Virus record (IMG/VR): IMGVR_UViG_3300010354_006477
Span: 1-60,512 of that record
Origin: a virus
Direction: 5' to 3' (one strand)
DNA: 60,512 nt
Shown in pieces: positions 1 to 60,512 of this stretch. Both the position numbers and the translations under genes were made by a program. Below the pieces are notes generated by a model. The model was not told the origin of the DNA and searched no databases. It was given only the letters and a program-made list of their open reading frames with translations. The stretch's first letter is position 1; each line of letters opens with the position of its first letter.

Positions 1-2
1 AC

Positions 3-695
3 TACTTTATACATACATGGGACACTAACACTTATAGGCCTAATACACAAACACAAGTTTACACTGATGAGCCAGTGGCTGCGGATACTGCGGAAAAAAT
101 TAAAGCAGCTTACGCACCCAAAGATTTTTGTATGGATGTCTGGCCAGGCTTTTTGGAAAGAACTAAATCGACAAGAAATTTCGACGGCATGTTTTACAGT
201 TTCATGAAAAGTGTACACATGAAGCGCCGGTATGAATTAGCCAATGACTTTGAATATGACTGTGTTATAAAGGCACGATTAGACACAATTTATAATCCCT
301 ATAATCATTTTATAGTACACACAATGAGTCCACTCATGTGCTATAGTTGTACGCCAATAGCTAGGTTTCCGCACGAGTTTCATTATAATAATTTTGACGA
401 TGTATTTTATTATGGCGACAGTAAGACCATGGATTTAGTTGCTAACATCTATAACATACATAAACAAAAAAGAGACTTATATCCGGATCTTGCTTCAATG
501 ATATATAAGGATCCGGAATTATATTACGGTCCTGGTTGTATGTTGTATAAGAATCTAATTGAAATGGCAATTCATCCTCACTGCTTTAATAGTTTTCCAT
601 GGTATGTAGTTAGAAAAAATGTAGCGGATAGTGGGCTAGATCCTATTAATGATTGGGATCAAGTAATGAAGCTTTGTATGGATTGGTATAGATGA
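3..695 (+). CDS. Glycosyltransferase-like protein, 5' end outside window
   Basis: The frame is open to the left edge, so the first codon seen is not a start; a GTG at 75 is an internal alternative only. The visible part begins with FIHTWD, then has an aromatic-rich middle and VIKARLD about 90 residues in. A His-Thr-Trp near the N-terminus followed by an R-x-D segment is a pattern I associate with small viral and bacterial glycosyltransferase-like proteins. No full catalytic signature can be checked because the N-terminus is missing. It overlaps the next gene by four bases (ATGA), so it belongs to the same transcription unit. It could be another nucleotide-sugar-binding protein. Confidence 0.5.
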   Translation, partial: YFIHTWDTNTYRPNTQTQVYTDEPVAADTAEKIKAAYAPKDFCMDVWPGFLERTKSTRNFDGMFYSFMKSVHMKRRYELANDFEYDCVIKARLDTIYNPYNHFIVHTMSPLMCYSCTPIARFPHEFHYNNFDDVFYYGDSKTMDLVANIYNIHKQKRDLYPDLASMIYKDPELYYGPGCMLYKNLIEMAIHPHCFNSFPWYVVRKNVADSGLDPINDWDQVMKLCMDWYR

Positions 696-1594
696 GTTTA
701 TTAGACTCTGTTGATAAATTGACATTAATAACCAATGGTGATAGCTGGACCTTTGGATCTGAAATAGTCTCGCCAGAACTAGTTAAAGAAAATCCTGATG
801 CCACACATGTCTGTCAGTACGATTTTTATGAAAACAACGATGCCTATAGAGTGCCTAGAACTTATCCCAGCTACCTTGCTGAAAAGTTAAATGCTGATGT
901 GGTCAACTTGGCATGGCCTGCTGACGACAATGGCAGCATATTGCGTAGAACTATTGATTACATTACAACAAATTATATTGCTGTTAACAGATCCACTGAT
1001 GACCTTTTTGTAGTTGTAGGATGGAGTAGCCCTGAGCGTAATAGTTTTTGGTTCAAGGATGACAACACTTCGGAGCCGTTTAGACTTTGGCCTAATGTGC
1101 CAAACTTTACTCACAAAGCACAAGAAAAATTCTGGGAACTGTATGTGGCTTATTTGTGGAATCCCGAAGAATATATACCACGCTTTATACTGAACTGCAT
1201 CCAGCTAGATAACTTTTGTAGAGCACATGACATAAAATTTCTACAGTTCAATGCATTCTATCAAACACCTAACTCTAATATTGATGCATGGCAAGAACTA
1301 AACATACAACAAGAATTGAATAAGTTAAAGTTATCGGGCTATCAATATACAAATAGTAATTTAAAATATAGGCAACACAATCTTTTTGACTATTCGGCAA
1401 TATGGAATAATGTTAGAAATTTTTACAAAAAAGATCAACCTAATAGTACATTTAAAAGTTTTATTGATAATGCCGGCCTAGAACATCCTTATTGTAATAT
1501 CGGTCAAGGAGCTGGCTGGCATCCTAGTCCGCAAGCACATCAGGCTTGGGCTCAGGAGTTATACAGATATATTCAGGAAAATAATTTGCTATGA
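692..1594 (+). CDS. SGNH/GDSL-type hydrolase-like protein
   Basis: This 300-residue protein opens with a beta strand and the block I motif NGDSWTFGSE, where the Ser of GDS is the expected nucleophile of SGNH hydrolases and acyltransferases. It continues with DVVNLAWPADDNGS (block II-like) and FVVVGWSSPER, and ends with GWHPSPQAH, where the His would complete the active site. No signal peptide is visible, so it should act in the cytoplasm. Known family members hydrolyse or transfer acyl groups on sugars and lipids; the substrate here is unknown. The gene overlaps both neighbours by four bases. It is the first of three consecutive SGNH-like genes and eight in the window. Confidence 0.7.
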   Translation: MSLLDSVDKLTLITNGDSWTFGSEIVSPELVKENPDATHVCQYDFYENNDAYRVPRTYPSYLAEKLNADVVNLAWPADDNGSILRRTIDYITTNYIAVNRSTDDLFVVVGWSSPERNSFWFKDDNTSEPFRLWPNVPNFTHKAQEKFWELYVAYLWNPEEYIPRFILNCIQLDNFCRAHDIKFLQFNAFYQTPNSNIDAWQELNIQQELNKLKLSGYQYTNSNLKYRQHNLFDYSAIWNNVRNFYKKDQPNSTFKSFIDNAGLEHPYCNIGQGAGWHPSPQAHQAWAQELYRYIQENNLL

Positions 1595-2397
1595 CAATAT
1601 TATATGCAAATGGTTGTAGCTGGACTGCTGGCATGGAGTTAGAATATGATACAGAATTGTTTAATTCTTGGCGTAGTCAACAACCAGCAGAATTTAACAT
1701 AGTCGACTACTACAATCTATATAATTGGCCTGCTTTTCTTGGAAAAAAATTAGAAGCCACTGTTATTAACGCCAGCATTGGCGGAGGATCTAATCAACGC
1801 ATGATAAGAACAACGCTAGATTATATCAACAGCTTAGATCAAAATCAGCGTGATGATTTAGTTGTAGTGTTGGGCTGGACCAGTGCCGAACGAGGAGAAA
1901 TTTACATAGAAGATCCTCGCATACCAGGCTGGCACAGATTTAACATGACACAGATGTTTGGAGATTTTTTGTATGACTATGAACGGGCCCGCGTTCCTGA
2001 CTTGGTCAAGGACATAGAAAAATACCAAGAGCATTACATAGCGTCTGGACTTAGCCTAATAGGATCAATCGAAATATATCTACAGCAGCAGTTCATGATG
2101 AAAAACACATTGGAAAATTTAGGCATTAAGTATCTATTCTTTCAAAGTGTTCCGGCATGGTGGGATGTTTGGATGCAACCAAAAGGAATCGATGTTTATA
2201 AATTATTTCCTGTGCAATTAAAAAATACTGAACACGCGAACAACATCGGTATATACTTCAATGATGCTATGCAAACTGTCTGCAATGTTCAGGGATTTAG
2301 ACATGCGCCAGCTATGCATGTTTTAATAGAGGGACATAAGTATTGGGCTGAAGAAGTTTTATATCCTAGATTAATGGAGTTATATGGCGAAGAATAA
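1591..2397 (+). CDS. SGNH/GDSL-type hydrolase-like protein (GCS variant)
   Basis: This 268-residue relative of the preceding gene has NGCSWTAGME in place of GDSW, so the Asp of GDS is replaced by Cys while the nucleophilic Ser is kept. VINASIGGGSNQRM gives a Gly-rich oxyanion-type block II with Asn. LVVVLGWTSAER matches the previous protein closely, pointing to tandem duplication and divergence. A His-containing C-terminal segment (RHAPAMHVLIEGHKYWA) supplies candidate catalytic His. The start overlaps the previous stop (ATGA) and the end overlaps the next start by 14 bases. Activity as a sugar O-acyl hydrolase or transferase is inferred only. Confidence 0.65.
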   Translation: MTILYANGCSWTAGMELEYDTELFNSWRSQQPAEFNIVDYYNLYNWPAFLGKKLEATVINASIGGGSNQRMIRTTLDYINSLDQNQRDDLVVVLGWTSAERGEIYIEDPRIPGWHRFNMTQMFGDFLYDYERARVPDLVKDIEKYQEHYIASGLSLIGSIEIYLQQQFMMKNTLENLGIKYLFFQSVPAWWDVWMQPKGIDVYKLFPVQLKNTEHANNIGIYFNDAMQTVCNVQGFRHAPAMHVLIEGHKYWAEEVLYPRLMELYGEE

Positions 2398-3199
2398 TAT
2401 TGTTATTTGTGGCGACAGTTTTAATATTGGCATAGGCTGTCACAATCTTGATACTGAACCTTACGGGCAGTTACTAGGCCAAACGCTAGGTAAGGATGTC
2501 ATTAACTTGGCTAAAGGATCTAGCACTAACTTCAGCATTTATTTGCAGGCACAATATGCTGCGGAAAAATATACCGACTCTGCCGATTTAGTTATTATTA
2601 GTCACACTAGCTACGATCGTGTAGATTGGTTCCCCATGGACTATGACTTCCCACGCGGCGAAATTACACTGGCAGATGTTAATTACCATCAATATCCTCC
2701 TTACGGAGAACACACATATCATGTGCATGATCATGAAGTTAGGCTCAAGCATCCTTTAGTTAATGATCCCAATTATACTGGCGCAATGTTCACTGACAAT
2801 CTTATGGGTGTTATTGACTATTGGGAAAATTTTGGCAGCAAAGACATAGACTCAGGTTACTACGCTAGATTTCGCACTGAACCAAAACAGCGCATGAAAA
2901 CTCTATACGATTATGGAACCACTATTCATGAGACCAGAATTAACAGAATTCAAACAATTGGATTGATGACCATGGCACATCAATTACTAAAGCGTGCCAA
3001 TATAAATCATTTGATCTTAACACATGAACCAGACTATTATAAAAAGTTCATTGACTCTATAAATATTTGTGAATTAAGCTGGGGACAGTTGAGCATTGAT
3101 TACCCTGACGATTTGCCAAGTTGGCATACCGGCGCAGCAGGACATCGCTGTGCCTACGATAAGATTATGGAAAAATTAAAGGAAAATGCATGGACATAA
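2384..3199 (+). CDS. SGNH/GDSL-type hydrolase-like protein
   Basis: This 271-residue protein has IVICGDSFNIGIG at its N-terminus (block I with GDS), VINLAKGSSTNFS (block II) and SWHTGAAGH near the C-terminus as the likely His block. It is the third member of a tandem array of SGNH-fold genes. It overlaps the upstream gene by 14 bases and the downstream cupin by 10 bases, consistent with translational coupling. A TATAAATA identical to the T4 late-promoter core lies inside it at 3058-3065 on the plus strand, but in such AT-rich coding sequence this may be chance. Substrate unknown. Confidence 0.65.
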   Translation: MAKNNIVICGDSFNIGIGCHNLDTEPYGQLLGQTLGKDVINLAKGSSTNFSIYLQAQYAAEKYTDSADLVIISHTSYDRVDWFPMDYDFPRGEITLADVNYHQYPPYGEHTYHVHDHEVRLKHPLVNDPNYTGAMFTDNLMGVIDYWENFGSKDIDSGYYARFRTEPKQRMKTLYDYGTTIHETRINRIQTIGLMTMAHQLLKRANINHLILTHEPDYYKKFIDSINICELSWGQLSIDYPDDLPSWHTGAAGHRCAYDKIMEKLKENAWT

Positions 3200-3630
3200 A
3201 AATTGTTAATAAACATTGGGGACATGAATTATGGATTGCTGACGGTGTCAGAACTCCGTATGCTTTAAAAAAGATTTTGTTCAAATCCGGCAATAGAACT
3301 AGCTTGCAAGTTCATAGAGAAAAATTTGAAACCACTTATGTATTAAGTGGCACTGGAAAACTTTATCGTAGTAAAGAATTGTTCGATATTGATAAATTCC
3401 TAGCCGACGGTATGACAGACGAAGAGGTTGTCATATATGAAAGAACATTTGATGTCATTGATTTGTATGAAGGAATGGCATTTGATATCAAGCCAGGATA
3501 TGTACACCGTGTTGTAGCAACAACTGATTTAACTTTTATTGAATCTAGTACTTGCCATTTAGACGATGTTATTAGACTTCAAGATGACAAGGGGCGCAAG
3601 CACGGAAAGATCAGCTACGAGCATGAGTAA
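3190..3630 (+). CDS. Cupin-domain protein, phosphomannose isomerase type II-like
   Basis: This 146-residue single-domain protein begins NKHWGHELWIA, the opening typical of the cupin domain of type II phosphomannose isomerase/GDP-mannose pyrophosphorylase proteins. The sequence LQVHREKFETTYVLSG supplies the His and Glu metal ligands of cupin motif 1. IKPGYVHRVVA supplies the motif 2 His. Free-standing versions are usually sugar-phosphate isomerases or epimerases. It overlaps the start of the nucleotidyltransferase-kinase fusion by eight bases, so the two probably act in one sugar-activation pathway. The exact sugar cannot be told from sequence. Confidence 0.75.
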   Translation: MDIKIVNKHWGHELWIADGVRTPYALKKILFKSGNRTSLQVHREKFETTYVLSGTGKLYRSKELFDIDKFLADGMTDEEVVIYERTFDVIDLYEGMAFDIKPGYVHRVVATTDLTFIESSTCHLDDVIRLQDDKGRKHGKISYEHE

Positions 3631-5164
3631 TACAGTAATCATTCCAACTGCCGGTCTGGGCAGTCGTATGGGTAACTATACTAAAAATCTCAATAAAGCA
3701 CTGTTACCTTTTCTTGACAAGCCGGTAATTGGACACATAATTGAACAGTTTCCCAAAGACACTAGATTTGTTATTCCAGTGGGTTATCTTGCACAGCAAG
3801 TAAAAGATTTTTGCAACATTGCTTATGCTGACAGGCACATAGAGTTTGTTGATATTGATGACTGGACTGGCCCTAAAAGTGGAACAGGGTATAGTGTATT
3901 ACAATGTAAGTCAGCTATTGACGGCCCGTTTTGGTATGTGACCTGCGACACTTATTTTGATCAGCCTATTATGGATAGAGTTCGAAATAAGGATTGCTAT
4001 TTTGTAAAACATGTGCCTGAAAACATCACCAGTTTATACACTATGTTTAAAATTGGTCGTGATTCTACAATACAGGATATTACTTTCAAGCAGCAGCAAA
4101 ATTCAGAATGGGCAGCATGGACTGGGCTAATGTACATACACGATTGGCAAAAGTTCTTCGATGACTTAACTGAGCACAATGGTACAGAATTTATACCCAT
4201 TATCCGTCGTGGTAGCGATACTGCAATATTAGATACATGGCTTGACTTCGGCAGCGCAGAACAGTATACTACTGCATTAAGCAAAAGCCAGAAATTTGAT
4301 TTTAGTAAAACCAACGAAGTAACTTATATCTGCAATAACAAAGTTGTCAAGTGGTGGTTAGACAGTTCTGTAGCCAAAAAGAAATATGACAAAACTCAGG
4401 CTAATCCTAATGTGTTTCCTAGTCGCTGTGAATATGTGGGCAATTATATGGCCTATGATTTCCATCCAGGACAGACTTTATATAGTTTTAATCATCCTGT
4501 TGTATTCACAGACTATCTTGCTTGGCTAAAGAGGGATGTGTGGCAACCAGTAGACTTGGATCTTAGAGCCGCTTGTATAGAATTTTACAAAACAAAAACA
4601 CTGGCCAGAGTCGATAAGTTTTTACAAAAATATCCTGCACTCAGTGAAATTAAGTACATCGATGGCGTCGAAGTTAAAGACTACAAATACTATTTAGATA
4701 GCATAGATTGGGATTACTTATCTACAACTTATGCAGCAGGATTTACACACGGCGATTTACATTTTGATAATACTATTATCGGCCCGCGTGGAGACTTTAA
4801 AGTAATTGATTGGCGTCATGAGTTTGCTGATATAGTAGAGTATGGCGACATATACTACGACTTGGCCAAGCTCATGGGAGGCTTTGTAATCAATTATGCT
4901 AATATCAAAGAGCATAATTTTAATATTGAAATAGATGGCGACTCGGTTACATTAAGTGTACCGCATGTGGATCATTATGATGTGTATATCAAGCGTCTTA
5001 AAGAGTTTGTTATAAGCGAAGGTTACGACTACAAAAAGGTACAACTGTTAGTACCTATTATATTTTGGAATATGAGCCCGCTGCATACTGCACCATTTGA
5101 TTTATTTTTGTGGTATTTAGGTATTAAATTATTTCAGGAAATAGAAAATGCAAACGCTAATTGA
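3623..5164 (+). CDS. Fusion of sugar nucleotidyltransferase and APH/choline-kinase-like domain
   Basis: The chosen ATG at 3623 gives 513 residues starting directly with the nucleotidyltransferase strand; the frame extends 57 bases upstream but only into the cupin gene. Residues 1 to about 230 form an NTP-transferase domain with PTAGLGSRM, KALLPFLDKPVI and a later DTWLDFGS. The C-terminal half carries FTHGDLHFDNTII and FKVIDWRHE, the catalytic and Mg-binding motifs of aminoglycoside phosphotransferase and choline kinase folds, followed by YDLAKLMGG. The protein could phosphorylate a small molecule or sugar and activate it as a nucleotide derivative, comparable in logic to the separate LicA and LicC proteins. 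Substrates are unknown. Confidence 0.8.
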   Translation: MSNTVIIPTAGLGSRMGNYTKNLNKALLPFLDKPVIGHIIEQFPKDTRFVIPVGYLAQQVKDFCNIAYADRHIEFVDIDDWTGPKSGTGYSVLQCKSAIDGPFWYVTCDTYFDQPIMDRVRNKDCYFVKHVPENITSLYTMFKIGRDSTIQDITFKQQQNSEWAAWTGLMYIHDWQKFFDDLTEHNGTEFIPIIRRGSDTAILDTWLDFGSAEQYTTALSKSQKFDFSKTNEVTYICNNKVVKWWLDSSVAKKKYDKTQANPNVFPSRCEYVGNYMAYDFHPGQTLYSFNHPVVFTDYLAWLKRDVWQPVDLDLRAACIEFYKTKTLARVDKFLQKYPALSEIKYIDGVEVKDYKYYLDSIDWDYLSTTYAAGFTHGDLHFDNTIIGPRGDFKVIDWRHEFADIVEYGDIYYDLAKLMGGFVINYANIKEHNFNIEIDGDSVTLSVPHVDHYDVYIKRLKEFVISEGYDYKKVQLLVPIIFWNMSPLHTAPFDLFLWYLGIKLFQEIENANAN

Positions 5165-5480
5165 AAATCTAAGTCGAGATTACTTTCTCGCATTTACTCT
5201 CAAAGACTCTGCAGAGCTGTCAAGAATGTTTGACGAAACTGTTGAGCTTGTTGATTGGGAAATGAATCTACATGGCCGTGATGCAGTAATGACTAACAAT
5301 CAAGAGTTATTTAATAGTGTCGGCACTATTAAAGTTGTGCCTGAAATAATTGCAGTATATGGTTTAACTGCTATGGCTAAAATTCTAGTAGAAATTGACG
5401 GCATAAAATTAAAAGTAGTCGACATTATTACATTTAATAACTTAGGAAAAATTATTAAGTTAGAAGCATACAAGCAATGA
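5148..5480 (+). CDS. NTF2/SnoaL-fold small protein
   Basis: This 110-residue protein has the helix-rich start and later strand pattern of the SnoaL/NTF2 fold: YFLAFTLKDSAELSRMFDETVELVDWE, then HGRDAVMTNNQELF, then paired strands ending KIIKLEAYKQ. In this fold D, W and the HGRDA segment line a cone-shaped pocket. Members act as isomerases, cyclases or binding proteins, so no reaction can be assigned. It overlaps the preceding fusion by 17 bases and the next gene by four, placing it within the sugar-related operon. Confidence 0.6.
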   Translation: MQTLIENLSRDYFLAFTLKDSAELSRMFDETVELVDWEMNLHGRDAVMTNNQELFNSVGTIKVVPEIIAVYGLTAMAKILVEIDGIKLKVVDIITFNNLGKIIKLEAYKQ

Positions 5481-6199
5481 AAAAATTTATTAGCCTGAGT
5501 CAGTATCCCGGAAAGACCGGACAATACTTTTACACAAAATTTTTTGAGCATTACGGTATTAATGCTACATATGAACCTAGAGGCACAGACAACTTAGTAC
5601 AAAGCCTGTCCTATGCTATAGAAGAACAAGTTGCAGGCATTAGTGTCAGCATGCCGTTTAAAAAAGAGGTGGTTAAATATTTGGACGATGTAAGCGCCTA
5701 TGTAGATATATACAATAGCTGCAATACTATAACGGTTAAAGATAAAAAACTTGTTGGATATAACACCGATATTGCTGGCATAGAATGGGCTTGCAAGGAA
5801 ATTAAGAATGCTAATAGGATCACTATCCTAGGAAGCGGCGCAATGGCATCTAGTTTTATTCGTCGATTGGAATCAGACAACTATGGTGCAATTAATATTG
5901 CAGCAAGGGCACTTGGCACTTGGGATCAAAAGGACCTAGATACTGATATAATAATTAATGCCACAGCCTTTGGTACGATGTCAGCTGAAAGTCCTTATAC
6001 CAAATTACCCAATGGTGTTAAATTAGTAATTGATTTGGCAGTTAAAGAAAACGATTTAACAAAACAATGCTTGGATGCTGGAGTTAAATATTTGTCAGGT
6101 AAGGAATTCTATAAACAACAATTTTTAGCTCAGTTTAAAGTTTATACGGGTATAACAGCTGAGCCTGATTTGTTTGATAAATTTGAAAGACAGCAATAA
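5477..6199 (+). CDS. Shikimate dehydrogenase (AroE)-like protein
   Basis: This 240-residue protein follows the AroE plan. The N-terminal substrate domain has GISVSMPFKKEVV, where the Lys of PFK matches the catalytic Lys, then NSCNTITV and GYNTDIAGIEWA, where Asp of NTD matches the catalytic Asp. A short Rossmann segment ITILGSGAMASS follows, then DIIINATAFGTM. It is somewhat shorter than the usual 270-290 residues. Known enzymes reduce 3-dehydroshikimate or related quinate and aminoshikimate compounds with NADPH. In a phage it is more likely to act on an analogous cyclic substrate of the local pathway than in aromatic amino acid synthesis. It abuts the aldolase-like gene. Confidence 0.75.
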   Translation: MKKFISLSQYPGKTGQYFYTKFFEHYGINATYEPRGTDNLVQSLSYAIEEQVAGISVSMPFKKEVVKYLDDVSAYVDIYNSCNTITVKDKKLVGYNTDIAGIEWACKEIKNANRITILGSGAMASSFIRRLESDNYGAINIAARALGTWDQKDLDTDIIINATAFGTMSAESPYTKLPNGVKLVIDLAVKENDLTKQCLDAGVKYLSGKEFYKQQFLAQFKVYTGITAEPDLFDKFERQQ

Positions 6200-7272
6200 T
6201 GGATATAAAAAAATTTAAACTAGGCTTCGGCCCGATGAGTGATGAAATAATTCGAATACTAGCAGAACATACAAAAGAATATCCTTTAATGATTATTGCT
6301 AGTAGAAATCAAGTTGATTTTGATTCTGGCTATGTATGCACCACACACGAACTAGCAGCTAAAGTAAAAGCCTTTCGCGGTGATAATTTGTTGTTATGTA
6401 GAGATCATTGTGGTCCATACTTTAGCGACAAAGACAAAGGGCTACCAATTGCTGATGCAATTGTAAGATGTAAACAAACTATACAAGCAGACATTGCTGC
6501 TGGCTTCGATTTAATTCATATCGATGTTAGTCGCATACCTGAAAATCAATTGAGTTACGCCACCGAACTTATTGATTTCACACTAAGCATTAAACCTGAC
6601 ATGCTGTTAGAGTTTGGTAGTGAAGACAATACAGGTGTGGATATTAATAGTAGCATTGGAAGAATTGAAAGCCAGCTAGAGTTTTTAGCCAAGTACCATA
6701 AAAATGTTAAGTTCTTTGTGACACAAACTGGTAGTCTAACTAAAGATAATCAAGTGGGAAGTTTTGATGTCAATCGAAACCATCGAGTAAGTTTACAATT
6801 ACACAACGCAGGTTTTTTATTTAAAGAACATAATGCAGATTATTTTACTGAGTCGGATATTGAATTAAGAATCAAAGGCGGAGTTGATAGCTTAAACATT
6901 GCACCGCAGTTAGGAAAGATTCAAACTGATTTACTAAAAGAATTTAGTCCTGAAAATTTATGGTCGAAATTTGCTGACATGGTTTACAGCAAAAATTATT
7001 GGCAACGGTGGGTAGCCGAAGGCGTAACTGACAAAGATATCGCCGTAAGCGTTAGCGGTCATTATTGCTTTAACAGTGACGAGTATCGTGCTATTATGAC
7101 CGCCATTGATGTCGACGACTTTGTTAAACAGCTAAAATCAAAAATCGAATCATTATTAGTTTTATACAAAAAGTTTGACCAAAGCCATAATTCTGCCGAA
7201 GCAGAGTTCGAAAAGAAACTACGACTACGGTTAGAAGAACTGCGTCGAAGAGATCCATTTATATATCGATGA
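6199..7272 (+). CDS. Tagatose-bisphosphate aldolase GatZ/KbaZ-like protein
   Basis: This 357-residue protein matches the GatZ/KbaZ layout: PLMIIASRNQVDFDSGY corresponds to the family's ATSNQVN-x-GGY segment, LLCRDHCGPY to GGDHLGP, and GFDLIHIDVSR to GFSKIHLDAS. A later LEFGSEDNTG matches the family's GTEVP-containing strand. GatZ and KbaZ are TIM-barrel partners of the class II aldolases GatY and KbaY; no GatY-type partner is visible here, so this may be a stand-alone aldolase with its own substrate. The A of its ATG is the last base of the upstream stop codon, and it overlaps the carbamoyltransferase by four bases. Family placement is fairly secure; reaction is inferred. Confidence 0.7.
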   Translation: MDIKKFKLGFGPMSDEIIRILAEHTKEYPLMIIASRNQVDFDSGYVCTTHELAAKVKAFRGDNLLLCRDHCGPYFSDKDKGLPIADAIVRCKQTIQADIAAGFDLIHIDVSRIPENQLSYATELIDFTLSIKPDMLLEFGSEDNTGVDINSSIGRIESQLEFLAKYHKNVKFFVTQTGSLTKDNQVGSFDVNRNHRVSLQLHNAGFLFKEHNADYFTESDIELRIKGGVDSLNIAPQLGKIQTDLLKEFSPENLWSKFADMVYSKNYWQRWVAEGVTDKDIAVSVSGHYCFNSDEYRAIMTAIDVDDFVKQLKSKIESLLVLYKKFDQSHNSAEAEFEKKLRLRLEELRRRDPFIYR

Positions 7273-8741
7273 ATATTTGGGGAATAAGTGCTAACAGTCA
7301 TGATGCTGCCGTCAGTGTTTGGCACGATAAAGAATTAAAATTTGCAGCACACAGCGAACGCTATAGCGGCATCAAAAATGATGGCGATCTCTGTGCAGGT
7401 ATTATTACTGATGCAGAACAGTTTGGTCGTCCAGATTTAATTGTTTGGTATGAGGATCCAAAACTTAAAACTGCTAGACAATATATTGCCGGCCAAGGAG
7501 ATCGTACAAAGGAAAATGATGTTGTCTCATACCTAGCCAAGTATAATCTTACCGCACCGGTTCATATTGGTCAACATCATCATAGTCATGCTGCTGCTGG
7601 ATATTACACTGGCGGTTTTAAAGATGCTACAGTTATAGTTATTGATAGCATAGGCGAGTTTGAAACTTTAACAGTTTGGACCGGAGTCGACAATAAACTA
7701 ACTAAGCAATATAGTCAAAGTTATCCAGACAGTGTTGGTCTTTGGTTCAGTGCAATGACACAGCGTTGCGGTTTAAAACCCAACGAAGAAGAATATATCC
7801 TTATGGGTATGGCTGCTTATGGTGATCCCAATAGATTAAAGGCAGACATATATAACGATTTCTTTGATACTATACGCGGCGCAGAAATTAAATTCAAGCG
7901 TAACTTACATCGAGGATGCCCGGACTGGAGATTAGATCTTCTTAAAGAGCAAGATATATTTGATATTGCCGCAGCAACACAACAAATTTATATTGAATTA
8001 CTGCAAGGCATTGTCGCTTGGGCCAAAAGAACATTACCTAGTAGTAATCTAATACTCATGGGAGGTTGTGCTCTCAATTGTGTAGCTAATAGCGAAATTA
8101 CAGCAGGATGGAATAATGTTTGGATCATGCCCAATCCTGGCGATGCTGGTTCAGCTGTTGGAGCAGTCTGCGGTTATTTTGAAGAACATGTTGTTTGGCC
8201 TGGCCCATATTTAGGCACAGACATGGGGAAGCAATATCCTGTTGAACAACTTATTGAAAACTTAAAGCGTGACAAAATAGTTGGTGTTGCTAGTGGACGA
8301 GCTGAATACGGTCCCCGTGCATTGGGTCATCGTAGTTTATTAGCAGATCCGCGCGGCCCGGATATCAAAGATAAAGTCAATGACATTAAACGCAGACAAA
8401 AGTTCCGTCCATTTGCTCCGGCTATTTTGGAAGAACATGTACACGAATATTTTGAAATGCCTGCCGGAATAACGGCAAGTCCGTTTATGCAATTTGTGGC
8501 AAAGTGTAGACAACCTGACTTGTTTCCTGCTATAATACATGGAGATGGCACAAGCCGAGTTCAAACTGTTAGTAAGAACGATAGTCCGGGATTCAGAAAA
8601 TTGTTAGAAGATTGGTACAGCGAAACTGGATGTCCGATGTTGTTGAATACAAGTTTGAACATTAAAGGTCAACCAATGGTAAATGATATCAAGGATGCAG
8701 CAGCGTTCTACGAACGATATCATGTGCCAGTACTAACATGA
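7269..8741 (+). CDS. O-carbamoyltransferase, NodU/CmcH/TobZ family
   Basis: This 490-residue protein has both domains of the family. The Kae1-like N-terminal part has GQHHHSHAAAGYY (metal-binding His residues), IDSIGEFETLTVW and LMGMAAYGD, with LMGGCALNCVANS later. The C-terminal YrdC-like part has GRAEYGPRALGHRS and LLNTSLNIKGQPM. Family members form carbamoyl-adenylate from carbamoyl phosphate and ATP, then transfer the carbamoyl group to a hydroxyl of a sugar or antibiotic. Length is slightly below the usual 550-600. Flanked by an aldolase-like gene and glycosyltransferase-like genes, the acceptor is plausibly a sugar. The ends overlap neighbours by four bases. Confidence 0.92.
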   Translation: MNIWGISANSHDAAVSVWHDKELKFAAHSERYSGIKNDGDLCAGIITDAEQFGRPDLIVWYEDPKLKTARQYIAGQGDRTKENDVVSYLAKYNLTAPVHIGQHHHSHAAAGYYTGGFKDATVIVIDSIGEFETLTVWTGVDNKLTKQYSQSYPDSVGLWFSAMTQRCGLKPNEEEYILMGMAAYGDPNRLKADIYNDFFDTIRGAEIKFKRNLHRGCPDWRLDLLKEQDIFDIAAATQQIYIELLQGIVAWAKRTLPSSNLILMGGCALNCVANSEITAGWNNVWIMPNPGDAGSAVGAVCGYFEEHVVWPGPYLGTDMGKQYPVEQLIENLKRDKIVGVASGRAEYGPRALGHRSLLADPRGPDIKDKVNDIKRRQKFRPFAPAILEEHVHEYFEMPAGITASPFMQFVAKCRQPDLFPAIIHGDGTSRVQTVSKNDSPGFRKLLEDWYSETGCPMLLNTSLNIKGQPMVNDIKDAAAFYERYHVPVLT

Positions 8742-11700
8742 TTAAAATAGACAAAAACATAGTTCAAACAATTACATGGGAACAGGATCCTAATACATTT
8801 GATCGTAGATTACATGCAGCCGGTCAAGCCCATGATGAGTTTATCGTTGTTAATCCTAAGTACGATCCATGGATTTTAGACTATATTGATCCCAAAGAGA
8901 TCGTCAGCGACAAATGTGTAGTCTGGGCCATAGATAACTTGTGGCTAGTTAAGAAATTTAAAAGGTCTTGGACCGAATCCAAAGGCTGGGACTTGGTTCA
9001 TTGTGAACTTGATATTGAAAAGTCTGTTAAGTTCAATCCCGAAGTCAAGTTCATTAATACTAGTTTACGCAACAGCATTGAAAACTATAAAATTAATATT
9101 GAAGATGCTGCCAGCGAACATGTATGGTATACAGAGGATCGTGTCTGGATCGCCAAGGCCGTTGCTACAGAATTTGAAATAACTGGCAGCAAAGACATGG
9201 GTGTATTGTCTGCGCCGTTAGTTTACAATCCGGCATTGCCTGAAGTTGATTTTGACATAACAATAGATTTACCTTACTTTCACTATGACTATAACTACGA
9301 ACTAGTCTGGTATATAGACGACAAGTTTAATAATGATGGTGTAAAGATATGGGTAGCAAAGTTTTTACCTGACGCATCTCAAGGTGTCAAAGACATGGGT
9401 TATGTTCAACCGGTGATTGAATATAACTCTTATATACCTATTGACGAGTTTGATAGCATCTCTGCTCCTTATCAAGATTTAATCTACGAGCATGTATGGT
9501 ATCTTGATTCTGGCTTTACTTATTTAGGTGATAAGATTTGGGCAGCGAAAATTACTCCGCGCAATAGTCAAGGCTACAAGGAAAAAGGTTTTATTAAGCC
9601 CAAAGATTACGCAGGTCCAGTTATGGAATACAATCCTGCTATACCTCAAGTTGAGTTTGATTTTAGTCGTCGTGTTGTATACCACGACCTCAACTATGAT
9701 TTAGTATGGTACTTAGATCCTAATTATGTAGAAGATTCCACAAAAGTCTGGGCAGTAAAGATCGCATCTGTTGGTCCAAGCAAAGGCGTCAAGGACATGG
9801 GCTATGTTGGTCCGGTTATTGAATACAATAAAGATATTCCTGATGTTGATTGTGTAGATAATACCGCAGCAACATATATCGACTTTGACTACGAACTAGT
9901 TTGGTACCTGGATCCTAAGTTTAACTTTGATAACGAAAAGATTTGGGTTAAGCGTATAACACCTAAAAATTCTAAAGGTGTTAAGGACATGGGTTATACT
10001 AGCCCTCTGATCGAATATAACAGTGATATTCCTTCTGTTAAATTTGATGTTGAATTTAGTATACCCTATCAAGACTTAATATACGAGCATGTTTGGTATA
10101 TAGATAAAAAGTTTAACTTCGAACCAGCAAAAGTCTGGTACGCTAAAATCAGTCCTCGCACAGTTCACGGTCACAAAGACATGGGCTTTGTCAGTCCTGT
10201 ATTAATAACTAATCCAGCTCTTAACAATTTTAACTTTGATATCAGAACAGCTACTCCTTATTATAATCTGGACTATGAACTGGTATGGTATTTAGACAAC
10301 AATTATAACCCGACTGAAGAAAAGATTTGGGCAGCAAAAATTAAACCTATTAATGAGCCCCAAGGACTTAAAGACATGGGCTATGTTAGTCCCATAGTCG
10401 AATACAATCAAGACATACCTAGGTTCGATATTGAAGAAGACCAGTCGGCTACATATATTGATTTTGAATATGAACTAGTTTGGTACTTGGATCCTAAGTT
10501 TAACTTTGATAACGAAAAGATTTGGGTTAAAAGGATTAGACCTAATAAATCTTTGGGTGTCAAAGACATGGGCTATGTTCGTCCTGTAATCAAATATAAT
10601 CCTGACATTCCTAAGGTTGCGTTTGATGTTGATATATCTGTTCCTTATCAGGATCTAATATATGATCATGTATGGTATTTAGATCAACGTTTTAATCCTC
10701 TAGAAGATCGTGTATGGGCTATTAGAATAGCTGTGTCCGAGTCTCAAGGTCTTAAGACTATGGGATCAGTTAGTCCCATTATTAAAAAGAATCCTGCTAT
10801 TCCTGATGTTAATTTTGTGTTTGATGAAGTTCTGCCATACTACGAATTTAAAAATGATATAGTATGGTATATTGATCCAAGATTTAACCCCACTGATGAC
10901 AGTATCTGGGCATTGCGAATCGATAGTCTGGAGCCAGATCCAGGATTAAAAGATGTAGGCTTTGCACATCCTGAGTTTGTTTATAATCCTGATATTCCTC
11001 GACTGGATTATTTTATTGACGATCATATTCCCTATTATGACCTAGGTTATGAACATGTGTGGATGCTAGATGATAATCTACATACAGATAATGAAAAGAT
11101 TTGGGCAGCAAGAATTATACCTAATGGTCAACGATTAGGTGTTAAAGAAGTAGGTAATATTGGGGTTCGATTTGGCGGCTTTGATGTAGTGTTTATTAGC
11201 TATCATGAACCCAATGCCGAAGCCAATTGGCAGCGTGTTCTGGAAATTTGCCCGACTGCCAAACGAGTTAAAAATGTCAAAGGTATCTTTCAAGCACATA
11301 AACAGGCTGCTGCTTTAGCCACTACAGAAATGTTTTATGTAGTTGACGGTGATGCCGAGCTAGTAGACAACTGGCGCTTTGATTTTAGACCCAATGTGTT
11401 CGACATGGACTGCGTACACTTGTGGACCAGTATCAATCCCATTAATGATTTAGAGTACGGCTATGGTGGTGTTAAGTTGTTCCCAAGACAAATGCTGTTA
11501 GATGCTGAAACTTGGAAGATTGACTTAACCACCGGACTAGGTAAACTTAAACTAGTTAACAAAATCAGTAATGTCACTGCTTTTAACTATGATGCTTTTA
11601 CTACTTGGCGTAGTGCTTTTAGAGAATGTGCTAAGTTAAGTTCTAGTCTAGATCCGGATGCTGAGCGCAGATTAGAAATTTGGTGTACACAAGGCATGGA

Positions 11701-11845
11701 CAGACCCAACGGCCAATACGCCATTGATGGTGCAAAACTAGGCAGACAATACGGCCTAGACAACTTAAATAACACTGACAAGTTAAAATTAATCAACGAC
11801 TACGAATGGATGAAAAATGAGTTTAATGAATTCTATAAACACTAA
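8738..11845 (+). CDS. Large repeat protein with C-terminal glycosyltransferase-like domain
   Basis: This 1035-residue protein has an N-terminal region of about 127 residues, ten to eleven tandem repeats of about 64 residues, and a C-terminal domain of about 220 residues. Each repeat opens LVWYLDPKFN or HVWYIDKKFN, then has KIWAAKI, GVKDMGYV, a P-x-IEYNPDIP segment and a PYxDLxYE ending. The C-terminal domain (VVFISYHEPNAEANW, AHKQAA, FYVVDGDAELVD, YGYGGVKLF) is shared with the next two genes. VDGD resembles the DxD metal-binding motif of GT-A glycosyltransferases. No signal peptide or membrane segment is visible. The repeat module may bind glycan or be a scaffold; its function is not known to me. 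Confidence 0.75.
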   Translation: MIKIDKNIVQTITWEQDPNTFDRRLHAAGQAHDEFIVVNPKYDPWILDYIDPKEIVSDKCVVWAIDNLWLVKKFKRSWTESKGWDLVHCELDIEKSVKFNPEVKFINTSLRNSIENYKINIEDAASEHVWYTEDRVWIAKAVATEFEITGSKDMGVLSAPLVYNPALPEVDFDITIDLPYFHYDYNYELVWYIDDKFNNDGVKIWVAKFLPDASQGVKDMGYVQPVIEYNSYIPIDEFDSISAPYQDLIYEHVWYLDSGFTYLGDKIWAAKITPRNSQGYKEKGFIKPKDYAGPVMEYNPAIPQVEFDFSRRVVYHDLNYDLVWYLDPNYVEDSTKVWAVKIASVGPSKGVKDMGYVGPVIEYNKDIPDVDCVDNTAATYIDFDYELVWYLDPKFNFDNEKIWVKRITPKNSKGVKDMGYTSPLIEYNSDIPSVKFDVEFSIPYQDLIYEHVWYIDKKFNFEPAKVWYAKISPRTVHGHKDMGFVSPVLITNPALNNFNFDIRTATPYYNLDYELVWYLDNNYNPTEEKIWAAKIKPINEPQGLKDMGYVSPIVEYNQDIPRFDIEEDQSATYIDFEYELVWYLDPKFNFDNEKIWVKRIRPNKSLGVKDMGYVRPVIKYNPDIPKVAFDVDISVPYQDLIYDHVWYLDQRFNPLEDRVWAIRIAVSESQGLKTMGSVSPIIKKNPAIPDVNFVFDEVLPYYEFKNDIVWYIDPRFNPTDDSIWALRIDSLEPDPGLKDVGFAHPEFVYNPDIPRLDYFIDDHIPYYDLGYEHVWMLDDNLHTDNEKIWAARIIPNGQRLGVKEVGNIGVRFGGFDVVFISYHEPNAEANWQRVLEICPTAKRVKNVKGIFQAHKQAAALATTEMFYVVDGDAELVDNWRFDFRPNVFDMDCVHLWTSINPINDLEYGYGGVKLFPRQMLLDAETWKIDLTTGLGKLKLVNKISNVTAFNYDAFTTWRSAFRECAKLSSSLDPDAERRLEIWCTQGMDRPNGQYAIDGAKLGRQYGLDNLNNTDKLKLINDYEWMKNEFNEFYKH
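9119..11173 (+). repeat. Tandem 64-residue repeats (about 193 nt each) within the large protein
   Basis: Ten full units and one partial unit can be counted by the H/L-VWYLD opening and the KDMGYV centre. Units 5 and 8 begin with the same 21-residue run of protein sequence, and the DNA at 9872-9954 and 10451-10533 is nearly identical. The 579-base offset equals three units, which indicates that a three-unit block was duplicated recently. Other units have diverged strongly but keep the aromatic and charged framework. Confidence 0.85.
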
Positions 11846-12821
11846 TAGTTTAACATCTACCAATTATACATTTCGCCTTAAGGATATTCCTGTAGTATTT
11901 TTAAGTTACGACGAACCTAATGCCGACGAAAACTTTGAACGACTAAAGGCTACTCACCCTAACAAAAATTTAGTGCATCGTGTACATGGTGTTAAGGGAC
12001 TCGATGCTGCACACAAGGCCTGTGCTGCATTTGCCGAAAACGATAGATTCTTTACTGTAGATGGCGACTGCTATGTTGACTCTGCTATATGGCGTCAAAG
12101 TATTGAAGTTCCAGCCAATGATATACGAGCAACATTCAGCTGGAGCAGTCGCAACATTGTCAATGGTCTTGTTTATGGCAACGGCGGAGTTAAGTTATGG
12201 TACGCACCATATGTATTAAACATGCGTACACATGAAGCTGCTACTAAAGATGATAATGACAACAATGTAGACTTTTGTTGGGACTTTGAAAACTACAAGC
12301 AAATGAACAACACTTATGGCACTGTTATGAACAATGCCAGTCCTTTCCAAGCATTCAGAGCAGGCTTTAGAGAGGGTGTAAAAATGGGGCTAGATCAAGG
12401 GCACAAAGTAAACATCGAAGACTTCAATCATAAAATGTATCCTGGCAACTTTGCTCGTTGGCTAATATGGATGACGGTGGGTCGCGATGTTGACAATGGA
12501 GCTTGGGCAATCTACGGCGCTAGACTCGGTGCTTATAATTTGTACATCGAAAACTTTGATCATAGTCTAATCAGCGACTATGATTGGTTTAAGGCATACT
12601 GGTCAGACATCGAAGAGCTAACTACTAATCCCGACGAAGACAGCAATCGTGTCATGCAGGCCTTAGTCGAGAAGCTTAACTTGCCACTAGCAGAACTCGA
12701 CGCCGGCCAAAGCCGCTGGTTTAAACATGTTAACATTAATCCTCCTAAGAATTTTGGCTGGCCTGCAATGCTAAATCACAGTGCGCTACCTTTGTTTGGA
12801 TTTACACTACCTAGGTTTTAA
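11817..12821 (+). CDS. Glycosyltransferase-like protein, second of three paralogues
   Basis: This 334-residue protein shares the C-terminal domain of the preceding repeat protein without the repeats: VVFLSYDEPNADENF, VHGVKGLDAAHKA, FFTVDGDCYVDS and NGLVYGNGGVKLW are matched in order. VDGD is the likely DxD-type nucleotide-sugar and metal site, and GNGGVKLW is a conserved Gly-rich turn. The ATG at 11817 overlaps the previous gene by 29 bases; an ATG at 11826 is possible. A GGATG six to seven bases upstream favours 11817. Role inferred as sugar transfer to a phage or host acceptor; no acceptor is visible. Confidence 0.65.
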   Translation: MSLMNSINTNSLTSTNYTFRLKDIPVVFLSYDEPNADENFERLKATHPNKNLVHRVHGVKGLDAAHKACAAFAENDRFFTVDGDCYVDSAIWRQSIEVPANDIRATFSWSSRNIVNGLVYGNGGVKLWYAPYVLNMRTHEAATKDDNDNNVDFCWDFENYKQMNNTYGTVMNNASPFQAFRAGFREGVKMGLDQGHKVNIEDFNHKMYPGNFARWLIWMTVGRDVDNGAWAIYGARLGAYNLYIENFDHSLISDYDWFKAYWSDIEELTTNPDEDSNRVMQALVEKLNLPLAELDAGQSRWFKHVNINPPKNFGWPAMLNHSALPLFGFTLPRF

Positions 12822-12822
12822 A

Positions 12823-13497
12823 ATGACGCCTGTTTATTTTTTATATACTGACGAATTAAATCGCGAAGAAAACTTTAAAAGATTGCAAAGCAAAGTGCCG
12901 CATGCCCATAGTGTTGCAGCAGTAGGTAATATTTTTGCTAGCCATAAACACATTGCCAACATTTGCGATGCTGACAGATTTTATGTTGTAGACGCAGATT
13001 GCTGGATAGTTGACAGTTTTAATTTTGATAAACAAATTGATCTCAAGCCTAAGAGCGTAGCAGTATTTCGTGCCAAAAATCCCATTAACGGGTTAGTCTA
13101 TGGCCATGGCGGTATTAAATTGTTTAGCAAAGATTGTTTTAGTGCAGAGCGATTGGATCGTCCGGACATGACAACAACATTAGCTGACAGCTATATCAAA
13201 GTAAATGTACTAGCTAGTGAGCATAGATTTAATTACACACCATTTTCAACTTGGCGTACTGCATTCCGCGAAGCAGTAAAACTCAGTGCTGGTATTAATA
13301 AAAATAACAACGATCAAGAAAGTCTAGATCGTCTCAATATGTGGCTGAATGCTGGCTTGGAAGCTAAACATGGATATTTTAGTGTACATGGTGCTCGTGC
13401 TGGAGAATTATTTGCCGCACAGCCCGGCAGTGATCTTAACTTAGTTAATGACTTTAAATTTATTGAGTTTAAATTCAGGGAGTGGCTAGGTGTATAA
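12823..13497 (+). CDS. Glycosyltransferase-like protein, third of three paralogues
   Basis: This is the shortest of the three paralogues (224 residues from the ATG at 12823, directly after the previous stop). It keeps PVYFLYTDELNREENF, ASHKHIAN, FYVVDADCWIVDS, NGLVYGHGGIKLF and STWRTAFREAVKLS, all in the same order as the C-terminal domain of the large repeat protein. VDAD replaces VDGD as the DxD-type motif. A longer frame upstream would run inside the previous gene and lacks homology to its sisters, so the later start is chosen. It overlaps the following radical SAM gene by eight bases. Confidence 0.65.
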   Translation: MTPVYFLYTDELNREENFKRLQSKVPHAHSVAAVGNIFASHKHIANICDADRFYVVDADCWIVDSFNFDKQIDLKPKSVAVFRAKNPINGLVYGHGGIKLFSKDCFSAERLDRPDMTTTLADSYIKVNVLASEHRFNYTPFSTWRTAFREAVKLSAGINKNNNDQESLDRLNMWLNAGLEAKHGYFSVHGARAGELFAAQPGSDLNLVNDFKFIEFKFREWLGV

Positions 13498-14668
13498 TTA
13501 TCAGGACATTGAAGTAGTTCATTTAGAAATGACAGAGGCCTGTAACGCTTCGTGTCCTATGTGTGCAAGGAATTTAAATGGCGGAGATATTAATCCTCAT
13601 CTTAATGGGCGCGAACTTAGCATTAGCGACATTGAACATATATTTAAAATAGACTTTGTAAAACAATTAAAACGCATTTACATGTGCGGCAACTACGGCG
13701 ATCCGGCAGTAGCCAAAGATACGCTAGAAGCATTTGCGTATTTTAGAGAACATAATCCAGACTTGTTTCTAAGTATGCATACCAATGGCTCAATGAAGAA
13801 GCCTGAATGGTGGGCAGAATTGGCAAGTGTAATTGGGCGCAAAGGTTATGTAGTATTTGGCTTAGATGGCTTAGAAGACACTAATCATTTGTATCGTCAA
13901 GGCACGGTATGGTCTAATATAATGCGTAATGTTGAAGCATTTATAAAAGCCGGAGGCCGTGCGCGATGGGATTTTATTGTTTTTGCTCACAACGAACATC
14001 AAGTTGAAGCTGCTGAAGAACTATCAAAGCAAATGGGCTTTGAAAAGTTTCAATACAAAAAGTCTGCAAGATTCTTTAGCAATACAAAAGCACAAACTAA
14101 AGATGCACATCAAGCACAAAACCGTAAAGGTTTGACAACATTATTGCAAGCTCCGACTAATCCCAAGTATCGCAACGCTGTATTAGATAAGCTAAAAGAA
14201 GCAGCTAATCCTGCTAATGAACAAAAGATTACAGTAGACAATGTAGTAACAATTGACAAGCTCACTGGGCTTCAAGGTATCCAGACTTTTAGCACTGATC
14301 CTGCTAAAAAGAAACCAGTAGAACATATTTGGGACGAAGCTGTCATTGACTGTAAAGTAGCTAAAGAAAAGAATTTATATATCACTGCTGAAGGTGTTGT
14401 GCAGCCTTGCTGTTGGCTTGCTGGCCAGATGTATGTTTGGTATTATAAAGAACAAGGTGCCCAAGTTTGGAAGTTTATCAATGAAGCAAGTGTTGATTCA
14501 ATTGATGCTAAAAAACATAGTCTAGAAGAAATTATACAAGGTGACTATTTTCAGAAAATAATCCCCGACAGCTGGAACAAGCCCAGCTGTGCCGAAGGCA
14601 AAAGTTCAATGTGCGCTAAAATTTGTGGAACTAAATACGATGCGTTCAAAGAACAATTCAATACATGA
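13490..14668 (+). CDS. Radical SAM protein with C-terminal SPASM-like region (GDP-motif subgroup)
   Basis: This 392-residue protein starts at a GTG overlapping the previous stop. CNASCPMC near residue 19 is the CxxxCxxC [4Fe-4S] motif that binds S-adenosylmethionine. The usual GGEP strand motif is replaced by CGNYGDP. LDGLEDTNHLYRQ and FAHNEHQVEAAEEL follow. The C-terminal part has GVVQPCCWLAG and a further Cys cluster ending CAKICGT, consistent with a SPASM or twitch auxiliary Fe-S site. It belongs to a subgroup of four in this window. Radical SAM enzymes with SPASM regions modify peptides or sugars; the substrate is unknown. Confidence 0.85.
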   Translation: MYNYQDIEVVHLEMTEACNASCPMCARNLNGGDINPHLNGRELSISDIEHIFKIDFVKQLKRIYMCGNYGDPAVAKDTLEAFAYFREHNPDLFLSMHTNGSMKKPEWWAELASVIGRKGYVVFGLDGLEDTNHLYRQGTVWSNIMRNVEAFIKAGGRARWDFIVFAHNEHQVEAAEELSKQMGFEKFQYKKSARFFSNTKAQTKDAHQAQNRKGLTTLLQAPTNPKYRNAVLDKLKEAANPANEQKITVDNVVTIDKLTGLQGIQTFSTDPAKKKPVEHIWDEAVIDCKVAKEKNLYITAEGVVQPCCWLAGQMYVWYYKEQGAQVWKFINEASVDSIDAKKHSLEEIIQGDYFQKIIPDSWNKPSCAEGKSSMCAKICGTKYDAFKEQFNT

Positions 14669-15630
14669 CGACACCTATTGAAATATTTAATGATTCTAAT
14701 AGATTCACAATCGACTGGACTCTAAATACTTTATGCACTTATCATTGCAGTTATTGTCCTCCTGAATTACATCGGGGCAGAAATGTGTTTCGAAATCGCG
14801 AGGAAGATCAGTTAGTTTTATTAAATTTTCTCAACAAGCTTCGATTACAATTAAAAGATCGCAGCGTACATATTTTTATTAATGGCGGCGAACCTACTAT
14901 AAGTCCGGTTTTTGAAACTCTACTAGATTTTATAGACTCGGCCGGCTGGTCGGCTTATGTTAATACTAACGCTAGTCGTAGTTTAGATTGGTGGCAGCAG
15001 TACGCTAAGAAAGCTTTTAAAATTACTGTTAGTTATCATCCAGAGTCGGTCAATGACGATGAAATATTTGAAAAAGTTGAGTATATCAGCACGCAAACTA
15101 ATGTAGGCGTATTTACACTTATGTATCCGCCATTATGGGATAAAGCTGTTAACGCTTATAATCGATTTAAAACTATGCCCGCAGTAACTGTCGGAGCTAG
15201 CAGAGTTTTTAAACGGGACACTCAACAAGTTTCGTCTAGCTATGAATATTCATTAGAGCAGTTAGCTTGGTTAGAAGAAAACAGTCGAGTTATTTTTAAG
15301 ACAGGGATAAAGAGATATAGTCCCGGAAGTGCGTTCGGGCAAACATTTATAAAGCACAATGATTCTACTATTGAAAGAATGGACGAAGTTGAGCTAGTTA
15401 ATAAAGGGCAGAATAAATTTTTAGGCTGGTCCTGTACTATGGGTCAGAATCACTTGTTTATTGATTCCAATTGGAATATAAGGCCAGCTACTTGCAATAC
15501 ATTATCTACTTTTACTACAATTGAAAAGTTTGATAAACTACTTAGTGAAGATGTTTATTGTCGAGATAATTATTGTATGTGTACAGCAGATGTAATGATA
15601 CCAAAAAAATATGAATCCGTATCTTCCTAA
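14665..15630 (+). CDS. Radical SAM protein, compact type
   Basis: This 321-residue protein has CTYHCSYC at about residue 24 as the radical SAM cluster motif, followed by FINGGEPTISP, the standard GGEP SAM-binding strand, and SYHPESVNDDE. Near the C-terminus it has GWSCTMGQNHLFID and DNYCMCTADV, indicating possible auxiliary cluster cysteines. It differs from the GDP-motif proteins on both sides and resembles the gene at 30890-32056 in having Cys-Ser-Tyr-Cys and a classical GGEPT. The start overlaps the upstream stop by four bases, and the end overlaps the next gene by 20 bases. Confidence 0.85.
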   Translation: MTTPIEIFNDSNRFTIDWTLNTLCTYHCSYCPPELHRGRNVFRNREEDQLVLLNFLNKLRLQLKDRSVHIFINGGEPTISPVFETLLDFIDSAGWSAYVNTNASRSLDWWQQYAKKAFKITVSYHPESVNDDEIFEKVEYISTQTNVGVFTLMYPPLWDKAVNAYNRFKTMPAVTVGASRVFKRDTQQVSSSYEYSLEQLAWLEENSRVIFKTGIKRYSPGSAFGQTFIKHNDSTIERMDEVELVNKGQNKFLGWSCTMGQNHLFIDSNWNIRPATCNTLSTFTTIEKFDKLLSEDVYCRDNYCMCTADVMIPKKYESVSS

Positions 15631-16675
15631 TCCAAGAAAATTACAATTTGAACTAAGCTCTATGTGCAATGCATTATGCTTAGGTTGTGTTCGCACCGAT
15701 TCAACTTCGTTTAATGAAAAGAAATATGTAATCCCTGAAAAACAATATATCAGCTTTGATGTTTTTAAGAAAATATTATTATCGCCTAGTTTTAGTTCTA
15801 TAGAAGAATTAGAGTTTTGTGGCACTATCGATGATCCTTTGATGCATCCCGAGTTCCTGGAGTTTTTAGATTGGGCTAGCACAGTAGGTCGATATAATGT
15901 ATTAATTCATACTAATGCCAGTTTACGCAATACCAAATATTGGCAACGAATGGCAGAAATTTTACAAAAGCACGATAGGCATGTAGTAAAATTTAGTATC
16001 GATGGCATGGAAGATACTAACCATATCTATAGACAAAATACTATTTGGTCTAAAATCATGGAAAATGCACGAGCATTTATTGCGGCCGGCGGCAACGCAG
16101 GCTGGCAATATTTAATATTTCCATGGAACGAACATCAAATCATGGAAGCAAAACAACTCAGTGTCGAAATGGGGTTCAATGAATTTATGAGTCGCCATGA
16201 CAGAAGTGTTGCTACAAGTCTCGGTTTAGAAAAAATACAAAAAATTAAAGTCGATGACATTAAACGTCGTTCCTCTTACACTGATCTAACCTCTATTAAT
16301 AACAGATTAGCAGATTCAGTTCATAACGAAATTCAATGTAACAATCAAACTAAAAAAATGTACTTTATTGGGTTTGATAGTAGACTATGGCCTTGTTGTT
16401 TCCTGCATAACGGCCTTATAAATTTAGATCAAGGAAAAGTCGATGCGCTGAAAAAAAGATTATATGATGCATACGGCGACGATTCTTGGAATGATCTAAC
16501 TAAACATACTGTCGAGGAAATTCTTCAACACGAATTTTATCAAAATGATCTGGTGGCAAGCTGGTCTGACTACGAACACGATATAACTAAAACAAGTAGA
16601 ATATATAGATGTACAGAAGTCTGCAACGTTAAGAAACTTGAAGTTCTTCCAATTGGAAATTACAAAATACTATGA
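15611..16675 (+). CDS. Radical SAM protein with SPASM-like region (GDP-motif subgroup)
   Basis: The 354-residue protein has CNALCLGC at about residue 19 (CxxxCxxC). In place of GGEP it has FCGTIDDPLMHP, then IDGMEDTNHIYRQ and FPWNEHQIMEAKQLSVEMGF, which align closely with the gene at 13490. SRLWPCCFLHNG and a final CTEVCNVKKL form the C-terminal Cys pairs. The close match to the 13490 and 22063 proteins shows duplication within the genome. Overlaps of 20 and four bases with its neighbours place it in a continuous operon. Confidence 0.85.
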   Translation: MNPYLPNPRKLQFELSSMCNALCLGCVRTDSTSFNEKKYVIPEKQYISFDVFKKILLSPSFSSIEELEFCGTIDDPLMHPEFLEFLDWASTVGRYNVLIHTNASLRNTKYWQRMAEILQKHDRHVVKFSIDGMEDTNHIYRQNTIWSKIMENARAFIAAGGNAGWQYLIFPWNEHQIMEAKQLSVEMGFNEFMSRHDRSVATSLGLEKIQKIKVDDIKRRSSYTDLTSINNRLADSVHNEIQCNNQTKKMYFIGFDSRLWPCCFLHNGLINLDQGKVDALKKRLYDAYGDDSWNDLTKHTVEEILQHEFYQNDLVASWSDYEHDITKTSRIYRCTEVCNVKKLEVLPIGNYKIL

Positions 16676-17334
16676 TTGATTTTAATAATTTACATGTTGG
16701 GTTAACAAATCGTTGTCGATTATCGTGTCCCGAGTGTGCTAGAACTATCCCTGGCGGCCGCTATGTTCAAAAAATGTTTGACCTAGATGTTGAATATTTT
16801 AAAAAATTTCTACTAGACTGTCATCCACGATTAATATTATTTTGTGGCAATTGGGGAGATCCGATTTACAGCAAAGACTTTATTGGCTTAGTCGATGCAA
16901 TTAAAAAAAGTAACCCAGACTGCTGTTTATTGATCCATACTAACGGATCAGGTAAAAGCACCGAATGGTGGACTAAATTAACCGAAACATTACATGACAA
17001 CGATATGCTGGTGTTCAGCATAGACGGTACACCGGAAAATTATACTAAGTATAGAATAAACAGTGAGTGGGCAGATGTTGAAAACGCCATTAAAACTGTA
17101 ATTGCAACCAAAAAAAGATTAAACAAAAAAACTAGCATACAATGGAAACATCTTGTGTTTTCTTACAATGAAAATACCATAATGGATTCTTATAAAATTA
17201 GTGTTGAAATGGGCTTCGACAAATTTTTCTTACAGCACGGATTAGTTTATGCAGAACCTTGGTTAGCAACGAGTAAGCCGTTTAGAGAAATCGAAAATAA
17301 TTTTTATGAGCAAAAAAATAAATCCTTACTGTAA
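16672..17334 (+). CDS. Radical SAM protein, N-terminal part of a split gene
   Basis: This 220-residue ORF has CRLSCPEC at about residue 14, CGNWGDPIYSK, FSIDGTPENYTKYR and FSYNENTIMDSYKISVEMGF, so it is a full core domain of the GDP-motif radical SAM subgroup. It stops at 17334, just before the part where its relatives carry the PCCW auxiliary-cluster region. That missing part is encoded by the next ORF, one frame forward, starting at 17306. A run of seven A at 17312-17318 lies in the overlap. Removing one A fuses the two parts smoothly, so this is either a real split or a one-base insertion or assembly error. Confidence 0.8.
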   Translation: MIDFNNLHVGLTNRCRLSCPECARTIPGGRYVQKMFDLDVEYFKKFLLDCHPRLILFCGNWGDPIYSKDFIGLVDAIKKSNPDCCLLIHTNGSGKSTEWWTKLTETLHDNDMLVFSIDGTPENYTKYRINSEWADVENAIKTVIATKKRLNKKTSIQWKHLVFSYNENTIMDSYKISVEMGFDKFFLQHGLVYAEPWLATSKPFREIENNFYEQKNKSLL

Positions 17335-17605
17335 AAAATACCCCGGGGCATTTATTGAATTTACCGGTCTTGTAACTCCTTGTTGTTGGTTAGTTACAGA
17401 TAAGAACCGCCATGATACTCTCAAAAATTTCATGGGCAATGATTATGATCGCATATTCATTACTAACAGTAAAGAAGACATAATAAATGCTTACAAAAAA
17501 TTAGAAGAAAGTTGGAATACAAATAGTCCTTTTTCAACTTGTGTTACAGTATGTGGTGCAAGCAACGATGAAAATGCATTAAACAGAGATATACGATTTG
17601 AGTAA
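17306..17605 (+). CDS. SPASM-like C-terminal part of the split radical SAM protein
   Basis: The 99-residue ORF starts at an ATG inside the end of the upstream radical SAM ORF. It has YCKKYPGAFIEF, GLVTPCCWLV and STCVTVCGAS, which match the C-terminal cysteine pattern of the proteins at 13490, 15611 and 22063. It lacks any radical SAM core of its own. It could be translated separately as a partner subunit through the ATG at 17306, or be the displaced tail of a frameshifted gene. No good ribosome-binding site precedes the ATG, which favours the frameshift reading. Confidence 0.65.
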   Translation: MSKKINPYCKKYPGAFIEFTGLVTPCCWLVTDKNRHDTLKNFMGNDYDRIFITNSKEDIINAYKKLEESWNTNSPFSTCVTVCGASNDENALNRDIRFE

Positions 17606-17615
17606 CTAAAATATT

Positions 17616-19019
17616 ATGGCAGAATTACCAAGTAAAACATTTTGTATCCTACCATGGATACATTTAAGCACTAGACCAAATGGCCACATGAGAGTGTGCT
17701 GTACTGCTAATGCCAGTAGCGTTGGGCCCACCAACGACAAAGTATATGGCGGAGAAGTAGGCGTACTTAAAAATGCCGACGGTAAACCTGCTAACTTAAA
17801 TCATACGGACTTTCTAAGTAGTTGGAACAACGACTATATGAAAAATAACCGCTTGCAAATGTTAGCAGGGCAAGAACCTCCTAGCTGTATCAAGTGCTAT
17901 AAAGAAGAACGCGAAGGACATCGCAGTAAGCGTCAATGGGAAACCGAATATTGGAGCAAGCGAGTAGATGTTGACCAGCTAGTACGCGACACAGCAGAAG
18001 ATGGTAGTATTCCTCCCAAGATTAGCTACATTGACATGCGATTTGGTACTAAATGTAACTTGGCTTGCGTAATGTGCAGCCCGCATGACAGTAGCTTATG
18101 GATTCCCGAATGGCAAAAGATGTATCCTCAAGTGCAAAACCCAACACTCAAAGATACAATGCAATGGGGTAACAAAGGACAAGAAAACGGCGCCAGCTAT
18201 AACTGGCACAAGAACAATCCTAAGTTCTGGGAACAGCTTTGGGAACAAGTGCCGCATATGAAACAGCTATACTTTGCTGGCGGCGAACCCTTAATCATTG
18301 AAGAACATTATGCTATATTAGAAGAATGTATTAAGCAAGGTTATGCCAAGGACATGGAAATACGATACAACAGCAACGGTGTTGAATGGCGTGAAGACTT
18401 GTTTGAACTATGGAGTCATTTCAAGCTTGTTCGTTTCCACTACAGCGTTGACGCTATCGAGCAACGCAATGAATACATTCGCTATCCCAGCAAGTGGGCT
18501 CGCACAGTCGAAGCATTTAGACAGCTAGATAACGAAACTACAGACAATGTTGAAATTACCATTGCCTGTGCAGTACAAGCACTGAATATTTATTACATTC
18601 CCGAATTCCTGCGCTGGAAGCTAGAGTTTGGATTTAAGAAAATTAACATGTGGCCATTCGGCGCCGGCGGTGTTAACTATCACTTTGTTTATCATCCACC
18701 GCATCTTAATGTTAAGATATTACCTGCATGGTTTAAAGACGAAATCGAAGCCAAGTATGAAGAGTTTATTCCATGGTGGAAAGCAAACTGGCAAAAAGGT
18801 GTACCCACATGGCATGCGGGTAAAGTTACAGAAGAGCAGTGGCTCAATGCTGACTATGGCATAAGCAGACTGCGTGGCATGGTGCGTTTTGCTAAGAGCG
18901 AGGACTGGAGTCGCAGGCTGCCTGAAACTAAAGAATATTTGGAATTATTGGATCGTCAGAGAGGTACAGACTTCTATTCAACATTTCCAGAAATGAAGGA
19001 CATATTTAGGGATCTTTAA
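17616..19019 (+). CDS. Twitch-type radical SAM protein
   Basis: The 467-residue protein begins FCILPWIHLSTRPNG followed by RVCC and, about 55 residues later, SCIKCYKEE. These Cys in front of the core are characteristic of twitch/SPASM-like radical SAM proteins with N-terminal auxiliary cluster residues. The core motif is CNLACVMC at about residue 145, with FAGGEPLIIEEHY as the SAM-binding strand. The C-terminal half is rich in Trp and Tyr. Such proteins occur repeatedly in large environmental phages. It is followed without a gap by three SGNH-like genes, suggesting a shared substrate. Confidence 0.85.
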   Translation: MAELPSKTFCILPWIHLSTRPNGHMRVCCTANASSVGPTNDKVYGGEVGVLKNADGKPANLNHTDFLSSWNNDYMKNNRLQMLAGQEPPSCIKCYKEEREGHRSKRQWETEYWSKRVDVDQLVRDTAEDGSIPPKISYIDMRFGTKCNLACVMCSPHDSSLWIPEWQKMYPQVQNPTLKDTMQWGNKGQENGASYNWHKNNPKFWEQLWEQVPHMKQLYFAGGEPLIIEEHYAILEECIKQGYAKDMEIRYNSNGVEWREDLFELWSHFKLVRFHYSVDAIEQRNEYIRYPSKWARTVEAFRQLDNETTDNVEITIACAVQALNIYYIPEFLRWKLEFGFKKINMWPFGAGGVNYHFVYHPPHLNVKILPAWFKDEIEAKYEEFIPWWKANWQKGVPTWHAGKVTEEQWLNADYGISRLRGMVRFAKSEDWSRRLPETKEYLELLDRQRGTDFYSTFPEMKDIFRDL

Positions 19020-19754
19020 ATGTTTAATAAATTAATTGCATTTGGAGATAGTTGGACCATTGGCGACTGTACAGATTTAATTGAAAAAAATTTAGTCGAC
19101 GACTTGAATCAAGTGACAAAATTTAAAAATTATATTCATGCCAAAATTTTTAAAGAGCCATGGCCCAATCAAGTTGCTAATAAATTAAATATCCCTTGCA
19201 ATAATCTTGCTATTCCGGGTAATTGTAATAAATCTATAATTACTCAAATTTACGATTACCATATTTTTAATAAATTTGAAAAAACAGATTTAGTTTTTGT
19301 TTTATTATCAACGTGGCATAGAAGATATAAATGGGAGAGAAATGATATTCTTCAATTTAATAAAATTCATTTTGAGAATTCCGGTTCTTATTATATTTCG
19401 GATTTCCCGCTCAGAGAGACGATTAAATCATGGAGACATGATCCCAACAATCCGATTCTGCGCCCCGATACTCAGCAACTTTCTTATGATACCTGGTTTG
19501 ATTTTATCACAATACGATCTTTTTTAAATTATGTCGGCGTGAATTTTTACATTGGTTGGGCATTCTCAACAATCGATGATTTTGATTGGATGTTGCCGAA
19601 TAAATATGCCGACGAAATAAAACAAACAAAGAATCTAATAGATTCATTTATAAATTATTGTGAAGTAGTAAATCACGACACTTTATTACATCCGAATCTA
19701 GATGATCACATTCGATATGCAAATTATATCTATAATAGGATTTATAAATCATGA
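19020..19754 (+). CDS. SGNH/GDSL-type hydrolase-like protein
   Basis: This 244-residue protein starts immediately after the previous stop. LIAFGDSWTIGD gives block I with the nucleophilic Ser, and NLAIPGNCNKS gives the Gly and Asn of blocks II and III. VFVLLSTWHRRYKWE parallels the VVVGWSSPER strand of the SGNH gene at 692. HDTLLHPNLDDHIRYANYI supplies His residues near the C-terminus in the expected place. The AT content is higher than in the neighbouring radical SAM gene. Function inferred as acyl-ester chemistry on an unknown substrate. Confidence 0.65.
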   Translation: MFNKLIAFGDSWTIGDCTDLIEKNLVDDLNQVTKFKNYIHAKIFKEPWPNQVANKLNIPCNNLAIPGNCNKSIITQIYDYHIFNKFEKTDLVFVLLSTWHRRYKWERNDILQFNKIHFENSGSYYISDFPLRETIKSWRHDPNNPILRPDTQQLSYDTWFDFITIRSFLNYVGVNFYIGWAFSTIDDFDWMLPNKYADEIKQTKNLIDSFINYCEVVNHDTLLHPNLDDHIRYANYIYNRIYKS

Positions 19755-20476
19755 CATTTAAAGGAAAAACACTAGTAGCCACAGGATGTAGTCATACTTA
19801 CGGCAGTTTTTTAATTGATAATGAAGAAACAACTTGTCACGCAAGATCGTGGGTTAAAAAACTAGAACGAATCGGCGAGTTCGATCATTCTGTTAATTTG
19901 GCCACAGGCGGCGGATCCAATGGTAGAGCTTTTAGAGTTATAAAAGAATATATTCTGGCCAATCTCAATTGTCTGCATGACAAAGTTATTATGTTTGGTA
20001 TTACCGAACCCGCTAGATTTGAATTACCGTCGCCGGTGAATTTTAATTTGGATAGAGACTTAACATTTAAATCCAACTATTTTATGAATAAGTTTGGACC
20101 ATGGCAAATAAACAATAACGATCAGCTGGGTAAATTTTTGCCTTTCGCAGAAACTTATTTTGGATGCTTTACAGTAGATCGACATCTAAGACATACTTTA
20201 TTCTTAGATATGTTTGCAATGCATATTTTATTAAAACATTTCAATATTGAACACTATTTTTTTGCATTCCGAGTTTATCGTGAATATTTTAAAGGGTATC
20301 CGATAGATATGTTGCCTCTATTTTTCTTTAATAATGGCGACGCAGTTGATTTTGCTAAATCAAAAGGCTTTAAAGTTGGCAAAAACATTATTCCCAGCGT
20401 AGACTGCAATCATCTAGATCATGACGGCAATCAGTTCATAGCTGAATGTATATACGAAATGATCAAACCAAAATGA
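19751..20476 (+). CDS. SGNH-like protein (GCS variant)
   Basis: The 241-residue protein has LVATGCSHTYGS, in which the Ser is preceded by Cys instead of Asp, then VNLATGGGSNGRAF as the Gly-Asn block, and CNHLDHDGNQFIAE at the C-terminus with an Asp-His pair suited to the catalytic dyad. The following gene shares the LDHDGNQF-type ending and the NLA-x-x-GxSN block, so these two are sister genes from tandem duplication. The start overlaps the previous stop by four bases. Confidence 0.65.
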   Translation: MTFKGKTLVATGCSHTYGSFLIDNEETTCHARSWVKKLERIGEFDHSVNLATGGGSNGRAFRVIKEYILANLNCLHDKVIMFGITEPARFELPSPVNFNLDRDLTFKSNYFMNKFGPWQINNNDQLGKFLPFAETYFGCFTVDRHLRHTLFLDMFAMHILLKHFNIEHYFFAFRVYREYFKGYPIDMLPLFFFNNGDAVDFAKSKGFKVGKNIIPSVDCNHLDHDGNQFIAECIYEMIKPK

Positions 20477-20480
20477 CAAT

Positions 20481-21239
20481 ATGGATTTTTCTAAGACAAC
20501 ATTAGTGGCATTCGGCGATAGCTTTGTCTATGGACAATATGAAGATGACTTAAATTATCAATCATGTTGGAACAGAAGCTGGGTAAGTAAATTAGAAAAA
20601 CTCGGAAGATTTAAATCCAGTATCAATTTGGCTGCCCCGGGTGCATCTAACAGCAGATCATTCAGAATGTTGTTAAAGTTTTTAGATGAAATATATTCTC
20701 CAGAAGAGAATTATTTAATCATCTATGCTATAACTGATTTATCTAGATTTGAAGTCTGTCTTAGTGCAGATGATTTTTCATACTTTAAGTTTGTTGACAT
20801 AGTACACAGTCCATATGATACAGCAGCTAATGATACTAAAATAGCACCAATTGGTCCCTGGATATTTAACAATCCAAAATCTTGTTGTGATGATGCCAGA
20901 GTAATTGATTCCTTAAAGATGTATTATGGATTTTTAACTAATAAGAACTATCATGAGAAGATGTTTGCACAGCAATTGCTAGCAATAAATAATTTAATGG
21001 CAGCAAACGGCCTAAAACATCACTATATGACAACACTGGACAGCAACTTTTTTTTAAAACAATTTTCTAAGTACAAAATTGAATTGCCGATAATTCAACA
21101 TCGACATGGTCGCCATTTAACTATTACAGATTTCCTTAGTGAATCTGGTTTTAAGCCAGGGTCTTGCGGGCACTTTGATCATGACGGGAATCAGTTTTTA
21201 GCTGAAAATATATACAGTCAAATTAAAGGACAGTCATGA
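20481..21239 (+). CDS. SGNH/GDSL-type hydrolase-like protein
   Basis: The 252-residue protein has LVAFGDSFVYGQ (block I), INLAAPGASNSRSF (Gly-Asn block) and GHFDHDGNQFLAENIY (catalytic His block). These are the same three landmarks, in the same order, as in its upstream sister. The order twitch radical SAM, SGNH, SGNH, SGNH, oxygenase-like, radical SAM suggests a single modification pathway. It ends overlapping the next start by four bases. Confidence 0.68.
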   Translation: MDFSKTTLVAFGDSFVYGQYEDDLNYQSCWNRSWVSKLEKLGRFKSSINLAAPGASNSRSFRMLLKFLDEIYSPEENYLIIYAITDLSRFEVCLSADDFSYFKFVDIVHSPYDTAANDTKIAPIGPWIFNNPKSCCDDARVIDSLKMYYGFLTNKNYHEKMFAQQLLAINNLMAANGLKHHYMTTLDSNFFLKQFSKYKIELPIIQHRHGRHLTITDFLSESGFKPGSCGHFDHDGNQFLAENIYSQIKGQS

Positions 21240-22066
21240 TGAATATCACAAATTTAGAATATGTTCCGGGCGATAATTTAATAAAAGAATTCATTCCTGT
21301 TGATCCCACTGAACACAGTCGTTGGATGAGTACCTGGAGCGATAGTAGTTATGCAGTTGACAATGTGTTCACTGAAGACGAGTTAATCTGGTTGGAAGAT
21401 TTAATGCATCGTGAACATAGAACTCGTCGAGTAAAGAAAAACGGCACACTGCATTTTAATGTTGATAATCGACGCATACAAGATAAATTTTTTGGAAAAT
21501 TAAAAGAGGTTATTCCTGAACTTACAAATGATACCCTCTGGGAAGGCAATTTTTTAATTACATCCACGCCTTATAATTTACATATCGATACCGGTAATCC
21601 TAACACATTAAAAGACAGTGACAGCATACCAGGTAAACAATTTATTATTCCGCTGTGGATATGTCATACAAATAAAGAGCAAGAAGATCCTATGTGCGGT
21701 ACTGCGATATTTAAAAATCGTTTTTTAATGTATGGTACAAACTTTGCCAAGGGCGATCCTAAATATGATACAAATGTTTTTTACACTGTGCGAGATTATA
21801 ATAATTTAATCTGTTATAACAGAGATGGTAGTATTTGGAATGTTGATTGGAACAAACAAACCATCGACAATGATCTTTATCAGCAATACTTTACACATTT
21901 TAATCGCCGTTGGTTAGAAGGATTTGAACTCGAAGCTGTTTATAATTGGAAACGCGGTGGCATTATTGTATTTGATCGCTGTCAGGCACATAGCGGGATT
22001 AATTTCATGAAAAATGGTGTTACTATGAAGTGCGGCCTTAGCATGATGACTACTATTAAAAAATGA
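21236..22066 (+). CDS. 2OG-Fe(II) oxygenase-like protein
   Basis: The 276-residue protein has LHIDTGNP, which fits the HxD metal pair, and about 110 residues later GGIIVFDRCQAHSGINF followed by KCGLSMMT. The late His and a downstream basic residue fit the third Fe ligand and 2-oxoglutarate contact of the double-stranded beta-helix oxygenases. IIPLWICHTN fits a core strand. It could hydroxylate a sugar, lipid or peptide; nothing indicates which. The overlaps with the SGNH gene upstream and radical SAM gene downstream are four bases each. Two ATG codons in a row make the start ambiguous by one residue. Confidence 0.6.
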   Translation: MMNITNLEYVPGDNLIKEFIPVDPTEHSRWMSTWSDSSYAVDNVFTEDELIWLEDLMHREHRTRRVKKNGTLHFNVDNRRIQDKFFGKLKEVIPELTNDTLWEGNFLITSTPYNLHIDTGNPNTLKDSDSIPGKQFIIPLWICHTNKEQEDPMCGTAIFKNRFLMYGTNFAKGDPKYDTNVFYTVRDYNNLICYNRDGSIWNVDWNKQTIDNDLYQQYFTHFNRRWLEGFELEAVYNWKRGGIIVFDRCQAHSGINFMKNGVTMKCGLSMMTTIKK

Positions 22067-23127
22067 TTAGATTAGAAGATATACAAACTGTTCATGTTGA
22101 AGCCAGTAGTAGATGCAATAGTTACTGTCCCATGTGCAGTAGATACACTGGCCATGGAGATTTGCAGCCTGATTTGGTAGAGCAAGATTTGCGGCCTGAA
22201 ATTTTTTATAAATTGTTTACAAAAGACTTTGTTAGTCAGTTGCAGCATGTGTATTTCAGTGGCGTATATGGAGATCCTTGTCTCAATAAACAGTTGCCGG
22301 AATTTGTTCATTATCTATTAGATAATGGGTGCAAAGGAGTCAGCATTGACACTAATGGCGGATATCGAGATGTAGATTGGTGGGCCAGCTTGGCACATGA
22401 TAGATTACAAGTAAATTTTTCATTAGATGGCACAGATAACGAAACCCTGCAAAAATATAGAATTGGTGTTGTATATGATAAAGTAATTGCAAACCTTAGA
22501 GCATTTGTACAAGCTGGCGGCCAAGCCCAGTGGAATTTCATCGTATTCAAACATAATGAACATCAAGTTGATCATGCCAGTCAATTAGCTCATGAAATAG
22601 GAGCAAAATTTAGACTTAAGGTAACTCAAAAGTTTCGCGGCAATAGAGATTTTAAAATCATGATCAAACAACAGTTTGTGGGAGTATTGGAACCGCCTGT
22701 TAATGAAAAATATCGACATAACAATATAGGCACCAAAGAACATGTGCCTATAACAATGTTTAAGTTTAATATTGATAATTATGAAAAATTAAATAATAAT
22801 AAAATAAATTGTAAAAGCCTAGAACGAAAAGAAATTTATTTAGGATCAGACGGCACGCTAATGCCCTGTTGTTATTTAGGAACTCATACTCATGATAGCC
22901 CAGGCGCCTGGCAATTAAACGAATTATATGATATCAGCGATTTTGATCTTAAGAAACGGACTGTCGAAGAAATTCTTATTAAGATGTTTGACATCAGTAA
23001 TAAATGGTCCGATACAGTTAAAAATGGCAATTTGATCACTTGTTTGCATACCTGCGGCAGTGTTGAGAACACTACATTATATTATTCTAATAATTTAAAT
23101 AAACAAAGTATATTGGATCAACAGTGA
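22063..23127 (+). CDS. Radical SAM protein with SPASM-like region (GDP-motif subgroup)
   Basis: The 354-residue protein has CNSYCPMC at about residue 18, SGVYGDPCLNK in place of GGEP, SLDGTDNETLQKYR, and FKHNEHQVDHASQLAHEIGA. The C-terminal half has INCKSLERK, GTLMPCCYLGTH and CLHTCGSV as cysteine pairs. It is the fourth member of the subgroup and aligns over its full length with the 13490 and 15611 proteins. It overlaps the following twitch gene by four bases. Substrate unknown. Confidence 0.85.
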   Translation: MIRLEDIQTVHVEASSRCNSYCPMCSRYTGHGDLQPDLVEQDLRPEIFYKLFTKDFVSQLQHVYFSGVYGDPCLNKQLPEFVHYLLDNGCKGVSIDTNGGYRDVDWWASLAHDRLQVNFSLDGTDNETLQKYRIGVVYDKVIANLRAFVQAGGQAQWNFIVFKHNEHQVDHASQLAHEIGAKFRLKVTQKFRGNRDFKIMIKQQFVGVLEPPVNEKYRHNNIGTKEHVPITMFKFNIDNYEKLNNNKINCKSLERKEIYLGSDGTLMPCCYLGTHTHDSPGAWQLNELYDISDFDLKKRTVEEILIKMFDISNKWSDTVKNGNLITCLHTCGSVENTTLYYSNNLNKQSILDQQ

Positions 23128-24392
23128 CAACTAGTAAAACATTTTGTATAATGCCATTTATACATCAAAATATTAAACACGAAGGCAAGGTCGGCGCATG
23201 CTGGCGCTATCCTGATCGCATAGGTGATTATCGCAGTCAAAGCTTAGAAGAAATATGGAACAGCGAAAAAACACGAGAACTGCGTAGAGCTGTATTAAAC
23301 GGTGAAAGACCCGAAGGATGTCGCAGTTGCTGGGATTTCGAAGACAGCGGTGTTGCCAGTACAAGGCAGACCTGTAATGAAACTTACAGCGGTAAACAAT
23401 ATCAAATGAACTTTGATGAAATTGTTGCTAATGTAGCTGAAGATTATTCAATGCCGTATCAACCCCGCAGCATTGAAATTAGATTTGATAACACTTGTAA
23501 TTTACGCTGTAGACATTGCAGCCCTACTTACAGCAGTCAGTGGGAAAACCTAGCATTCAAAGATCCCGCAGTAAAAGAATTCTTTGTTAAATGGGGAGCA
23601 GGTCGCTTAGAAAAGAAACATATCAGTTTGCCTGAGCGCAGCTTTGAGGAATTTAAATCAGCTATTCCATACTTGCGAGAAGTGTTAATTGCCGGTGGCG
23701 AACCTTTACAGCAAAAGCGTCACTGGGAAATGATTGAAGCCATGAGCGAACATGCTCATAATATTACACTAAGTTATAACAGCAATTTAGTAGCTCTGGG
23801 TATAGGTTTTTATAATGTACTAGATCATTGGCCCAAGTTTAAAAAGATTATCTTGCGTGTCAGCATTGACGGTGACGACAAGACTTTTGGTTATTTTAGA
23901 ACTAACGGCGATATCAACAAAATTATTGCCAATGTGCAAAAGCTTCATGCCTTAACTAATATTGAAATGAGTTTGACTACTACCATTAGCATTTATAATA
24001 TCAGTAGACTAGTTGATATTGTTAAGTTCGTTAATGCGGCCGGCGGCTTATTTCATACTAGCATTGTACAATATCCCAAAGCAATTAATCCTAAAGTATT
24101 GCCCAAAGATATCAAAGATCAAATAACTGCCGAATGGGCAGCATTTAAATCTACGCTAGACACTGACGCTGAACTATGGCTGCACGATAAATGGCAAAAT
24201 GCTAAACTAGTTGAAACACAAAAGCGCAGAATTATTCGCTACGGCGATTATGCTGTTAATTACATGAATGCCGAAGACTATAGCAGTGACTTAAAAGAAA
24301 CTGCAGATTATATTAACTTCATGGATCAACACAACAACACAGATTTTAAATCTGTTTATCCTGAATTAGTTTCCGTTCTCTCGTCTAAATAA
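23124..24392 (+). CDS. Twitch-type radical SAM protein
   Basis: Starting at a GTG that overlaps the upstream TGA, this 422-residue protein has TFCIMPFIHQN, GKVGACWR and GCRSCWDFE in the N-terminal auxiliary region, then CNLRCRHC at about residue 128 and IAGGEPLQQKRHW. The segment SLEEIWNSEKTRELR between the N-terminal Cys pairs is typical of radical SAM proteins with SPASM-related regions. Its 3' end overlaps the convergent minus-strand gene by 27 bases, so it closes the first plus-strand block. Confidence 0.85.
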   Translation: MTTSKTFCIMPFIHQNIKHEGKVGACWRYPDRIGDYRSQSLEEIWNSEKTRELRRAVLNGERPEGCRSCWDFEDSGVASTRQTCNETYSGKQYQMNFDEIVANVAEDYSMPYQPRSIEIRFDNTCNLRCRHCSPTYSSQWENLAFKDPAVKEFFVKWGAGRLEKKHISLPERSFEEFKSAIPYLREVLIAGGEPLQQKRHWEMIEAMSEHAHNITLSYNSNLVALGIGFYNVLDHWPKFKKIILRVSIDGDDKTFGYFRTNGDINKIIANVQKLHALTNIEMSLTTTISIYNISRLVDIVKFVNAAGGLFHTSIVQYPKAINPKVLPKDIKDQITAEWAAFKSTLDTDAELWLHDKWQNAKLVETQKRRIIRYGDYAVNYMNAEDYSSDLKETADYINFMDQHNNTDFKSVYPELVSVLSSK

Positions 24393-26459
24393 CTCTATTT
24401 TTTCAAGTAAATGTGGCAAATAATTATTGATAGAATTATTTCTAATTTTATCTATTTTAGAAATATACTCTAAGAACATGTTTACAGAGTTTATATTACC
24501 CTGAGATTTACGAATATGTTCTTCTAGTTTCCGTAAACTGGACCTAATAGATCTTGGAATGTCTGGAAGATGCGGATATAATGTAGCAAAGTTTTTTCTA
24601 AAGTATACAATCCATTCACTTACTTCGGAATAGTATTTAGAAGGCAGTATACTCAGATTAAGATAGTTTGGATCAAAAACTGGCTGCAGTTTAAAGAAAC
24701 CTAGATGACTATCGTCATTGGAATCGTCTGCTGCTATTTCTTCATCTGCAAACTTAATCTCAACTCCGTTGGCAATAAGTTTGTCAAACCACCATGTCAT
24801 TAGCTTGGGTATTTCTAAGACATTCAATATACTCAAAGTAGTTGACATGATCAATGGTATGTTGTTGTGTTTTTTTGTAACATCAATCCAAAAATCTAAT
24901 GCATTGCTAACTGTTTGTTTAGCATCTCCGCTCCATTGACTTCCATATCTGATATAATCATTGATACTACCCATGGCGTCGATGCTAAGATTAAGCTGTA
25001 CAATTTTAAACTTGGGAAGATTTTCCAAGAGCTTGGGACTTGGAATATAGCTGCAATTAGTATAAATCTCTAATGCAATGTTTTCAGGATTGCCAAATTC
25101 CACAATGTGATCAATGAACTTAATGAATTCGGGATTGATCATTGGCTCACCACCGGTGAATTTAATAATCTTAAGTGTTTGTAAATGATCTTTCTCTAAT
25201 TCGAACTTTAAGTTATCCAATTTAGGATATATTAATCTTTTCATTGGTTGGCTAATAACTTCGTTTAATTTTACTTCATCTTCATACCATGTTGTGCTGA
25301 GTGTACTGTTACAAGTTAAACAAGCCATATTGCAATAATTGCCGAAACCCACTTCTAAGAATTCTAAACGAGGTTTTTCAAAATCTGGTTTTTTATGCAA
25401 AAAACCATCGTTATACAATATGCTTGAGCCCAGTCGCATTGACACGGGCACATCGCTGTCGGGTAATCCTATCTTTTCTTCGCTGTAACATTTATGGCAG
25501 CCTGCTATAGGTTTATTTTCTATTGTAAATTGTCTAGCTTTATTCCAAAAGTTACTGCTACTAAAAGTATCTTTAATCGAAGAATTTTGTATGTCTAGAA
25601 GTTTATATTTTTCTAAAAATAATTCCGATAAGTTTTCTCCTTTGAGATATTCGCCGGTTTCGAAATCACGTTGTTCTTTAATGTTGTCGTAGCGGCAACA
25701 TAATTTGCTTTGGCCTGTAGGTTTATACTGTATATGCATCCATGGAAGAATACAGAAAGTCGGATGCATTGACACATATATCTCGCCTGCATACTTTTCA
25801 TATGGCTTATTTTCGCTGTCAACGGTGTCAATTTTTGTAGTAAATTTTTTAAAACTTTTCCTCCATAGCAAATGAAGTATGTTGTTCATTGCGTCTGCAT
25901 ATTTCTCTTTGGGATAGTTTTCTGGATTAAAACCTAAGAAAGCATATTGTTTTTTGCTACTATCTAATGCTTCTAAACTATCTAAGAAATTTATAAATTT
26001 TTTATTTTCTTCGATGATATCGATTTCCATAAACTCAAATTCTGCATTCTGAAATGCTTGCCAGCATGATTTAAAATCCATAACTTGGAGACCTAGTTCC
26101 TGCAGGGCCTGTTGGTCTTGCTTCATAATTTTGCCAAGTTGTGTATTCATCTCCAACGGAGATTTATCGTACTCTTTACATGTAATACCTAATTTAATTT
26201 CTCCTGCTTTGATATGATCAGCGAAAGAATCAAATTCGCCATCCCAAGTCATCATATGCTTAAACATTTCGATATGCTTGGGGTTTTTGTCATAGATATA
26301 AAACTTACACTTAGTAATCACTGTTCTAAAGCTATATGCTCGCTGTAGCATTCTAATTACGCTGTCTGCGGTGGTTATATATCTAGTATATATTGAACCT
26401 CTTAGTGAGCCTTTATTATTGGCTGTAATATGGTCATCGATAATTAAATAAGGTTTCAT
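24366..26459 (-). CDS. Twitch-type radical SAM protein with extra N-terminal domain
   Basis: At 697 residues this is the largest radical SAM protein here. Residues 1 to about 230 form an extra domain with YIYDKNPKHIEMFK, TWDGEFDSF and CWQAFQNAEFEFME, matched by the C-terminal half of the gene encoded just upstream. From about residue 232 it has FCILPWMHIQYKPTG, KLCCRYDN and GCHKCYSEE, followed by CNMACLTC and FTGGEPMINPEF. The last 60 residues are predicted helical. The extra domain resembles Rossmann-type proteins with a DxNxxxIxxFK strand-helix, but no methyltransferase motif is clear. It overlaps the upstream gene by four bases. Confidence 0.8.
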   Translation of the reverse strand: MKPYLIIDDHITANNKGSLRGSIYTRYITTADSVIRMLQRAYSFRTVITKCKFYIYDKNPKHIEMFKHMMTWDGEFDSFADHIKAGEIKLGITCKEYDKSPLEMNTQLGKIMKQDQQALQELGLQVMDFKSCWQAFQNAEFEFMEIDIIEENKKFINFLDSLEALDSSKKQYAFLGFNPENYPKEKYADAMNNILHLLWRKSFKKFTTKIDTVDSENKPYEKYAGEIYVSMHPTFCILPWMHIQYKPTGQSKLCCRYDNIKEQRDFETGEYLKGENLSELFLEKYKLLDIQNSSIKDTFSSSNFWNKARQFTIENKPIAGCHKCYSEEKIGLPDSDVPVSMRLGSSILYNDGFLHKKPDFEKPRLEFLEVGFGNYCNMACLTCNSTLSTTWYEDEVKLNEVISQPMKRLIYPKLDNLKFELEKDHLQTLKIIKFTGGEPMINPEFIKFIDHIVEFGNPENIALEIYTNCSYIPSPKLLENLPKFKIVQLNLSIDAMGSINDYIRYGSQWSGDAKQTVSNALDFWIDVTKKHNNIPLIMSTTLSILNVLEIPKLMTWWFDKLIANGVEIKFADEEIAADDSNDDSHLGFFKLQPVFDPNYLNLSILPSKYYSEVSEWIVYFRKNFATLYPHLPDIPRSIRSSLRKLEEHIRKSQGNINSVNMFLEYISKIDKIRNNSINNYLPHLLEKIELFRRENGN

Positions 26460-27937
26460 CTTGTTAGGGGTGCTTTTAAAAATTCAATCGCGTCATCGAA
26501 TGATTGCCACTTCTGAACATCTGTACCAGGATCTTTATAGTCTACAAAGCCGCCAACTTTTTTTGATAGAGCTTCGATCGACGCACTAATACCTTTTCGT
26601 AGATTGTTGTAGCCATAACCGATAATATTAAGTCGCCATCCAGCAATATCGCTTAAACAAATATAAACATTTTTTCCAGAAACTAGTTTCAATACCTTAT
26701 AAGGATCTTCTAGCATATCCGCTTCGATAAAATCGTGTTTAAAGTTTTTAAACCGTTGCCAGCAATCCTGTAAGTCTTGTTCGTCTTTAAAGAATGGGAG
26801 GATAGTTTCATATACTTCGCTAAAGTCTTTCATGGAGTGCATATGAAATACATTTTTATTTTTAGCTTTCCATTCGTCGGAAATCTCAGTCAAAACTGTT
26901 ATCAAGTGGTTTTTACTGCCATCCCACTGTTCTATAATTCGCTTTCGAATGTCTACACATTGTTTAATAATATCAAAGTGAATAACATGTACATCTTTTC
27001 GCGGTCCGGTCTTATGCATACTAACAATAAAGTCTTTGAAACCGCTACTAGGTAATATCATAGTATCTACTACATTCCAATCAATTTGCTCGGGAATAAT
27101 TGGCAAATAGTCTTCTGTATTTTTGATAAAGCATTGCCATTTGTTCCCTTCAATTCTGCTAGGATATTTACTAGATATAACGAAGTCAAATACTTTTTTG
27201 TACTGATCGTTTAATTTAGGCATGAGTTGTATTGCTTGCCAAAAGTTATTAAAAAGCTCCGGGTTTACTTCGGGATACAAATATGTCTGTACAGATCTAA
27301 TCCTGTCTGGCAAGTTATAAACGGGAAGGCCTGCTTTCATTGAAGCATCTATAATGTTCCAGCCCTTTTTAACTTTAGTTTCGACTGTGCCGACATCGGC
27401 TTTAATATCTATGGGAGTATAGTTATCATGTACACATTGATCATTAGGTATTATTTTTGTTACAGTTTCTTTCTCTGACTCTTTGCCCCAGTTAGGACAT
27501 CCTAGTTCGTGCCATTTTTTAATATTAATAATAGCTGTAATAGGATATAGCCAGTAACTGTCTTTCCATTGTTCTGCTCGGGGATCATTAAACAATAGTC
27601 TATTTTTATATTGATCCATGACATGACCGACTACTAACCATTCTCCGTTAGTATCTTCATCTAATTTTCTAACAAAGTCTACGCATTCATGATGATATCT
27701 ATAGATATTTGTAATATTTCCTTCCCATGTTAATATAGCAAAGTTAATATTATGATTATACGCAGCTTCTAAACAAGCATCTTCGGTTTCCCTAATCATA
27801 GTTAGTATAGGATTATTAGGAAGGAAATCCATGCATAAATTGCGTTGATAAAATGTTTTAAAACTATCTCTAACAATGGGGTCTATTTCTAAATTCTCTT
27901 TGTCAAAGACCAAAAGATTAGTAAAAGTTTTATTCAT
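26456..27937 (-). CDS. Unrecognised two-part phage protein with shared CWQxF domain
   Basis: This 493-residue protein has no family I can name with certainty. Its C-terminal third (VIHFDIIKQCVDIRK, EQWDGSKNHLI, CWQRFKNFKHDFIEADML) parallels residues 60-190 of the adjacent radical SAM protein, so the two share a domain. The N-terminal two thirds (WEGNITNIYRYHHECVDFV, VVGHVMDQYKNRL, YWLYPITAIINI) look globular and glycosyltransferase-like in their spacing, but there is no firm motif. It overlaps genes on both sides. It probably acts with the radical SAM protein. Confidence 0.5.
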   Translation of the reverse strand: MNKTFTNLLVFDKENLEIDPIVRDSFKTFYQRNLCMDFLPNNPILTMIRETEDACLEAAYNHNINFAILTWEGNITNIYRYHHECVDFVRKLDEDTNGEWLVVGHVMDQYKNRLLFNDPRAEQWKDSYWLYPITAIINIKKWHELGCPNWGKESEKETVTKIIPNDQCVHDNYTPIDIKADVGTVETKVKKGWNIIDASMKAGLPVYNLPDRIRSVQTYLYPEVNPELFNNFWQAIQLMPKLNDQYKKVFDFVISSKYPSRIEGNKWQCFIKNTEDYLPIIPEQIDWNVVDTMILPSSGFKDFIVSMHKTGPRKDVHVIHFDIIKQCVDIRKRIIEQWDGSKNHLITVLTEISDEWKAKNKNVFHMHSMKDFSEVYETILPFFKDEQDLQDCWQRFKNFKHDFIEADMLEDPYKVLKLVSGKNVYICLSDIAGWRLNIIGYGYNNLRKGISASIEALSKKVGGFVDYKDPGTDVQKWQSFDDAIEFLKAPLTR

Positions 27938-28667
27938 ATATAGTTTTCCAATTTAGATAATTTTGATAAATTCTATTATTCCAACTTGCCCCCATGCGTC
28001 CATGTACAATTATATGATAGCGGTCTTGATTGCTGTGGTTATACACACTGTGAACATTGTAAAGATTTAATTTCATCATTCGGCCTGCACGCCATGGTAA
28101 GTATCCAATGTTGTCCATGTAAAATTTACAATCATCGGGATTATTCAATGCAATATTTACAGGACCGATATGATTTTCTTCTTGCTTTAAACTGTCTTTG
28201 TGCGGTATAATCCACCCGCCTGGTGCTAGCTTCATTATTCTTATTCTAAAATATTTTGTATAATCGAATTGGGTTTTGAAAAAATTAGTGATAGTGGGGC
28301 ACCAATCTGCAACATCAGTCCAACGCCATGGTGCAGTGTCATCGGTAAATCCATATGTATGACAGCTTTCAGTATGTATACTGCTGAGTCCATGAATAAC
28401 TAAACTGCTCCAACCATAATGACTTTCGTGTGTTCTGTGTGGAATATAATGTTTAGATAAATTTTTTGCTTCGGCTAGCATTCGATCCCAGTCTTGATCA
28501 GTTTCCCAATCGATCGGTAAAAATGCGATGTCAGAGCTCTTGTTAACTTCGCTGCCTGTTTTTAAATCTTTTGGATATCTTAGTTTGGCCGGATAATTGT
28601 TTCGATTGGAAAAACTTTCGGCACTTTCGCTGCTAACACCATATTCATTGACTAAAGCCTCAGACAT
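27930..28667 (-). CDS. Aspartyl/asparaginyl beta-hydroxylase-like 2OG-Fe(II) oxygenase
   Basis: The 245-residue protein has RIMKLAPGGWIIPHKDS, in which H-x-D fits the Fe(II) pair. VNIALNNPDDCKFYMD and HSVYNHSNQDRYHIIVHG follow, with the late His and the Arg that would bind 2-oxoglutarate. This order matches the aspartyl/asparaginyl beta-hydroxylase fold. Known members hydroxylate protein side chains or free small molecules. The start is preceded by CGGAGATATA, a good ribosome-binding site. A late-promoter-like element lies 24 bases further upstream inside a palindrome. It heads the minus-strand trio. Confidence 0.78.
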   Translation of the reverse strand: MSEALVNEYGVSSESAESFSNRNNYPAKLRYPKDLKTGSEVNKSSDIAFLPIDWETDQDWDRMLAEAKNLSKHYIPHRTHESHYGWSSLVIHGLSSIHTESCHTYGFTDDTAPWRWTDVADWCPTITNFFKTQFDYTKYFRIRIMKLAPGGWIIPHKDSLKQEENHIGPVNIALNNPDDCKFYMDNIGYLPWRAGRMMKLNLYNVHSVYNHSNQDRYHIIVHGRMGASWNNRIYQNYLNWKTIYE

Positions 28668-28681
28668 TATATCTCCGTGTA

Positions 28682-28698
28682 GATAAATATTATTTATC
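28682..28698. promoter_or_regulatory. 17-bp palindrome of back-to-back late-promoter-like elements
   Basis: GATAAATA at 28682-28689 on the plus strand faces its exact reverse complement at 28691-28698, with one T between them. Each half resembles the NATAAATA late-promoter core of T4-like phages, one for each divergent gene (ATG at 28725 on plus, 28667 on minus). It may be a divergent promoter pair or a dyad operator; the sequence fits both. Confidence 0.5.
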
Positions 28699-28724
28699 AG
28701 CGTACTTAATTATTGAGAATAACT

Positions 28725-29468
28725 ATGCCAAATTTATCAGATGTCATTGCTCGTCGACACACTACAAGATTAATGGACGGCGAGATCAGCTCCGAGCATG
28801 AGAAAATAATTCTTGATAGCGCAAGGCGTGCTCCTAGTAAGAATAAAATTTACGGATACAAAGTTTTTGCTTTAGGTACTTCCGACAAGGCCACTGAACT
28901 TAAACAGCAGTTATGTGATGAAGTAACTAAGTGTCAAAATGAAAAAAACCAAACAGTTTATTTACTACAAACAAAAGCACCACTTGTACTAGTTTATATG
29001 GCGAATCCGGCACCTGAACATCAAATGGTAGATCTGCACGATTCAGCTGACACTGAGATATTTGATCGTGCTTACAGCGAAGTTAAAGATCAGATAAGTC
29101 GTTATGTAATGATTAAAAACAGTATTCGTGACGCAATGATCAGTGCTGCTTACGCACAGCTAACAGCTGAAGACTTAGGTTATGGCACTGCTTATGTGGC
29201 CTGCGGTCTTGAAGATCTCATGAGGAATTCTAAATTCATTGATTTATTTAAGGAAGAGTTTGGTGATAATTTTAAAAATGAACCAATAGAACCAGTGGTT
29301 CTTGTTTGTATTGGCCCGAAGCATCAAAAAATTAAAGACATAATTTCGGGTCAAAGCGACTCGTGGCGAGAATCATATTTAGATGGTGAAACACATTATA
29401 AAAGAAATGGCCGAGAGGAAAGCTTTTTTATTAACAAAAAACAAGAAACAATGATCATAAAAATATGA
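28725..29468 (+). CDS. Nitroreductase-family oxidoreductase
   Basis: From ATG 28725 the protein is 247 residues; a TTG 12 bases upstream is less likely. VIARRHTTRLMDGEI is the usual opening with the FMN-binding Arg pair. The sequence then has ARRAPSKNKIYGYKVFAL, a central helix around AAYAQLTAEDLGYGTAYV where the AA and GLG-type turn contact FMN, and PVVLVCIGPKH near the C-terminus. The family reduces nitro groups, flavins, enones or dehydro-amino acids. Its position between the oxygenase-like trio and a radical SAM gene suggests a redox step of the local pathway. It overlaps the next gene by four bases. Confidence 0.8.
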   Translation: MPNLSDVIARRHTTRLMDGEISSEHEKIILDSARRAPSKNKIYGYKVFALGTSDKATELKQQLCDEVTKCQNEKNQTVYLLQTKAPLVLVYMANPAPEHQMVDLHDSADTEIFDRAYSEVKDQISRYVMIKNSIRDAMISAAYAQLTAEDLGYGTAYVACGLEDLMRNSKFIDLFKEEFGDNFKNEPIEPVVLVCIGPKHQKIKDIISGQSDSWRESYLDGETHYKRNGREESFFINKKQETMIIKI

Positions 29469-30667
29469 CCAAATTAACTTATTGTAGTAAAAGCTGGACT
29501 GATGTTAACATTGATTTTGAAAATCGTATATTGCGACATTGTTGCAAAGCAAGTGAATATAATTTCCCACAAGTATTAACATCTGAGTTTATCGGTCTCA
29601 GTGAAGAAATTCGTCGCCGGCGACAGCAAACTTTAGAAAATATAGAGCATAAAGATTGTGCAGTCTGTTGGAATGATTATAATAAAAGCGGAACAGCATA
29701 CAGGGACTGGGCCAACGAGTGGACTGATCCGTTTGTTGAAATCCGTAAAAATCAATTAGACACTGACAAATATATTCATTATATAGAAATAAAAACGGAT
29801 ACCACATGTGACATGGCCTGCTTGTACTGTAACGCAAACAGCAGCAGTAAAATTGCACAAGAAGAAGGTCGAATTATAATCAATAAAACCGATGAAAATG
29901 ATTATAAAGTCTTTAAAGATTGGATTCGAGATCATATTTCTAGTAAATTAACGCCTAAATTATTATTGTTTATATTTTTAGGAGGCGAGCCTACCGCCAG
30001 TGACCGATTTCACGAATTGGCAGATTACATCGAAGACTTGGCTGTAACAACAGATAAAAAAATAAGATTAGAAATTTGTACAAACGCTAATAGCAAAAAG
30101 TTTCTAATGGATAAAATAATTGCAAGAATGGACGCAAGTCGAATTACATGGGGAATAGGCATAAGCAATGAAAGTTTCGGGGAAGACGCTGAACTTATTA
30201 GACACGGATTGAATTGGCAGAGATTTCAAGAAAATTTTGTAAGATACATATCTCATCCTAAGACTGAATTAATTGTACTGAGCCCAACAGTAAATATTTT
30301 TAATTTGAAGTCTTTCCATCGTTATATGGATTGGGTACATGAACAATTTCGAACTCATGCTCCTGATAAAGAATTTACTTGGTACGGCAATTATATAAGT
30401 TGGCCTGATCAATTGGATATCTCACGCTTGCCAGCATCTTACAGTGTATATTTAGATTTATTAGAAAATTCATTTCAAAAAAATCGTAAAGATAAAAATT
30501 ATGTTTATCAAAATAGCTTTGAAGAATACATTAAGAAGATGAAACAACGACTAGGCATTGCTTATGATCCTGATTATAAATTAAAAGCAGAAGAATTTTT
30601 ATTAAAAAAACAGCAAGTGAAAAAAACTGATAAACTAATTAAACTCATGAACAATTTAGATCTATGA
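29465..30667 (+). CDS. Twitch-type radical SAM protein
   Basis: The 400-residue protein has YCSKSWTDVNIDFENR, RHCCKASE and DCAVCWNDY as the N-terminal auxiliary Cys pattern. The core motif CDMACLYC is at about residue 117, with FLGGEPTASDRFHEL. The C-terminus is Lys-rich. The layout is the same as in the proteins at 17616, 23124 and 32825, though sequence identity looks low. It follows the nitroreductase gene with a four-base overlap, implying coupled expression. Confidence 0.82.
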   Translation: MTKLTYCSKSWTDVNIDFENRILRHCCKASEYNFPQVLTSEFIGLSEEIRRRRQQTLENIEHKDCAVCWNDYNKSGTAYRDWANEWTDPFVEIRKNQLDTDKYIHYIEIKTDTTCDMACLYCNANSSSKIAQEEGRIIINKTDENDYKVFKDWIRDHISSKLTPKLLLFIFLGGEPTASDRFHELADYIEDLAVTTDKKIRLEICTNANSKKFLMDKIIARMDASRITWGIGISNESFGEDAELIRHGLNWQRFQENFVRYISHPKTELIVLSPTVNIFNLKSFHRYMDWVHEQFRTHAPDKEFTWYGNYISWPDQLDISRLPASYSVYLDLLENSFQKNRKDKNYVYQNSFEEYIKKMKQRLGIAYDPDYKLKAEEFLLKKQQVKKTDKLIKLMNNLDL

Positions 30668-30897
30668 CAGACATCAAAGATTTTCCTCTTCGGCGCTTGC
30701 AGCTAGAAGCAGCCCGTGTTATCAGCACTATGCCTGCTACTAACGATAATATATATAAGTTTAACATAGCCAGCAGGCACAACAGCCAAGGATGGTATGT
30801 AGCTGCCATAGAATGGTATATTAAAGAATACGGCGGCTTGCCCAGTGAAGTTGGGCCCGGTAAAGATATTACATTTGTATACGAACAAGATGAGTGA
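30664..30897 (+). CDS. Small hypothetical protein
   Basis: This 77-residue protein between two radical SAM genes overlaps both (four and eight bases). It has a Leu/Arg-rich helical start (PLRRLQLEAARVIS) and an aromatic middle (WYVAAIEWYIKEYGG), with no Cys, membrane segment or leader-peptide signature. Its position and coupling suggest a partner or small regulatory subunit of the adjacent enzymes, but there is no direct evidence. I do not recognise the family. Confidence 0.6.
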   Translation: MTDIKDFPLRRLQLEAARVISTMPATNDNIYKFNIASRHNSQGWYVAAIEWYIKEYGGLPSEVGPGKDITFVYEQDE

Positions 30898-32056
30898 TTT
30901 AAAAACTAGCGAATATGACTTTACTAAGATTCCTTACAAGGATCTAGTTAGAGTTGGACAAAGAACAATGTTATACCGCGATATGTTTACGGTAAGTTGG
31001 CTATTGGGCCGCTACTGTAACTATCGCTGCTCTTACTGCTGGCCTTATGCTCGCAGTGATACTAAAGATCATCGTCCTACTCCGTTAATGTTAAAGACTG
31101 TGGACGAGATTAAGCGTCAGGCTCGCGAGCGCGGATTCAACAGTTATCACTTTAGTCTAAGCGGCGGAGAGCCTACATTCCATCCTGCCTATATCGATAT
31201 ACTAGAGCACTTAAATGCTGATGTAGCTAACACAAACTATACCAGCGTTCATATGACCAGCAATATGAGTAGACCTTTAAAATGGTTCGAACAAAAGTAT
31301 GTACCAGCTGTAAAGCATTTCCATCGCGCTAGTATTACTGCTAGTTGCCATAGAGAGCATGTTAACACGCAGGATAAAGTTGCTGAGTTCGCCGACAAGC
31401 TGGTATTGTGCCAAGAGTACGACACACAAATAACTATCAATATGGTTATGGTGCCCGAGCAGTTTTATGAAATATATGACTTGGCATTATACTTCCATGA
31501 TAGAGGTATTAATGTAACGCTCAAGCCTCAAAGCGACCCTACTGCCAGTCGTGTAGTAGATGGCTACACTGAAGACATGTTAGCTAAATTGCACAATGGC
31601 ATGCCACAACGAGCATACACAGAAGTTAAGGCTCAGGCTGCTGGCCTAGTTGCAAGACCCAAGCCAACTTACATGATTGACAAAGCCGACCCGCAGCGTA
31701 AGAAACAAGTTGATGTTCCACCGCATTATCAAGTTGAGTTTGTTGATAAAGACGGCAAGCCGTGGTTCATGGACCAAGCCGAACGATTTAATGCTTTCAA
31801 CTTTAATAACTTCCACGGTTGGGAGTGCAGCAGTGGTTATCGTAGCATTATCATTCGTGAACCAGATGGCACTGTTAAGCGTAGTTATAGCTGTAGCGAA
31901 GTCCCGTTGGGACACATTGAAACTGGTTTTAAATTATACGACAAGCCTATGCCATGCGGTGGCCACAGTTGTGTAAGTAGTGCTGACAGTAAAATCCCCA
32001 AGCGAGCCCCGGGTACCAAGCTGCCATTATTTCCCGGAGATCGAACCTATGAGTAA
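30890..32056 (+). CDS. Radical SAM protein, compact type
   Basis: The ATG at 30890 is chosen over the longer frame, giving 388 residues and an eight-base overlap with the small upstream gene. CNYRCSYC is at about residue 44, followed by LSGGEPTFHPAYIDIL, a canonical SAM-binding strand. The C-terminal third has GWECSSGY, RSYSCSEV and PCGGHSC, compatible with an auxiliary cluster. It shares Cys-Ser-Tyr-Cys and GGEPT with the gene at 14665. Codon use is less AT-rich than in the SGNH gene that follows. Confidence 0.85.
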   Translation: MSDLKTSEYDFTKIPYKDLVRVGQRTMLYRDMFTVSWLLGRYCNYRCSYCWPYARSDTKDHRPTPLMLKTVDEIKRQARERGFNSYHFSLSGGEPTFHPAYIDILEHLNADVANTNYTSVHMTSNMSRPLKWFEQKYVPAVKHFHRASITASCHREHVNTQDKVAEFADKLVLCQEYDTQITINMVMVPEQFYEIYDLALYFHDRGINVTLKPQSDPTASRVVDGYTEDMLAKLHNGMPQRAYTEVKAQAAGLVARPKPTYMIDKADPQRKKQVDVPPHYQVEFVDKDGKPWFMDQAERFNAFNFNNFHGWECSSGYRSIIIREPDGTVKRSYSCSEVPLGHIETGFKLYDKPMPCGGHSCVSSADSKIPKRAPGTKLPLFPGDRTYE

Positions 32057-32828
32057 ATTAACCATCGGCATTTACGGTGATAGCTTTGCAAATTCAAATT
32101 TAGATTCTGACAGCAGTAAAAGCTGGCCAGCTATTTTAGCAGAAGATTTCACAATTAAAAATTACGGAGCACCGGGTAAATCTATAATTCATTGCTATCA
32201 TGATTTTATTGAAACATCACAATCTAATTACTATAATATCTTTGTTATTCCTATTGCGGGAAGAATGTATTCTAAAAAACTAGAAGATATGTTTCCTAGC
32301 GACAAATCATTTCATAAGTACTGGTATAATAATTATACATTAGTACTGACAATGAAAAAAACAGTACAGCTCGATACAACATTCCCCAATGAGGCAAGCA
32401 AAAACCGAGCAGCTAATATAATTGATAGTGTAGCTGCATATTACGAACATTGGAAAGATTTTCGTTACGATAACATCGTTCAATCTACAGTTGTTGAGAG
32501 TTTGAAAAGAAACACGCAAAATACACTATTCATTGATACTAATGCAAATAATAATGATAACAGTGATATAGGCTTATTACAGCTTTCTAAGTGGGAACTT
32601 CGACAGACTGGACATGATGATATGTTAGGTATACAGCCAAATAGTGGAAAAACTCTTTTTGCACATGACCTTCGAAAAAATCATTTTTCTGAAGAAAATA
32701 ATACAGTATTAGCTGCAAAAATTAAAGATGCTATGAATAGCAATATTAGTGAATTAAAAATTAATCACAATGATTTTGTTATTCCGACTAAAGACACTCA
32801 TAAGTTTATTAAATGGAAAGAATTATGA
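32049..32828 (+). CDS. SGNH-like protein
   Basis: From ATG 32049 the protein is 259 residues; a longer frame upstream would run inside the radical SAM gene. TIGIYGDSFANSN is block I, NYGAPGKSIIHCYHDF block II, and LRKNHFSEENN a C-terminal His block in the usual place. It is most similar to the SGNH gene at 34135, with GDSFA and a KSW motif in both. It sits between two radical SAM genes, repeating the radical SAM-SGNH alternation seen earlier. Substrate unknown. Confidence 0.65.
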   Translation: MSKLTIGIYGDSFANSNLDSDSSKSWPAILAEDFTIKNYGAPGKSIIHCYHDFIETSQSNYYNIFVIPIAGRMYSKKLEDMFPSDKSFHKYWYNNYTLVLTMKKTVQLDTTFPNEASKNRAANIIDSVAAYYEHWKDFRYDNIVQSTVVESLKRNTQNTLFIDTNANNNDNSDIGLLQLSKWELRQTGHDDMLGIQPNSGKTLFAHDLRKNHFSEENNTVLAAKIKDAMNSNISELKINHNDFVIPTKDTHKFIKWKEL

Positions 32829-34138
32829 CAAATACATTTTGTCCCATCCCATGGATATTCCAAGCAGTACGCAACAATGGAGACATTCGTGTATGCTGTC
32901 AAGCTAATGTAACCGAGAACCAGGGCGTAGTTCGCAAAGCAGATGGCACTCCATATAATGCCGGCCGCGATGATATGACTGCTGCTCGCAATGCAGAACT
33001 AATGCGCGAAGTTCGCAAGAACATGCTAGTAGGTGAATGGAGTCAAGAATGTGGCCGCTGCCAGCAAGAAGAATCAGCAGGACTTAATAGTCGTAGACAA
33101 TATGAGTTAGACAACTGGAAGTTCAGCATTGATGATGCTAGGTATGTTACCCAAGAAGATGGCACTATTAAAGAACCCAACTTAGAATACTATGACTTGC
33201 GTTTTGGTAACTTATGTAATCTTGCTTGCCGTATGTGTGGTCCCACTGACAGTCATACTTGGTACGAACAATGGACAGAATATCATGGCAGTACAGAATA
33301 CAAAGACACGCACGGTACAGTTAAACTAACTCGCAATGATAATGGAAGGTTAACCACCAAAGACTACGATTGGCATAGCAGCGAAACATTTTGGCAACAA
33401 ATAGAAGCAAACATTCCTAATCTAAAACATGTTTACATGGCAGGTGGTGAACCCATGATGATTGAGCGTCATTATGAGTTCTTACAAAAATGTATTGACA
33501 TGGGTCAAGCGGGCAAGATGATTCTAGAGTACAACACCAACATGAGCAACTTGCCTAATCGTGTACTAGACATGTGGACCAAGTTCAAACAAGTTCGTGT
33601 TGGTGCTAGTATGGACGGTATGGGCGCTGTAGTGGAATATCAGCGTTGGCCATTAAAGTGGAGTCAAGCATACAAGAACTTACAAAAGCTAGATGAGTAT
33701 GCACAGGCAAACAGTAATATATTGCCATGGATGGCCTGTACTGTTACCGCATATAATGTTTGGCATATTCCACAGTTTATGCGTTGGAAATTAAACGAAA
33801 GCGGTTTTAAGAAAATTAATGCCACGAAGAAGCGTCCTATTATTACACATCATGTAGCACATGGGCCCAAGCGAGTAAACATTAGAATACTTACTCCTGA
33901 ACTTAAACAACGCTTAGTAGATTACTATGCTCGAGAGATAGATTATTTTAAAGATAATTTCGAGGAAGATATTGCTAAGAATGCTGCCAGCATATTAAAC
34001 AGCATAACCAAGTATGCACTAGCAGCCGACTACAGCGATAAACTACCTGAGTTTATTCGATTTACAAAATACTTAGATTCGGTTCGCGATCATAGCATAT
34101 TAGATATTGCATATGAGTATGAGGAGTTGTTTAAATGA
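32825..34138 (+). CDS. Twitch-type radical SAM protein
   Basis: The 437-residue protein (ATG at 32825 overlapping the SGNH stop) begins FCPIPWIFQAVRNNG with RVCC. ECGRCQQEE follows about 60 residues later, then CNLACRMC at about residue 135 and MAGGEPMMIERHYEFL. It aligns over its whole length with the gene at 17616, including the Trp-rich segment between the core Cys motif and GGEP and the FMRWKLN-type segment late in the protein. The two are clear paralogues. It is followed by an SGNH gene, as is the 17616 gene. Confidence 0.86.
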   Translation: MTNTFCPIPWIFQAVRNNGDIRVCCQANVTENQGVVRKADGTPYNAGRDDMTAARNAELMREVRKNMLVGEWSQECGRCQQEESAGLNSRRQYELDNWKFSIDDARYVTQEDGTIKEPNLEYYDLRFGNLCNLACRMCGPTDSHTWYEQWTEYHGSTEYKDTHGTVKLTRNDNGRLTTKDYDWHSSETFWQQIEANIPNLKHVYMAGGEPMMIERHYEFLQKCIDMGQAGKMILEYNTNMSNLPNRVLDMWTKFKQVRVGASMDGMGAVVEYQRWPLKWSQAYKNLQKLDEYAQANSNILPWMACTVTAYNVWHIPQFMRWKLNESGFKKINATKKRPIITHHVAHGPKRVNIRILTPELKQRLVDYYAREIDYFKDNFEEDIAKNAASILNSITKYALAADYSDKLPEFIRFTKYLDSVRDHSILDIAYEYEELFK

Positions 34139-34911
34139 AAATAGCAATATATGGAGACAGCTTTGCATACAACATACAAAGTAATTCTACGAAATCTTGG
34201 GTTGACTTATTATCAAATCTTTATGATGTAACATGTTTTGCAAGAACTGGAAGTTCTTTATATTTTTCTGTAGAAAAATTTTTAGCTACGCACAATCAAT
34301 TTGACAAAATAATTTTTCTAGCATCTATGCCTGGGAGATTGTATCTAGAGAATGAACCTCCGATAATAGATACTACTTCGCTAGCTGGAAAAAAGTTTAT
34401 TGAAGATAATATACACATAGGTGGATTAAGTAGAGCAGAATCTAAGTTAAAACAATATCAACCAATGATTGACTCGGACCAAATTAAACCGCACTCAGCA
34501 ATATATCATGAAATACAAGTCTTCAAAGCAGTTGTCGGATATTTTTTATATTTAAAAAATACGAAATTTGATCAATATGTTCATAATTTAATGATTGACA
34601 ATATTCTATCTATTAGATCTGACATTATATTAGTACCAACCTCTACTAATTCTATATGGTTCTATAAGGGAAAAAATGTAATGATGGATATATGGGAAAA
34701 AGAAAACATCGCATGGGATTGGAAACCCGCGGGTGCTGGATTTTTTAATGAAGATACTCGACACTGTCATATGACTGCAGAAAATAACAAAATATTTTTT
34801 GAAGATGTCATTAAATGGTTAGACGGAAGCCCAGTAAACATTGATGTTGAAAATTATATTCAACCCAGAGTCGAAGATAAAGATCTTTACTTCATCAATT
34901 CTTTTCAATAG
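34135..34911 (+). CDS. SGNH-like protein
   Basis: The 258-residue protein has IAIYGDSFAYNI (block I), ARTGSSLYFS (block II-like), FLASMPGRLYLE, and DTRHCHMTAENN as a C-terminal His block. It overlaps the twitch radical SAM gene by four bases, repeating the pairing of a radical SAM gene with a following SGNH gene. No signal peptide. Activity inferred from the fold only. Confidence 0.62.
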   Translation: MKIAIYGDSFAYNIQSNSTKSWVDLLSNLYDVTCFARTGSSLYFSVEKFLATHNQFDKIIFLASMPGRLYLENEPPIIDTTSLAGKKFIEDNIHIGGLSRAESKLKQYQPMIDSDQIKPHSAIYHEIQVFKAVVGYFLYLKNTKFDQYVHNLMIDNILSIRSDIILVPTSTNSIWFYKGKNVMMDIWEKENIAWDWKPAGAGFFNEDTRHCHMTAENNKIFFEDVIKWLDGSPVNIDVENYIQPRVEDKDLYFINSFQ

Positions 34912-34918
34912 TTTAAAA

Positions 34919-35476
34919 ATGAAAAAAATATTAATAGCAGGAAATCCTAACTACGGGCTTGCTCAAGCCATAAGCAGTAATCTAAATGATTATAATCTTA
35001 CTTTTGTTAGTAGAACAACACATAATTTAGATCTTACCAAAGCAGAAAAGCAACAGGAATTTGCGGCAATGAGTATAGATTATGACGCAGTTATCCTTAA
35101 TAGTGCATTATGGAAATTTAATCAAACTCTATTGTTGGAAGCAGTATATAAAAAGCTCAAAGCCGAAAACAAACGCACATTAATCATTGTTATTGGCAGT
35201 ACCACTGACAGAGTTAATAAGGCCACTGACTGGTTGTACAATGCTGAAAAGAAAGCACTAAGAGATTATGCTAATAGTCTAGGAATGACAGGTGTATGGG
35301 CCAATAATCCACGAGTAACACTAATAAGCTTCGGCACATTAAGTAATGTACAGCACAAGCATCCTGACAGAAAAACTATGCCAATAGAAAAGGCTGCTCA
35401 GTATGTACGTTGGATACTTGAGCAGCCCGATGATTTACATGTAAACGAAATTAGCATCGATCCATTACAGACCTAA
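34919..35476 (+). CDS. Short-chain dehydrogenase-like protein
   Basis: From ATG 34919 the protein is 185 residues, starting KKILIAGNPNYGLAQAIS, a Gly-rich nucleotide-binding turn in the SDR position. DAVILNSALWKFN follows in the place of the SDR NAG motif, then IVIGSTTD with the catalytic-position Ser and YNAEKKAL, the YxxxK catalytic pair. It is shorter than the usual 250 residues but retains the active site. It is the last plus-strand gene of the block, and its end overlaps the convergent thyX gene by 12 bases. Confidence 0.68.
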   Translation: MKKILIAGNPNYGLAQAISSNLNDYNLTFVSRTTHNLDLTKAEKQQEFAAMSIDYDAVILNSALWKFNQTLLLEAVYKKLKAENKRTLIIVIGSTTDRVNKATDWLYNAEKKALRDYANSLGMTGVWANNPRVTLISFGTLSNVQHKHPDRKTMPIEKAAQYVRWILEQPDDLHVNEISIDPLQT

Positions 35477-36313
35477 TTTTTGTTTGAATTCCGTAAGTTC
35501 TCGTTTACTCAGACCTTCTGCCATAGAGTCATTCCACTTAGCAGGATCGATTAAACTTTTTAAAAGACTACTTTCTTTGGCACTGAACTTCATCGAGTTA
35601 ACGGCATAGTCTTCAAATGCCTGGCATGCTTCGGGGAACAAGGGCTTGGCCAGTTCATACATAGCACGAGCGTATTCTCGAATCTCCCACTGTGCGTGAG
35701 GATCCATACGCAAGCGAGCCATATGTAAAAAGTTCTTTAAGTTAGCTTTCCAGTATAATTCAGTGTAACCACCCACCGGTAGCACACTTCTGGCCAACTC
35801 GCGAGCAAGCCCATTATCATCTTTGCCTAATAGCGCAGAGTATTCTTTATAAGCATTAAAGAAACTACGCTGAAAGGCATGTTGAACATTACGGCGTTCT
35901 TCAAAACCCCACTCCGATTCTTCGCGCCCTTGCTTGTTAGTTGTACTTTGCTTTTGAATCTGTTCCATTTCGGGAATGTAGAACTCATCTGTAAGCACAC
36001 TATAGCGAGCACTATATTCGTTCATGCTGGCAGTACGATGACGTACTAGTTGTCGCATAACGAAGATAGGAAGTTTAATGTGGAATTTTACTTCGCACAT
36101 TTCAAATGGTGTTGTATGTTCATGGCGCATCAAGTAACGAATTAAGTTACGATCATCTTGAACTTGTTTTGTGCCAGCACCATAGCTAACACGAGCAGCT
36201 TGAACGATTGCCGCGTCACTACCCATATGGTCAACAAGACCAACAAAACCATGATCCAATACAGGAACATAGTTTTTATCTTCTGCAAAATTAATTTCTG
36301 ATCTCTGTGTCAT
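35465..36313 (-). CDS. thyX: Flavin-dependent thymidylate synthase
   Basis: The 282-residue protein carries the ThyX signature RHRTASMNEYSARYS at residues 91-105, preceded by FVMRQLV. HEHTTPFEMCEV and ARVSYGAGTK also match the family. ThyX methylates dUMP to dTMP using FAD, NADPH and methylenetetrahydrofolate, and is widespread in large phages for dTTP supply. Its length is a little above the usual 220-250. It is the last gene of a short minus-strand unit headed by a T4-type late promoter at 37496-37503, and its start overlaps the upstream stop by four bases. Confidence 0.95.
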   Translation of the reverse strand: MTQRSEINFAEDKNYVPVLDHGFVGLVDHMGSDAAIVQAARVSYGAGTKQVQDDRNLIRYLMRHEHTTPFEMCEVKFHIKLPIFVMRQLVRHRTASMNEYSARYSVLTDEFYIPEMEQIQKQSTTNKQGREESEWGFEERRNVQHAFQRSFFNAYKEYSALLGKDDNGLARELARSVLPVGGYTELYWKANLKNFLHMARLRMDPHAQWEIREYARAMYELAKPLFPEACQAFEDYAVNSMKFSAKESSLLKSLIDPAKWNDSMAEGLSKRELTEFKQKLGL

Positions 36314-36615
36314 TTTTCGTCGCCAAATTGGCTTTGTAGTAGATGTCTAACGTAGTGAACAACCTTGTTCTTAATCTTAGCACTGTCAATAAAAACTTCA
36401 ATGTCTTGAATATTTTCTTTTAAATGTTCAAGACCGCGAGCTTTAAGAACTTCGCTGGCATCTTTCATACCAACTAAATCCTCTTGACTGAATTCTAAAA
36501 TTTCACCGTTATGAAGTTTAAGTTGAATGTGAGTGATGTATTCTATTGGAACTTCTTCCATGACCACATCTTTAAGGATCTCTTCAAAGCTTCGATCCTT
36601 GCGCCTAATTGCCAT
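36310..36615 (-). CDS. Hypothetical protein
   Basis: The 101-residue protein has a basic start and then alternating helix and strand (ITHIQLKLHNGEILEF, KDASEVLKARGLEHL). There are no Cys, membrane or signal features. It overlaps thyX by four bases and lies 16 bases downstream of the next gene. I do not recognise the family. Confidence 0.65.
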   Translation of the reverse strand: MAIRRKDRSFEEILKDVVMEEVPIEYITHIQLKLHNGEILEFSQEDLVGMKDASEVLKARGLEHLKENIQDIEVFIDSAKIKNKVVHYVRHLLQSQFGDEK

Positions 36616-36631
36616 GTGTCAGATTCCTTAA

Positions 36632-37225
36632 TTACTTTTTTTTAGTATATTTTCTTTTTGGCTTAACATCAGGAGCACTGGTGGTTGTGGTCACTTTGTT
36701 AGGACTCAATGCTTCGGCTTCTGCTAGTAAACGCTGTGCTTCTTTTTGGAAATAAGCAGCTTGACTACGCATTTGATTAGCAATTTGCGAATCGTCTAGT
36801 ACTCCGGGGCTCTTTGCTTCAGCAATAGGTTCGCCGCCGATGTCACCGCTAGTAGTTCGTCCGTTATTGTTAATAGATGCTATCTGTTGATTTAACTCAG
36901 TTAGTCCGATTTGAATTTCTCTAGTCGGCATCATAGTAACTTCGCGATTGTTTAGCTTAGTAAGCCATCCACTTAGATGCATAGCTTCTAGCATATTTCT
37001 GCCGTCATGGAATGTACTGCGACTTGCATACTTGAAAAAGTCCATGTCTTCTTGAGCACTCTCGCTTTCTACGGCAGTAATTAAGTCATCATGATATTGT
37101 TGAGGTAAACTTTCTGTTTCGACAACAAGGCAAGAAGTTTCGTCACCCGGTATTTCTCTAAATACCACAACGCACTTCTTGCCTGTGCCATTTACCTGCC
37201 CAACATGTTTGATAAATTGGGGCAT
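36632..37225 (-). CDS. Hypothetical phage protein with Lys-rich tail
   Basis: The 197-residue protein has a globular N-terminal part (FIKHVGQVNGTGKKCVVV, DETSCLVVETESLPQQYHDDL), a central MLEAMHLSGWLTKL segment, a flexible Gly/Asn-rich linker, and a coiled-coil-like AYFQKEAQRLLAEAEALS before a basic tail (KPKRKYTKKK). The basic tail suggests nucleic acid or capsid contact. A TAGGAGTTTATC leader gives a clear ribosome-binding site. It is probably late-expressed, given the upstream TATAAATA element. No family recognised. Confidence 0.65.
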   Translation of the reverse strand: MPQFIKHVGQVNGTGKKCVVVFREIPGDETSCLVVETESLPQQYHDDLITAVESESAQEDMDFFKYASRSTFHDGRNMLEAMHLSGWLTKLNNREVTMMPTREIQIGLTELNQQIASINNNGRTTSGDIGGEPIAEAKSPGVLDDSQIANQMRSQAAYFQKEAQRLLAEAEALSPNKVTTTTSAPDVKPKRKYTKKK

Positions 37226-37237
37226 GATAAACTCCTA

Positions 37238-37459
37238 TTAAGCAGCTTCGGCGGCGTCGGCAGCAGCTTCAGCAGTGGCTTCGCCTTGGCCTTCTTGTGC
37301 AGCCTTTTGCTCTTCGGCTTGCTTCTGGGCATCGGCTAAAAATGCATTTAACTTTTCGGCTACAGCACCAACTTGGCCAATTTCCAGAACACTGAAAGCG
37401 CCGCGCTTAACAGCAGCATCGATTGCAGCCAATAATACACTTAGATCTTGAATGGTCAT
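37238..37459 (-). CDS. Small Ala/Glu-rich hypothetical protein
   Basis: The 73-residue protein has a helical N-terminus (LSVLLAAIDAAVKRG) and a low-complexity acidic Ala/Glu/Gln tail. It is preceded by AAAAGGAGAAATTTAT, a strong ribosome-binding site, and by a late-promoter core 37 bases upstream of the start. It is the first gene of the unit ending in thyX. The function is unknown; the composition suits a small structural or scaffold-associated protein. Confidence 0.6.
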   Translation of the reverse strand: MTIQDLSVLLAAIDAAVKRGAFSVLEIGQVGAVAEKLNAFLADAQKQAEEQKAAQEGQGEATAEAAADAAEAA

Positions 37460-37495
37460 ATAAATTTCTCCTTTTGATAAGTTATATACCTATTT

Positions 37496-37503
37496 TATTT
37501 ATA
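37496..37503 (-). promoter_or_regulatory. T4-type late promoter core TATAAATA
   Basis: The minus strand reads TATAAATA, the exact core of T4 late promoters recognised by the phage late sigma factor. It lies 37 bases upstream of the start codon at 37459 in one of the few true intergenic gaps. No -35 element is expected for this promoter class. Confidence 0.65.
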
Positions 37504-37576
37504 GTACAGAGTCGTATTGTACAGAAGTAAATGCAAAAAGTCAAATGCAAATTTCATTAATTATATAGCAAAAATT

Positions 37577-37602
37577 AAATTAGGCCCCGTGGGGCCCAAT
37601 TT
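37577..37602. terminator. Bidirectional rho-independent terminator
   Basis: GGCCCC and GGGGCC pair around a two-base GT loop, extended by an AAAT..ATTT arm with one mismatch. Seven T follow on the plus side and an AT-rich T-containing tract follows on the minus side. It lies 17 bases past the stop of the VWA gene on the minus strand, so its main job is to end that transcript before the late promoter. Confidence 0.75.
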
Positions 37603-37618
37603 TTTTAAATTATTGATC

Positions 37619-38815
37619 TTAAGTAGTAGCAGGTTCGTATTCGTAATGAGCAGTGACACCAAACGGTGCTTGGATTTGATCATTGCCGTGGATAACGAAC
37701 ACACTATCGCAGTACTGCTCGTCACCCCACGAACCAAACGGATAGCCGTCAGTGAACATGATGAACTGCTTGGGTTCGATGCCTTGCTCTTTCATGTAAG
37801 TGTAGCAGACATCAAAGTCAGTACCACCACCGCCCATTGGCTCGTAGTCGCAGATGTCTTCGCCGTTGTCTTCAGTAAACACTACGGGATTGTAGACCTC
37901 GGTATCGAAACTAAACACCATGATGCTGTAAGTGGTATACATTTCCATCATGCCCTTAACTTCGCTAAGGAAGTCACGGATCATGTCTTCGCTGATACTG
38001 CCTGAAACATCCAGTGCAATTACAACATCAAGGTGCTCTGCAGGCAACATGCCAGGAAGGATAGCACCAGTATGCCAGCTCTTGCGGCTGGGACGCATGA
38101 ACGAATAATTGCTCTTAAGACTAGACTCTAGCTGAATACGCAAGATGTCTTGCCAACGCATCTTGGGCGCAGTGAACTGCTGAATTAGTCGACGGATGCC
38201 TGCAGGAGTATTACCAGCACCTGCAGCCTGCGCGGCCTGTAGTACAGCCTCCTTGACTTCGTCCTGGATCTTCTTAGCAGTCTCGGGGTCAATTTTGATC
38301 TTAGAGCTCTTCGACTTGCCGTCACTGCCCTTGCTATCTTCGCCGGCTTCGTTGCCGGTACCGTCCAAGTGCATGTCTAGTGTCACTTGAATCTTGGTAG
38401 CATTCTTCATGAGCTCGTCGTAGATCTCATCGGCAGTCATATCGCGATATTTGTGATCCCACAGAATAGGTACTGTAGTAATTTTCTTGCCTACATTGTT
38501 TTGGATCAGCATGTCGTTGACAACATAGTCACCGGCCATGTTCCATACGCTGGCATCACGGTCTCCTCGGCGAGTCATGTGACTGTAAACACAATGACCC
38601 ACTTCGTGACCAAACAAGAAGACAAGCTCATCGTCGTCGAGCTTGTTGATAAATTCAGTGCAGTAGTAAAAGTGGCGACCGTCAGTAGCCGCAGTCTGGC
38701 ACCAGTCGCTGGCTTCTACCAACTTGAGGCGAGTAGCAAGATTACCCCAGAACGGATGCTTGAGCAGCATCTTAACACGGGCTTTAGTAAGTCTATCGCG
38801 TACATCCAATTTCAT
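37619..38815 (-). CDS. VWA-domain metallopeptidase-like protein (DUF2201 type)
   Basis: This 398-residue protein combines an N-terminal zinc-metallopeptidase-like motif HEVGH (residues 70-74) with a C-terminal von Willebrand A-like domain. The VWA domain contains the MIDAS-type DVSGS at residues 269-273 and a later GGGTDFD. A Lys/Ser/Asp-rich linker separates them. Cellular relatives pair with MoxR or CobS-like AAA ATPases as chaperone or metal-insertion pairs, and such an ATPase is encoded two genes upstream. It has its own consensus sigma-70 promoter and is closed by a strong terminator. The phage role is unknown. Confidence 0.82.
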   Translation of the reverse strand: MKLDVRDRLTKARVKMLLKHPFWGNLATRLKLVEASDWCQTAATDGRHFYYCTEFINKLDDDELVFLFGHEVGHCVYSHMTRRGDRDASVWNMAGDYVVNDMLIQNNVGKKITTVPILWDHKYRDMTADEIYDELMKNATKIQVTLDMHLDGTGNEAGEDSKGSDGKSKSSKIKIDPETAKKIQDEVKEAVLQAAQAAGAGNTPAGIRRLIQQFTAPKMRWQDILRIQLESSLKSNYSFMRPSRKSWHTGAILPGMLPAEHLDVVIALDVSGSISEDMIRDFLSEVKGMMEMYTTYSIMVFSFDTEVYNPVVFTEDNGEDICDYEPMGGGGTDFDVCYTYMKEQGIEPKQFIMFTDGYPFGSWGDEQYCDSVFVIHGNDQIQAPFGVTAHYEYEPATT

Positions 38816-38840
38816 ATGAATCTCCTAACTGTATTTACAT

Positions 38841-38869
38841 ATTATACAGTTTTTGGTATTTTGTGTCAA
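38841..38869 (-). promoter_or_regulatory. Sigma-70 promoter of the VWA gene
   Basis: TTGACA (38864-38869) and TATAAT (38841-38846), both perfect consensus, are separated by exactly 17 bases on the minus strand. The -35 continues as TTGACACAAAAT, an extension shared by five other promoters in this region. It points at the gene starting at 38815 with an AGGAG ribosome-binding site between. Confidence 0.85.
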
Positions 38870-38871
38870 TA

Positions 38872-39288
38872 TTATGCGACATCGTCTTTACGGTCGCTAG
38901 GGAATTTAGCACTGGTATATCGCACAATAAGAACACTAGCGGCAATGACAAAGGTCGATACTGCCACTGCTACCATTTCGTTTATGTTAATAGGCAAGTG
39001 ACTCATTATGTCTACCATGTGCCTAGTCAGTGCAGTAATAGCAATATAAAGTAGAAAACGCACAGGCATATGATTAGTTCTAAAGTAGATACCAACCATA
39101 GCACCAATTTCCAAATAGATAAACATCAGCAGTAGGTCGCTGACGGTAGCATGATGCTTTTGGAACATTTCAAAGAATGTCCAACCTGCCGCCCACGCTG
39201 TAGCGGCACCAATAGCAAATAGGGCAAGTTTATGGAATACTGCTACCAAAACATTACCCATCTGGTCAATGTCTTTACCTTTGATCAT
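38872..39288 (-). CDS. PsiE-family membrane protein
   Basis: The 138-residue protein has four hydrophobic segments. FIYLEIGAMVGIYFRTNHMPVRFLLYIAITALTRH matches, in order, the FEFIALIVKYF and HFPLRYFVYIGITAIVR signature of bacterial PsiE, with the Arg residues preserved. PsiE is an inner-membrane protein induced by phosphate starvation, of unclear biochemical function. In a phage it could be an auxiliary gene tied to phosphate stress. The start codon follows directly on the upstream stop (TAAATG). No pho-box was seen. Confidence 0.75.
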   Translation of the reverse strand: MIKGKDIDQMGNVLVAVFHKLALFAIGAATAWAAGWTFFEMFQKHHATVSDLLLMFIYLEIGAMVGIYFRTNHMPVRFLLYIAITALTRHMVDIMSHLPININEMVAVAVSTFVIAASVLIVRYTSAKFPSDRKDDVA

Positions 39289-39621
39289 TTATATTCCGAA
39301 CTTTAGTTTGAACATGAAAAGGTCTGCTTCGTCCTTGAACCAAACAATTTTGGTGCCCATTGGATTATAGTAATGTAAACTACCTTGACAGTTCTGTTTA
39401 CACCATGCTGACACTTCATGACTTGTGAGACCGTTTATTGAAAAATCCACTCTAGGCCATGTTCTGCGAGCATTGGCATAATACTCGATTAGTTCCTCTC
39501 TACCAATCGGACCCGGACCTAGCACACTTCCGACATAGTCCATAGAACCATATACAAGTTCTAAGGTAGTAGAACGGAAGGGCATAAGCCCTTCCTTGAT
39601 CTTAATATCAGTTGCTAACAT
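39289..39621 (-). CDS. Hypothetical protein
   Basis: The ATG at 39621 gives 110 residues, overlapping the MoxR gene end by 14 bases. A longer frame exists but its extra 33 residues are antisense-like Ser/Thr-rich sequence. The protein has FRSTTLELVYGSMDYVGSV, a WPRVDFSINGL strand, HEVSAWCKQNC and TKIVWFKDEADLFMFKLKF. The last segment is typical of small phage proteins with a final beta-alpha unit. Family not recognised. Confidence 0.65.
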   Translation of the reverse strand: MLATDIKIKEGLMPFRSTTLELVYGSMDYVGSVLGPGPIGREELIEYYANARRTWPRVDFSINGLTSHEVSAWCKQNCQGSLHYYNPMGTKIVWFKDEADLFMFKLKFGI

Positions 39622-40714
39622 CAACAACCAAGTGAGCGTACCGCTTGAAGAACTCGGGGAAGTTCTTGAGCTTCTTGTGATCGAACGGAAGATTGTAGTT
39701 CTTAAGTGCAGTATGAGCACCCATGATAACCATCTCAGGTTCGAAGTTATCCATCATGTACTGGATAAAATTCTCACATTGGCTATGCCATGTATCCAGC
39801 TTGTTGGACTTCTTGGCATTTTCGTAGCCGTCCTTGAGTTCATAGCAAAGCGAAGTAGTCAGCGAGTACATAGCGGACACTTCTTTGACCTTCAACTCTT
39901 TGACCTTGCCAGCAAGGATATCGCTGGGGTCGGGCAAGTCTGCGGCAATCTTGCGATGTGCCATAAACTTGATAGCAAGGCCTTCGCCGATACAACCAGC
40001 AACCATATCAGTCTGCTCGTTGTCTGTCATCGTGTCGTCGATGAGGTCGCTGACGAAAGCCCACGAACGAGGAGTCGGGAAACTGCGATCATGAACAGTA
40101 GGATCAAAGTTCATGAGGTCGCCCTTGGCCCAGTTCAAGTAACCAACAATGTCGGGATGGATACGATTCTGTAGAGCCCACTGGTTCCAGTCAGTGAAGT
40201 CAACTCGCAGTTCAAAGTGAACGAAACGGTTAGCCAGCGGAGTAGGCATGCGATAAGTCACGCCCTTATCTGTCATGCGGTTACCTGCTGCCATGATCAC
40301 AACATTGTCAGGCAGTACATAAGTGCCAACACGGCGGTTTAGAATCAGCTGATAGGCAGCAGCCTGTACAGCCGGGGGAGCACCTGCAAGTTCGTCCAAG
40401 AACAGAACTACAATAGGATGCTGATCTGCAAATTCCTTGCTGGGCAGTTCAGCAGGCGGAGCCCACTCCATCTTGTTGGATTGAGCATTGTAAAACGGGA
40501 TACCCTTGATGTCAGTAGGTTCCCACAAGTTAAGACGCACATCGACTAGAGCACCACCCATGTCGTCTGCGATTTGTTGAGCAAGATCACTCTTGCCAAC
40601 TCCGGGAGGACCCCAAAGCATAACGGGTCGCTTGGATTGCATAGCCCGGCGGATATACCGCTTGGCTTCGGAAATCTTTACAGTACGGCCTTCGGCCTTA
40701 TCAGTTTTTGCCAT
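39608..40714 (-). CDS. MoxR/CobS-like AAA+ ATPase
   Basis: The 368-residue protein has Walker A GPPGVGKS at residues 35-42, Walker B VVLFLDEL at 103-108, MAAGNRMTDKG as sensor 1, and PLANRFVHFEL. The arrangement fits the MoxR/RavA/CobS branch. Together with the VWA-metallopeptidase protein it forms the classic ATPase-VWA pair. In cyanophages a comparable ATPase is annotated as CobS; the true substrate there is unproven. A sigma-70 promoter with TATAAT and an ACAAGGAGT ribosome-binding site precede the start. Confidence 0.85.
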   Translation of the reverse strand: MAKTDKAEGRTVKISEAKRYIRRAMQSKRPVMLWGPPGVGKSDLAQQIADDMGGALVDVRLNLWEPTDIKGIPFYNAQSNKMEWAPPAELPSKEFADQHPIVVLFLDELAGAPPAVQAAAYQLILNRRVGTYVLPDNVVIMAAGNRMTDKGVTYRMPTPLANRFVHFELRVDFTDWNQWALQNRIHPDIVGYLNWAKGDLMNFDPTVHDRSFPTPRSWAFVSDLIDDTMTDNEQTDMVAGCIGEGLAIKFMAHRKIAADLPDPSDILAGKVKELKVKEVSAMYSLTTSLCYELKDGYENAKKSNKLDTWHSQCENFIQYMMDNFEPEMVIMGAHTALKNYNLPFDHKKLKNFPEFFKRYAHLVVDVSN

Positions 40715-40742
40715 TGCTGGACTCCTTGTTAACGATATATCT

Positions 40743-40771
40743 ATTATAAGACAAAGGGAATTTTGTGTCGA
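40743..40771 (-). promoter_or_regulatory. Sigma-70 promoter of the MoxR-like gene
   Basis: On the minus strand TCGACA (40766-40771, one mismatch to TTGACA) and a perfect TATAAT (40743-40748) are 17 bases apart. The -35 continues CACAAAAT as in the other promoters of this family, and the -10 is followed by AGATAT. Confidence 0.78.
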
Positions 40772-41077
40772 TTAAATCTTTTCAAGATTGCGAAGTTTCG
40801 CTAGCACATTGGCACTGGGATTCGGACGAACGCGAAGACCTTCTCCGTTGAAAGGTTCGGGATTTTCGATTGCACCAAACTCTTTAAGCAGATAATACTT
40901 GGCAATCTTTTTAGTACATTGATCCATGAGACTGTCCTCGGTCTCGTCAAGCCAAAAGCGAATAGGACTACGCCCCCAAGTCTTGTGCTTGAGTGCTTCG
41001 TGAAAGAGCTGCCGATGCTTTTTGTTAAAAGGATCGAACACTTCTGAAGGTCGATTAAGTTGTGAGATCTTGCTCAT
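40772..41077 (-). CDS. Hypothetical protein
   Basis: The 101-residue basic protein has PFNKKHRQLFHEALKHKTWGRSPIRFWL and EDSLMDQCTKKIAKYYLLKEFG. The dense Lys/Arg/His and single Cys suggest a small nucleic-acid or protein-binding factor. Its start overlaps the last base of the upstream stop, and its stop lies one base before the MoxR promoter. Family not recognised. Confidence 0.65.
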   Translation of the reverse strand: MSKISQLNRPSEVFDPFNKKHRQLFHEALKHKTWGRSPIRFWLDETEDSLMDQCTKKIAKYYLLKEFGAIENPEPFNGEGLRVRPNPSANVLAKLRNLEKI

Positions 41078-41220
41078 TATGCTGTCTCCAATTGATCAGC
41101 TTCTAGTACCGCATCGTGATAAGTGCAGGCATTGAGTTCTACGGTAGTGCCGTCAGCAAAAACCGCTAGATAGAAACCAGTAGCAGAATCCTGTTCTACA
41201 CTGATAAGAAAATTATCCAT
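41077..41220 (-). CDS. Small hypothetical protein
   Basis: From ATG 41220 this is 47 residues: a strand pair (NFLISVEQDSATGFYLAVFAD) and a helix rich in Asp, Glu and Ala. A start at 41259 is also possible but would place the ATG at the foot of a strong hairpin. There is no clear ribosome-binding site for either start. The domain looks like a truncated strand-strand-helix unit. Confidence 0.5.
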   Translation of the reverse strand: MDNFLISVEQDSATGFYLAVFADGTTVELNACTYHDAVLEADQLETA

Positions 41221-41235
41221 AGTAGGAAGAAGTGT

Positions 41236-41257
41236 GGGGCAGACCGAAGCCTGCCCC
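41236..41257 (-). other. Stable C(UUCG)G RNA hairpin between genes
   Basis: On the minus strand GGGGCAGG-C-TTCG-G-TCTGCCCC folds into a nine-pair stem capped by the exceptionally stable UUCG tetraloop, with one G-U pair. It is followed by ACACTTCTTCC rather than a T run, so it is more likely an RNA-stabilising or attenuating element than a full terminator. T4-like phages use such tetraloops between genes. Confidence 0.65.
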
Positions 41258-41265
41258 ATTGTTAA

Positions 41266-41526
41266 TTACTCGCCTTGAGCGGCAGCAACGACATCATCGG
41301 CAGATGCCTCAGCATCGGACGGAACAGCGAACAGGGCGTTCGCGCGAGCATAAGCAATGCCCGCTTCCTTGGTCATAGCCTCGGGCAGCTCGAACAGTTC
41401 AACATTAGTGTGACCGTTCTTAACTAGGTTCTTAATACGAGTTGCCAAATCATTGGCAAAGCGAACCTTGGTCTTGCCCTTGAGGGTAGAAACGCCGATA
41501 ACCTTGAAAGTCTTAGAAGTAGCCAT
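41266..41526 (-). CDS. Hypothetical protein
   Basis: The ATG at 41526 (after AGAAAGG) is chosen over a start 51 bases upstream, giving 86 residues. TSKTFKVIGVSTLKGKTKVRFAND is a strand-rich basic start, then TRIKNLVKNG and NVELFELPEAMTKEAGIAYA, and an acidic Ala-rich tail. A sigma-70 promoter lies about 70 bases upstream. It looks like a small early phage protein of unknown role. Confidence 0.68.
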   Translation of the reverse strand: MATSKTFKVIGVSTLKGKTKVRFANDLATRIKNLVKNGHTNVELFELPEAMTKEAGIAYARANALFAVPSDAEASADDVVAAAQGE

Positions 41527-41593
41527 TTGAAAAATACCTTTCTCTCTGTGTGTCAAAAAATGTATGGATTGCACCATTGCTCACCATACCTCT

Positions 41594-41623
41594 ATTATAG
41601 TACCTATTGCCAATTTGTGTCAA
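41594..41623 (-). promoter_or_regulatory. Sigma-70 promoter with extended -35
   Basis: TTGACA (41618-41623) and TATAAT (41594-41599) with an 18-base spacer on the minus strand. TTGACACAAATT and the AGAGGTAT after the -10 are shared with neighbouring promoters. Its -35 lies inside the 3' end of the upstream 52-residue gene. It serves the gene starting at 41526. Confidence 0.82.
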
Positions 41624-41762
41624 TATCCGGTTTAGCCAATTTTTTACGGTTGTAGACCTTCCGGCTTTTGACAGTCTGCGGGCGATAAGCACCATTATGG
41701 AACAAGAAGTCAGCACGGCGCTTTTGACGCTTAACTTGAACAGTGATAACTTCTCGTTTCAT
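41604..41762 (-). CDS. Small basic hypothetical protein (52 residues)
   Basis: Starting at an ATG preceded by AGGAAGGAATT, this 52-residue ORF reads MKREVITVQVKRQKRRADF and onward with many Lys and Arg, ending DTNWQ. It has its own promoter just upstream (TTGACA, TATACT) and a good ribosome-binding site. Such a charge pattern fits a nucleic acid- or RNA polymerase-binding early phage protein. Its last codons overlap the next promoter's -35. Family not recognised. Confidence 0.65.
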   Translation of the reverse strand: MKREVITVQVKRQKRRADFLFHNGAYRPQTVKSRKVYNRKKLAKPDIDTNWQ

Positions 41763-41784
41763 AATTCCTTCCTAGTAAGTCTCT

Positions 41785-41813
41785 AGTATACTGGATTACT
41801 CAATTTGTGTCAA
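41785..41813 (-). promoter_or_regulatory. Sigma-70 promoter with extended -35
   Basis: TTGACA (41808-41813) and TATACT (41785-41790) are 17 bases apart on the minus strand, with the CACAAATT extension after the -35 and AGAGAC after the -10. It overlaps the 3' end of the preceding gene and drives the 52-residue basic protein. Confidence 0.78.
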
Positions 41814-42042
41814 ATTTTGATTGGATCTTTTGGATAACTTCTTCTGCTTGGGCTTTGTATTGGTCGCCCATGTCTTCTTCCAAAATAGCAATAGCAATCA
41901 ATTCAACCAAACCAGCACTGACCATCAGTTGGTCAAAGGGCAAGCTCAGTTGCCATTCTTCGAATTCTGCTCGAGTCTTGAAACTCCAAATAGTGTCCAA
42001 CATCTTGCATTGTTCGGCAGTAAGCCCCTCAATCTTAATCAT
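41800..42042 (-). CDS. Hypothetical protein
   Basis: The 80-residue acidic, helical protein has IEGLTAEQCKMLDTIWSFKTRAEFEEW, then a hydrophobic GLVELIAIAILEEDMGDQY and a Lys/Gln-rich final helix. No membrane segment is long enough to be certain. Only a weak ribosome-binding site precedes the start, and its 5' region abuts the divergent sulfotransferase gene. Small proteins of this shape are common in large phages, but I cannot name a family. Confidence 0.6.
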   Translation of the reverse strand: MIKIEGLTAEQCKMLDTIWSFKTRAEFEEWQLSLPFDQLMVSAGLVELIAIAILEEDMGDQYKAQAEEVIQKIQSKFDTN

Positions 42043-42070
42043 ACAATTTTCAAAGTTCGTTTGATGAGTT

Positions 42071-42099
42071 ATTAAATACTATATGTCAATTTTTGTCAA
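42071..42099 (-). promoter_or_regulatory. Possible sigma-70 promoter upstream of the 80-residue gene
   Basis: TTGACA at 42094-42099 with TTTAAT at 42071-42076, 17 bases apart on the minus strand. A second TTGACA at 42084-42089 lacks a good -10. It overlaps the first codons of the divergent sulfotransferase, so one strand's use may affect the other. Confidence 0.4.
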
Positions 42100-42619
42100 T
42101 AATTTCAAATTATTGTTTGTTCACATACCTAAAACCGGTGGATCTAGTATTAGCCGATGGCTAGTTGATCGTGGCGGAGAACTTGCTGATGGGTTTAGGC
42201 ATACATCTTTACAGCAATCTCGATATAATCTTTCCGATGTTTGGAGTTTTTGTGTAGTTAGAAACCCATGGGACAGAATGGTCAGTTTATACCATTATGT
42301 TTGTAAGGTTAATCCCGATTTTCAAAATGTCAACTTTCATGAATGGTTGCAAACAGGCATTGGCTATCAAAAACACTGGTATTCCGTTTCAACTCCGCAA
42401 GTAGATTGGATAAAAATCAAACCCAATCGTATTATGAGATTCGAAAGGCTCAGCTATGAATTTGAAGCAGTACAATCCTTATTTGGCGATTACACTCCGT
42501 TGTCGAGAATAAACTCCACCCAGCATGGTCCTTATCATGACTATTACGATGATTGGAGTAAAAAATTTGTCGGCGAGCTATTCTACAAAGACATACAAGA
42601 ATTTGACTATAAATTCTAG
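42083..42619 (+). CDS. Sulfotransferase-family protein
   Basis: The 178-residue protein opens with a strand and VHIPKTGGSSIS, the 5'-phosphosulfate-binding loop of PAPS-dependent sulfotransferases. About 55 residues on it has VVRNPWDRMVSLYHY, the 3'-phosphate-binding motif. It is short for the family (usually 220-300), but both cofactor motifs are intact. It would transfer sulfate from PAPS to a hydroxyl, probably of a glycan. It is the only plus-strand gene in a 25-kb minus-strand stretch and has no clear ribosome-binding site, which suggests a separate insertion. Confidence 0.8.
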   Translation: MSIFVNNFKLLFVHIPKTGGSSISRWLVDRGGELADGFRHTSLQQSRYNLSDVWSFCVVRNPWDRMVSLYHYVCKVNPDFQNVNFHEWLQTGIGYQKHWYSVSTPQVDWIKIKPNRIMRFERLSYEFEAVQSLFGDYTPLSRINSTQHGPYHDYYDDWSKKFVGELFYKDIQEFDYKF

Positions 42620-42620
42620 C

Positions 42621-42881
42621 TTATAGTGTTTCCAATTTGGCCATTAGTGTGGCAACATCATTGTAGACTTCACTGCCATTGCGACTAGTGCGAAGGATGA
42701 TGAAGTTGCGATTGTAAATCTCTACGGTAGCATCCAAGGTGCGAGCACGGCCAAAAGTCACTGCTCGATACTTAGAGCCTTTCTTGTTGACATATTCGCC
42801 TGTGAGCACACCATACGGGGCAGAGAAGTTCTTACCGACCGCCCAGTTATAAATGTGATCTTGAATTGCTTGACTATTCAC
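42621..42881 (-). CDS. Hypothetical protein
   Basis: The 86-residue protein begins at a GTG preceded by GGAGCGTAA, directly after the upstream stop. AIQDHIYNWAVGKNFSAPYG and a strand-rich core (AVTFGRARTLDATVEIYNRNFIILRTS) end in an amphipathic helix. It converges with the sulfotransferase, leaving one base between the stops. Family not recognised. Confidence 0.6.
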   Translation of the reverse strand: MNSQAIQDHIYNWAVGKNFSAPYGVLTGEYVNKKGSKYRAVTFGRARTLDATVEIYNRNFIILRTSRNGSEVYNDVATLMAKLETL

Positions 42882-43153
42882 TTACGCTCCATGGCATATT
42901 CGAACAAGACCCACTTGGCACGGTTCAACAGTTGTCGCTGATCTTCCATGAGGTTAGCCAGCGTGTCTGAATCATACGGGCCGTAAGCAACCATTTCTTG
43001 AGCATCACTCATCATGCTAGCGGCATACATAACAGGACCCGAAAAACGGAAAGTCAGACTTTCTTCAACCGCTTCACGCATTTCAGCTTCGGTGCAACCG
43101 TACATACGAACTTGTCGTTGTTCTTGCTCAGTCATTTCAGCGAAACGAGTCAT
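42878..43153 (-). CDS. Hypothetical protein
   Basis: ATG 43153 with AAGGAGCAGACA upstream gives 91 residues; an extension to 43207 has no ribosome-binding site. The protein is acidic and Met-rich (TEQEQRQVRMYGCTEAEMREAVEESL, YAASMMSDAQEMVAYG) with a C-terminal LLNRAKWVLFEYAMERK helix. The stop overlaps the next GTG start. Unknown family. Confidence 0.65.
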   Translation of the reverse strand: MTRFAEMTEQEQRQVRMYGCTEAEMREAVEESLTFRFSGPVMYAASMMSDAQEMVAYGPYDSDTLANLMEDQRQLLNRAKWVLFEYAMERK

Positions 43154-43163
43154 TGTCTGCTCC

Positions 43164-43304
43164 TTAGGGTTTGGTACGATTGGTAAGATAGAAACGACCG
43201 TTTTCAACCTTGCCGCACATTACTAGCCGCAAAGGAAAACCATATTCTGCCATAACCTCGCGCATACGAGCGAAACGGCCCTTCTTGAATGTCTTTTTCA
43301 TCAT
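43164..43304 (-). CDS. Small hypothetical protein (46 residues), possibly leaderless
   Basis: The protein MMKKTFKKGRFARMREVM and onward is basic with a final GKVENGRFYLTN strand pair. Its first ATG lies only about seven bases after the -10 of a strong promoter (43311-43316), so the transcript would start at or next to the start codon with no room for a ribosome-binding site. Internal ATG codons at the third line of the protein give shorter alternatives. Confidence 0.5.
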   Translation of the reverse strand: MMKKTFKKGRFARMREVMAEYGFPLRLVMCGKVENGRFYLTNRTKP

Positions 43305-43310
43305 GTTTGA

Positions 43311-43339
43311 AGTATAGCACCAAACCAATTTTGTGTCAA
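43311..43339 (-). promoter_or_regulatory. Sigma-70 promoter with extended -35
   Basis: TTGACA (43334-43339) and TATACT (43311-43316), 17 bases apart on the minus strand. The spacer CAAAATTGGTTTGGTGC is nearly identical to that of the promoter at 43584-43612, showing duplication of a promoter cassette. Confidence 0.82.
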
Positions 43340-43555
43340 TTATTTGAGTTCTCGCATGCGAGCTTGGCTTTCCTCGCACTCAATGCGGCCCTTTTCAATA
43401 TTGTAAATAGCACGAATCAAAAATCCAATACCAATCAACCCCAGGGTAATCATGGTGAACATGGGGGCAATCATCATCATAGCAACGAATCCCAATCCGC
43501 TCATACCCAGAGCGGCCACGGTCAGAGCCGTGTTCTTAGCAGCTTGTTTGTTCAT
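43340..43555 (-). CDS. Small membrane protein
   Basis: The ATG at 43555 is preceded by AGGAGGTTCGAT. The 71-residue protein is mostly two hydrophobic segments (ALTVAALGMSGLGFVAMMMIAP and FTMITLGLIGIGFLIRAI) followed by a charged tail (EKGRIECEESQARMRELK). It should sit in the inner membrane with its tail in the cytoplasm. It could be a superinfection or host-takeover factor; nothing in sequence proves that. The next promoter's -35 begins right at its stop codon. Confidence 0.68.
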   Translation of the reverse strand: MNKQAAKNTALTVAALGMSGLGFVAMMMIAPMFTMITLGLIGIGFLIRAIYNIEKGRIECEESQARMRELK

Positions 43556-43583
43556 ATCGAACCTCCTGTTTAACAATACCTCT

Positions 43584-43612
43584 ATTGTATCACCAAACCG
43601 ATTTTGTGTCAA
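43584..43612 (-). promoter_or_regulatory. Sigma-70 promoter with extended -35
   Basis: TTGACA (43607-43612) and TACAAT (43584-43589), 17 bases apart on the minus strand. The CACAAAAT extension follows the -35 and AGAGGTAT follows the -10. It drives the small membrane protein gene through an AGGAGG ribosome-binding site. Confidence 0.82.
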
Positions 43613-43768
43613 TTATTGGAAAACAATGGATTCGTTGAGCTTTTGGGCATACTGCCTAGCACAGGCAAGAGTGTTGTAAGTACTATGGACCTTTACATCC
43701 CAATTGACAAAATAAATAACGCACCATTGGTCCTGGTGTTCGTCATAGCGAACATAATAGACTGCCAT
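43613..43768 (-). CDS. Small hypothetical protein (51 residues)
   Basis: ATG 43768 is preceded by TTGGAGAAACCAAATT. The 51-residue product starts MAVYYVRYDEHQDQW, continues with strands rich in Tyr, Val and Trp (CVIYFVNWDVKVHS), and ends in a helix (CARQYAQKLNES). Its stop lies next to the downstream promoter and it starts 20 bases after a terminator, so it is a well-bounded short gene. Family not recognised. Confidence 0.62.
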   Translation of the reverse strand: MAVYYVRYDEHQDQWCVIYFVNWDVKVHSTYNTLACARQYAQKLNESIVFQ

Positions 43769-43787
43769 AATTTGGTTTCTCCAACCT

Positions 43788-43813
43788 AAAAAGAAGCCGC
43801 ATTAAGCGGCTTC
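43788..43813 (-). terminator. Rho-independent terminator after 43802-44065
   Basis: GAAGCCGC and GCGGCTTC pair around a five-base loop, followed on the minus strand by TTTTT. The stop codon of the upstream gene lies in the loop. It separates that gene from the 51-residue gene. Confidence 0.8.
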
Positions 43814-44065
43814 CTGTTGGCGACGATAAGCACGAAGCGCCATTTCCCTTGCAAGAAATAATCTTAGTTGTACATAGTCACTGATCTCAGCATCTTCATC
43901 ATCATCGGCTGCAACTAACTGCGGCCTAGCAAAACTGCGGTGTAAAGTGAGTTCAGTGTCGTATAACTCTAAGCCTTCGAGATCGTCGTCAAAGTCTTCA
44001 CTTCTTAGCTGGCTCAGCAGCCTTAGGTGCTTCTTTGGCAGGAGCAGCAGGCTTTGCCGCGTCAC
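43802..44065 (-). CDS. Hypothetical acidic protein, start uncertain
   Basis: The frame gives up to 87 residues from a GTG at 44065, but the first 20 or so codons lie inside the preceding Ala/Pro/Lys-rich gene in another frame, so a later start is possible. The secure part has SEDFDDDLEGLELYDTEL and VAADDDEDAEISD, then a helical VQLRLFLAREMALRAYRR. The terminator beginning in its stop codon supports that this is a real gene. Function unknown. Confidence 0.5.
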   Translation of the reverse strand: MTRQSLLLLPKKHLRLLSQLRSEDFDDDLEGLELYDTELTLHRSFARPQLVAADDDEDAEISDYVQLRLFLAREMALRAYRRQQEAA

Positions 44066-44270
44066 TTTTGGTGGCGTCAGCTGCCTTCTTCTCGGCCTCC
44101 TTCTCAGCCTTTGTCTTTGGCTTTTCTACCTTAGGCATTTCCTTAGGTGTAGCAGGTGCTGGCGTAGAAGCAGCAGCAGGTGCCTTAACAGCCTCGGGGG
44201 CCTTGGCAGGTGCTTGAGCAAATGCTGTACCAACTGCTAGAGCGGCGATGATAGCGACTAGTGATTTCAT
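43998..44270 (-). CDS. Secreted Ala/Pro/Lys-rich low-complexity protein
   Basis: The 90-residue protein begins with a classical signal peptide: KSLVAIIAALAVGTAFAQ with an A-x-A type site before QA. The mature part is almost wholly Ala, Pro, Lys and Glu, with no Cys. An AAAGGAGACACTT ribosome-binding site precedes the ATG, and a TATACT -10-like sequence lies about 50 bases upstream without a clear -35. It would be exported to the periplasm and be largely unstructured. Host bacteria have many such proteins, so acquisition from a host is possible. Confidence 0.68.
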   Translation of the reverse strand: MKSLVAIIAALAVGTAFAQAPAKAPEAVKAPAAASTPAPATPKEMPKVEKPKTKAEKEAEKKAADATKSDAAKPAAPAKEAPKAAEPAKK

Positions 44271-44360
44271 AAGTGTCTCCTTTATTTGAAATCTAGCAAA
44301 TAATTTTACTTGCTTAGTATATATAACGCCGCAGGTCGATTAGTCGTTGACAGATTTTGG

Positions 44361-45059
44361 TTATTCTAACCAAATATTGTCTACCAATTTCATTTGTTCA
44401 ATCATAGTTTGGCTAGTGATATGAACTAGCAATGCCCGACGATTTTGGTCAGTTGTATTGGGCATAGTACTGTGCAGTACCCTAGGAAAGTAAACTAATA
44501 CATCACCTGGCATCATATGAGGTTGCACAACGCCGGCTAAAAATTCTTCGTTATAAACTCCTCGGTAGCTGTCTTGTACTACCCAGTTTCTTTTATGACT
44601 GCCTGGAAGCAAACCTGTGCCTCCATTGGCTTGTGTAAATTCACAGAGGGGTATAATACATTGTACGCCCAGTAGGTCAAAGCTTTCGTGCCATTGGTTA
44701 AATCGATAAGGACTATCGATATGGGGCTTGATGTACTTGTTGTTGGGAGTGTTGGTAATGACATCGGCAACATAGACTTGGGGCTCGTTAAACAAAAATC
44801 CAACTTGATCTATTAGTATTTTACCAACACTCTGTATCTCGCGCCAATCATGAAGCTGCTGACTCCACCATAAAGCAAACTCTGGACATTCGTGAATTCG
44901 ACTGCGTGGATAGTATTTGTTATCAACTGCATGACCTCGAGTGGGATACAGGTCGCAGGTTCTATCATTGATACAATCGATAATAATTTTTGGTATAATA
45001 TTTTTTAGAACAACAAATCCTTGCTCTAGTAACTGATCTTTTAAGTCTTGTTGGCCCAT
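44361..45059 (-). CDS. Phytanoyl-CoA dioxygenase (PhyH)-like protein
   Basis: The 232-residue protein has GFVVLKNIIPK at its N-terminus. KPHIDSPYRFN follows with the HxD Fe(II) pair, then GGTGLLPGSHKRN and PGDVLVYFPRVLHSTMPN, with the distal His and NRRALLVHI with the 2-oxoglutarate-binding Arg. This is the PhyH layout. Members hydroxylate lipids, modified bases or secondary metabolites. Phage homologues sometimes act on nucleotides. It overlaps the upstream gene by 19 bases and ends 91 bases before the secreted protein gene. Confidence 0.78.
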   Translation of the reverse strand: MGQQDLKDQLLEQGFVVLKNIIPKIIIDCINDRTCDLYPTRGHAVDNKYYPRSRIHECPEFALWWSQQLHDWREIQSVGKILIDQVGFLFNEPQVYVADVITNTPNNKYIKPHIDSPYRFNQWHESFDLLGVQCIIPLCEFTQANGGTGLLPGSHKRNWVVQDSYRGVYNEEFLAGVVQPHMMPGDVLVYFPRVLHSTMPNTTDQNRRALLVHITSQTMIEQMKLVDNIWLE

Positions 45060-45382
45060 AAGTTTATATCGCCTTGATAGAGTGTAAATTCAAATGCATC
45101 CATTTCATTGAATAGCACTAGTTTTCGTTTGCTGAGATAGTATGGCCAAATCATTCTCTCGTCTAACATCAATAGAGTTTTATTTAATATTCTATAGTTG
45201 TCTGCTAGTTTGATTGGATATGTTTTCCACTGCTCTTTGGCTAGTTCGAATCCAATGCCAGTAAATCTAGTGCCTTTGGCATTTTTATAAACCGTAAAAA
45301 AAGTCAGTGGTTGATCCACTGACTTTACAATAGTATCAAAAACCAGTTTACTTATCTGTTCTTTTGATAAGTTCGTATTCAT
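45041..45382 (-). CDS. Hypothetical protein
   Basis: The 113-residue protein has ISKLVFDTIVKSVDQPLTFFTVYKN, TRFTGIGFELAKEQW, and MIWPYYLSKRKLVLF followed by DAFEFTLYQGDINLW. The segments look like one mixed alpha-beta domain. It overlaps both neighbours (35 bases upstream, 19 downstream). Family not recognised. Confidence 0.6.
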   Translation of the reverse strand: MNTNLSKEQISKLVFDTIVKSVDQPLTFFTVYKNAKGTRFTGIGFELAKEQWKTYPIKLADNYRILNKTLLMLDERMIWPYYLSKRKLVLFNEMDAFEFTLYQGDINLWANKT

Positions 45383-45665
45383 TGACTTCAGTGCCTTCGG
45401 TTAATTCTACTACAGTAAAGTCATTGCACTTAAATAACTTGTTAAGTTTTTCCATTAAGTTGAAGGCATGTCCGGGATTACTAAAACTTACTTTTTTATA
45501 TTTTGGACCAGGATAGTCTTGTAAACTGTTTAAAAAAGTTCTAAGGTTAAAAGGGCGCTTTTTGTAAAAGACTGCATAGATGGCATCGGCTTCTAGGACC
45601 TCTTCACTCTTATAAGTGCCAGGGTCGACATGTGTTAATAGTATTGTAGGTTTAGGTCTAGCCAT
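45348..45665 (-). CDS. Hypothetical protein
   Basis: The 105-residue protein begins RPKPTILLTHVDPGTYKSEEV and continues with YAVFYKKRPFNLRTFLNSLQDYPGPKYKKVSF and AFNLMEKLNKLFKC. It has a strand-helix-strand-helix pattern with basic surface. An AGGAGAACTGC ribosome-binding site precedes the ATG, and a GATAAATA late-type element lies just upstream. Family not recognised. Confidence 0.63.
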   Translation of the reverse strand: MARPKPTILLTHVDPGTYKSEEVLEADAIYAVFYKKRPFNLRTFLNSLQDYPGPKYKKVSFSNPGHAFNLMEKLNKLFKCNDFTVVELTEGTEVNEYELIKRTDK

Positions 45666-45681
45666 GCAGTTCTCCTAATAT

Positions 45682-45689
45682 TATTTATC
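45682..45689 (-). promoter_or_regulatory. Possible late promoter core GATAAATA
   Basis: GATAAATA on the minus strand lies 17 bases before the start codon at 45665. One base differs from the T4 core TATAAATA and the sequence equals the half-site at 28682. The leader would be very short but would still contain the AGGAG ribosome-binding site. Confidence 0.4.
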
Positions 45690-45712
45690 AGAAAACCGCA
45701 TTAAATACTTAT

Positions 45713-46180
45713 TTAATCGTCGATTATTTCGCCGGTTTTTTGTTGTCCTAGCACTACTTTAAGGTCCATTTTAGTTTTATACGGCCCAACATGTTGGTTG
45801 GTTTTAATAGTAGTAAACCTGGGACAAAGACTACATACCCAGCCGTTTTTAAATTTTAGTCCATACCAGCCTGCTACATGAACGCTTTTACTAGCAGCTT
45901 TTTTAGTAAAAGTAGGATAACCTTCGATTTCTTTTACATTAAAAACTTCTTCTTGATCAGTAGGATACCCCATGACTTCTAGGTGACCGCCATGCGTCAA
46001 GTCTCGAATAACGAATTCGATTCCCAGTTTCTTAAGCTCTTTTGGATCATGTGCTACATAATCCTTGCGACGAAGGTTGATGACATAATTGTCATCCTTG
46101 AAGTTCATCATGCCAACACGCTTGGCATTTTCTTCTAGAATCCAAAACTTATCTTTAATAACACTCTTGGCTAAAATCAT
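45713..46180 (-). CDS. Conserved-looking phage protein of unknown function
   Basis: The 155-residue protein has ILAKSVIKDKFWILEEN, RVGMMNFKDDNYVINLRR, THGGHLEVMGYPTD, and VAGWYGLKFKNGWVCSLCPRF. The single C-x-x-C (CSLC) and the HGGH could bind metal. It overlaps the flap nuclease gene by four bases, suggesting a role in DNA metabolism, but no family is evident to me. Confidence 0.65.
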   Translation of the reverse strand: MILAKSVIKDKFWILEENAKRVGMMNFKDDNYVINLRRKDYVAHDPKELKKLGIEFVIRDLTHGGHLEVMGYPTDQEEVFNVKEIEGYPTFTKKAASKSVHVAGWYGLKFKNGWVCSLCPRFTTIKTNQHVGPYKTKMDLKVVLGQQKTGEIIDD

Positions 46181-47166
46181 TTGTAAGCCGCTCCCAAATA
46201 CTCACTGTGCTCTGTCATTTTGTCCGCAATGTTTACCAAATTCCACTTGCCGCAGAATTTAACAAAATGTAGTCCGACCTGTTTAACAGGTGGCTTGCTT
46301 GTACTGTCATTAATTACAGTATCTAGTGCTAGTTTAATTTCATCTGGCTGTTCTGTCAAGTCGATCAGCTTCTTATTATGGAGATACCGATCTCGAACTC
46401 GATGCTCTTCGCCATTATGGTCAACCCAACGCTGAAGCATCATATTGTTCCAATTGTAGCCTTTGGTATCTCGATCAGCAAAGGCTTCACGGAGACCAAC
46501 TTTATTCTTTGTGCCTTTTTCCCGAACACCCGGATACGCACTGAATACATTGTCGGAGGAGTCCCCACGCATACATTTCTCAAATAGCAACCATTGCGGG
46601 TCAGGGGCTGGCAAAGGCTCCTTAGTTTTCTTGTCCAAGACTGGTCGCCCTTTTTCATCTAGGATACCTTCGATAGTAATTAGTTGTTTGCTGATGCCAT
46701 TGAACTGGCGAACATTGGGCGCTAGCAATTGATAGAAGTCACTATCGCTGCTGACAATTACATGATTGTCGTCAGGATGATTTTGAATCCAGCGAGCAAT
46801 AAAATCATCAGCTTCACAGTTTTCATGACGAAGTACCGAGCAATTAGTTTTATCATTGAAAAAAGTCTTTAGTTCGTCAAAGGCTTCCCAAAAGATTTTA
46901 TCCTCTTCGGCTTCTTTGGGGCTAAGTGCTGCGCGAGCTGCCGCACGGTTAGCCTTGTAGTTAGTGTCAAAGTCCTTACGCCAACTGCGACCTTCGAGAC
47001 AGATAATGACATGACTGCCTTTGAAGTCACGCCAAACTTTGTTGATGCTGTTAAACATAATATGGTAAGCCATGCCTACCTTAGTTTCAGCATCTTCACC
47101 ACGCACCACATGCCTTGCACGAAAGAACATGTTAGCGGCATCTACCAGCAAATAAGTTTTAGTCAT
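46177..47166 (-). CDS. T4 RNase H-like 5'-3' exonuclease / flap endonuclease
   Basis: From ATG 47166 the protein is 329 residues, beginning YLLVDAANMFFRARH with the first catalytic Asp. CEADDFIARW supplies the acidic pair, VIVSSDSDFYQLL the next Asp residues, and MRGDSSDNVF the helix-hairpin-helix-linked Asp pair. These are the metal ligands of the FEN/RNase H family. In T4 the enzyme removes RNA primers and flaps from the lagging strand. Length matches T4 RNase H (about 305). It overlaps both neighbours by a few bases. Confidence 0.88.
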   Translation of the reverse strand: MTKTYLLVDAANMFFRARHVVRGEDAETKVGMAYHIMFNSINKVWRDFKGSHVIICLEGRSWRKDFDTNYKANRAAARAALSPKEAEEDKIFWEAFDELKTFFNDKTNCSVLRHENCEADDFIARWIQNHPDDNHVIVSSDSDFYQLLAPNVRQFNGISKQLITIEGILDEKGRPVLDKKTKEPLPAPDPQWLLFEKCMRGDSSDNVFSAYPGVREKGTKNKVGLREAFADRDTKGYNWNNMMLQRWVDHNGEEHRVRDRYLHNKKLIDLTEQPDEIKLALDTVINDSTSKPPVKQVGLHFVKFCGKWNLVNIADKMTEHSEYLGAAYK

Positions 47167-47371
47167 TGATATAAGATTCAAGTAATTTTTGATTAATCTG
47201 TTCTCGGAATCCAGTATTAAATTCTTGCAACAGACTCATCCACTCTGTGTACTCTCGTACCGTAAATAAGAATTCTTCCCAAGCATCACTGTCTTGTTTT
47301 TTGAATGATACAAGTACATGATCAGTTCCAACCCAATTTACGCGAAAGTTCCATTGTAGTTTACTTTGCAT
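47159..47371 (-). CDS. Hypothetical protein
   Basis: From ATG 47371 it is 70 residues: strands WNFRVNWVGTDHVLVSFKK followed by an aromatic helix (FLFTVREYTEWMSLLQEF) and NQKLLESYIND. A longer frame would run into the upstream gene. It overlaps the nuclease start by eight bases. Family not recognised. Confidence 0.6.
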   Translation of the reverse strand: MQSKLQWNFRVNWVGTDHVLVSFKKQDSDAWEEFLFTVREYTEWMSLLQEFNTGFREQINQKLLESYIND

Positions 47372-47372
47372 C

Positions 47373-47693
47373 TTATTTCTTGTCAACTTTTTTACGCCGT
47401 TTTGGTAAAACATCGGCATCGGCAACAAATTTGGCTTCTTCGTCCATTTGAGCACCGATATTCTTACATAGTTCGGTAAACCATTTGTCTACCAACTCTT
47501 CGTCCGTTTTACCTTGATAGCCATGTTGTTTTAGGAATTCGATAAAAGCATTGTTCCATTCCAATTCCATGTAGCCTTGTCGTGGATTACTTTCGTCAAA
47601 GTCTGTGTTAACGACATTGACCCATGGCTCTTTGCTTTCTTTAGGATTAGTTGGCTGTTCTTTTTTGCCAAATAAATTTTTAAAAAAGTTCAT
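47373..47693 (-). CDS. Hypothetical protein
   Basis: The 106-residue protein begins with an amphipathic MNFFKNLFGKKEQP, has FIEFLKQHGYQGKTDEELVDKWFTEL in the middle and ends in a basic PKRRKKVDKK tail. The N-terminal amphipathic helix could bind membrane. It is coupled by four bases to a small membrane protein gene upstream. Family not recognised. Confidence 0.6.
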   Translation of the reverse strand: MNFFKNLFGKKEQPTNPKESKEPWVNVVNTDFDESNPRQGYMELEWNNAFIEFLKQHGYQGKTDEELVDKWFTELCKNIGAQMDEEAKFVADADVLPKRRKKVDKK

Positions 47694-47857
47694 ACCAGTT
47701 CCTCTACGATACCTAAGATTTCTGCAAAGATTAAACAGACTCCGGCTAGCAAAAGGCTACCTGTAATTAAGAAACAGCCGGCGCCGATTCTGACAATGCT
47801 TTTTACAAGGCTAACATAAAAGTGACCTTTACTTGGATCTTTTGGTTGTATTTCCAT
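47690..47857 (-). CDS. Small single-pass membrane protein (55 residues)
   Basis: ATG 47857 follows GGAGAAGCAAA. The 55-residue product starts MEIQPKDPSKGHFYV and has two adjoining hydrophobic stretches (GAGCFLITGSLLLAGVCLIF) that make one long or two short membrane segments, ending in an acidic tail. Its stop overlaps the next ATG by four bases, and its start lies inside the end of the upstream gene. Function unknown. Confidence 0.6.
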   Translation of the reverse strand: MEIQPKDPSKGHFYVSLVKSIVRIGAGCFLITGSLLLAGVCLIFAEILGIVEELV

Positions 47858-48194
47858 TTTGCTTCTCCATTTCTTTAATGTTATTCAATATAGCATGAGC
47901 AAAGTTCATGGCGGATTGTTTGTTCAAAAGCATGTGATGTTGTTGTTTATGAACACCTTTAAACAAAATATTATAAACTGCTGTTAGTCTTTCACGCCAA
48001 CTTGACCATGTCGGTGTCCATGTATCAACATAAAAACTTACTTCGATATCTGGAATATCAGCATCACGGTCGAGCTCAATCCACATATGAACAGCGTGAT
48101 CATCACTGCCGCAATCGCATTCTACTTTGAATGCTTTGCTCTTTCCGTAATCACCAGTTAGGCTAATACCTTCTGCGGGTTGTTGTGCTTTCAT
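47829..48194 (-). CDS. Hypothetical protein
   Basis: The 121-residue protein has GDYGKSKAFKVECDCGSDDHAVHMWIE, DIPDIEVSFYVDTW, and a helical C-terminus (AMNFAHAILNNIKEMEKQ). The CDCGS..H..H segment could bind a metal. It overlaps the DUF2061 gene by four bases. It has the look of a small conserved phage protein; I do not know its role. Confidence 0.62.
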   Translation of the reverse strand: MKAQQPAEGISLTGDYGKSKAFKVECDCGSDDHAVHMWIELDRDADIPDIEVSFYVDTWTPTWSSWRERLTAVYNILFKGVHKQQHHMLLNKQSAMNFAHAILNNIKEMEKQNGNTTKRSK

Positions 48195-48409
48195 GTATTA
48201 ATTCTTCCCCAATCGATACGACTCCATAATCTATCGTATAGATAATATGATGTCATCCAGACACAGTTAATAACAATAGTTGGGATCAAAGCCTGCGTAA
48301 GGCTTTGTCCCGTAAGTAATAACATTATGTATGTAGATGCTATTACCCATAATCTATAGATAATAGTTTTAACTAATGTTCTGGTTCTTGTTTCGGTTAC
48401 TTTCCCCAA
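48191..48409 (-). CDS. DUF2061-type small membrane protein
   Basis: A TTG at 48409 preceded by GGAGCAACGG is the best start (72 residues); a TTG at 48421 is possible. ETRTRTLVKTIIYRLWVI opens the family pattern, then LLTGQSLTQALIPTIVINCVWMTSYYLYDRLWSRIDWG, which matches the DUF2061 ending with its YY-x-x-x-R-W motif. Two membrane segments are visible. The function of DUF2061 is unknown. The first codons overlap the end of queE. Confidence 0.75.
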   Translation of the reverse strand: MGKVTETRTRTLVKTIIYRLWVIASTYIMLLLTGQSLTQALIPTIVINCVWMTSYYLYDRLWSRIDWGRINT

Positions 48410-49257
48410 CCGTTGCTCCAAATGTCCACATGTAAGCGAGGACTATAACGATAACCACGAGCCAATGCTTCGTCGGCAATGTGTCGTGTATTGCTAAAGT
48501 AAGCAGCATCGGTACCGCCGACGGGCATTACATAAACTGGGCCAGTAAATCCTACACGGCGATATTCTTGAACAGCTCGATCAACTTCATCAAAATCTTC
48601 TTGCTTGTCAATCACAAACTTTAAATAAGTAAAACCAACTTGCGAATATTCCTTGACTACTTCGGGTTTGACAGCGTCTTCCCACAATTCACCACTGGCG
48701 CTGAGCTTAGGACTGACGCTAAAGGTAATGTTGTTGTGTAGAATATGATAGTTGTCTTTGAGAAAATACTTAAACTCACTATGCAGATGTTGAGTGCCAT
48801 TAGTTTCAAATGTCAAGTTACGCAAGCTCTTCATGAGTTTATGGCTCAGCAGTTCAGGATACAGTTGTTGCCAGCCCAGCAAAGGCTCTCCGCCAGTAAT
48901 TACAAGATGCACATCATTGCCGTTACTCTGCACCCAATCATGATTAGGAGTAAGGCGCAGAACAGCATCGACTGCTTCGTCAATGCTATAACTTGGACTT
49001 AGATGTTTGAATGCAGGATGCCAACTAGCGTAACTATCGCAGCCAGTCTTTGCTAATGGCAAGTCCATAAATGACTTGTACAAATGAACTTCGCGCCCAA
49101 TGTCGTCGGGCTCTGTAGTTTTTTGACCCGCAGGCAAGCCAAAGCCTGCACATTTAAAATTACAACCAAATGTGCGTAAAAACACAGAAGGGACGCCAAT
49201 AAAGCGTCCTTCACCTTGTGCGCTATAAAAAATTTCGCTGACTTTAAGTTTTTCCAT
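48397..49257 (-). CDS. queE: 7-carboxy-7-deazaguanine synthase
   Basis: The 286-residue radical SAM enzyme has the QueE start EIFYSAQGEGRFIGVPSVFLR, CNFKC at residues 32-36, VITGGEPLLGWQ as the SAM-binding strand, and FETNGTQ. The third cluster Cys is not at the standard position; it is C73 in TGCDSYASW, so the cluster loop carries an insertion of about 35 residues. QueE converts 6-carboxytetrahydropterin to 7-carboxy-7-deazaguanine. With folE and dpdA in the same window it points to 7-deazaguanine DNA modification. The start overlaps the preceding gene by 14 bases. Confidence 0.92.
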   Translation of the reverse strand: MEKLKVSEIFYSAQGEGRFIGVPSVFLRTFGCNFKCAGFGLPAGQKTTEPDDIGREVHLYKSFMDLPLAKTGCDSYASWHPAFKHLSPSYSIDEAVDAVLRLTPNHDWVQSNGNDVHLVITGGEPLLGWQQLYPELLSHKLMKSLRNLTFETNGTQHLHSEFKYFLKDNYHILHNNITFSVSPKLSASGELWEDAVKPEVVKEYSQVGFTYLKFVIDKQEDFDEVDRAVQEYRRVGFTGPVYVMPVGGTDAAYFSNTRHIADEALARGYRYSPRLHVDIWSNGWGK

Positions 49258-49474
49258 TATGTGCCTTTTCCTGAGCTTTGCCGTATTTTAACTGAATCAT
49301 ACACGATAAGTCAACATCAATATTACCTTCGATTTGGTAAACATCAAGTTCTTCGGGAGGAACATATCCTTCTTTATTGACAGCTGAAATGGAGCAGTCA
49401 GGATAGTTATCCTTAAGCCAATATTCTAATTGTTTGGCTTGCCAAAAATTAATTTGTATTAGCATTCGTGACAT
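49244..49474 (-). CDS. Hypothetical protein
   Basis: From ATG 49474 it is 76 residues, beginning SRMLIQINFWQAKQLEYWLKDNYPDC and ending in an acidic then basic tail. An AAAAGGTGACT element lies upstream. It lies inside the overlap of the HIT-like and queE genes (about 26 and 14 bases). Family not recognised. Confidence 0.55.
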   Translation of the reverse strand: MSRMLIQINFWQAKQLEYWLKDNYPDCSISAVNKEGYVPPEELDVYQIEGNIDVDLSCMIQLKYGKAQEKAHNGKT

Positions 49475-49883
49475 TTTGTGTGTAGTCACCTTTTCCTGGA
49501 ATAACATGTCTAACACCACCACGAGGATTAGCACAGTCCCCATCTTTGCGAAGAATCAAATGTATGTGCGGCCACATTACAGTTTGTCCTGCTGCTTCGC
49601 CATAGTTCATACCAACATTAAAGCCATCACATAATTCTTGATCAACAAACACCGCACCTTGCTTGACTGCGGCATTTAGACATTCGGCAATATTATCCAT
49701 GTCGTTGGTTTTTGGAACAAATAAGAAATGTCCTGCTTCGCTAACCGGAAAGCCGTCACGGAAAACAAGCATAGAATCATTTTCCTTAATTGGATCGCGC
49801 CATGGATGATCTTCTAATACAAAATGTTCGACATCAAACTTAATGGTCATTTCTGATTTCTTTTTTGAACTTTTTCTTTTCAT
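49449..49883 (-). CDS. HIT-family-like protein with altered triad
   Basis: The 144-residue protein has FLFVPKTNDMDNI, GFNVGMNYGEAAGQ and MWPHIHLILRKDGDC. The usual H-x-H-x-H of HIT hydrolases reads W-P-H-I-H here, so the first His is Trp while the middle, nucleophilic His and the third remain. A conserved R-x-x-GD follows. Family members hydrolyse nucleotidyl bonds such as diadenosine polyphosphates or AMP-conjugates. It overlaps the phosphoribosyltransferase gene by four bases. Confidence 0.75.
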   Translation of the reverse strand: MKRKSSKKKSEMTIKFDVEHFVLEDHPWRDPIKENDSMLVFRDGFPVSEAGHFLFVPKTNDMDNIAECLNAAVKQGAVFVDQELCDGFNVGMNYGEAAGQTVMWPHIHLILRKDGDCANPRGGVRHVIPGKGDYTQNVTNANTN

Positions 49884-50425
49884 ATTTCACCTGTAAATGG
49901 TTCTTCCCACGGAAACACAATCCATGGATCTTGCTCGGGGTCTTTAGTATGGACAGTGTAATCCATAGCATATTTAGAGTTGCTGGCCGGATTATCCCAT
50001 AGAGTGGCAAATCTTACATTACCGTTCCAAAGATTATCCCACGCTGGATCATTTGGCATACAACCTGATGGCCAATCCTTGACGATCCAATTAAATGTAG
50101 CGCCGCTGTCGTTGATATCGTCGACAATGAGAATATTTTTTCTTAGTGCCGGATTACTAGCACCAGGTAAGTCGTCAACTCGATGATAGCCAAATGCGTC
50201 CTCGGCCATACCAAGATCACTAACACATTCGCCGCCGTCACGGAGACTGACCTGTAGAGGCTTCATTGGTATGTTCATGAAGTTGCTTAATGCTACAGCC
50301 AAGGGCAAGCCACCGCGACTAACGCCTACAATGTAATCCGGTTGCCATTCTGATTGCCAAATTTGTCGTGCTAGTTCAATCACATCGCGATCAAACTGAC
50401 GCCAGGAATAATAAATCTTATTCAT
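49880..50425 (-). CDS. Phosphoribosyltransferase-family protein
   Basis: ATG 50425 gives 181 residues. YIVGVSRGGLPLAVALS is the PRPP-loop region and ILIVDDINDSGATF is the classical PRPP-binding motif with two acidic residues and an S-G-x-T. SLRDGGE in the flexible-loop position resembles xanthine-guanine phosphoribosyltransferases. It may salvage a purine base or 7-deazapurine, given the surrounding folE, queE and dpdA genes, but that is inference. It overlaps the small upstream gene by eight bases. Confidence 0.82.
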   Translation of the reverse strand: MNKIYYSWRQFDRDVIELARQIWQSEWQPDYIVGVSRGGLPLAVALSNFMNIPMKPLQVSLRDGGECVSDLGMAEDAFGYHRVDDLPGASNPALRKNILIVDDINDSGATFNWIVKDWPSGCMPNDPAWDNLWNGNVRFATLWDNPASNSKYAMDYTVHTKDPEQDPWIVFPWEEPFTGEI

Positions 50426-50564
50426 TGTTAACCTTGCAGTTACAGGGCCTGCGACCTTGATAGCAATCGCCAGCACAGCCAGGTTTAATAAAACCTTTGA
50501 ATGAAGCTAAAACTAGCAAAGCAAAGCCAATTAGTATTGTTAGTATTGACAGGAAGACAATCAT
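50418..50564 (-). CDS. Tiny membrane-anchored Cys-rich protein (48 residues)
   Basis: ATG 50564 overlaps the upstream TGA by four bases. The 48-residue product has one hydrophobic segment (MIVFLSILTILIGFALLVLA) followed by KPGCAGDCYQGRRPCNC, with four Cys in a short loop. Cys-rich endings of the type DCxQGRxCxC recur in small phage proteins as I remember them; a zinc- or disulfide-bearing periplasmic knob is plausible. Its stop overlaps the phosphoribosyltransferase start. Confidence 0.6.
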   Translation of the reverse strand: MIVFLSILTILIGFALLVLASFKGFIKPGCAGDCYQGRRPCNCKVNNE

Positions 50565-50911
50565 TTCTTAGTTTTCTTGGTTACTGTTTTCTTAGCTACT
50601 GGTTTTTTCTTAGCAGTTATTTTAGCAGCAGGAATGTTAGACTCAAATTTAAGAGTAGCAGCCTGCACATCGCGTAATAATGCTTCGTCGTCCCACTTTA
50701 GTTCTGTACGACCATCTGCCCATGTAGTTACAGTTAAGTGACTGCCTTTAACAATAACAGGATTTAGATCTGATTGTTTAATCTTGCTAGGCTTTTTACG
50801 AGCAGGCTTTTTGTCTTCAATGACTATGTCGGCAAAAGCATCGTTTAGTTCGTCAACTTGATCATCAAGCCAATCAGTTTTCTTAGAAGTTTTCTTTTTT
50901 GTTGCCATCAT
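50561..50911 (-). CDS. Lys-rich hypothetical protein
   Basis: The 116-residue protein has a basic N-terminus (TKKKTSKKTDW), a central folded part with HLTVTTWADGRTELKWDDEALL, and a Lys/Ala-rich repeat-like tail (KKKPVAKKTVTKKTKK). Such histone-tail-like ends suggest DNA binding or nucleoid association. It is coupled to both neighbours by four-base overlaps. Family not recognised. Confidence 0.62.
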   Translation of the reverse strand: MMATKKKTSKKTDWLDDQVDELNDAFADIVIEDKKPARKKPSKIKQSDLNPVIVKGSHLTVTTWADGRTELKWDDEALLRDVQAATLKFESNIPAAKITAKKKPVAKKTVTKKTKK

Positions 50912-51321
50912 TCTTCTCCATTAAATTCTTCACCAGTATCCTCGTTTATTAATTTAAGAGGACCAAAAATCCAATACTCTGATTCGTCGAGTGTCCAACC
51001 GTCTCCTTCGAGACCGTCAAAATAATCTTCATCCCATAGAGCTTCGATGCGCTCTTGTTCATCTTCATCCATGTCATCAGGCCAGGTCCATTCTTGCCAA
51101 CACCCGTCCATCATTTCTTCCATTTCCCACTCTTCTTCTTGACTGTACTGTTCCCAGCCATCCGGATTAGTAAGATCGATATCAGGCATGTCATCACTTT
51201 CGCAAGTCCATGTACCCCAACGGAAGCCTTCTTCCTTGATAATAGTAACGCCGTCTTTAGTCCAGAACTGTCGTTCAACAGCTGACTTTTTGTGTAGGTT
51301 AGTAATTTTCCAGATAGCCAT
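50908..51321 (-). CDS. Acidic Trp-rich protein, paralogue of 51656-52066
   Basis: The 137-residue protein begins MAIWKITNLHKKSAVERQFW and has WTKDG, MPDIDLTNPDGW, then a strongly acidic middle (EEEWEMEEMMDG), and YWIFGPLKLINEDTGEEF. All these landmarks are matched in the gene at 51656, so the two arose by duplication with a DUF805-like gene between them. Function unknown. Confidence 0.68.
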   Translation of the reverse strand: MAIWKITNLHKKSAVERQFWTKDGVTIIKEEGFRWGTWTCESDDMPDIDLTNPDGWEQYSQEEEWEMEEMMDGCWQEWTWPDDMDEDEQERIEALWDEDYFDGLEGDGWTLDESEYWIFGPLKLINEDTGEEFNGEE

Positions 51322-51324
51322 GAT

Positions 51325-51654
51325 TTAATCCCTCACTTGAGTCTTTAAACAACCAAATACAATCCATGGAATAATAGCTATATAAGGGATAAAAATAGCC
51401 GCTGTAAACCAAGGATTAATTCCAGCATCGCGACAACGCCTGGCAGTAGTTGCCATTACTACCCATGTTAGCGGAACGATTAGTAAAAATATAAACACAC
51501 CTATGGCAATTGTTCCGCTCGGACCAGATCCAACACTAATCAGTGTAGCAAGCATTACTACGGCAAAAAATACAAGGTACGCGACTATTTGAGTTCCCCA
51601 ATATTCCGATCTAGTTGCTTGTCCGTAAAAGCTAAAATATTTTTCTATGTTCAT
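51325..51654 (-). CDS. DUF805-family membrane protein
   Basis: The 109-residue protein has KYFSFYGQATRSEYWGTQIVAYLVFF at the N-terminus, the family's opening (F-x-G-x-x-x-R-x-E-Y-W). Three or four membrane segments follow, with ATTARRCRDAGINPWF between two of them, the conserved R-x-x-D-x-G-x-x-xW. DUF805 proteins are bacterial inner-membrane proteins of unknown function. It lies between two paralogous genes and is only a few bases from each. Confidence 0.78.
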   Translation of the reverse strand: MNIEKYFSFYGQATRSEYWGTQIVAYLVFFAVVMLATLISVGSGPSGTIAIGVFIFLLIVPLTWVVMATTARRCRDAGINPWFTAAIFIPYIAIIPWIVFGCLKTQVRD

Positions 51655-51655
51655 A

Positions 51656-52066
51656 TTACTCTCCTATCCATTGTTCGCCAGTGTCTTGATTAACAAGTTT
51701 TAGTTTACTATAGATTAGGTATTCGGTATTTGCCTTAACCCATCCGTCAGCAGCCATACCGGCATCTCCGTTGCTTTCCCATAGAAGCTTGATACGCTCT
51801 TGCTCGGCCTCAGGAGTGTTCACAGTAAACACCCATTTGTTCCATGCTTGATCAGTAGCAGAGTCTAGTTGCCAATTGTACTCGCTGTTAGTGATACTGT
51901 AACCAACTGGATTAGCTAGATCAACATTAGGTCGTTGATCACTTTGAACTGTCCAAAATATTTGCATCCAACATTGGTCACGCACAGCCTTAATGCCGTT
52001 TTTAGTCCACATTTGTCTTTCGATAGTATTTCTATCGTATTTGGTTGATAGCTTCCATGTTGCCAT
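51656..52066 (-). CDS. Paralogue of the 50908-51321 protein
   Basis: The 136-residue protein has MATWKLSTKYDRNTIERQMW, WTKNG, RPNVDLANPVGY, QERIKLLWES and SKLKLVNQDTGEQW, each matched in the gene at 50908. The acidic middle of that gene is absent here. The pair with an intervening membrane protein suggests a duplicated cassette. Family not recognised. Confidence 0.68.
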   Translation of the reverse strand: MATWKLSTKYDRNTIERQMWTKNGIKAVRDQCWMQIFWTVQSDQRPNVDLANPVGYSITNSEYNWQLDSATDQAWNKWVFTVNTPEAEQERIKLLWESNGDAGMAADGWVKANTEYLIYSKLKLVNQDTGEQWIGE

Positions 52067-52067
52067 T

Positions 52068-52427
52068 TTATTTCCTTAGTTCATCCATCATCCATTGATG
52101 AGCAGCATCCTTAAGGTAAGGATATTTTTTAGCAGTTTCTTCGTCATTGCTGACATCTACAATAAACTGCTTCATAAGTTTAACGACTTGAATCCAGTCA
52201 TTGACAGATATAGTTCCAGCCTTGGTAGTAATTTTGCCATCTAGATCAATCTGTAGTACAGGTTCAGCATTATTGCGTATTTGAAACGCCGACGAGTATT
52301 GCGTGGCACCACTAATAGCTCCTCCTGGTATTACTCCGATGTTACCTGTACCGCCATTGGCAATCATTGTGCCCACTGACACAGAGCTCTGCGGCCAATT
52401 CAGCGAAGATTGATTATAGATAGTCAT
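52068..52427 (-). CDS. Hypothetical protein with virion-like N-terminus
   Basis: The 119-residue protein has a Gly/Ser-rich start (TMIANGGTGNIGVIPGGAISG), AFQIRNNAEPVLQIDLDGKITTKAG, which resembles the beta-rich appendage modules of phage structural proteins, and a C-terminal helix (DWIQVVKLMKQFIVDVS). It may be a small structural or head-decoration protein, but no strong hallmark is present. It overlaps the next small gene by 14 bases. Confidence 0.55.
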   Translation of the reverse strand: MTIYNQSSLNWPQSSVSVGTMIANGGTGNIGVIPGGAISGATQYSSAFQIRNNAEPVLQIDLDGKITTKAGTISVNDWIQVVKLMKQFIVDVSNDEETAKKYPYLKDAAHQWMMDELRK

Positions 52428-52605
52428 TGTGCTGTGTTATACGCCAAGCACTGATGCCTTGCTTTTGCTTTTTTGTTTTAGAAGATTCAATGTAAGTAAT
52501 TCTAACTTCTACATTATTGTCTTCTAAAACTTCCATCAAACGATTAACTTCGGCAACATGATCCTTCAACTGATTGACAAGATCTTCAATAACAGGATCC
52601 TTCAA
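52414..52605 (-). CDS. Small coiled-coil hypothetical protein
   Basis: The 63-residue protein starts at a TTG preceded by GAGGTAAAA. It has a heptad-like helix (IEDLVNQLKDHVAEVNRLMEVLED) and a short VEVRITYIESSKTKKQKQ strand and basic tail. It lies two bases downstream of folE. Family not recognised. Confidence 0.55.
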   Translation of the reverse strand: MKDPVIEDLVNQLKDHVAEVNRLMEVLEDNNVEVRITYIESSKTKKQKQGISAWRITQHNDYL

Positions 52606-52607
52606 TT

Positions 52608-53288
52608 TTACCTCGCACAGTTATTGACAATGTTCATGAACTCTGCTCGAACAGCAGGCTCGTTCTTGAAGCAACCACCTAGCTTGCTGGTAACAGTTGA
52701 ACTACCAGTATCTTCGACGCCACGCGATTTCACGCAATAATGTTGAGCATCAATGACTACTGCTACATTTTCTGTTTCTAGAATGAAACTCAGTGCGTGA
52801 TAAATCTGCTCAGTTAGTCGCTCTTGAATTTGTGGACGCTTGCTAAAGTATTCTACAATGCGATTGATCTTGCTGAGACCTAGAACTTTTTGATTCGGTA
52901 TATAAGCTACAGTTGCCAAACCATCGATGACTACAAAATGGTGTTCGCAGTTGCTTTGAACATTGACATTGCGCTCAACAACCATCTCGTCATACTTCAT
53001 CTTGTTGTCTACTGTAGTGCATTTTGGAAATGCATCGTAGTCTAGACCCCAGAAGATTTCGTTGACATACATTTTTGCTACACGCTTGGGTGTTTCCATT
53101 AGACTGTCATCGTCTAGGTCGAGTCCTAGAACTTGCATAATATGGCTGAATGACTTTTCGATCTCTGCAATTTTATCTTTACGATCTAGTGCAGTTTGAA
53201 AAGTTGGAGTTTCTACTCCCATCTTAACTAGATGCTCGTGTACTCGTTGACCCAATTCTGGATCGGTTTTAGTTTTGTTATAAGACAT
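52608..53288 (-). CDS. folE: GTP cyclohydrolase I
   Basis: The 226-residue protein has the FolE sequence plan: PKRVAKMYVNEIFWGL, then SNCEHHFVVIDG with Cys and His for the zinc, YIPNQKVLGLSKINRIVEYFSKRPQIQERLT, and AQHYCVKSRGVEDTGS supplying the second zinc Cys. FolE makes dihydroneopterin triphosphate from GTP, the first step of both folate and 7-deazaguanine (queuosine-type) synthesis. In this context it should feed QueD and QueE. Tandem sigma-70 and T4-type late promoters lie directly upstream. Confidence 0.95.
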   Translation of the reverse strand: MSYNKTKTDPELGQRVHEHLVKMGVETPTFQTALDRKDKIAEIEKSFSHIMQVLGLDLDDDSLMETPKRVAKMYVNEIFWGLDYDAFPKCTTVDNKMKYDEMVVERNVNVQSNCEHHFVVIDGLATVAYIPNQKVLGLSKINRIVEYFSKRPQIQERLTEQIYHALSFILETENVAVVIDAQHYCVKSRGVEDTGSSTVTSKLGGCFKNEPAVRAEFMNIVNNCAR

Positions 53289-53349
53289 ATATGAATCCTT
53301 CCTTACTCGGATATGATAATTGAAATTTGTTACCGTTGTGTAACATATC

Positions 53350-53357
53350 TATTTATA
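53350..53357 (-). promoter_or_regulatory. T4-type late promoter core TATAAATA upstream of folE
   Basis: TATAAATA on the minus strand, 62 bases before the folE start. It sits a few bases downstream of the -10 of the sigma-70 promoter, so folE can be transcribed both early and late. Confidence 0.6.
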
Positions 53358-53359
53358 CT

Positions 53360-53388
53360 ACTATACAGGTTTATTTTGGTTTTGTCAA
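53360..53388 (-). promoter_or_regulatory. Sigma-70 promoter of folE
   Basis: TTGACA (53383-53388) and TATAGT (53360-53365) are 17 bases apart on the minus strand. The -35 overlaps the stop codon of the upstream gene. Unlike the promoters at 38-44 kb, the spacer does not begin CACAAAAT. Confidence 0.72.
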
Positions 53389-54308
53389 CCTCTTCGCCGA
53401 GGCGGCCTTACCACCGGCCCGCGAGGTATTTCATCTCGCCGGCGACGACCGGTAAGTGCTGATTTATTTTTCTCTGCTTCTTCCCGTTCGATTCGTTGGG
53501 CTTCTCGAATTTGATTATTGATCTCAACTTGAGTTTTGAGTAAACTCATATCAACATTTTTGGCTTCTGCCGAAGCTAATATAGCACTAACATCCTTAGG
53601 GAAACAAGCGCCAGCATAACCAACATCTCCGTTATCGCCGGGAACACGATAATGCGAGTCACCGAGCCTTAGGTCTTCTTTACATACTAATGCCATTTCG
53701 TCCCAATTTACACCCTGACTCTTACACCAATTGGCAAATTGATTATTAAAAATAACTTTGGTTGCTAGCCAACTGTTGGCATAGTATTTCATTGCAGCAG
53801 CCGATCCGATATCAGTTTTGACAATTCGGGCCTTAGTTTTGTAAGTTAAATCGCTAGTAATTACAAACTGAGCTATGGTATTAGCAACATTTGGATGACC
53901 GCCAATAACAATTAGTCTAGGATACATGTAGTCTTTAAGTGCATTGGCTGCGGTTAAAAATTCTGGCATATGAGCCAATTTAAATTTATATTTTTTATAA
54001 GGACCGCATTCTTTTTCGATACTAATATAAAATTCCGGAGGCGCAGTTGATTTGCAGATTACTATACCTTCGTAGTCTATCAGACTATCTAACACACCTT
54101 TCAATATACTGGTATCGCAACTGCCATCTTCTGCCATGGGTGTGGGCACACAGACATAAAGCCATCCCGTATTAGCCTTAATATCTTCAATAGTATATTG
54201 TTCCCATTCCTCTAGAGCATAGGGATCATTGATCATAATAGTGTTTCTATCATGACAATCTGCAATGGCTTTGCCTACATATCCATATCCAATAACGCCT
54301 ATTCTCAT
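53385..54308 (-). CDS. UDP-sugar/UDP-glucose dehydrogenase-like protein, short form
   Basis: The 307-residue protein opens RIGVIGYGYVGKAIAD, the NAD-binding Gly motif. It has VCVPTPMAEDGSCD, KSTAPPEF, HMPEFLTAANAL and YAGACFPKDVSAIL with the catalytic-position Cys and Lys. The family normally runs to 400-450 residues with a C-terminal UDP-binding domain; here only the N-terminal and central domains remain, followed by an Arg/Pro-rich tail (GRRRRDEIPRG). It may oxidise a different nucleotide-sugar or need a partner. It overlaps the cytidylyltransferase gene by four bases. Confidence 0.8.
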   Translation of the reverse strand: MRIGVIGYGYVGKAIADCHDRNTIMINDPYALEEWEQYTIEDIKANTGWLYVCVPTPMAEDGSCDTSILKGVLDSLIDYEGIVICKSTAPPEFYISIEKECGPYKKYKFKLAHMPEFLTAANALKDYMYPRLIVIGGHPNVANTIAQFVITSDLTYKTKARIVKTDIGSAAAMKYYANSWLATKVIFNNQFANWCKSQGVNWDEMALVCKEDLRLGDSHYRVPGDNGDVGYAGACFPKDVSAILASAEAKNVDMSLLKTQVEINNQIREAQRIEREEAEKNKSALTGRRRRDEIPRGPVVRPPRRRG

Positions 54309-54778
54309 TGTTTTAATTCTTTCATCATTTCTGCTTCGGTCACTCGACGACGAAGATTGCTACTGCTAAAACTGTGATCCCTACTGTTAAAAACTAACTC
54401 TATGCCACAATCGCCGCAAACATCTCTACCAGTAAAATTTTCGTTACGATACTCGATGCCAAGAATTCTTACATCAATTGGTAATGTCAATAGAATATCG
54501 ATTAAATCTTGTTCAGTTTCATAAACTACTATTTCGTCTACATAACGAACAGCCGCCAACTGTATTTGTCTTTCGACAATTGTTTGTACTGGCTTATTCT
54601 TAGTACCGGGACGATCGATAGTGGGATCAGTTTGTAAACCCGCAATTAAATAGTCACAATGATTCTTTGCTTCAGCTAACATAGCAACATGCCCTGCGTG
54701 TAGCAAATCAAAAGTACTAAAGGTTATACCAATTCGATAACCTTTTTGTTTAAGTTCGCGGATCTTATTAAATATCAT
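54305..54778 (-). CDS. Glycerol-3-phosphate cytidylyltransferase (TagD)-like nucleotidyltransferase
   Basis: The 157-residue protein has GITFSTFDLLHAGHVAML, with the H-x-G-H of the cytidylyltransferase superfamily, and KPVQTIVERQIQLAAV with the Arg of the second motif. TagD-type enzymes form CDP-glycerol; others make CDP-ribitol or ADP-heptose. The specific substrate cannot be chosen. It sits between a GT-B glycosyltransferase unit and the UDP-sugar dehydrogenase-like gene, in keeping with nucleotide-activated polyol or sugar supply. Overlaps of four bases on each side. Confidence 0.82.
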   Translation of the reverse strand: MIFNKIRELKQKGYRIGITFSTFDLLHAGHVAMLAEAKNHCDYLIAGLQTDPTIDRPGTKNKPVQTIVERQIQLAAVRYVDEIVVYETEQDLIDILLTLPIDVRILGIEYRNENFTGRDVCGDCGIELVFNSRDHSFSSSNLRRRVTEAEMMKELKQ

Positions 54779-55128
54779 GGACGATTGGGTTCTTCGACTG
54801 TTTCTTCCGGACCAGCCTTGACAAGTTCCTTAATAAATTCCAAATGCTTATATGCTTCATCTAGGCTTGGATATTTACTACGCAAAGCCTGCATTTCTAG
54901 TTCTTCACGCTTCTTTTGTTGTATCCAGTTATACATTTCCCATACATCTGGGCCGCTGGAATTCATTTCAACAGTGTTATCAATAGCCATCCAACTACCG
55001 CCACAACTAACTTCAAAGCGTTTTGTTGTACCATTCCATTGAACAGCACCTGTGACGCCAGGCAGATTGTAACTGCGATCAACTTGATACATTCCGGGCA
55101 TATTGCCTGTAAATTGAATCTTAATCAT
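54775..55128 (-). CDS. Hypothetical protein
   Basis: The 117-residue protein has a beta-rich first half (GMYQVDRSYNLPGVTGAVQWNGTTKRFEVSCGGSWMAIDN) resembling small phage beta-barrel or tail-tip modules. Its charged helical second half (YNWIQQKKREELEMQALR, DEAYKHLEFIKELVKAG) could mediate oligomerisation. It lies between sugar genes, coupled by small overlaps. Family not recognised. Confidence 0.58.
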   Translation of the reverse strand: MIKIQFTGNMPGMYQVDRSYNLPGVTGAVQWNGTTKRFEVSCGGSWMAIDNTVEMNSSGPDVWEMYNWIQQKKREELEMQALRSKYPSLDEAYKHLEFIKELVKAGPEETVEEPNRP

Positions 55129-56224
55129 TTAATACCTTCAATAAGTTACGAGCACTGAAAAAGTTTTTAGTTAGTGCTGCTGTTTGTTGACGAAGCAAGG
55201 ACAGCTTCGAATCGTAATGATCCATGTGTTGCATAATCACTCTGCATAGATCGGGTCGATAGACTGTGTAGGCATCAAAACTTTCGGTCCACTTGCTAGG
55301 ATATTTGAAAGTATCGAAATACATTTCTGTATAACTTAGTCGGTCTGGCACTAATGGAATAGCATCAACAATAGCACCTTCATAACAACTGATGCCTAGT
55401 GTTTCTTGTAAGTTGGCACTGAATACCATTTTCGCTTCACCTAGCAAGTTATGATATTCGTTCTTAGTTAACTGTTGATCTTGACAAACAACAAACTCAT
55501 ATTGTGGCAAATGATTCTTAAGATCCCTGAAGATATCAACTTGCTTTTCGGGTGCGATACGATGCGGAAACAGAATAAGATCACGCTTCTTCATGTTCTT
55601 ATATGGAGTCAATGTCTCATCCATATATTCCATGGGCCAGCCAGTGCGAACGATATTAGTACATTCGCCCCTTAATGCTTCCGAAACATGATCCTGTAGC
55701 CAAGGATTTTCTACCATTCCATCATTAAGTAATTTTTTAATAAACAGCTCAATATGAAAGTCAGTGGCAAAATAGTTATAGTCGAAACCACTAAAGAAAC
55801 TTTTCTCAGCATAGCGAACCCAAGGCTTGTCTCCTACAAGGCGACCTAAAAAGTCATGTGGATCATAACTACCGGCATGCCATAGGCCATGAGTAACTAC
55901 TGGAATGTTCAGTAGCTCGCTCATATACTTTAGGTTTATGATACCAGGATGCCATGCATCAGTGAAAAGAAAATGATCGCCTGGCTGTACTGATCCGGAG
56001 CAAAATAAGCGACCCATTTGCTCAACCTGTGCTGATTTGTATATATTAGTGCCGCCAAAATTAAGAAAGGCACCAGGAGTAGTGGCACTAGGAATATCCT
56101 CAGGACCACTGAGGACTTGAACTTGATGTCCTGCTTGTCTAAAAAGTTCGGGTACATGTTTCTTCCATTGTGCTGTGTAGCGTGTTTCTACCGCTTCTAA
56201 ATCAACTATGAATAGTTTAGTCAT
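55121..56224 (-). CDS. GT-B fold glycosyltransferase
   Basis: The 367-residue protein has WHPGIINLKYMSELLNIPVV and THGLWHAG in the acceptor half. The C-terminal half has ILFPHRIAPEKQVDIFRDL and then SANLQETLGISCYEGAIVDAIPLV, the nucleotide-sugar-binding E-x-x-G-x-x-x-x-E-A-type stretch of GT-B enzymes (GT4-like). Phages use such enzymes to glucosylate DNA or modify envelope sugars. Neighbouring nucleotide-sugar genes and dpdA make DNA or virion glycosylation plausible, but no target is proven. Confidence 0.75.
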   Translation of the reverse strand: MTKLFIVDLEAVETRYTAQWKKHVPELFRQAGHQVQVLSGPEDIPSATTPGAFLNFGGTNIYKSAQVEQMGRLFCSGSVQPGDHFLFTDAWHPGIINLKYMSELLNIPVVTHGLWHAGSYDPHDFLGRLVGDKPWVRYAEKSFFSGFDYNYFATDFHIELFIKKLLNDGMVENPWLQDHVSEALRGECTNIVRTGWPMEYMDETLTPYKNMKKRDLILFPHRIAPEKQVDIFRDLKNHLPQYEFVVCQDQQLTKNEYHNLLGEAKMVFSANLQETLGISCYEGAIVDAIPLVPDRLSYTEMYFDTFKYPSKWTESFDAYTVYRPDLCRVIMQHMDHYDSKLSLLRQQTAALTKNFFSARNLLKVLND

Positions 56225-56741
56225 CGATAGTTGTATCCTGTGTGTATTGATCCCAATAGGTAAACTTATCCTTGCTCATGAGTTCGTGTAAGTGATGAGT
56301 CCATACGCCGGGATTACTATGCCCCCAAGTTATATCATCTAACTTAAGAGTGGCGTTATAGTTAAGTTGTTTGATGTAAGGCAGTTTGACACTGATCATC
56401 GGAACAAAACGATCATGCTCACACCAGCCCGCCTCGAGTACACCTTCGATGTGTTCGACACCAAAGTCCAGTGTAACCCAATAGTTGGCTTCTAGACAGC
56501 CCCAAATAACTGCGTCCCATGGCTTGTATTCTTCTTGCGAGATAGATTTAGGTTTAAAACTTTGGCTGGTACCAAAGTAGATTTGTTTGATGTCAGGATC
56601 TCGTTCAGCTTGTTCTAGAATTTCTTCCAGAGGCGGAGTGCCTACAACAAACAAAGTTTTCATACCATAACAAATAGTATGTTCTACTTCGTAGCCAGTA
56701 AAATAAACTACATCTTGTCGTTCTTCAGTATTTAGAGCCAT
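56217..56741 (-). CDS. Hypothetical protein between sugar genes
   Basis: The 174-residue protein has VVYFTGYEVEHTICYGMKTLFVVG, ILEQAERDPDIKQIYFG, DAVIWGCLEANYWVTLDFGVEHIEGVLEAG and SVKLPYIKQLNYNATLKLDDI. The pattern of strands followed by helices fits a Rossmann-like domain. It overlaps the glycosyltransferase by eight bases and the dehydrogenase by 10. I do not recognise the family; the context suggests a role in the same pathway. Confidence 0.6.
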   Translation of the reverse strand: MALNTEERQDVVYFTGYEVEHTICYGMKTLFVVGTPPLEEILEQAERDPDIKQIYFGTSQSFKPKSISQEEYKPWDAVIWGCLEANYWVTLDFGVEHIEGVLEAGWCEHDRFVPMISVKLPYIKQLNYNATLKLDDITWGHSNPGVWTHHLHELMSKDKFTYWDQYTQDTTIDD

Positions 56742-57625
56742 TTGATATATCCTCTGCTATAGCCATTGGGTCGATTAACACCGTCGGCAAACGCCTGCTG
56801 CCATTCGGTATCTCTATTATAGCCCTTAGTCCAAAAGCTGTCAACATTTAAGTCGCCATTGGTGATCCAATATTCAGCATCCTTCATACATTGGTAAAAC
56901 TTATCTGTTCTGGGACTGGGAAATACCATAGTACAGGCTTTCCAAAGCAGACTGCTAAAGTCTGTATTAACCATTTTTTGAGCACCAAACACAACCAAAC
57001 CTTCGTTGTGCATAATATCCTTTTCAAAGACATCCATGCGGCTGCTCAAATCAATAACTACATCAAACTTGCCACCGTAGTATTGACTGAGTTTGTTGTC
57101 CCACAGTTCGCGATTGCTATTACCAACAACTGTAATTTCAAAATCTAAATGATTAAGCAGAATAGTATTGTAAGCTACCCAAGCAAGAAATCCGCTACCA
57201 AGGATTAGTAATCTGCGACCTGGACCACTACGCTCGGCAATCTCACGCATGGGCTGTTGAACAACATTGATGCCACAGGCTACTGGTTCTAGGATATAGC
57301 GAGGATGTGCCGCAGGCACTACAACAAATTCATTTTCACGAACATTGTAGATGTCTGCGTAAGCAGGTTCGCCGCGTGTGGCCACATAGTCACCAAAGTT
57401 AACGCCTTTGATGTCAGCACCAATACCAATGACTTGACCGAGGCCTTCATGTCCCTGCATGTGTAAGGGCAATGGACCAAAGTCGCCATTCATCATGTCG
57501 ATGTCACTGCGACATACTCCGGTCATTACACTACGCACTGAAATTTGATTAGGTTCCAGTGGTGGAACTTCATAATTGTCTTCGTAAAATTTGCCGTTAC
57601 CAGATGTGACTAATACTCTATTCAT
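56732..57625 (-). CDS. Zinc-type alcohol dehydrogenase (MDR) family protein
   Basis: ATG 57625 gives 297 residues. TGVCRSDIDMMNG holds the catalytic-zinc Cys and Asp, MQGHEGLGQVIGIG the His-Glu pair, and GDYVAT the next turn. LLILGSGFLAWVAY is the nucleotide-binding segment. The structural-zinc lobe is absent and the total is short for the family (about 340). It would oxidise or reduce a sugar or polyol, as threonine and sorbitol dehydrogenase relatives do. It overlaps the Gfo/Idh/MocA gene by four bases. Confidence 0.8.
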   Translation of the reverse strand: MNRVLVTSGNGKFYEDNYEVPPLEPNQISVRSVMTGVCRSDIDMMNGDFGPLPLHMQGHEGLGQVIGIGADIKGVNFGDYVATRGEPAYADIYNVRENEFVVVPAAHPRYILEPVACGINVVQQPMREIAERSGPGRRLLILGSGFLAWVAYNTILLNHLDFEITVVGNSNRELWDNKLSQYYGGKFDVVIDLSSRMDVFEKDIMHNEGLVVFGAQKMVNTDFSSLLWKACTMVFPSPRTDKFYQCMKDAEYWITNGDLNVDSFWTKGYNRDTEWQQAFADGVNRPNGYSRGYIKWL

Positions 57626-58509
57626 AGATGTTCGATTTGCTTGTGTATCCAAATGTCTTGTTCTAGTTGTTCTTGCCAGAACTGATCATTATTTAGGTTT
57701 GCTACAGCTTTTTCTATCATTGATTGATAGGCTTCTTTGGGGCATAGACCCAGTTCAAATCTAATAGCACCATTTGGCATATCAAAACTAATGCTACTGT
57801 CGTCGGCTTTGTCGTCCTTCCAGTTAGCGGTTAGTAGCCAAGCGGTATTACCGTTTTTATATTCGAGCTCACAGAAGTCATCGACATCGTGAGTGCCATT
57901 ATGATTAACGCTGCCGTAATCAGTATCAGTAATATTCTGTAGTTCATGACGCTGTTGAGCTTGAGCAAACAGTCTAACACCAGTTTGATAGTTTGTCAAG
58001 GCACAATAATAACTTAACATGTGGGGAATAAGATCTCTGCTTACACCACCAAATGCTCGCTGTCTTGTAGTGAACCAACTGCCTGGGTGGGGAATACGGT
58101 TCTTATTGTTCCAACGAACAGTTACTTTTGTGCTTTGATCAGCTAATCGTTTGAACTCATCAATCTCTTTGCGATGTTGATTGTTCTTGATCATCATAAT
58201 CCTAGTATTAGGAAATGATTTAATCAAGTTACGCCAAGCAGTACTGTCAATGAAACCGGGCTTTTCAATTAACAGAAGATCAGTATGTTCGACTGTATTG
58301 TAAGCGATTAGTTCATGCGTGTGGTTTGGTGTACCAATATAGATGATGTCAAATTTTTTGTTTTTGTTAACGGCATCATCTATAGATTTGTAATCGGCAT
58401 TTTTGCCGGGGTCAATGTCACAAGTAAAGACTTGATAACCTAATTCGGCTAGCCATTCCTTGTATTGTTGACCCATGCCCAAGCCAATAACTAATGCTGT
58501 CTTAGGCAT
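57622..58509 (-). CDS. Gfo/Idh/MocA-family oxidoreductase
   Basis: The 295-residue protein has TALVIGLGMGQQYKEWL as NAD(P)-binding loop, DIIYIGTPNHTHELIA and LLLIEKPGF, where E-K-P carries the catalytic Lys. A second-domain RIPHPGSWFTTRQRAFGG follows. This is the signature order of the family, which oxidises or reduces sugar carbonyls at C2-C4. Length is slightly below the usual 330-350. It overlaps dpdA by eight bases and follows it in the transcript, so the two are co-expressed. Confidence 0.85.
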   Translation of the reverse strand: MPKTALVIGLGMGQQYKEWLAELGYQVFTCDIDPGKNADYKSIDDAVNKNKKFDIIYIGTPNHTHELIAYNTVEHTDLLLIEKPGFIDSTAWRNLIKSFPNTRIMMIKNNQHRKEIDEFKRLADQSTKVTVRWNNKNRIPHPGSWFTTRQRAFGGVSRDLIPHMLSYYCALTNYQTGVRLFAQAQQRHELQNITDTDYGSVNHNGTHDVDDFCELEYKNGNTAWLLTANWKDDKADDSSISFDMPNGAIRFELGLCPKEAYQSMIEKAVANLNNDQFWQEQLEQDIWIHKQIEHL

Positions 58510-60049
58510 TTCCAGCAGCCCTTAACAGTTCTTCTGCGTGATCTTCGTCCCAGGACTCAGCAGCATCAGCATCATTGTCGTCGCCCTTGTCATCACTGGC
58601 AAACAAAGCACCAAACGCTTCGGCACTGCTCTTAAGAGTTTTCTTGCCGTTAAGTTCAGCCAACAAGTGTTGAGCATTGTCCAGTTCTGTATACGGAGTT
58701 TCACTAGTAAACACACGATTGATTAGTTCAACTGCGTAGATAACATTGCGTGGTACCCAGTTACTGATTTCAGCACTGGCACTCTTGTTCTTAGTCCACA
58801 ACTTAGGATCAGGTTGATGTAGAGCACAAGCAGCGTCAGTCAAAGCATTAGCTCGCTGTACCGACTCGATATGCTGATAAACATTATGTGCCATCATCAT
58901 AAAGTAGCTGAAGCTATCCCAGCTGGTGCGACTTTCCTTACCTAGCTTGTTTAGATCGCCGGGTTTATAATAGCAGACATCGCCCATAGTCATACGCTCG
59001 CCAATCGGACTCGACCACGGCCAAGCAATAGTGCTACCTGCCATTCGACGGTCATCAATTGCCTTGTCCATGATATAACTAAATCGCTTATTGGTATGAA
59101 CATGCTGAGTATACACTTGGCCATATGCTGTAGCCAAGAACGGACTAGCACAGTCAAATGTAATCTTCATGTTAGGATTGATATGTTGCTTAATGTTGCG
59201 TTGAACAGCAGTTAAGATACAGGCCAACTCTAACTTACTTGTACCCAGGAAGTGAATAACATCGCGACCTGGCTCCAATAGTTTTTCATCACGAAGCTTA
59301 ATTAATCGGCGTAGCATGAGGTCAATGTCCTTCATGTTATTACCGCCCATAGCCCAGCCTTCGAAGGGATAGTGCTTGACTGCTTCGTACCAAATCTCGG
59401 CGTCTACATTGTTACCACCTTGTAGAACATTCAGGAACTTAGTTTGACCCTTGCGATGCTTTAGGAAGAACTCATTGTTAAACAATGTGCCATCTAAGCA
59501 GTCTTTGAAACTTTTTAGTCCTGTGCGTTCCTGATTAATAGGAGCGGCCGCCCAAGTAGGAATATCCAGTACCATACTGTAATCAGCAGTATGTTCTAGC
59601 CAGTTAAGGATAGCCATGCGGGTTTTGTCAGCAGTACCAACATAACCAGCATCACCTTGTTTTTCCCAGAAGCGTTGCCAGTCAAAGTTAATAACACCTT
59701 TACCAATCTGGAATCCGCCAGAATCGCCTAGGATAAAGTTATTGGCTTTATCACGCTTTTGGATCATGCTTTCTTCAACATCGCTTTTAGCAATATCAAG
59801 TTGAGCATGACCCGCTGAGTATAGTGCGTCTGGATAGTAGAAGTAGGCCTCTTCCTTGTTAAGGAAGTTAAAACCTTCGATGCCGTTTTCGAATTCCTTA
59901 GGAACTCGAGCAGCAGGAACATCAACACCTGGATTGTTGCGTTCCTTGCTGATGAAGGTTTGATAGAAGCCGCTGATACTGGGAAGAAAGACTGCGTAGT
60001 CTTTGTTCCTAGCTTGTAAATCGACTCTAGTCTTTTTACCTAGCGACAT
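58502..60049 (-). CDS. dpdA: DpdA-like tRNA-guanine transglycosylase-related DNA modification enzyme
   Basis: From ATG 60049 the protein is 515 residues. GDSGGFQ at residues 108-114 matches the substrate-binding Asp motif of TGT enzymes, and FDCASP at 298-303 matches the catalytic nucleophile block FDCVxP. No TGT-type zinc Cys triad is visible, as expected for DpdA rather than bacterial Tgt. DpdA replaces guanine in DNA by a 7-deazaguanine made through FolE, QueD, QueE and QueC. A C-terminal Asp/Glu-rich tail is present. It overlaps the upstream hypothetical gene by 14 bases. Confidence 0.82.
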   Translation of the reverse strand: MSLGKKTRVDLQARNKDYAVFLPSISGFYQTFISKERNNPGVDVPAARVPKEFENGIEGFNFLNKEEAYFYYPDALYSAGHAQLDIAKSDVEESMIQKRDKANNFILGDSGGFQIGKGVINFDWQRFWEKQGDAGYVGTADKTRMAILNWLEHTADYSMVLDIPTWAAAPINQERTGLKSFKDCLDGTLFNNEFFLKHRKGQTKFLNVLQGGNNVDAEIWYEAVKHYPFEGWAMGGNNMKDIDLMLRRLIKLRDEKLLEPGRDVIHFLGTSKLELACILTAVQRNIKQHINPNMKITFDCASPFLATAYGQVYTQHVHTNKRFSYIMDKAIDDRRMAGSTIAWPWSSPIGERMTMGDVCYYKPGDLNKLGKESRTSWDSFSYFMMMAHNVYQHIESVQRANALTDAACALHQPDPKLWTKNKSASAEISNWVPRNVIYAVELINRVFTSETPYTELDNAQHLLAELNGKKTLKSSAEAFGALFASDDKGDDNDADAAESWDEDHAEELLRAAGNA

Positions 60050-60392
60050 AGCCACTGCCTGTGTATTTTGTGCTGGCATACAGTTCAGGCCAGGGGCTCT
60101 TATAAAGACCCACATGGATCTTTAGTTTCTTTGGAGTACGATCACGAGTGATCTGTATCGTAACATCATAAGTGTAGCTTTGTTCCTTAAGAACAATCTC
60201 ACTGATTTCATAATCGTGGATCCATTGGTTTCCACGAAGGTCGCTGAGATATGCCTGATACATATCTGCGGGCAAATGACCTAGCCCTTCCTGTAGAATA
60301 CCGTCGTACAGCTCGGAGATCTTTAACAGATCATACTTAATGTCGTTAATGTTAATCATCGCACGACTAACACTATTGTGATATTGATTCAT
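60036..60392 (-). CDS. Hypothetical protein upstream of dpdA
   Basis: ATG 60392 (after GTGAGAACT) gives 118 residues: INDIKYDLLKISELYDGILQEG, then DYEISEIVLKEQSYTYDVTIQI and PKKLKIHVGLYKSP. The strand-rich second half could bind protein or nucleic acid. It is co-transcribed with dpdA. Family not recognised. Confidence 0.6.
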   Translation of the reverse strand: MNQYHNSVSRAMININDIKYDLLKISELYDGILQEGLGHLPADMYQAYLSDLRGNQWIHDYEISEIVLKEQSYTYDVTIQITRDRTPKKLKIHVGLYKSPWPELYASTKYTGSGYVAR

Positions 60393-60403
60393 AGTTCTCA
60401 CTT

Positions 60404-60512
60404 TATTGTTTCTCAAATTGAATGTGGCATCCATTTTCACCGTCCTCACTTACATCAATCCAGACATCGCGTCCGGGATATTTTGCCGAAATCTGTGCAT
60501 ACAGATCTTCTG
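60404..60512 (-). CDS. C-terminal part of a protein, possibly QueD, continuing past the window
   Basis: The minus-strand frame is open to the right edge and stops at 60404. About 35 residues are seen: LYAQISAKYPGRDVWIDVSED, then GENGCHIQF. The V-x-V-x-E-x-x-x-N-x-x-x-aromatic pattern resembles the last strand of 6-carboxytetrahydropterin synthase (QueD), whose product feeds QueE. With only the tail present the call is tentative; it could be another small alpha-beta protein. Confidence 0.35.

Follow-up and report, generated by a model that had tools for sequence, protein, structure and literature searches.

According to a published survey of pelagimyophages, glycosyltransferases and radical-SAM cassettes are located in the host-recognition cluster of these phages (PMC7029224), and a second report records 12 radical-SAM genes in the genome of a T4-like environmental phage (PMC5332604). 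The S. sobrinus GTF-I glucansucrase carries tandem glucan-binding repeats that are required for efficient transfer (PMC12375890). For the combination of a repeat array, a glycosyltransferase (GT), and radical-SAM enzymes, our literature search yielded nothing beyond general accounts of marine phages that carry GT and radical-SAM genes. Here, we analyzed the 60.5-kb IMG/VR virus record IMGVR_UViG_3300010354_006477 (positions 1 to 60,512; hereafter the window), which contains a 1035-aa open frame at 8738-11845 on the + strand. The domains, repeat units, GT paralogs, carbamoyltransferase gene, and four radical SAM genes listed below with window coordinates are on this strand as well.

This gene encodes an N-terminal domain of ~92 aa (8738-9013), 11 tandem repeat units, and a C-terminal GT-A (GT2-like) domain of ~230 residues (11162-11842). 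A preliminary description of the DNA had reported ten or more regular VWYLD repeats fused to a GT-like domain at 8738-11845. The repeats and the fusion were borne out, whereas the array proper covers only 9014-11152 and is separate from the N-terminal and GT domains. A unit hidden Markov model (HMM) placed unit 1 (degenerate, with VWYTED) at 9014-9199 and unit 2 at 9206-9397, which are orthologs of the first and second units of the relatives, followed by unit 3 at 9398-9583, unit 4 at 9587-9799, unit 5 at 9800-9991, unit 6 at 9992-10183, unit 7 at 10184-10378, unit 8 at 10379-10570, unit 9 at 10571-10762, unit 10 at 10763-10957, and unit 11 at 10958-11152. Unit 11 is of the last-unit type (WMLD..LHT) and is orthologous to the last unit of the relatives, and unit 5 is nearest to unit 8 (73% aa and 78% nt identity). 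The N-terminal domain is common to complete repeat-bearing relatives and is not detectably a repeat: a degenerate "zeroth" unit seemed plausible by eye, but profile comparison of residues 1-92 with the repeat detected no homology (hhalign probability 0.6%).

The open frame contains 11 VW[YM]x[DE] anchors spaced 61-70 residues apart, and the HMM scored the degenerate first unit at 34 bits and the remaining ten at 65-87 bits. Self-alignment of the protein in shifted registers gave E-values of 1e-86 to 1e-144, which excludes a chance origin of the pattern. The unit consensus is roughly GYVSPxIEYNPDIPxVxFDxxxxIPYYDLxYEHVWYLDPKFNPxxDKIWAAKIxPxxxxGVKDM, and among 205 units taken from dereplicated proteins, the most conserved positions were Asn (100%), two Trp (99% and 94%), Lys (93%), and Asp (91%). 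Mean identity among the window units was 43% at the protein level and 55% at the DNA level, a divergence too great for Tandem Repeats Finder, which detected no repeat at the array in the window DNA. The closest unit pairs showed dN/dS values of ~0.18-0.25 (units 5-8, 0.17/0.93; units 3-9, 0.36/1.46), and the units are therefore under purifying selection.

Structure prediction, which the preliminary description had proposed as a check, gave a confident fold: an AlphaFold2 model of window units 6-9 in tandem had a mean pLDDT of 95.6 and a pTM of 0.84, each unit being predicted as a short helix that leads into about three strands. Single-sequence and family scans of the repeat against Pfam, PHROGs, NCBIfam, and PDB sequences returned no significant and consistent match. 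Weak Pfam matches were scattered (SpoIVA_C at 0.17, ELF, and one WW_TCERG1 at 0.01) and were rejected as inconsistent across members. Foldseek comparison of the tandem model with the PDB reached a best E-value of 2.4 at a probability of ≤0.05; as Foldseek is insensitive for modules of ~65 residues, we do not claim a new fold, and the repeat may still have a known small one. Thus far, the earlier impression of a repeat unlike common ones holds, with no match to a domain of settled function in these resources, and the repeat constitutes an undescribed folded module, or new domain family, as far as these searches show.

The window also contains ten PF04055 matches, seven of them over the cut-off, in agreement with the many radical SAM enzymes noted previously. 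The preliminary description had raised, as a speculative option, that the repeats are a substrate, such that the radical-SAM enzymes or the GT itself would modify each unit and yield a repetitive modified protein. The number of radical-SAM genes in the operon and the aromatic-rich, strongly conserved positions of the unit speak for such a role, but the units are confidently folded domains rather than disordered segments, and the single Cys residue across the 11 window units makes Cys thioether chemistry unlikely. Known cyclophane motifs consist of an aromatic residue with Asp, Asn, Lys, or Arg at +2, whereas the +2 position after the conserved Trp residues of the unit is Leu/Ile or Ala/Val/Ile/Phe, and its invariant positions include no conserved tripeptide of the aromatic-x-Asp/Asn/Lys/Arg type. 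Nor do the repeats have the form of a radical-SAM RiPP precursor, in which the modified part of a short leader-core peptide contains Cys or a cyclophane motif. Additionally, repeat-less GT paralogs occupy the first position in other phages (L011-L020) and retain the same three-gene GT cassette, which indicates that the array is dispensable for some such enzymes and also argues against modification of the repeats as its purpose. We therefore regard the substrate role as very improbable.

Next to the array, the C-terminal domain was characterized through a short ortholog with three units (L052), which was predicted at a pLDDT of 94.1. Its best PDB matches in Foldseek were GtrB (E 1.5e-4), SunS (E 1.8e-4), ArnC, and ThuS, with E-values of 1.5e-4 to 5e-4 and probabilities of 0.94-1.00, followed by polypeptide GalNAc-transferases at E-values just above 1e-3. 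These matches assign the domain to the GT-A fold with a modest likeness (E ~1e-4; TM scores of 0.16-0.35 with a multi-domain query). The DxD motif (VVDGDAE; 11345-11353) did not vary among relatives from phages, Streptomyces, and Rhodobacter, with D60 and D62 (A6 numbering) invariant across eight diverse relatives. The Glu of SYxEP, NxxNxLxYGxGGxK, and RE were likewise invariant, even in the Streptomyces and Rhodobacter relatives at 29% identity. The window protein gave no hit to a curated GT2 profile; PF00535 was matched weakly by 3 of the 74 relatives (best E 0.094), and one cellular relative (L104) scored over a curated GT2 profile cut-off. Two repeat-less paralogs follow the repeat gene, one overlapping its end (11817-12821; 34% identical to the GT domain) and the other at 12781-13497 (33% identical). 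On a Streptomyces plasmid, a small standalone relative of the GT domain sits between annotated glycosyltransferase genes. On the basis of the modeled fold and the invariant residues, the C-terminal domain is a probable GT-A/GT2-type glycosyltransferase, as the preliminary description had supposed in general terms. A relative of this domain on a Rhodobacter plasmid (L101:8980-9906) adjoins type VI secretion genes.

Upstream genes differed among clades of repeat-bearing loci. In the window, the stop of a Nol-like carbamoyltransferase gene (7269-8741) overlaps the start of the repeat gene. Such a carbamoyltransferase is the upstream gene in the window's clade, where GatZ/KbaZ-like, shikimate-dehydrogenase-like, nucleotidyltransferase-kinase, and GDSL-type genes precede it; a second clade often has a nucleotide-sugar epimerase and a third a large Ig-like, fibre-like protein. 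The fibre-like proteins received no structural label in a PHROG search, and so "tail fibre" stays a putative designation for them. They bear on the possibility that the repeat protein is a virion structural protein or adhesin, in which the repeats would form a rod and the GT-like domain a non-catalytic binding head. Apart from this Ig-like neighbor in one clade, the evidence points the other way, as the catalytic-type residues do not vary between phage and cellular relatives, the domain stands alone among GT genes in Streptomyces, and the downstream genes include many enzymes; we consider a structural role the least probable of the readings discussed here. T4-type Gp23 was encoded in three repeat-bearing contigs (L040, L043, and L047), and the window itself had no Gp23 or Terminase_6N match.

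Several further features of these neighborhoods were observed. In the third clade, one upstream protein of 1707 aa (L086:2091-7214) has a subtilase domain together with putative Ig domains (phrog_9158), and proteins near and upstream of the repeat gene in two other contigs (L078:3967-5772 and L080:4041-6044) had weak matches, below the Pfam cut-off, to the self-splicing type Hint domain. In the window, a single ORF at 3566-5164 contains nucleotidyltransferase-like and phosphotransferase-like (APH) domains, a layout that we take to resemble LicC/LicA-type enzymes. ORFs that are GDSL/SGNH-like by eye (within 692-3199, 19020-21239, and 31980-34911) are scattered through the radical-SAM operon, and the stretch at 692-1594 matched Pfam DUF6071 and, weakly, Lipase_GDSL.

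A scan of 2.9 million viral contigs, which carried out the search in other phages suggested earlier, located repeat units in ~80 further viral-contig loci. The same GT domain followed the array in all 82 repeat-bearing ORFs, and almost every dereplicated case had a spacing of 7-10 aa between the two. Complete dereplicated arrays contained 2-17 units (median 4), and the 11 units of the window were the second highest number. The repeat was confirmed in none of the 84,980 bacterial and archaeal genomes scanned, in which the GT domain alone was common, and tblastn detected no match in 50,697 isolate phage records when two repeat-bearing members and two GT relatives lacking repeats served as queries. 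In the structure database BFVD, A0A6J5LK21 (E 1.4e-22) and A0A6J5L5L5 (E 1.7e-21) gave long structural matches across the query model. A maximum-likelihood tree built from the GT domain placed the repeat-bearing proteins on one side of a branch with moderate support (72/85; present in 73% of bootstrap trees), which fits a single gain of the array. The best match lay at the equal position in other proteins for 37 of 39 first units, 35 of 41 second units, and 39 of 44 last units, whereas 31 of the 86 middle units matched best a unit within their own protein. The ends of the array are therefore fixed, whereas its middle can expand.

Downstream of the GT cassette, radical SAM enzymes are encoded at 13490-14668 (the PF04055 match nearest to the repeat gene), 14665-15630 (partial STM4011-type match, below the family cut-off), 15611-16675 (partial N_Twi_rSAM match, below the family cut-off), and 17616-19019 (twitch-domain enzyme; NF033640, over the cut-off). 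The twitch-domain family NF033640 was the best or among the best matches of the radical-SAM proteins tested. Across loci, among genes encoding at least 200 aa, the CxxxCxxC motif was present in 106 of the 203 located downstream and in 0 of the 147 located upstream (Fisher p 1e-32, a value that overstates the case because genes of one cluster are not independent). In several contigs, the repeat protein and a radical-SAM enzyme are joined in one chain. The repeat protein runs on into a twitch/SPASM radical-SAM enzyme in L072, is fused to another radical-SAM type in L082 and L098, and to a third type in L060, where the Pfam match was below the cut-off. Counterparts of equal length in a second assembly (L072/L075, L082/L083, and L098/L099) argue against assembly error. 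An Oligoflexia bacterium encodes the reverse order, with a radical-SAM/SPASM-like region (PF04055 just below the cut-off) followed by the GT domain (L107:6804-8708). Such repeated fusion, seen both in related phages and in a bacterial genome, strongly supports a shared pathway, and the connection to radical SAM drawn in the preliminary description thus persists at this level: judged from gene and domain organization, the GT and the radical-SAM enzymes probably act in one pathway. In the Oligoflexia contig, further CxxxCxxC genes lie close by, after the fusion gene. GT, radical-SAM, and other genes also occurred in a phage-cluster-like order in a Rickettsiales MAG (L102) and a Neomarinimicrobiota MAG (L103), contigs that may be viral sequence within bacterial bins.

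These fusions also underlie the strongest rival to a glycan-related function of the array, namely a protein-protein scaffold whose units dock operon enzymes (radical SAM or the other GTs) or a virion protein near the GT. Docking would be in keeping with the direct fusions, which involve more than one radical-SAM family, with a gene order overlapping with radical SAM, and with the orthology of the end units. Copy number, however, ranges from 2 to 17 with no parallel shift in the number of neighboring enzymes noticed in an informal look, and no docking partner domain was identified. We consider the scaffold unlikely, although a protein-recruiting role fits the same facts (the architecture, the predicted GT fold with its conserved active-site-type residues, the radical-SAM coupling, the constant coupling of array and GT, and the variable copy number with conserved end units).

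We lean toward a glycosyltransferase in which the array engages the acceptor or positions it, within a host-recognition or surface-glycan cluster. The most economical interpretation is an array for carbohydrate binding, an option already raised in the preliminary description, or for positioning, and the array probably helps the enzyme to hold its glycosylation target; carbohydrate binding is proposed here by analogy, as the repeat lacks a functionally characterized relative. The gene product would act as a phage glycosyltransferase of the GT-A/GT2 type, with its N-terminal arm of small folded modules most likely binding or positioning the acceptor before the catalytic domain. The acceptor may be a growing glycan, or a glycoprotein or lipid bearing one. 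The two repeat-less GT paralogs, the carbamoyltransferase, and the sugar-nucleotide-type and radical-SAM enzymes of the operon would be its partners, and the product would be an unusual glycan of the phage host-recognition cluster, attached either to the host surface or to virion fibres. A more far-reaching reading, which we consider improbable, is that the array serves as a length-variable ruler or processive holder, in which the unit count would determine the extent or duration of GT-driven assembly of a radical-SAM-modified glycan; if true, this would be a glycan-assembly device of environmental phages, unlike known bacterial chain-length systems. In these searches, the repeat represents an undescribed and widespread domain family, encoded in environmental viral contigs only and always on one GT clade. 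From the fusions, we predict a common product of glycosyl transfer and radical chemistry, and the family offers an entry point to the question of what uncultured phages make with their many radical-SAM and sugar genes.

Among known systems, GTF-I resembles the window protein in having a repeat array on a glucan-making enzyme, a likeness of working principle for which we claim no homology; it differs in enzyme class (GH70), extracellular location, and the repeats themselves. Pelagimyophages and T4-like environmental phages have host-recognition clusters that offer a like gene neighborhood with GT and radical-SAM genes, and the portions of those reports that describe them do not mention the repeat protein (PMC7029224; PMC5332604). 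The structurally alike A0A6J5LK21 and A0A6J5L5L5 of uncultured Caudovirales are named "uncharacterized protein" and are known from their models alone. The GT-A GT2-like enzymes GtrB and ArnC and the peptide S-glycosyltransferases SunS and ThuS share the fold of the C-terminal domain and the DxD motif, at 8-14% sequence identity and with modest fold scores, and the phage enzyme alone adds an array of 2-17 units that has no PDB match. The catalytic fold is thus already known, whereas the array appears, as far as these searches show, to be a new domain family, and the architecture to which it belongs was encountered in viral contigs alone.
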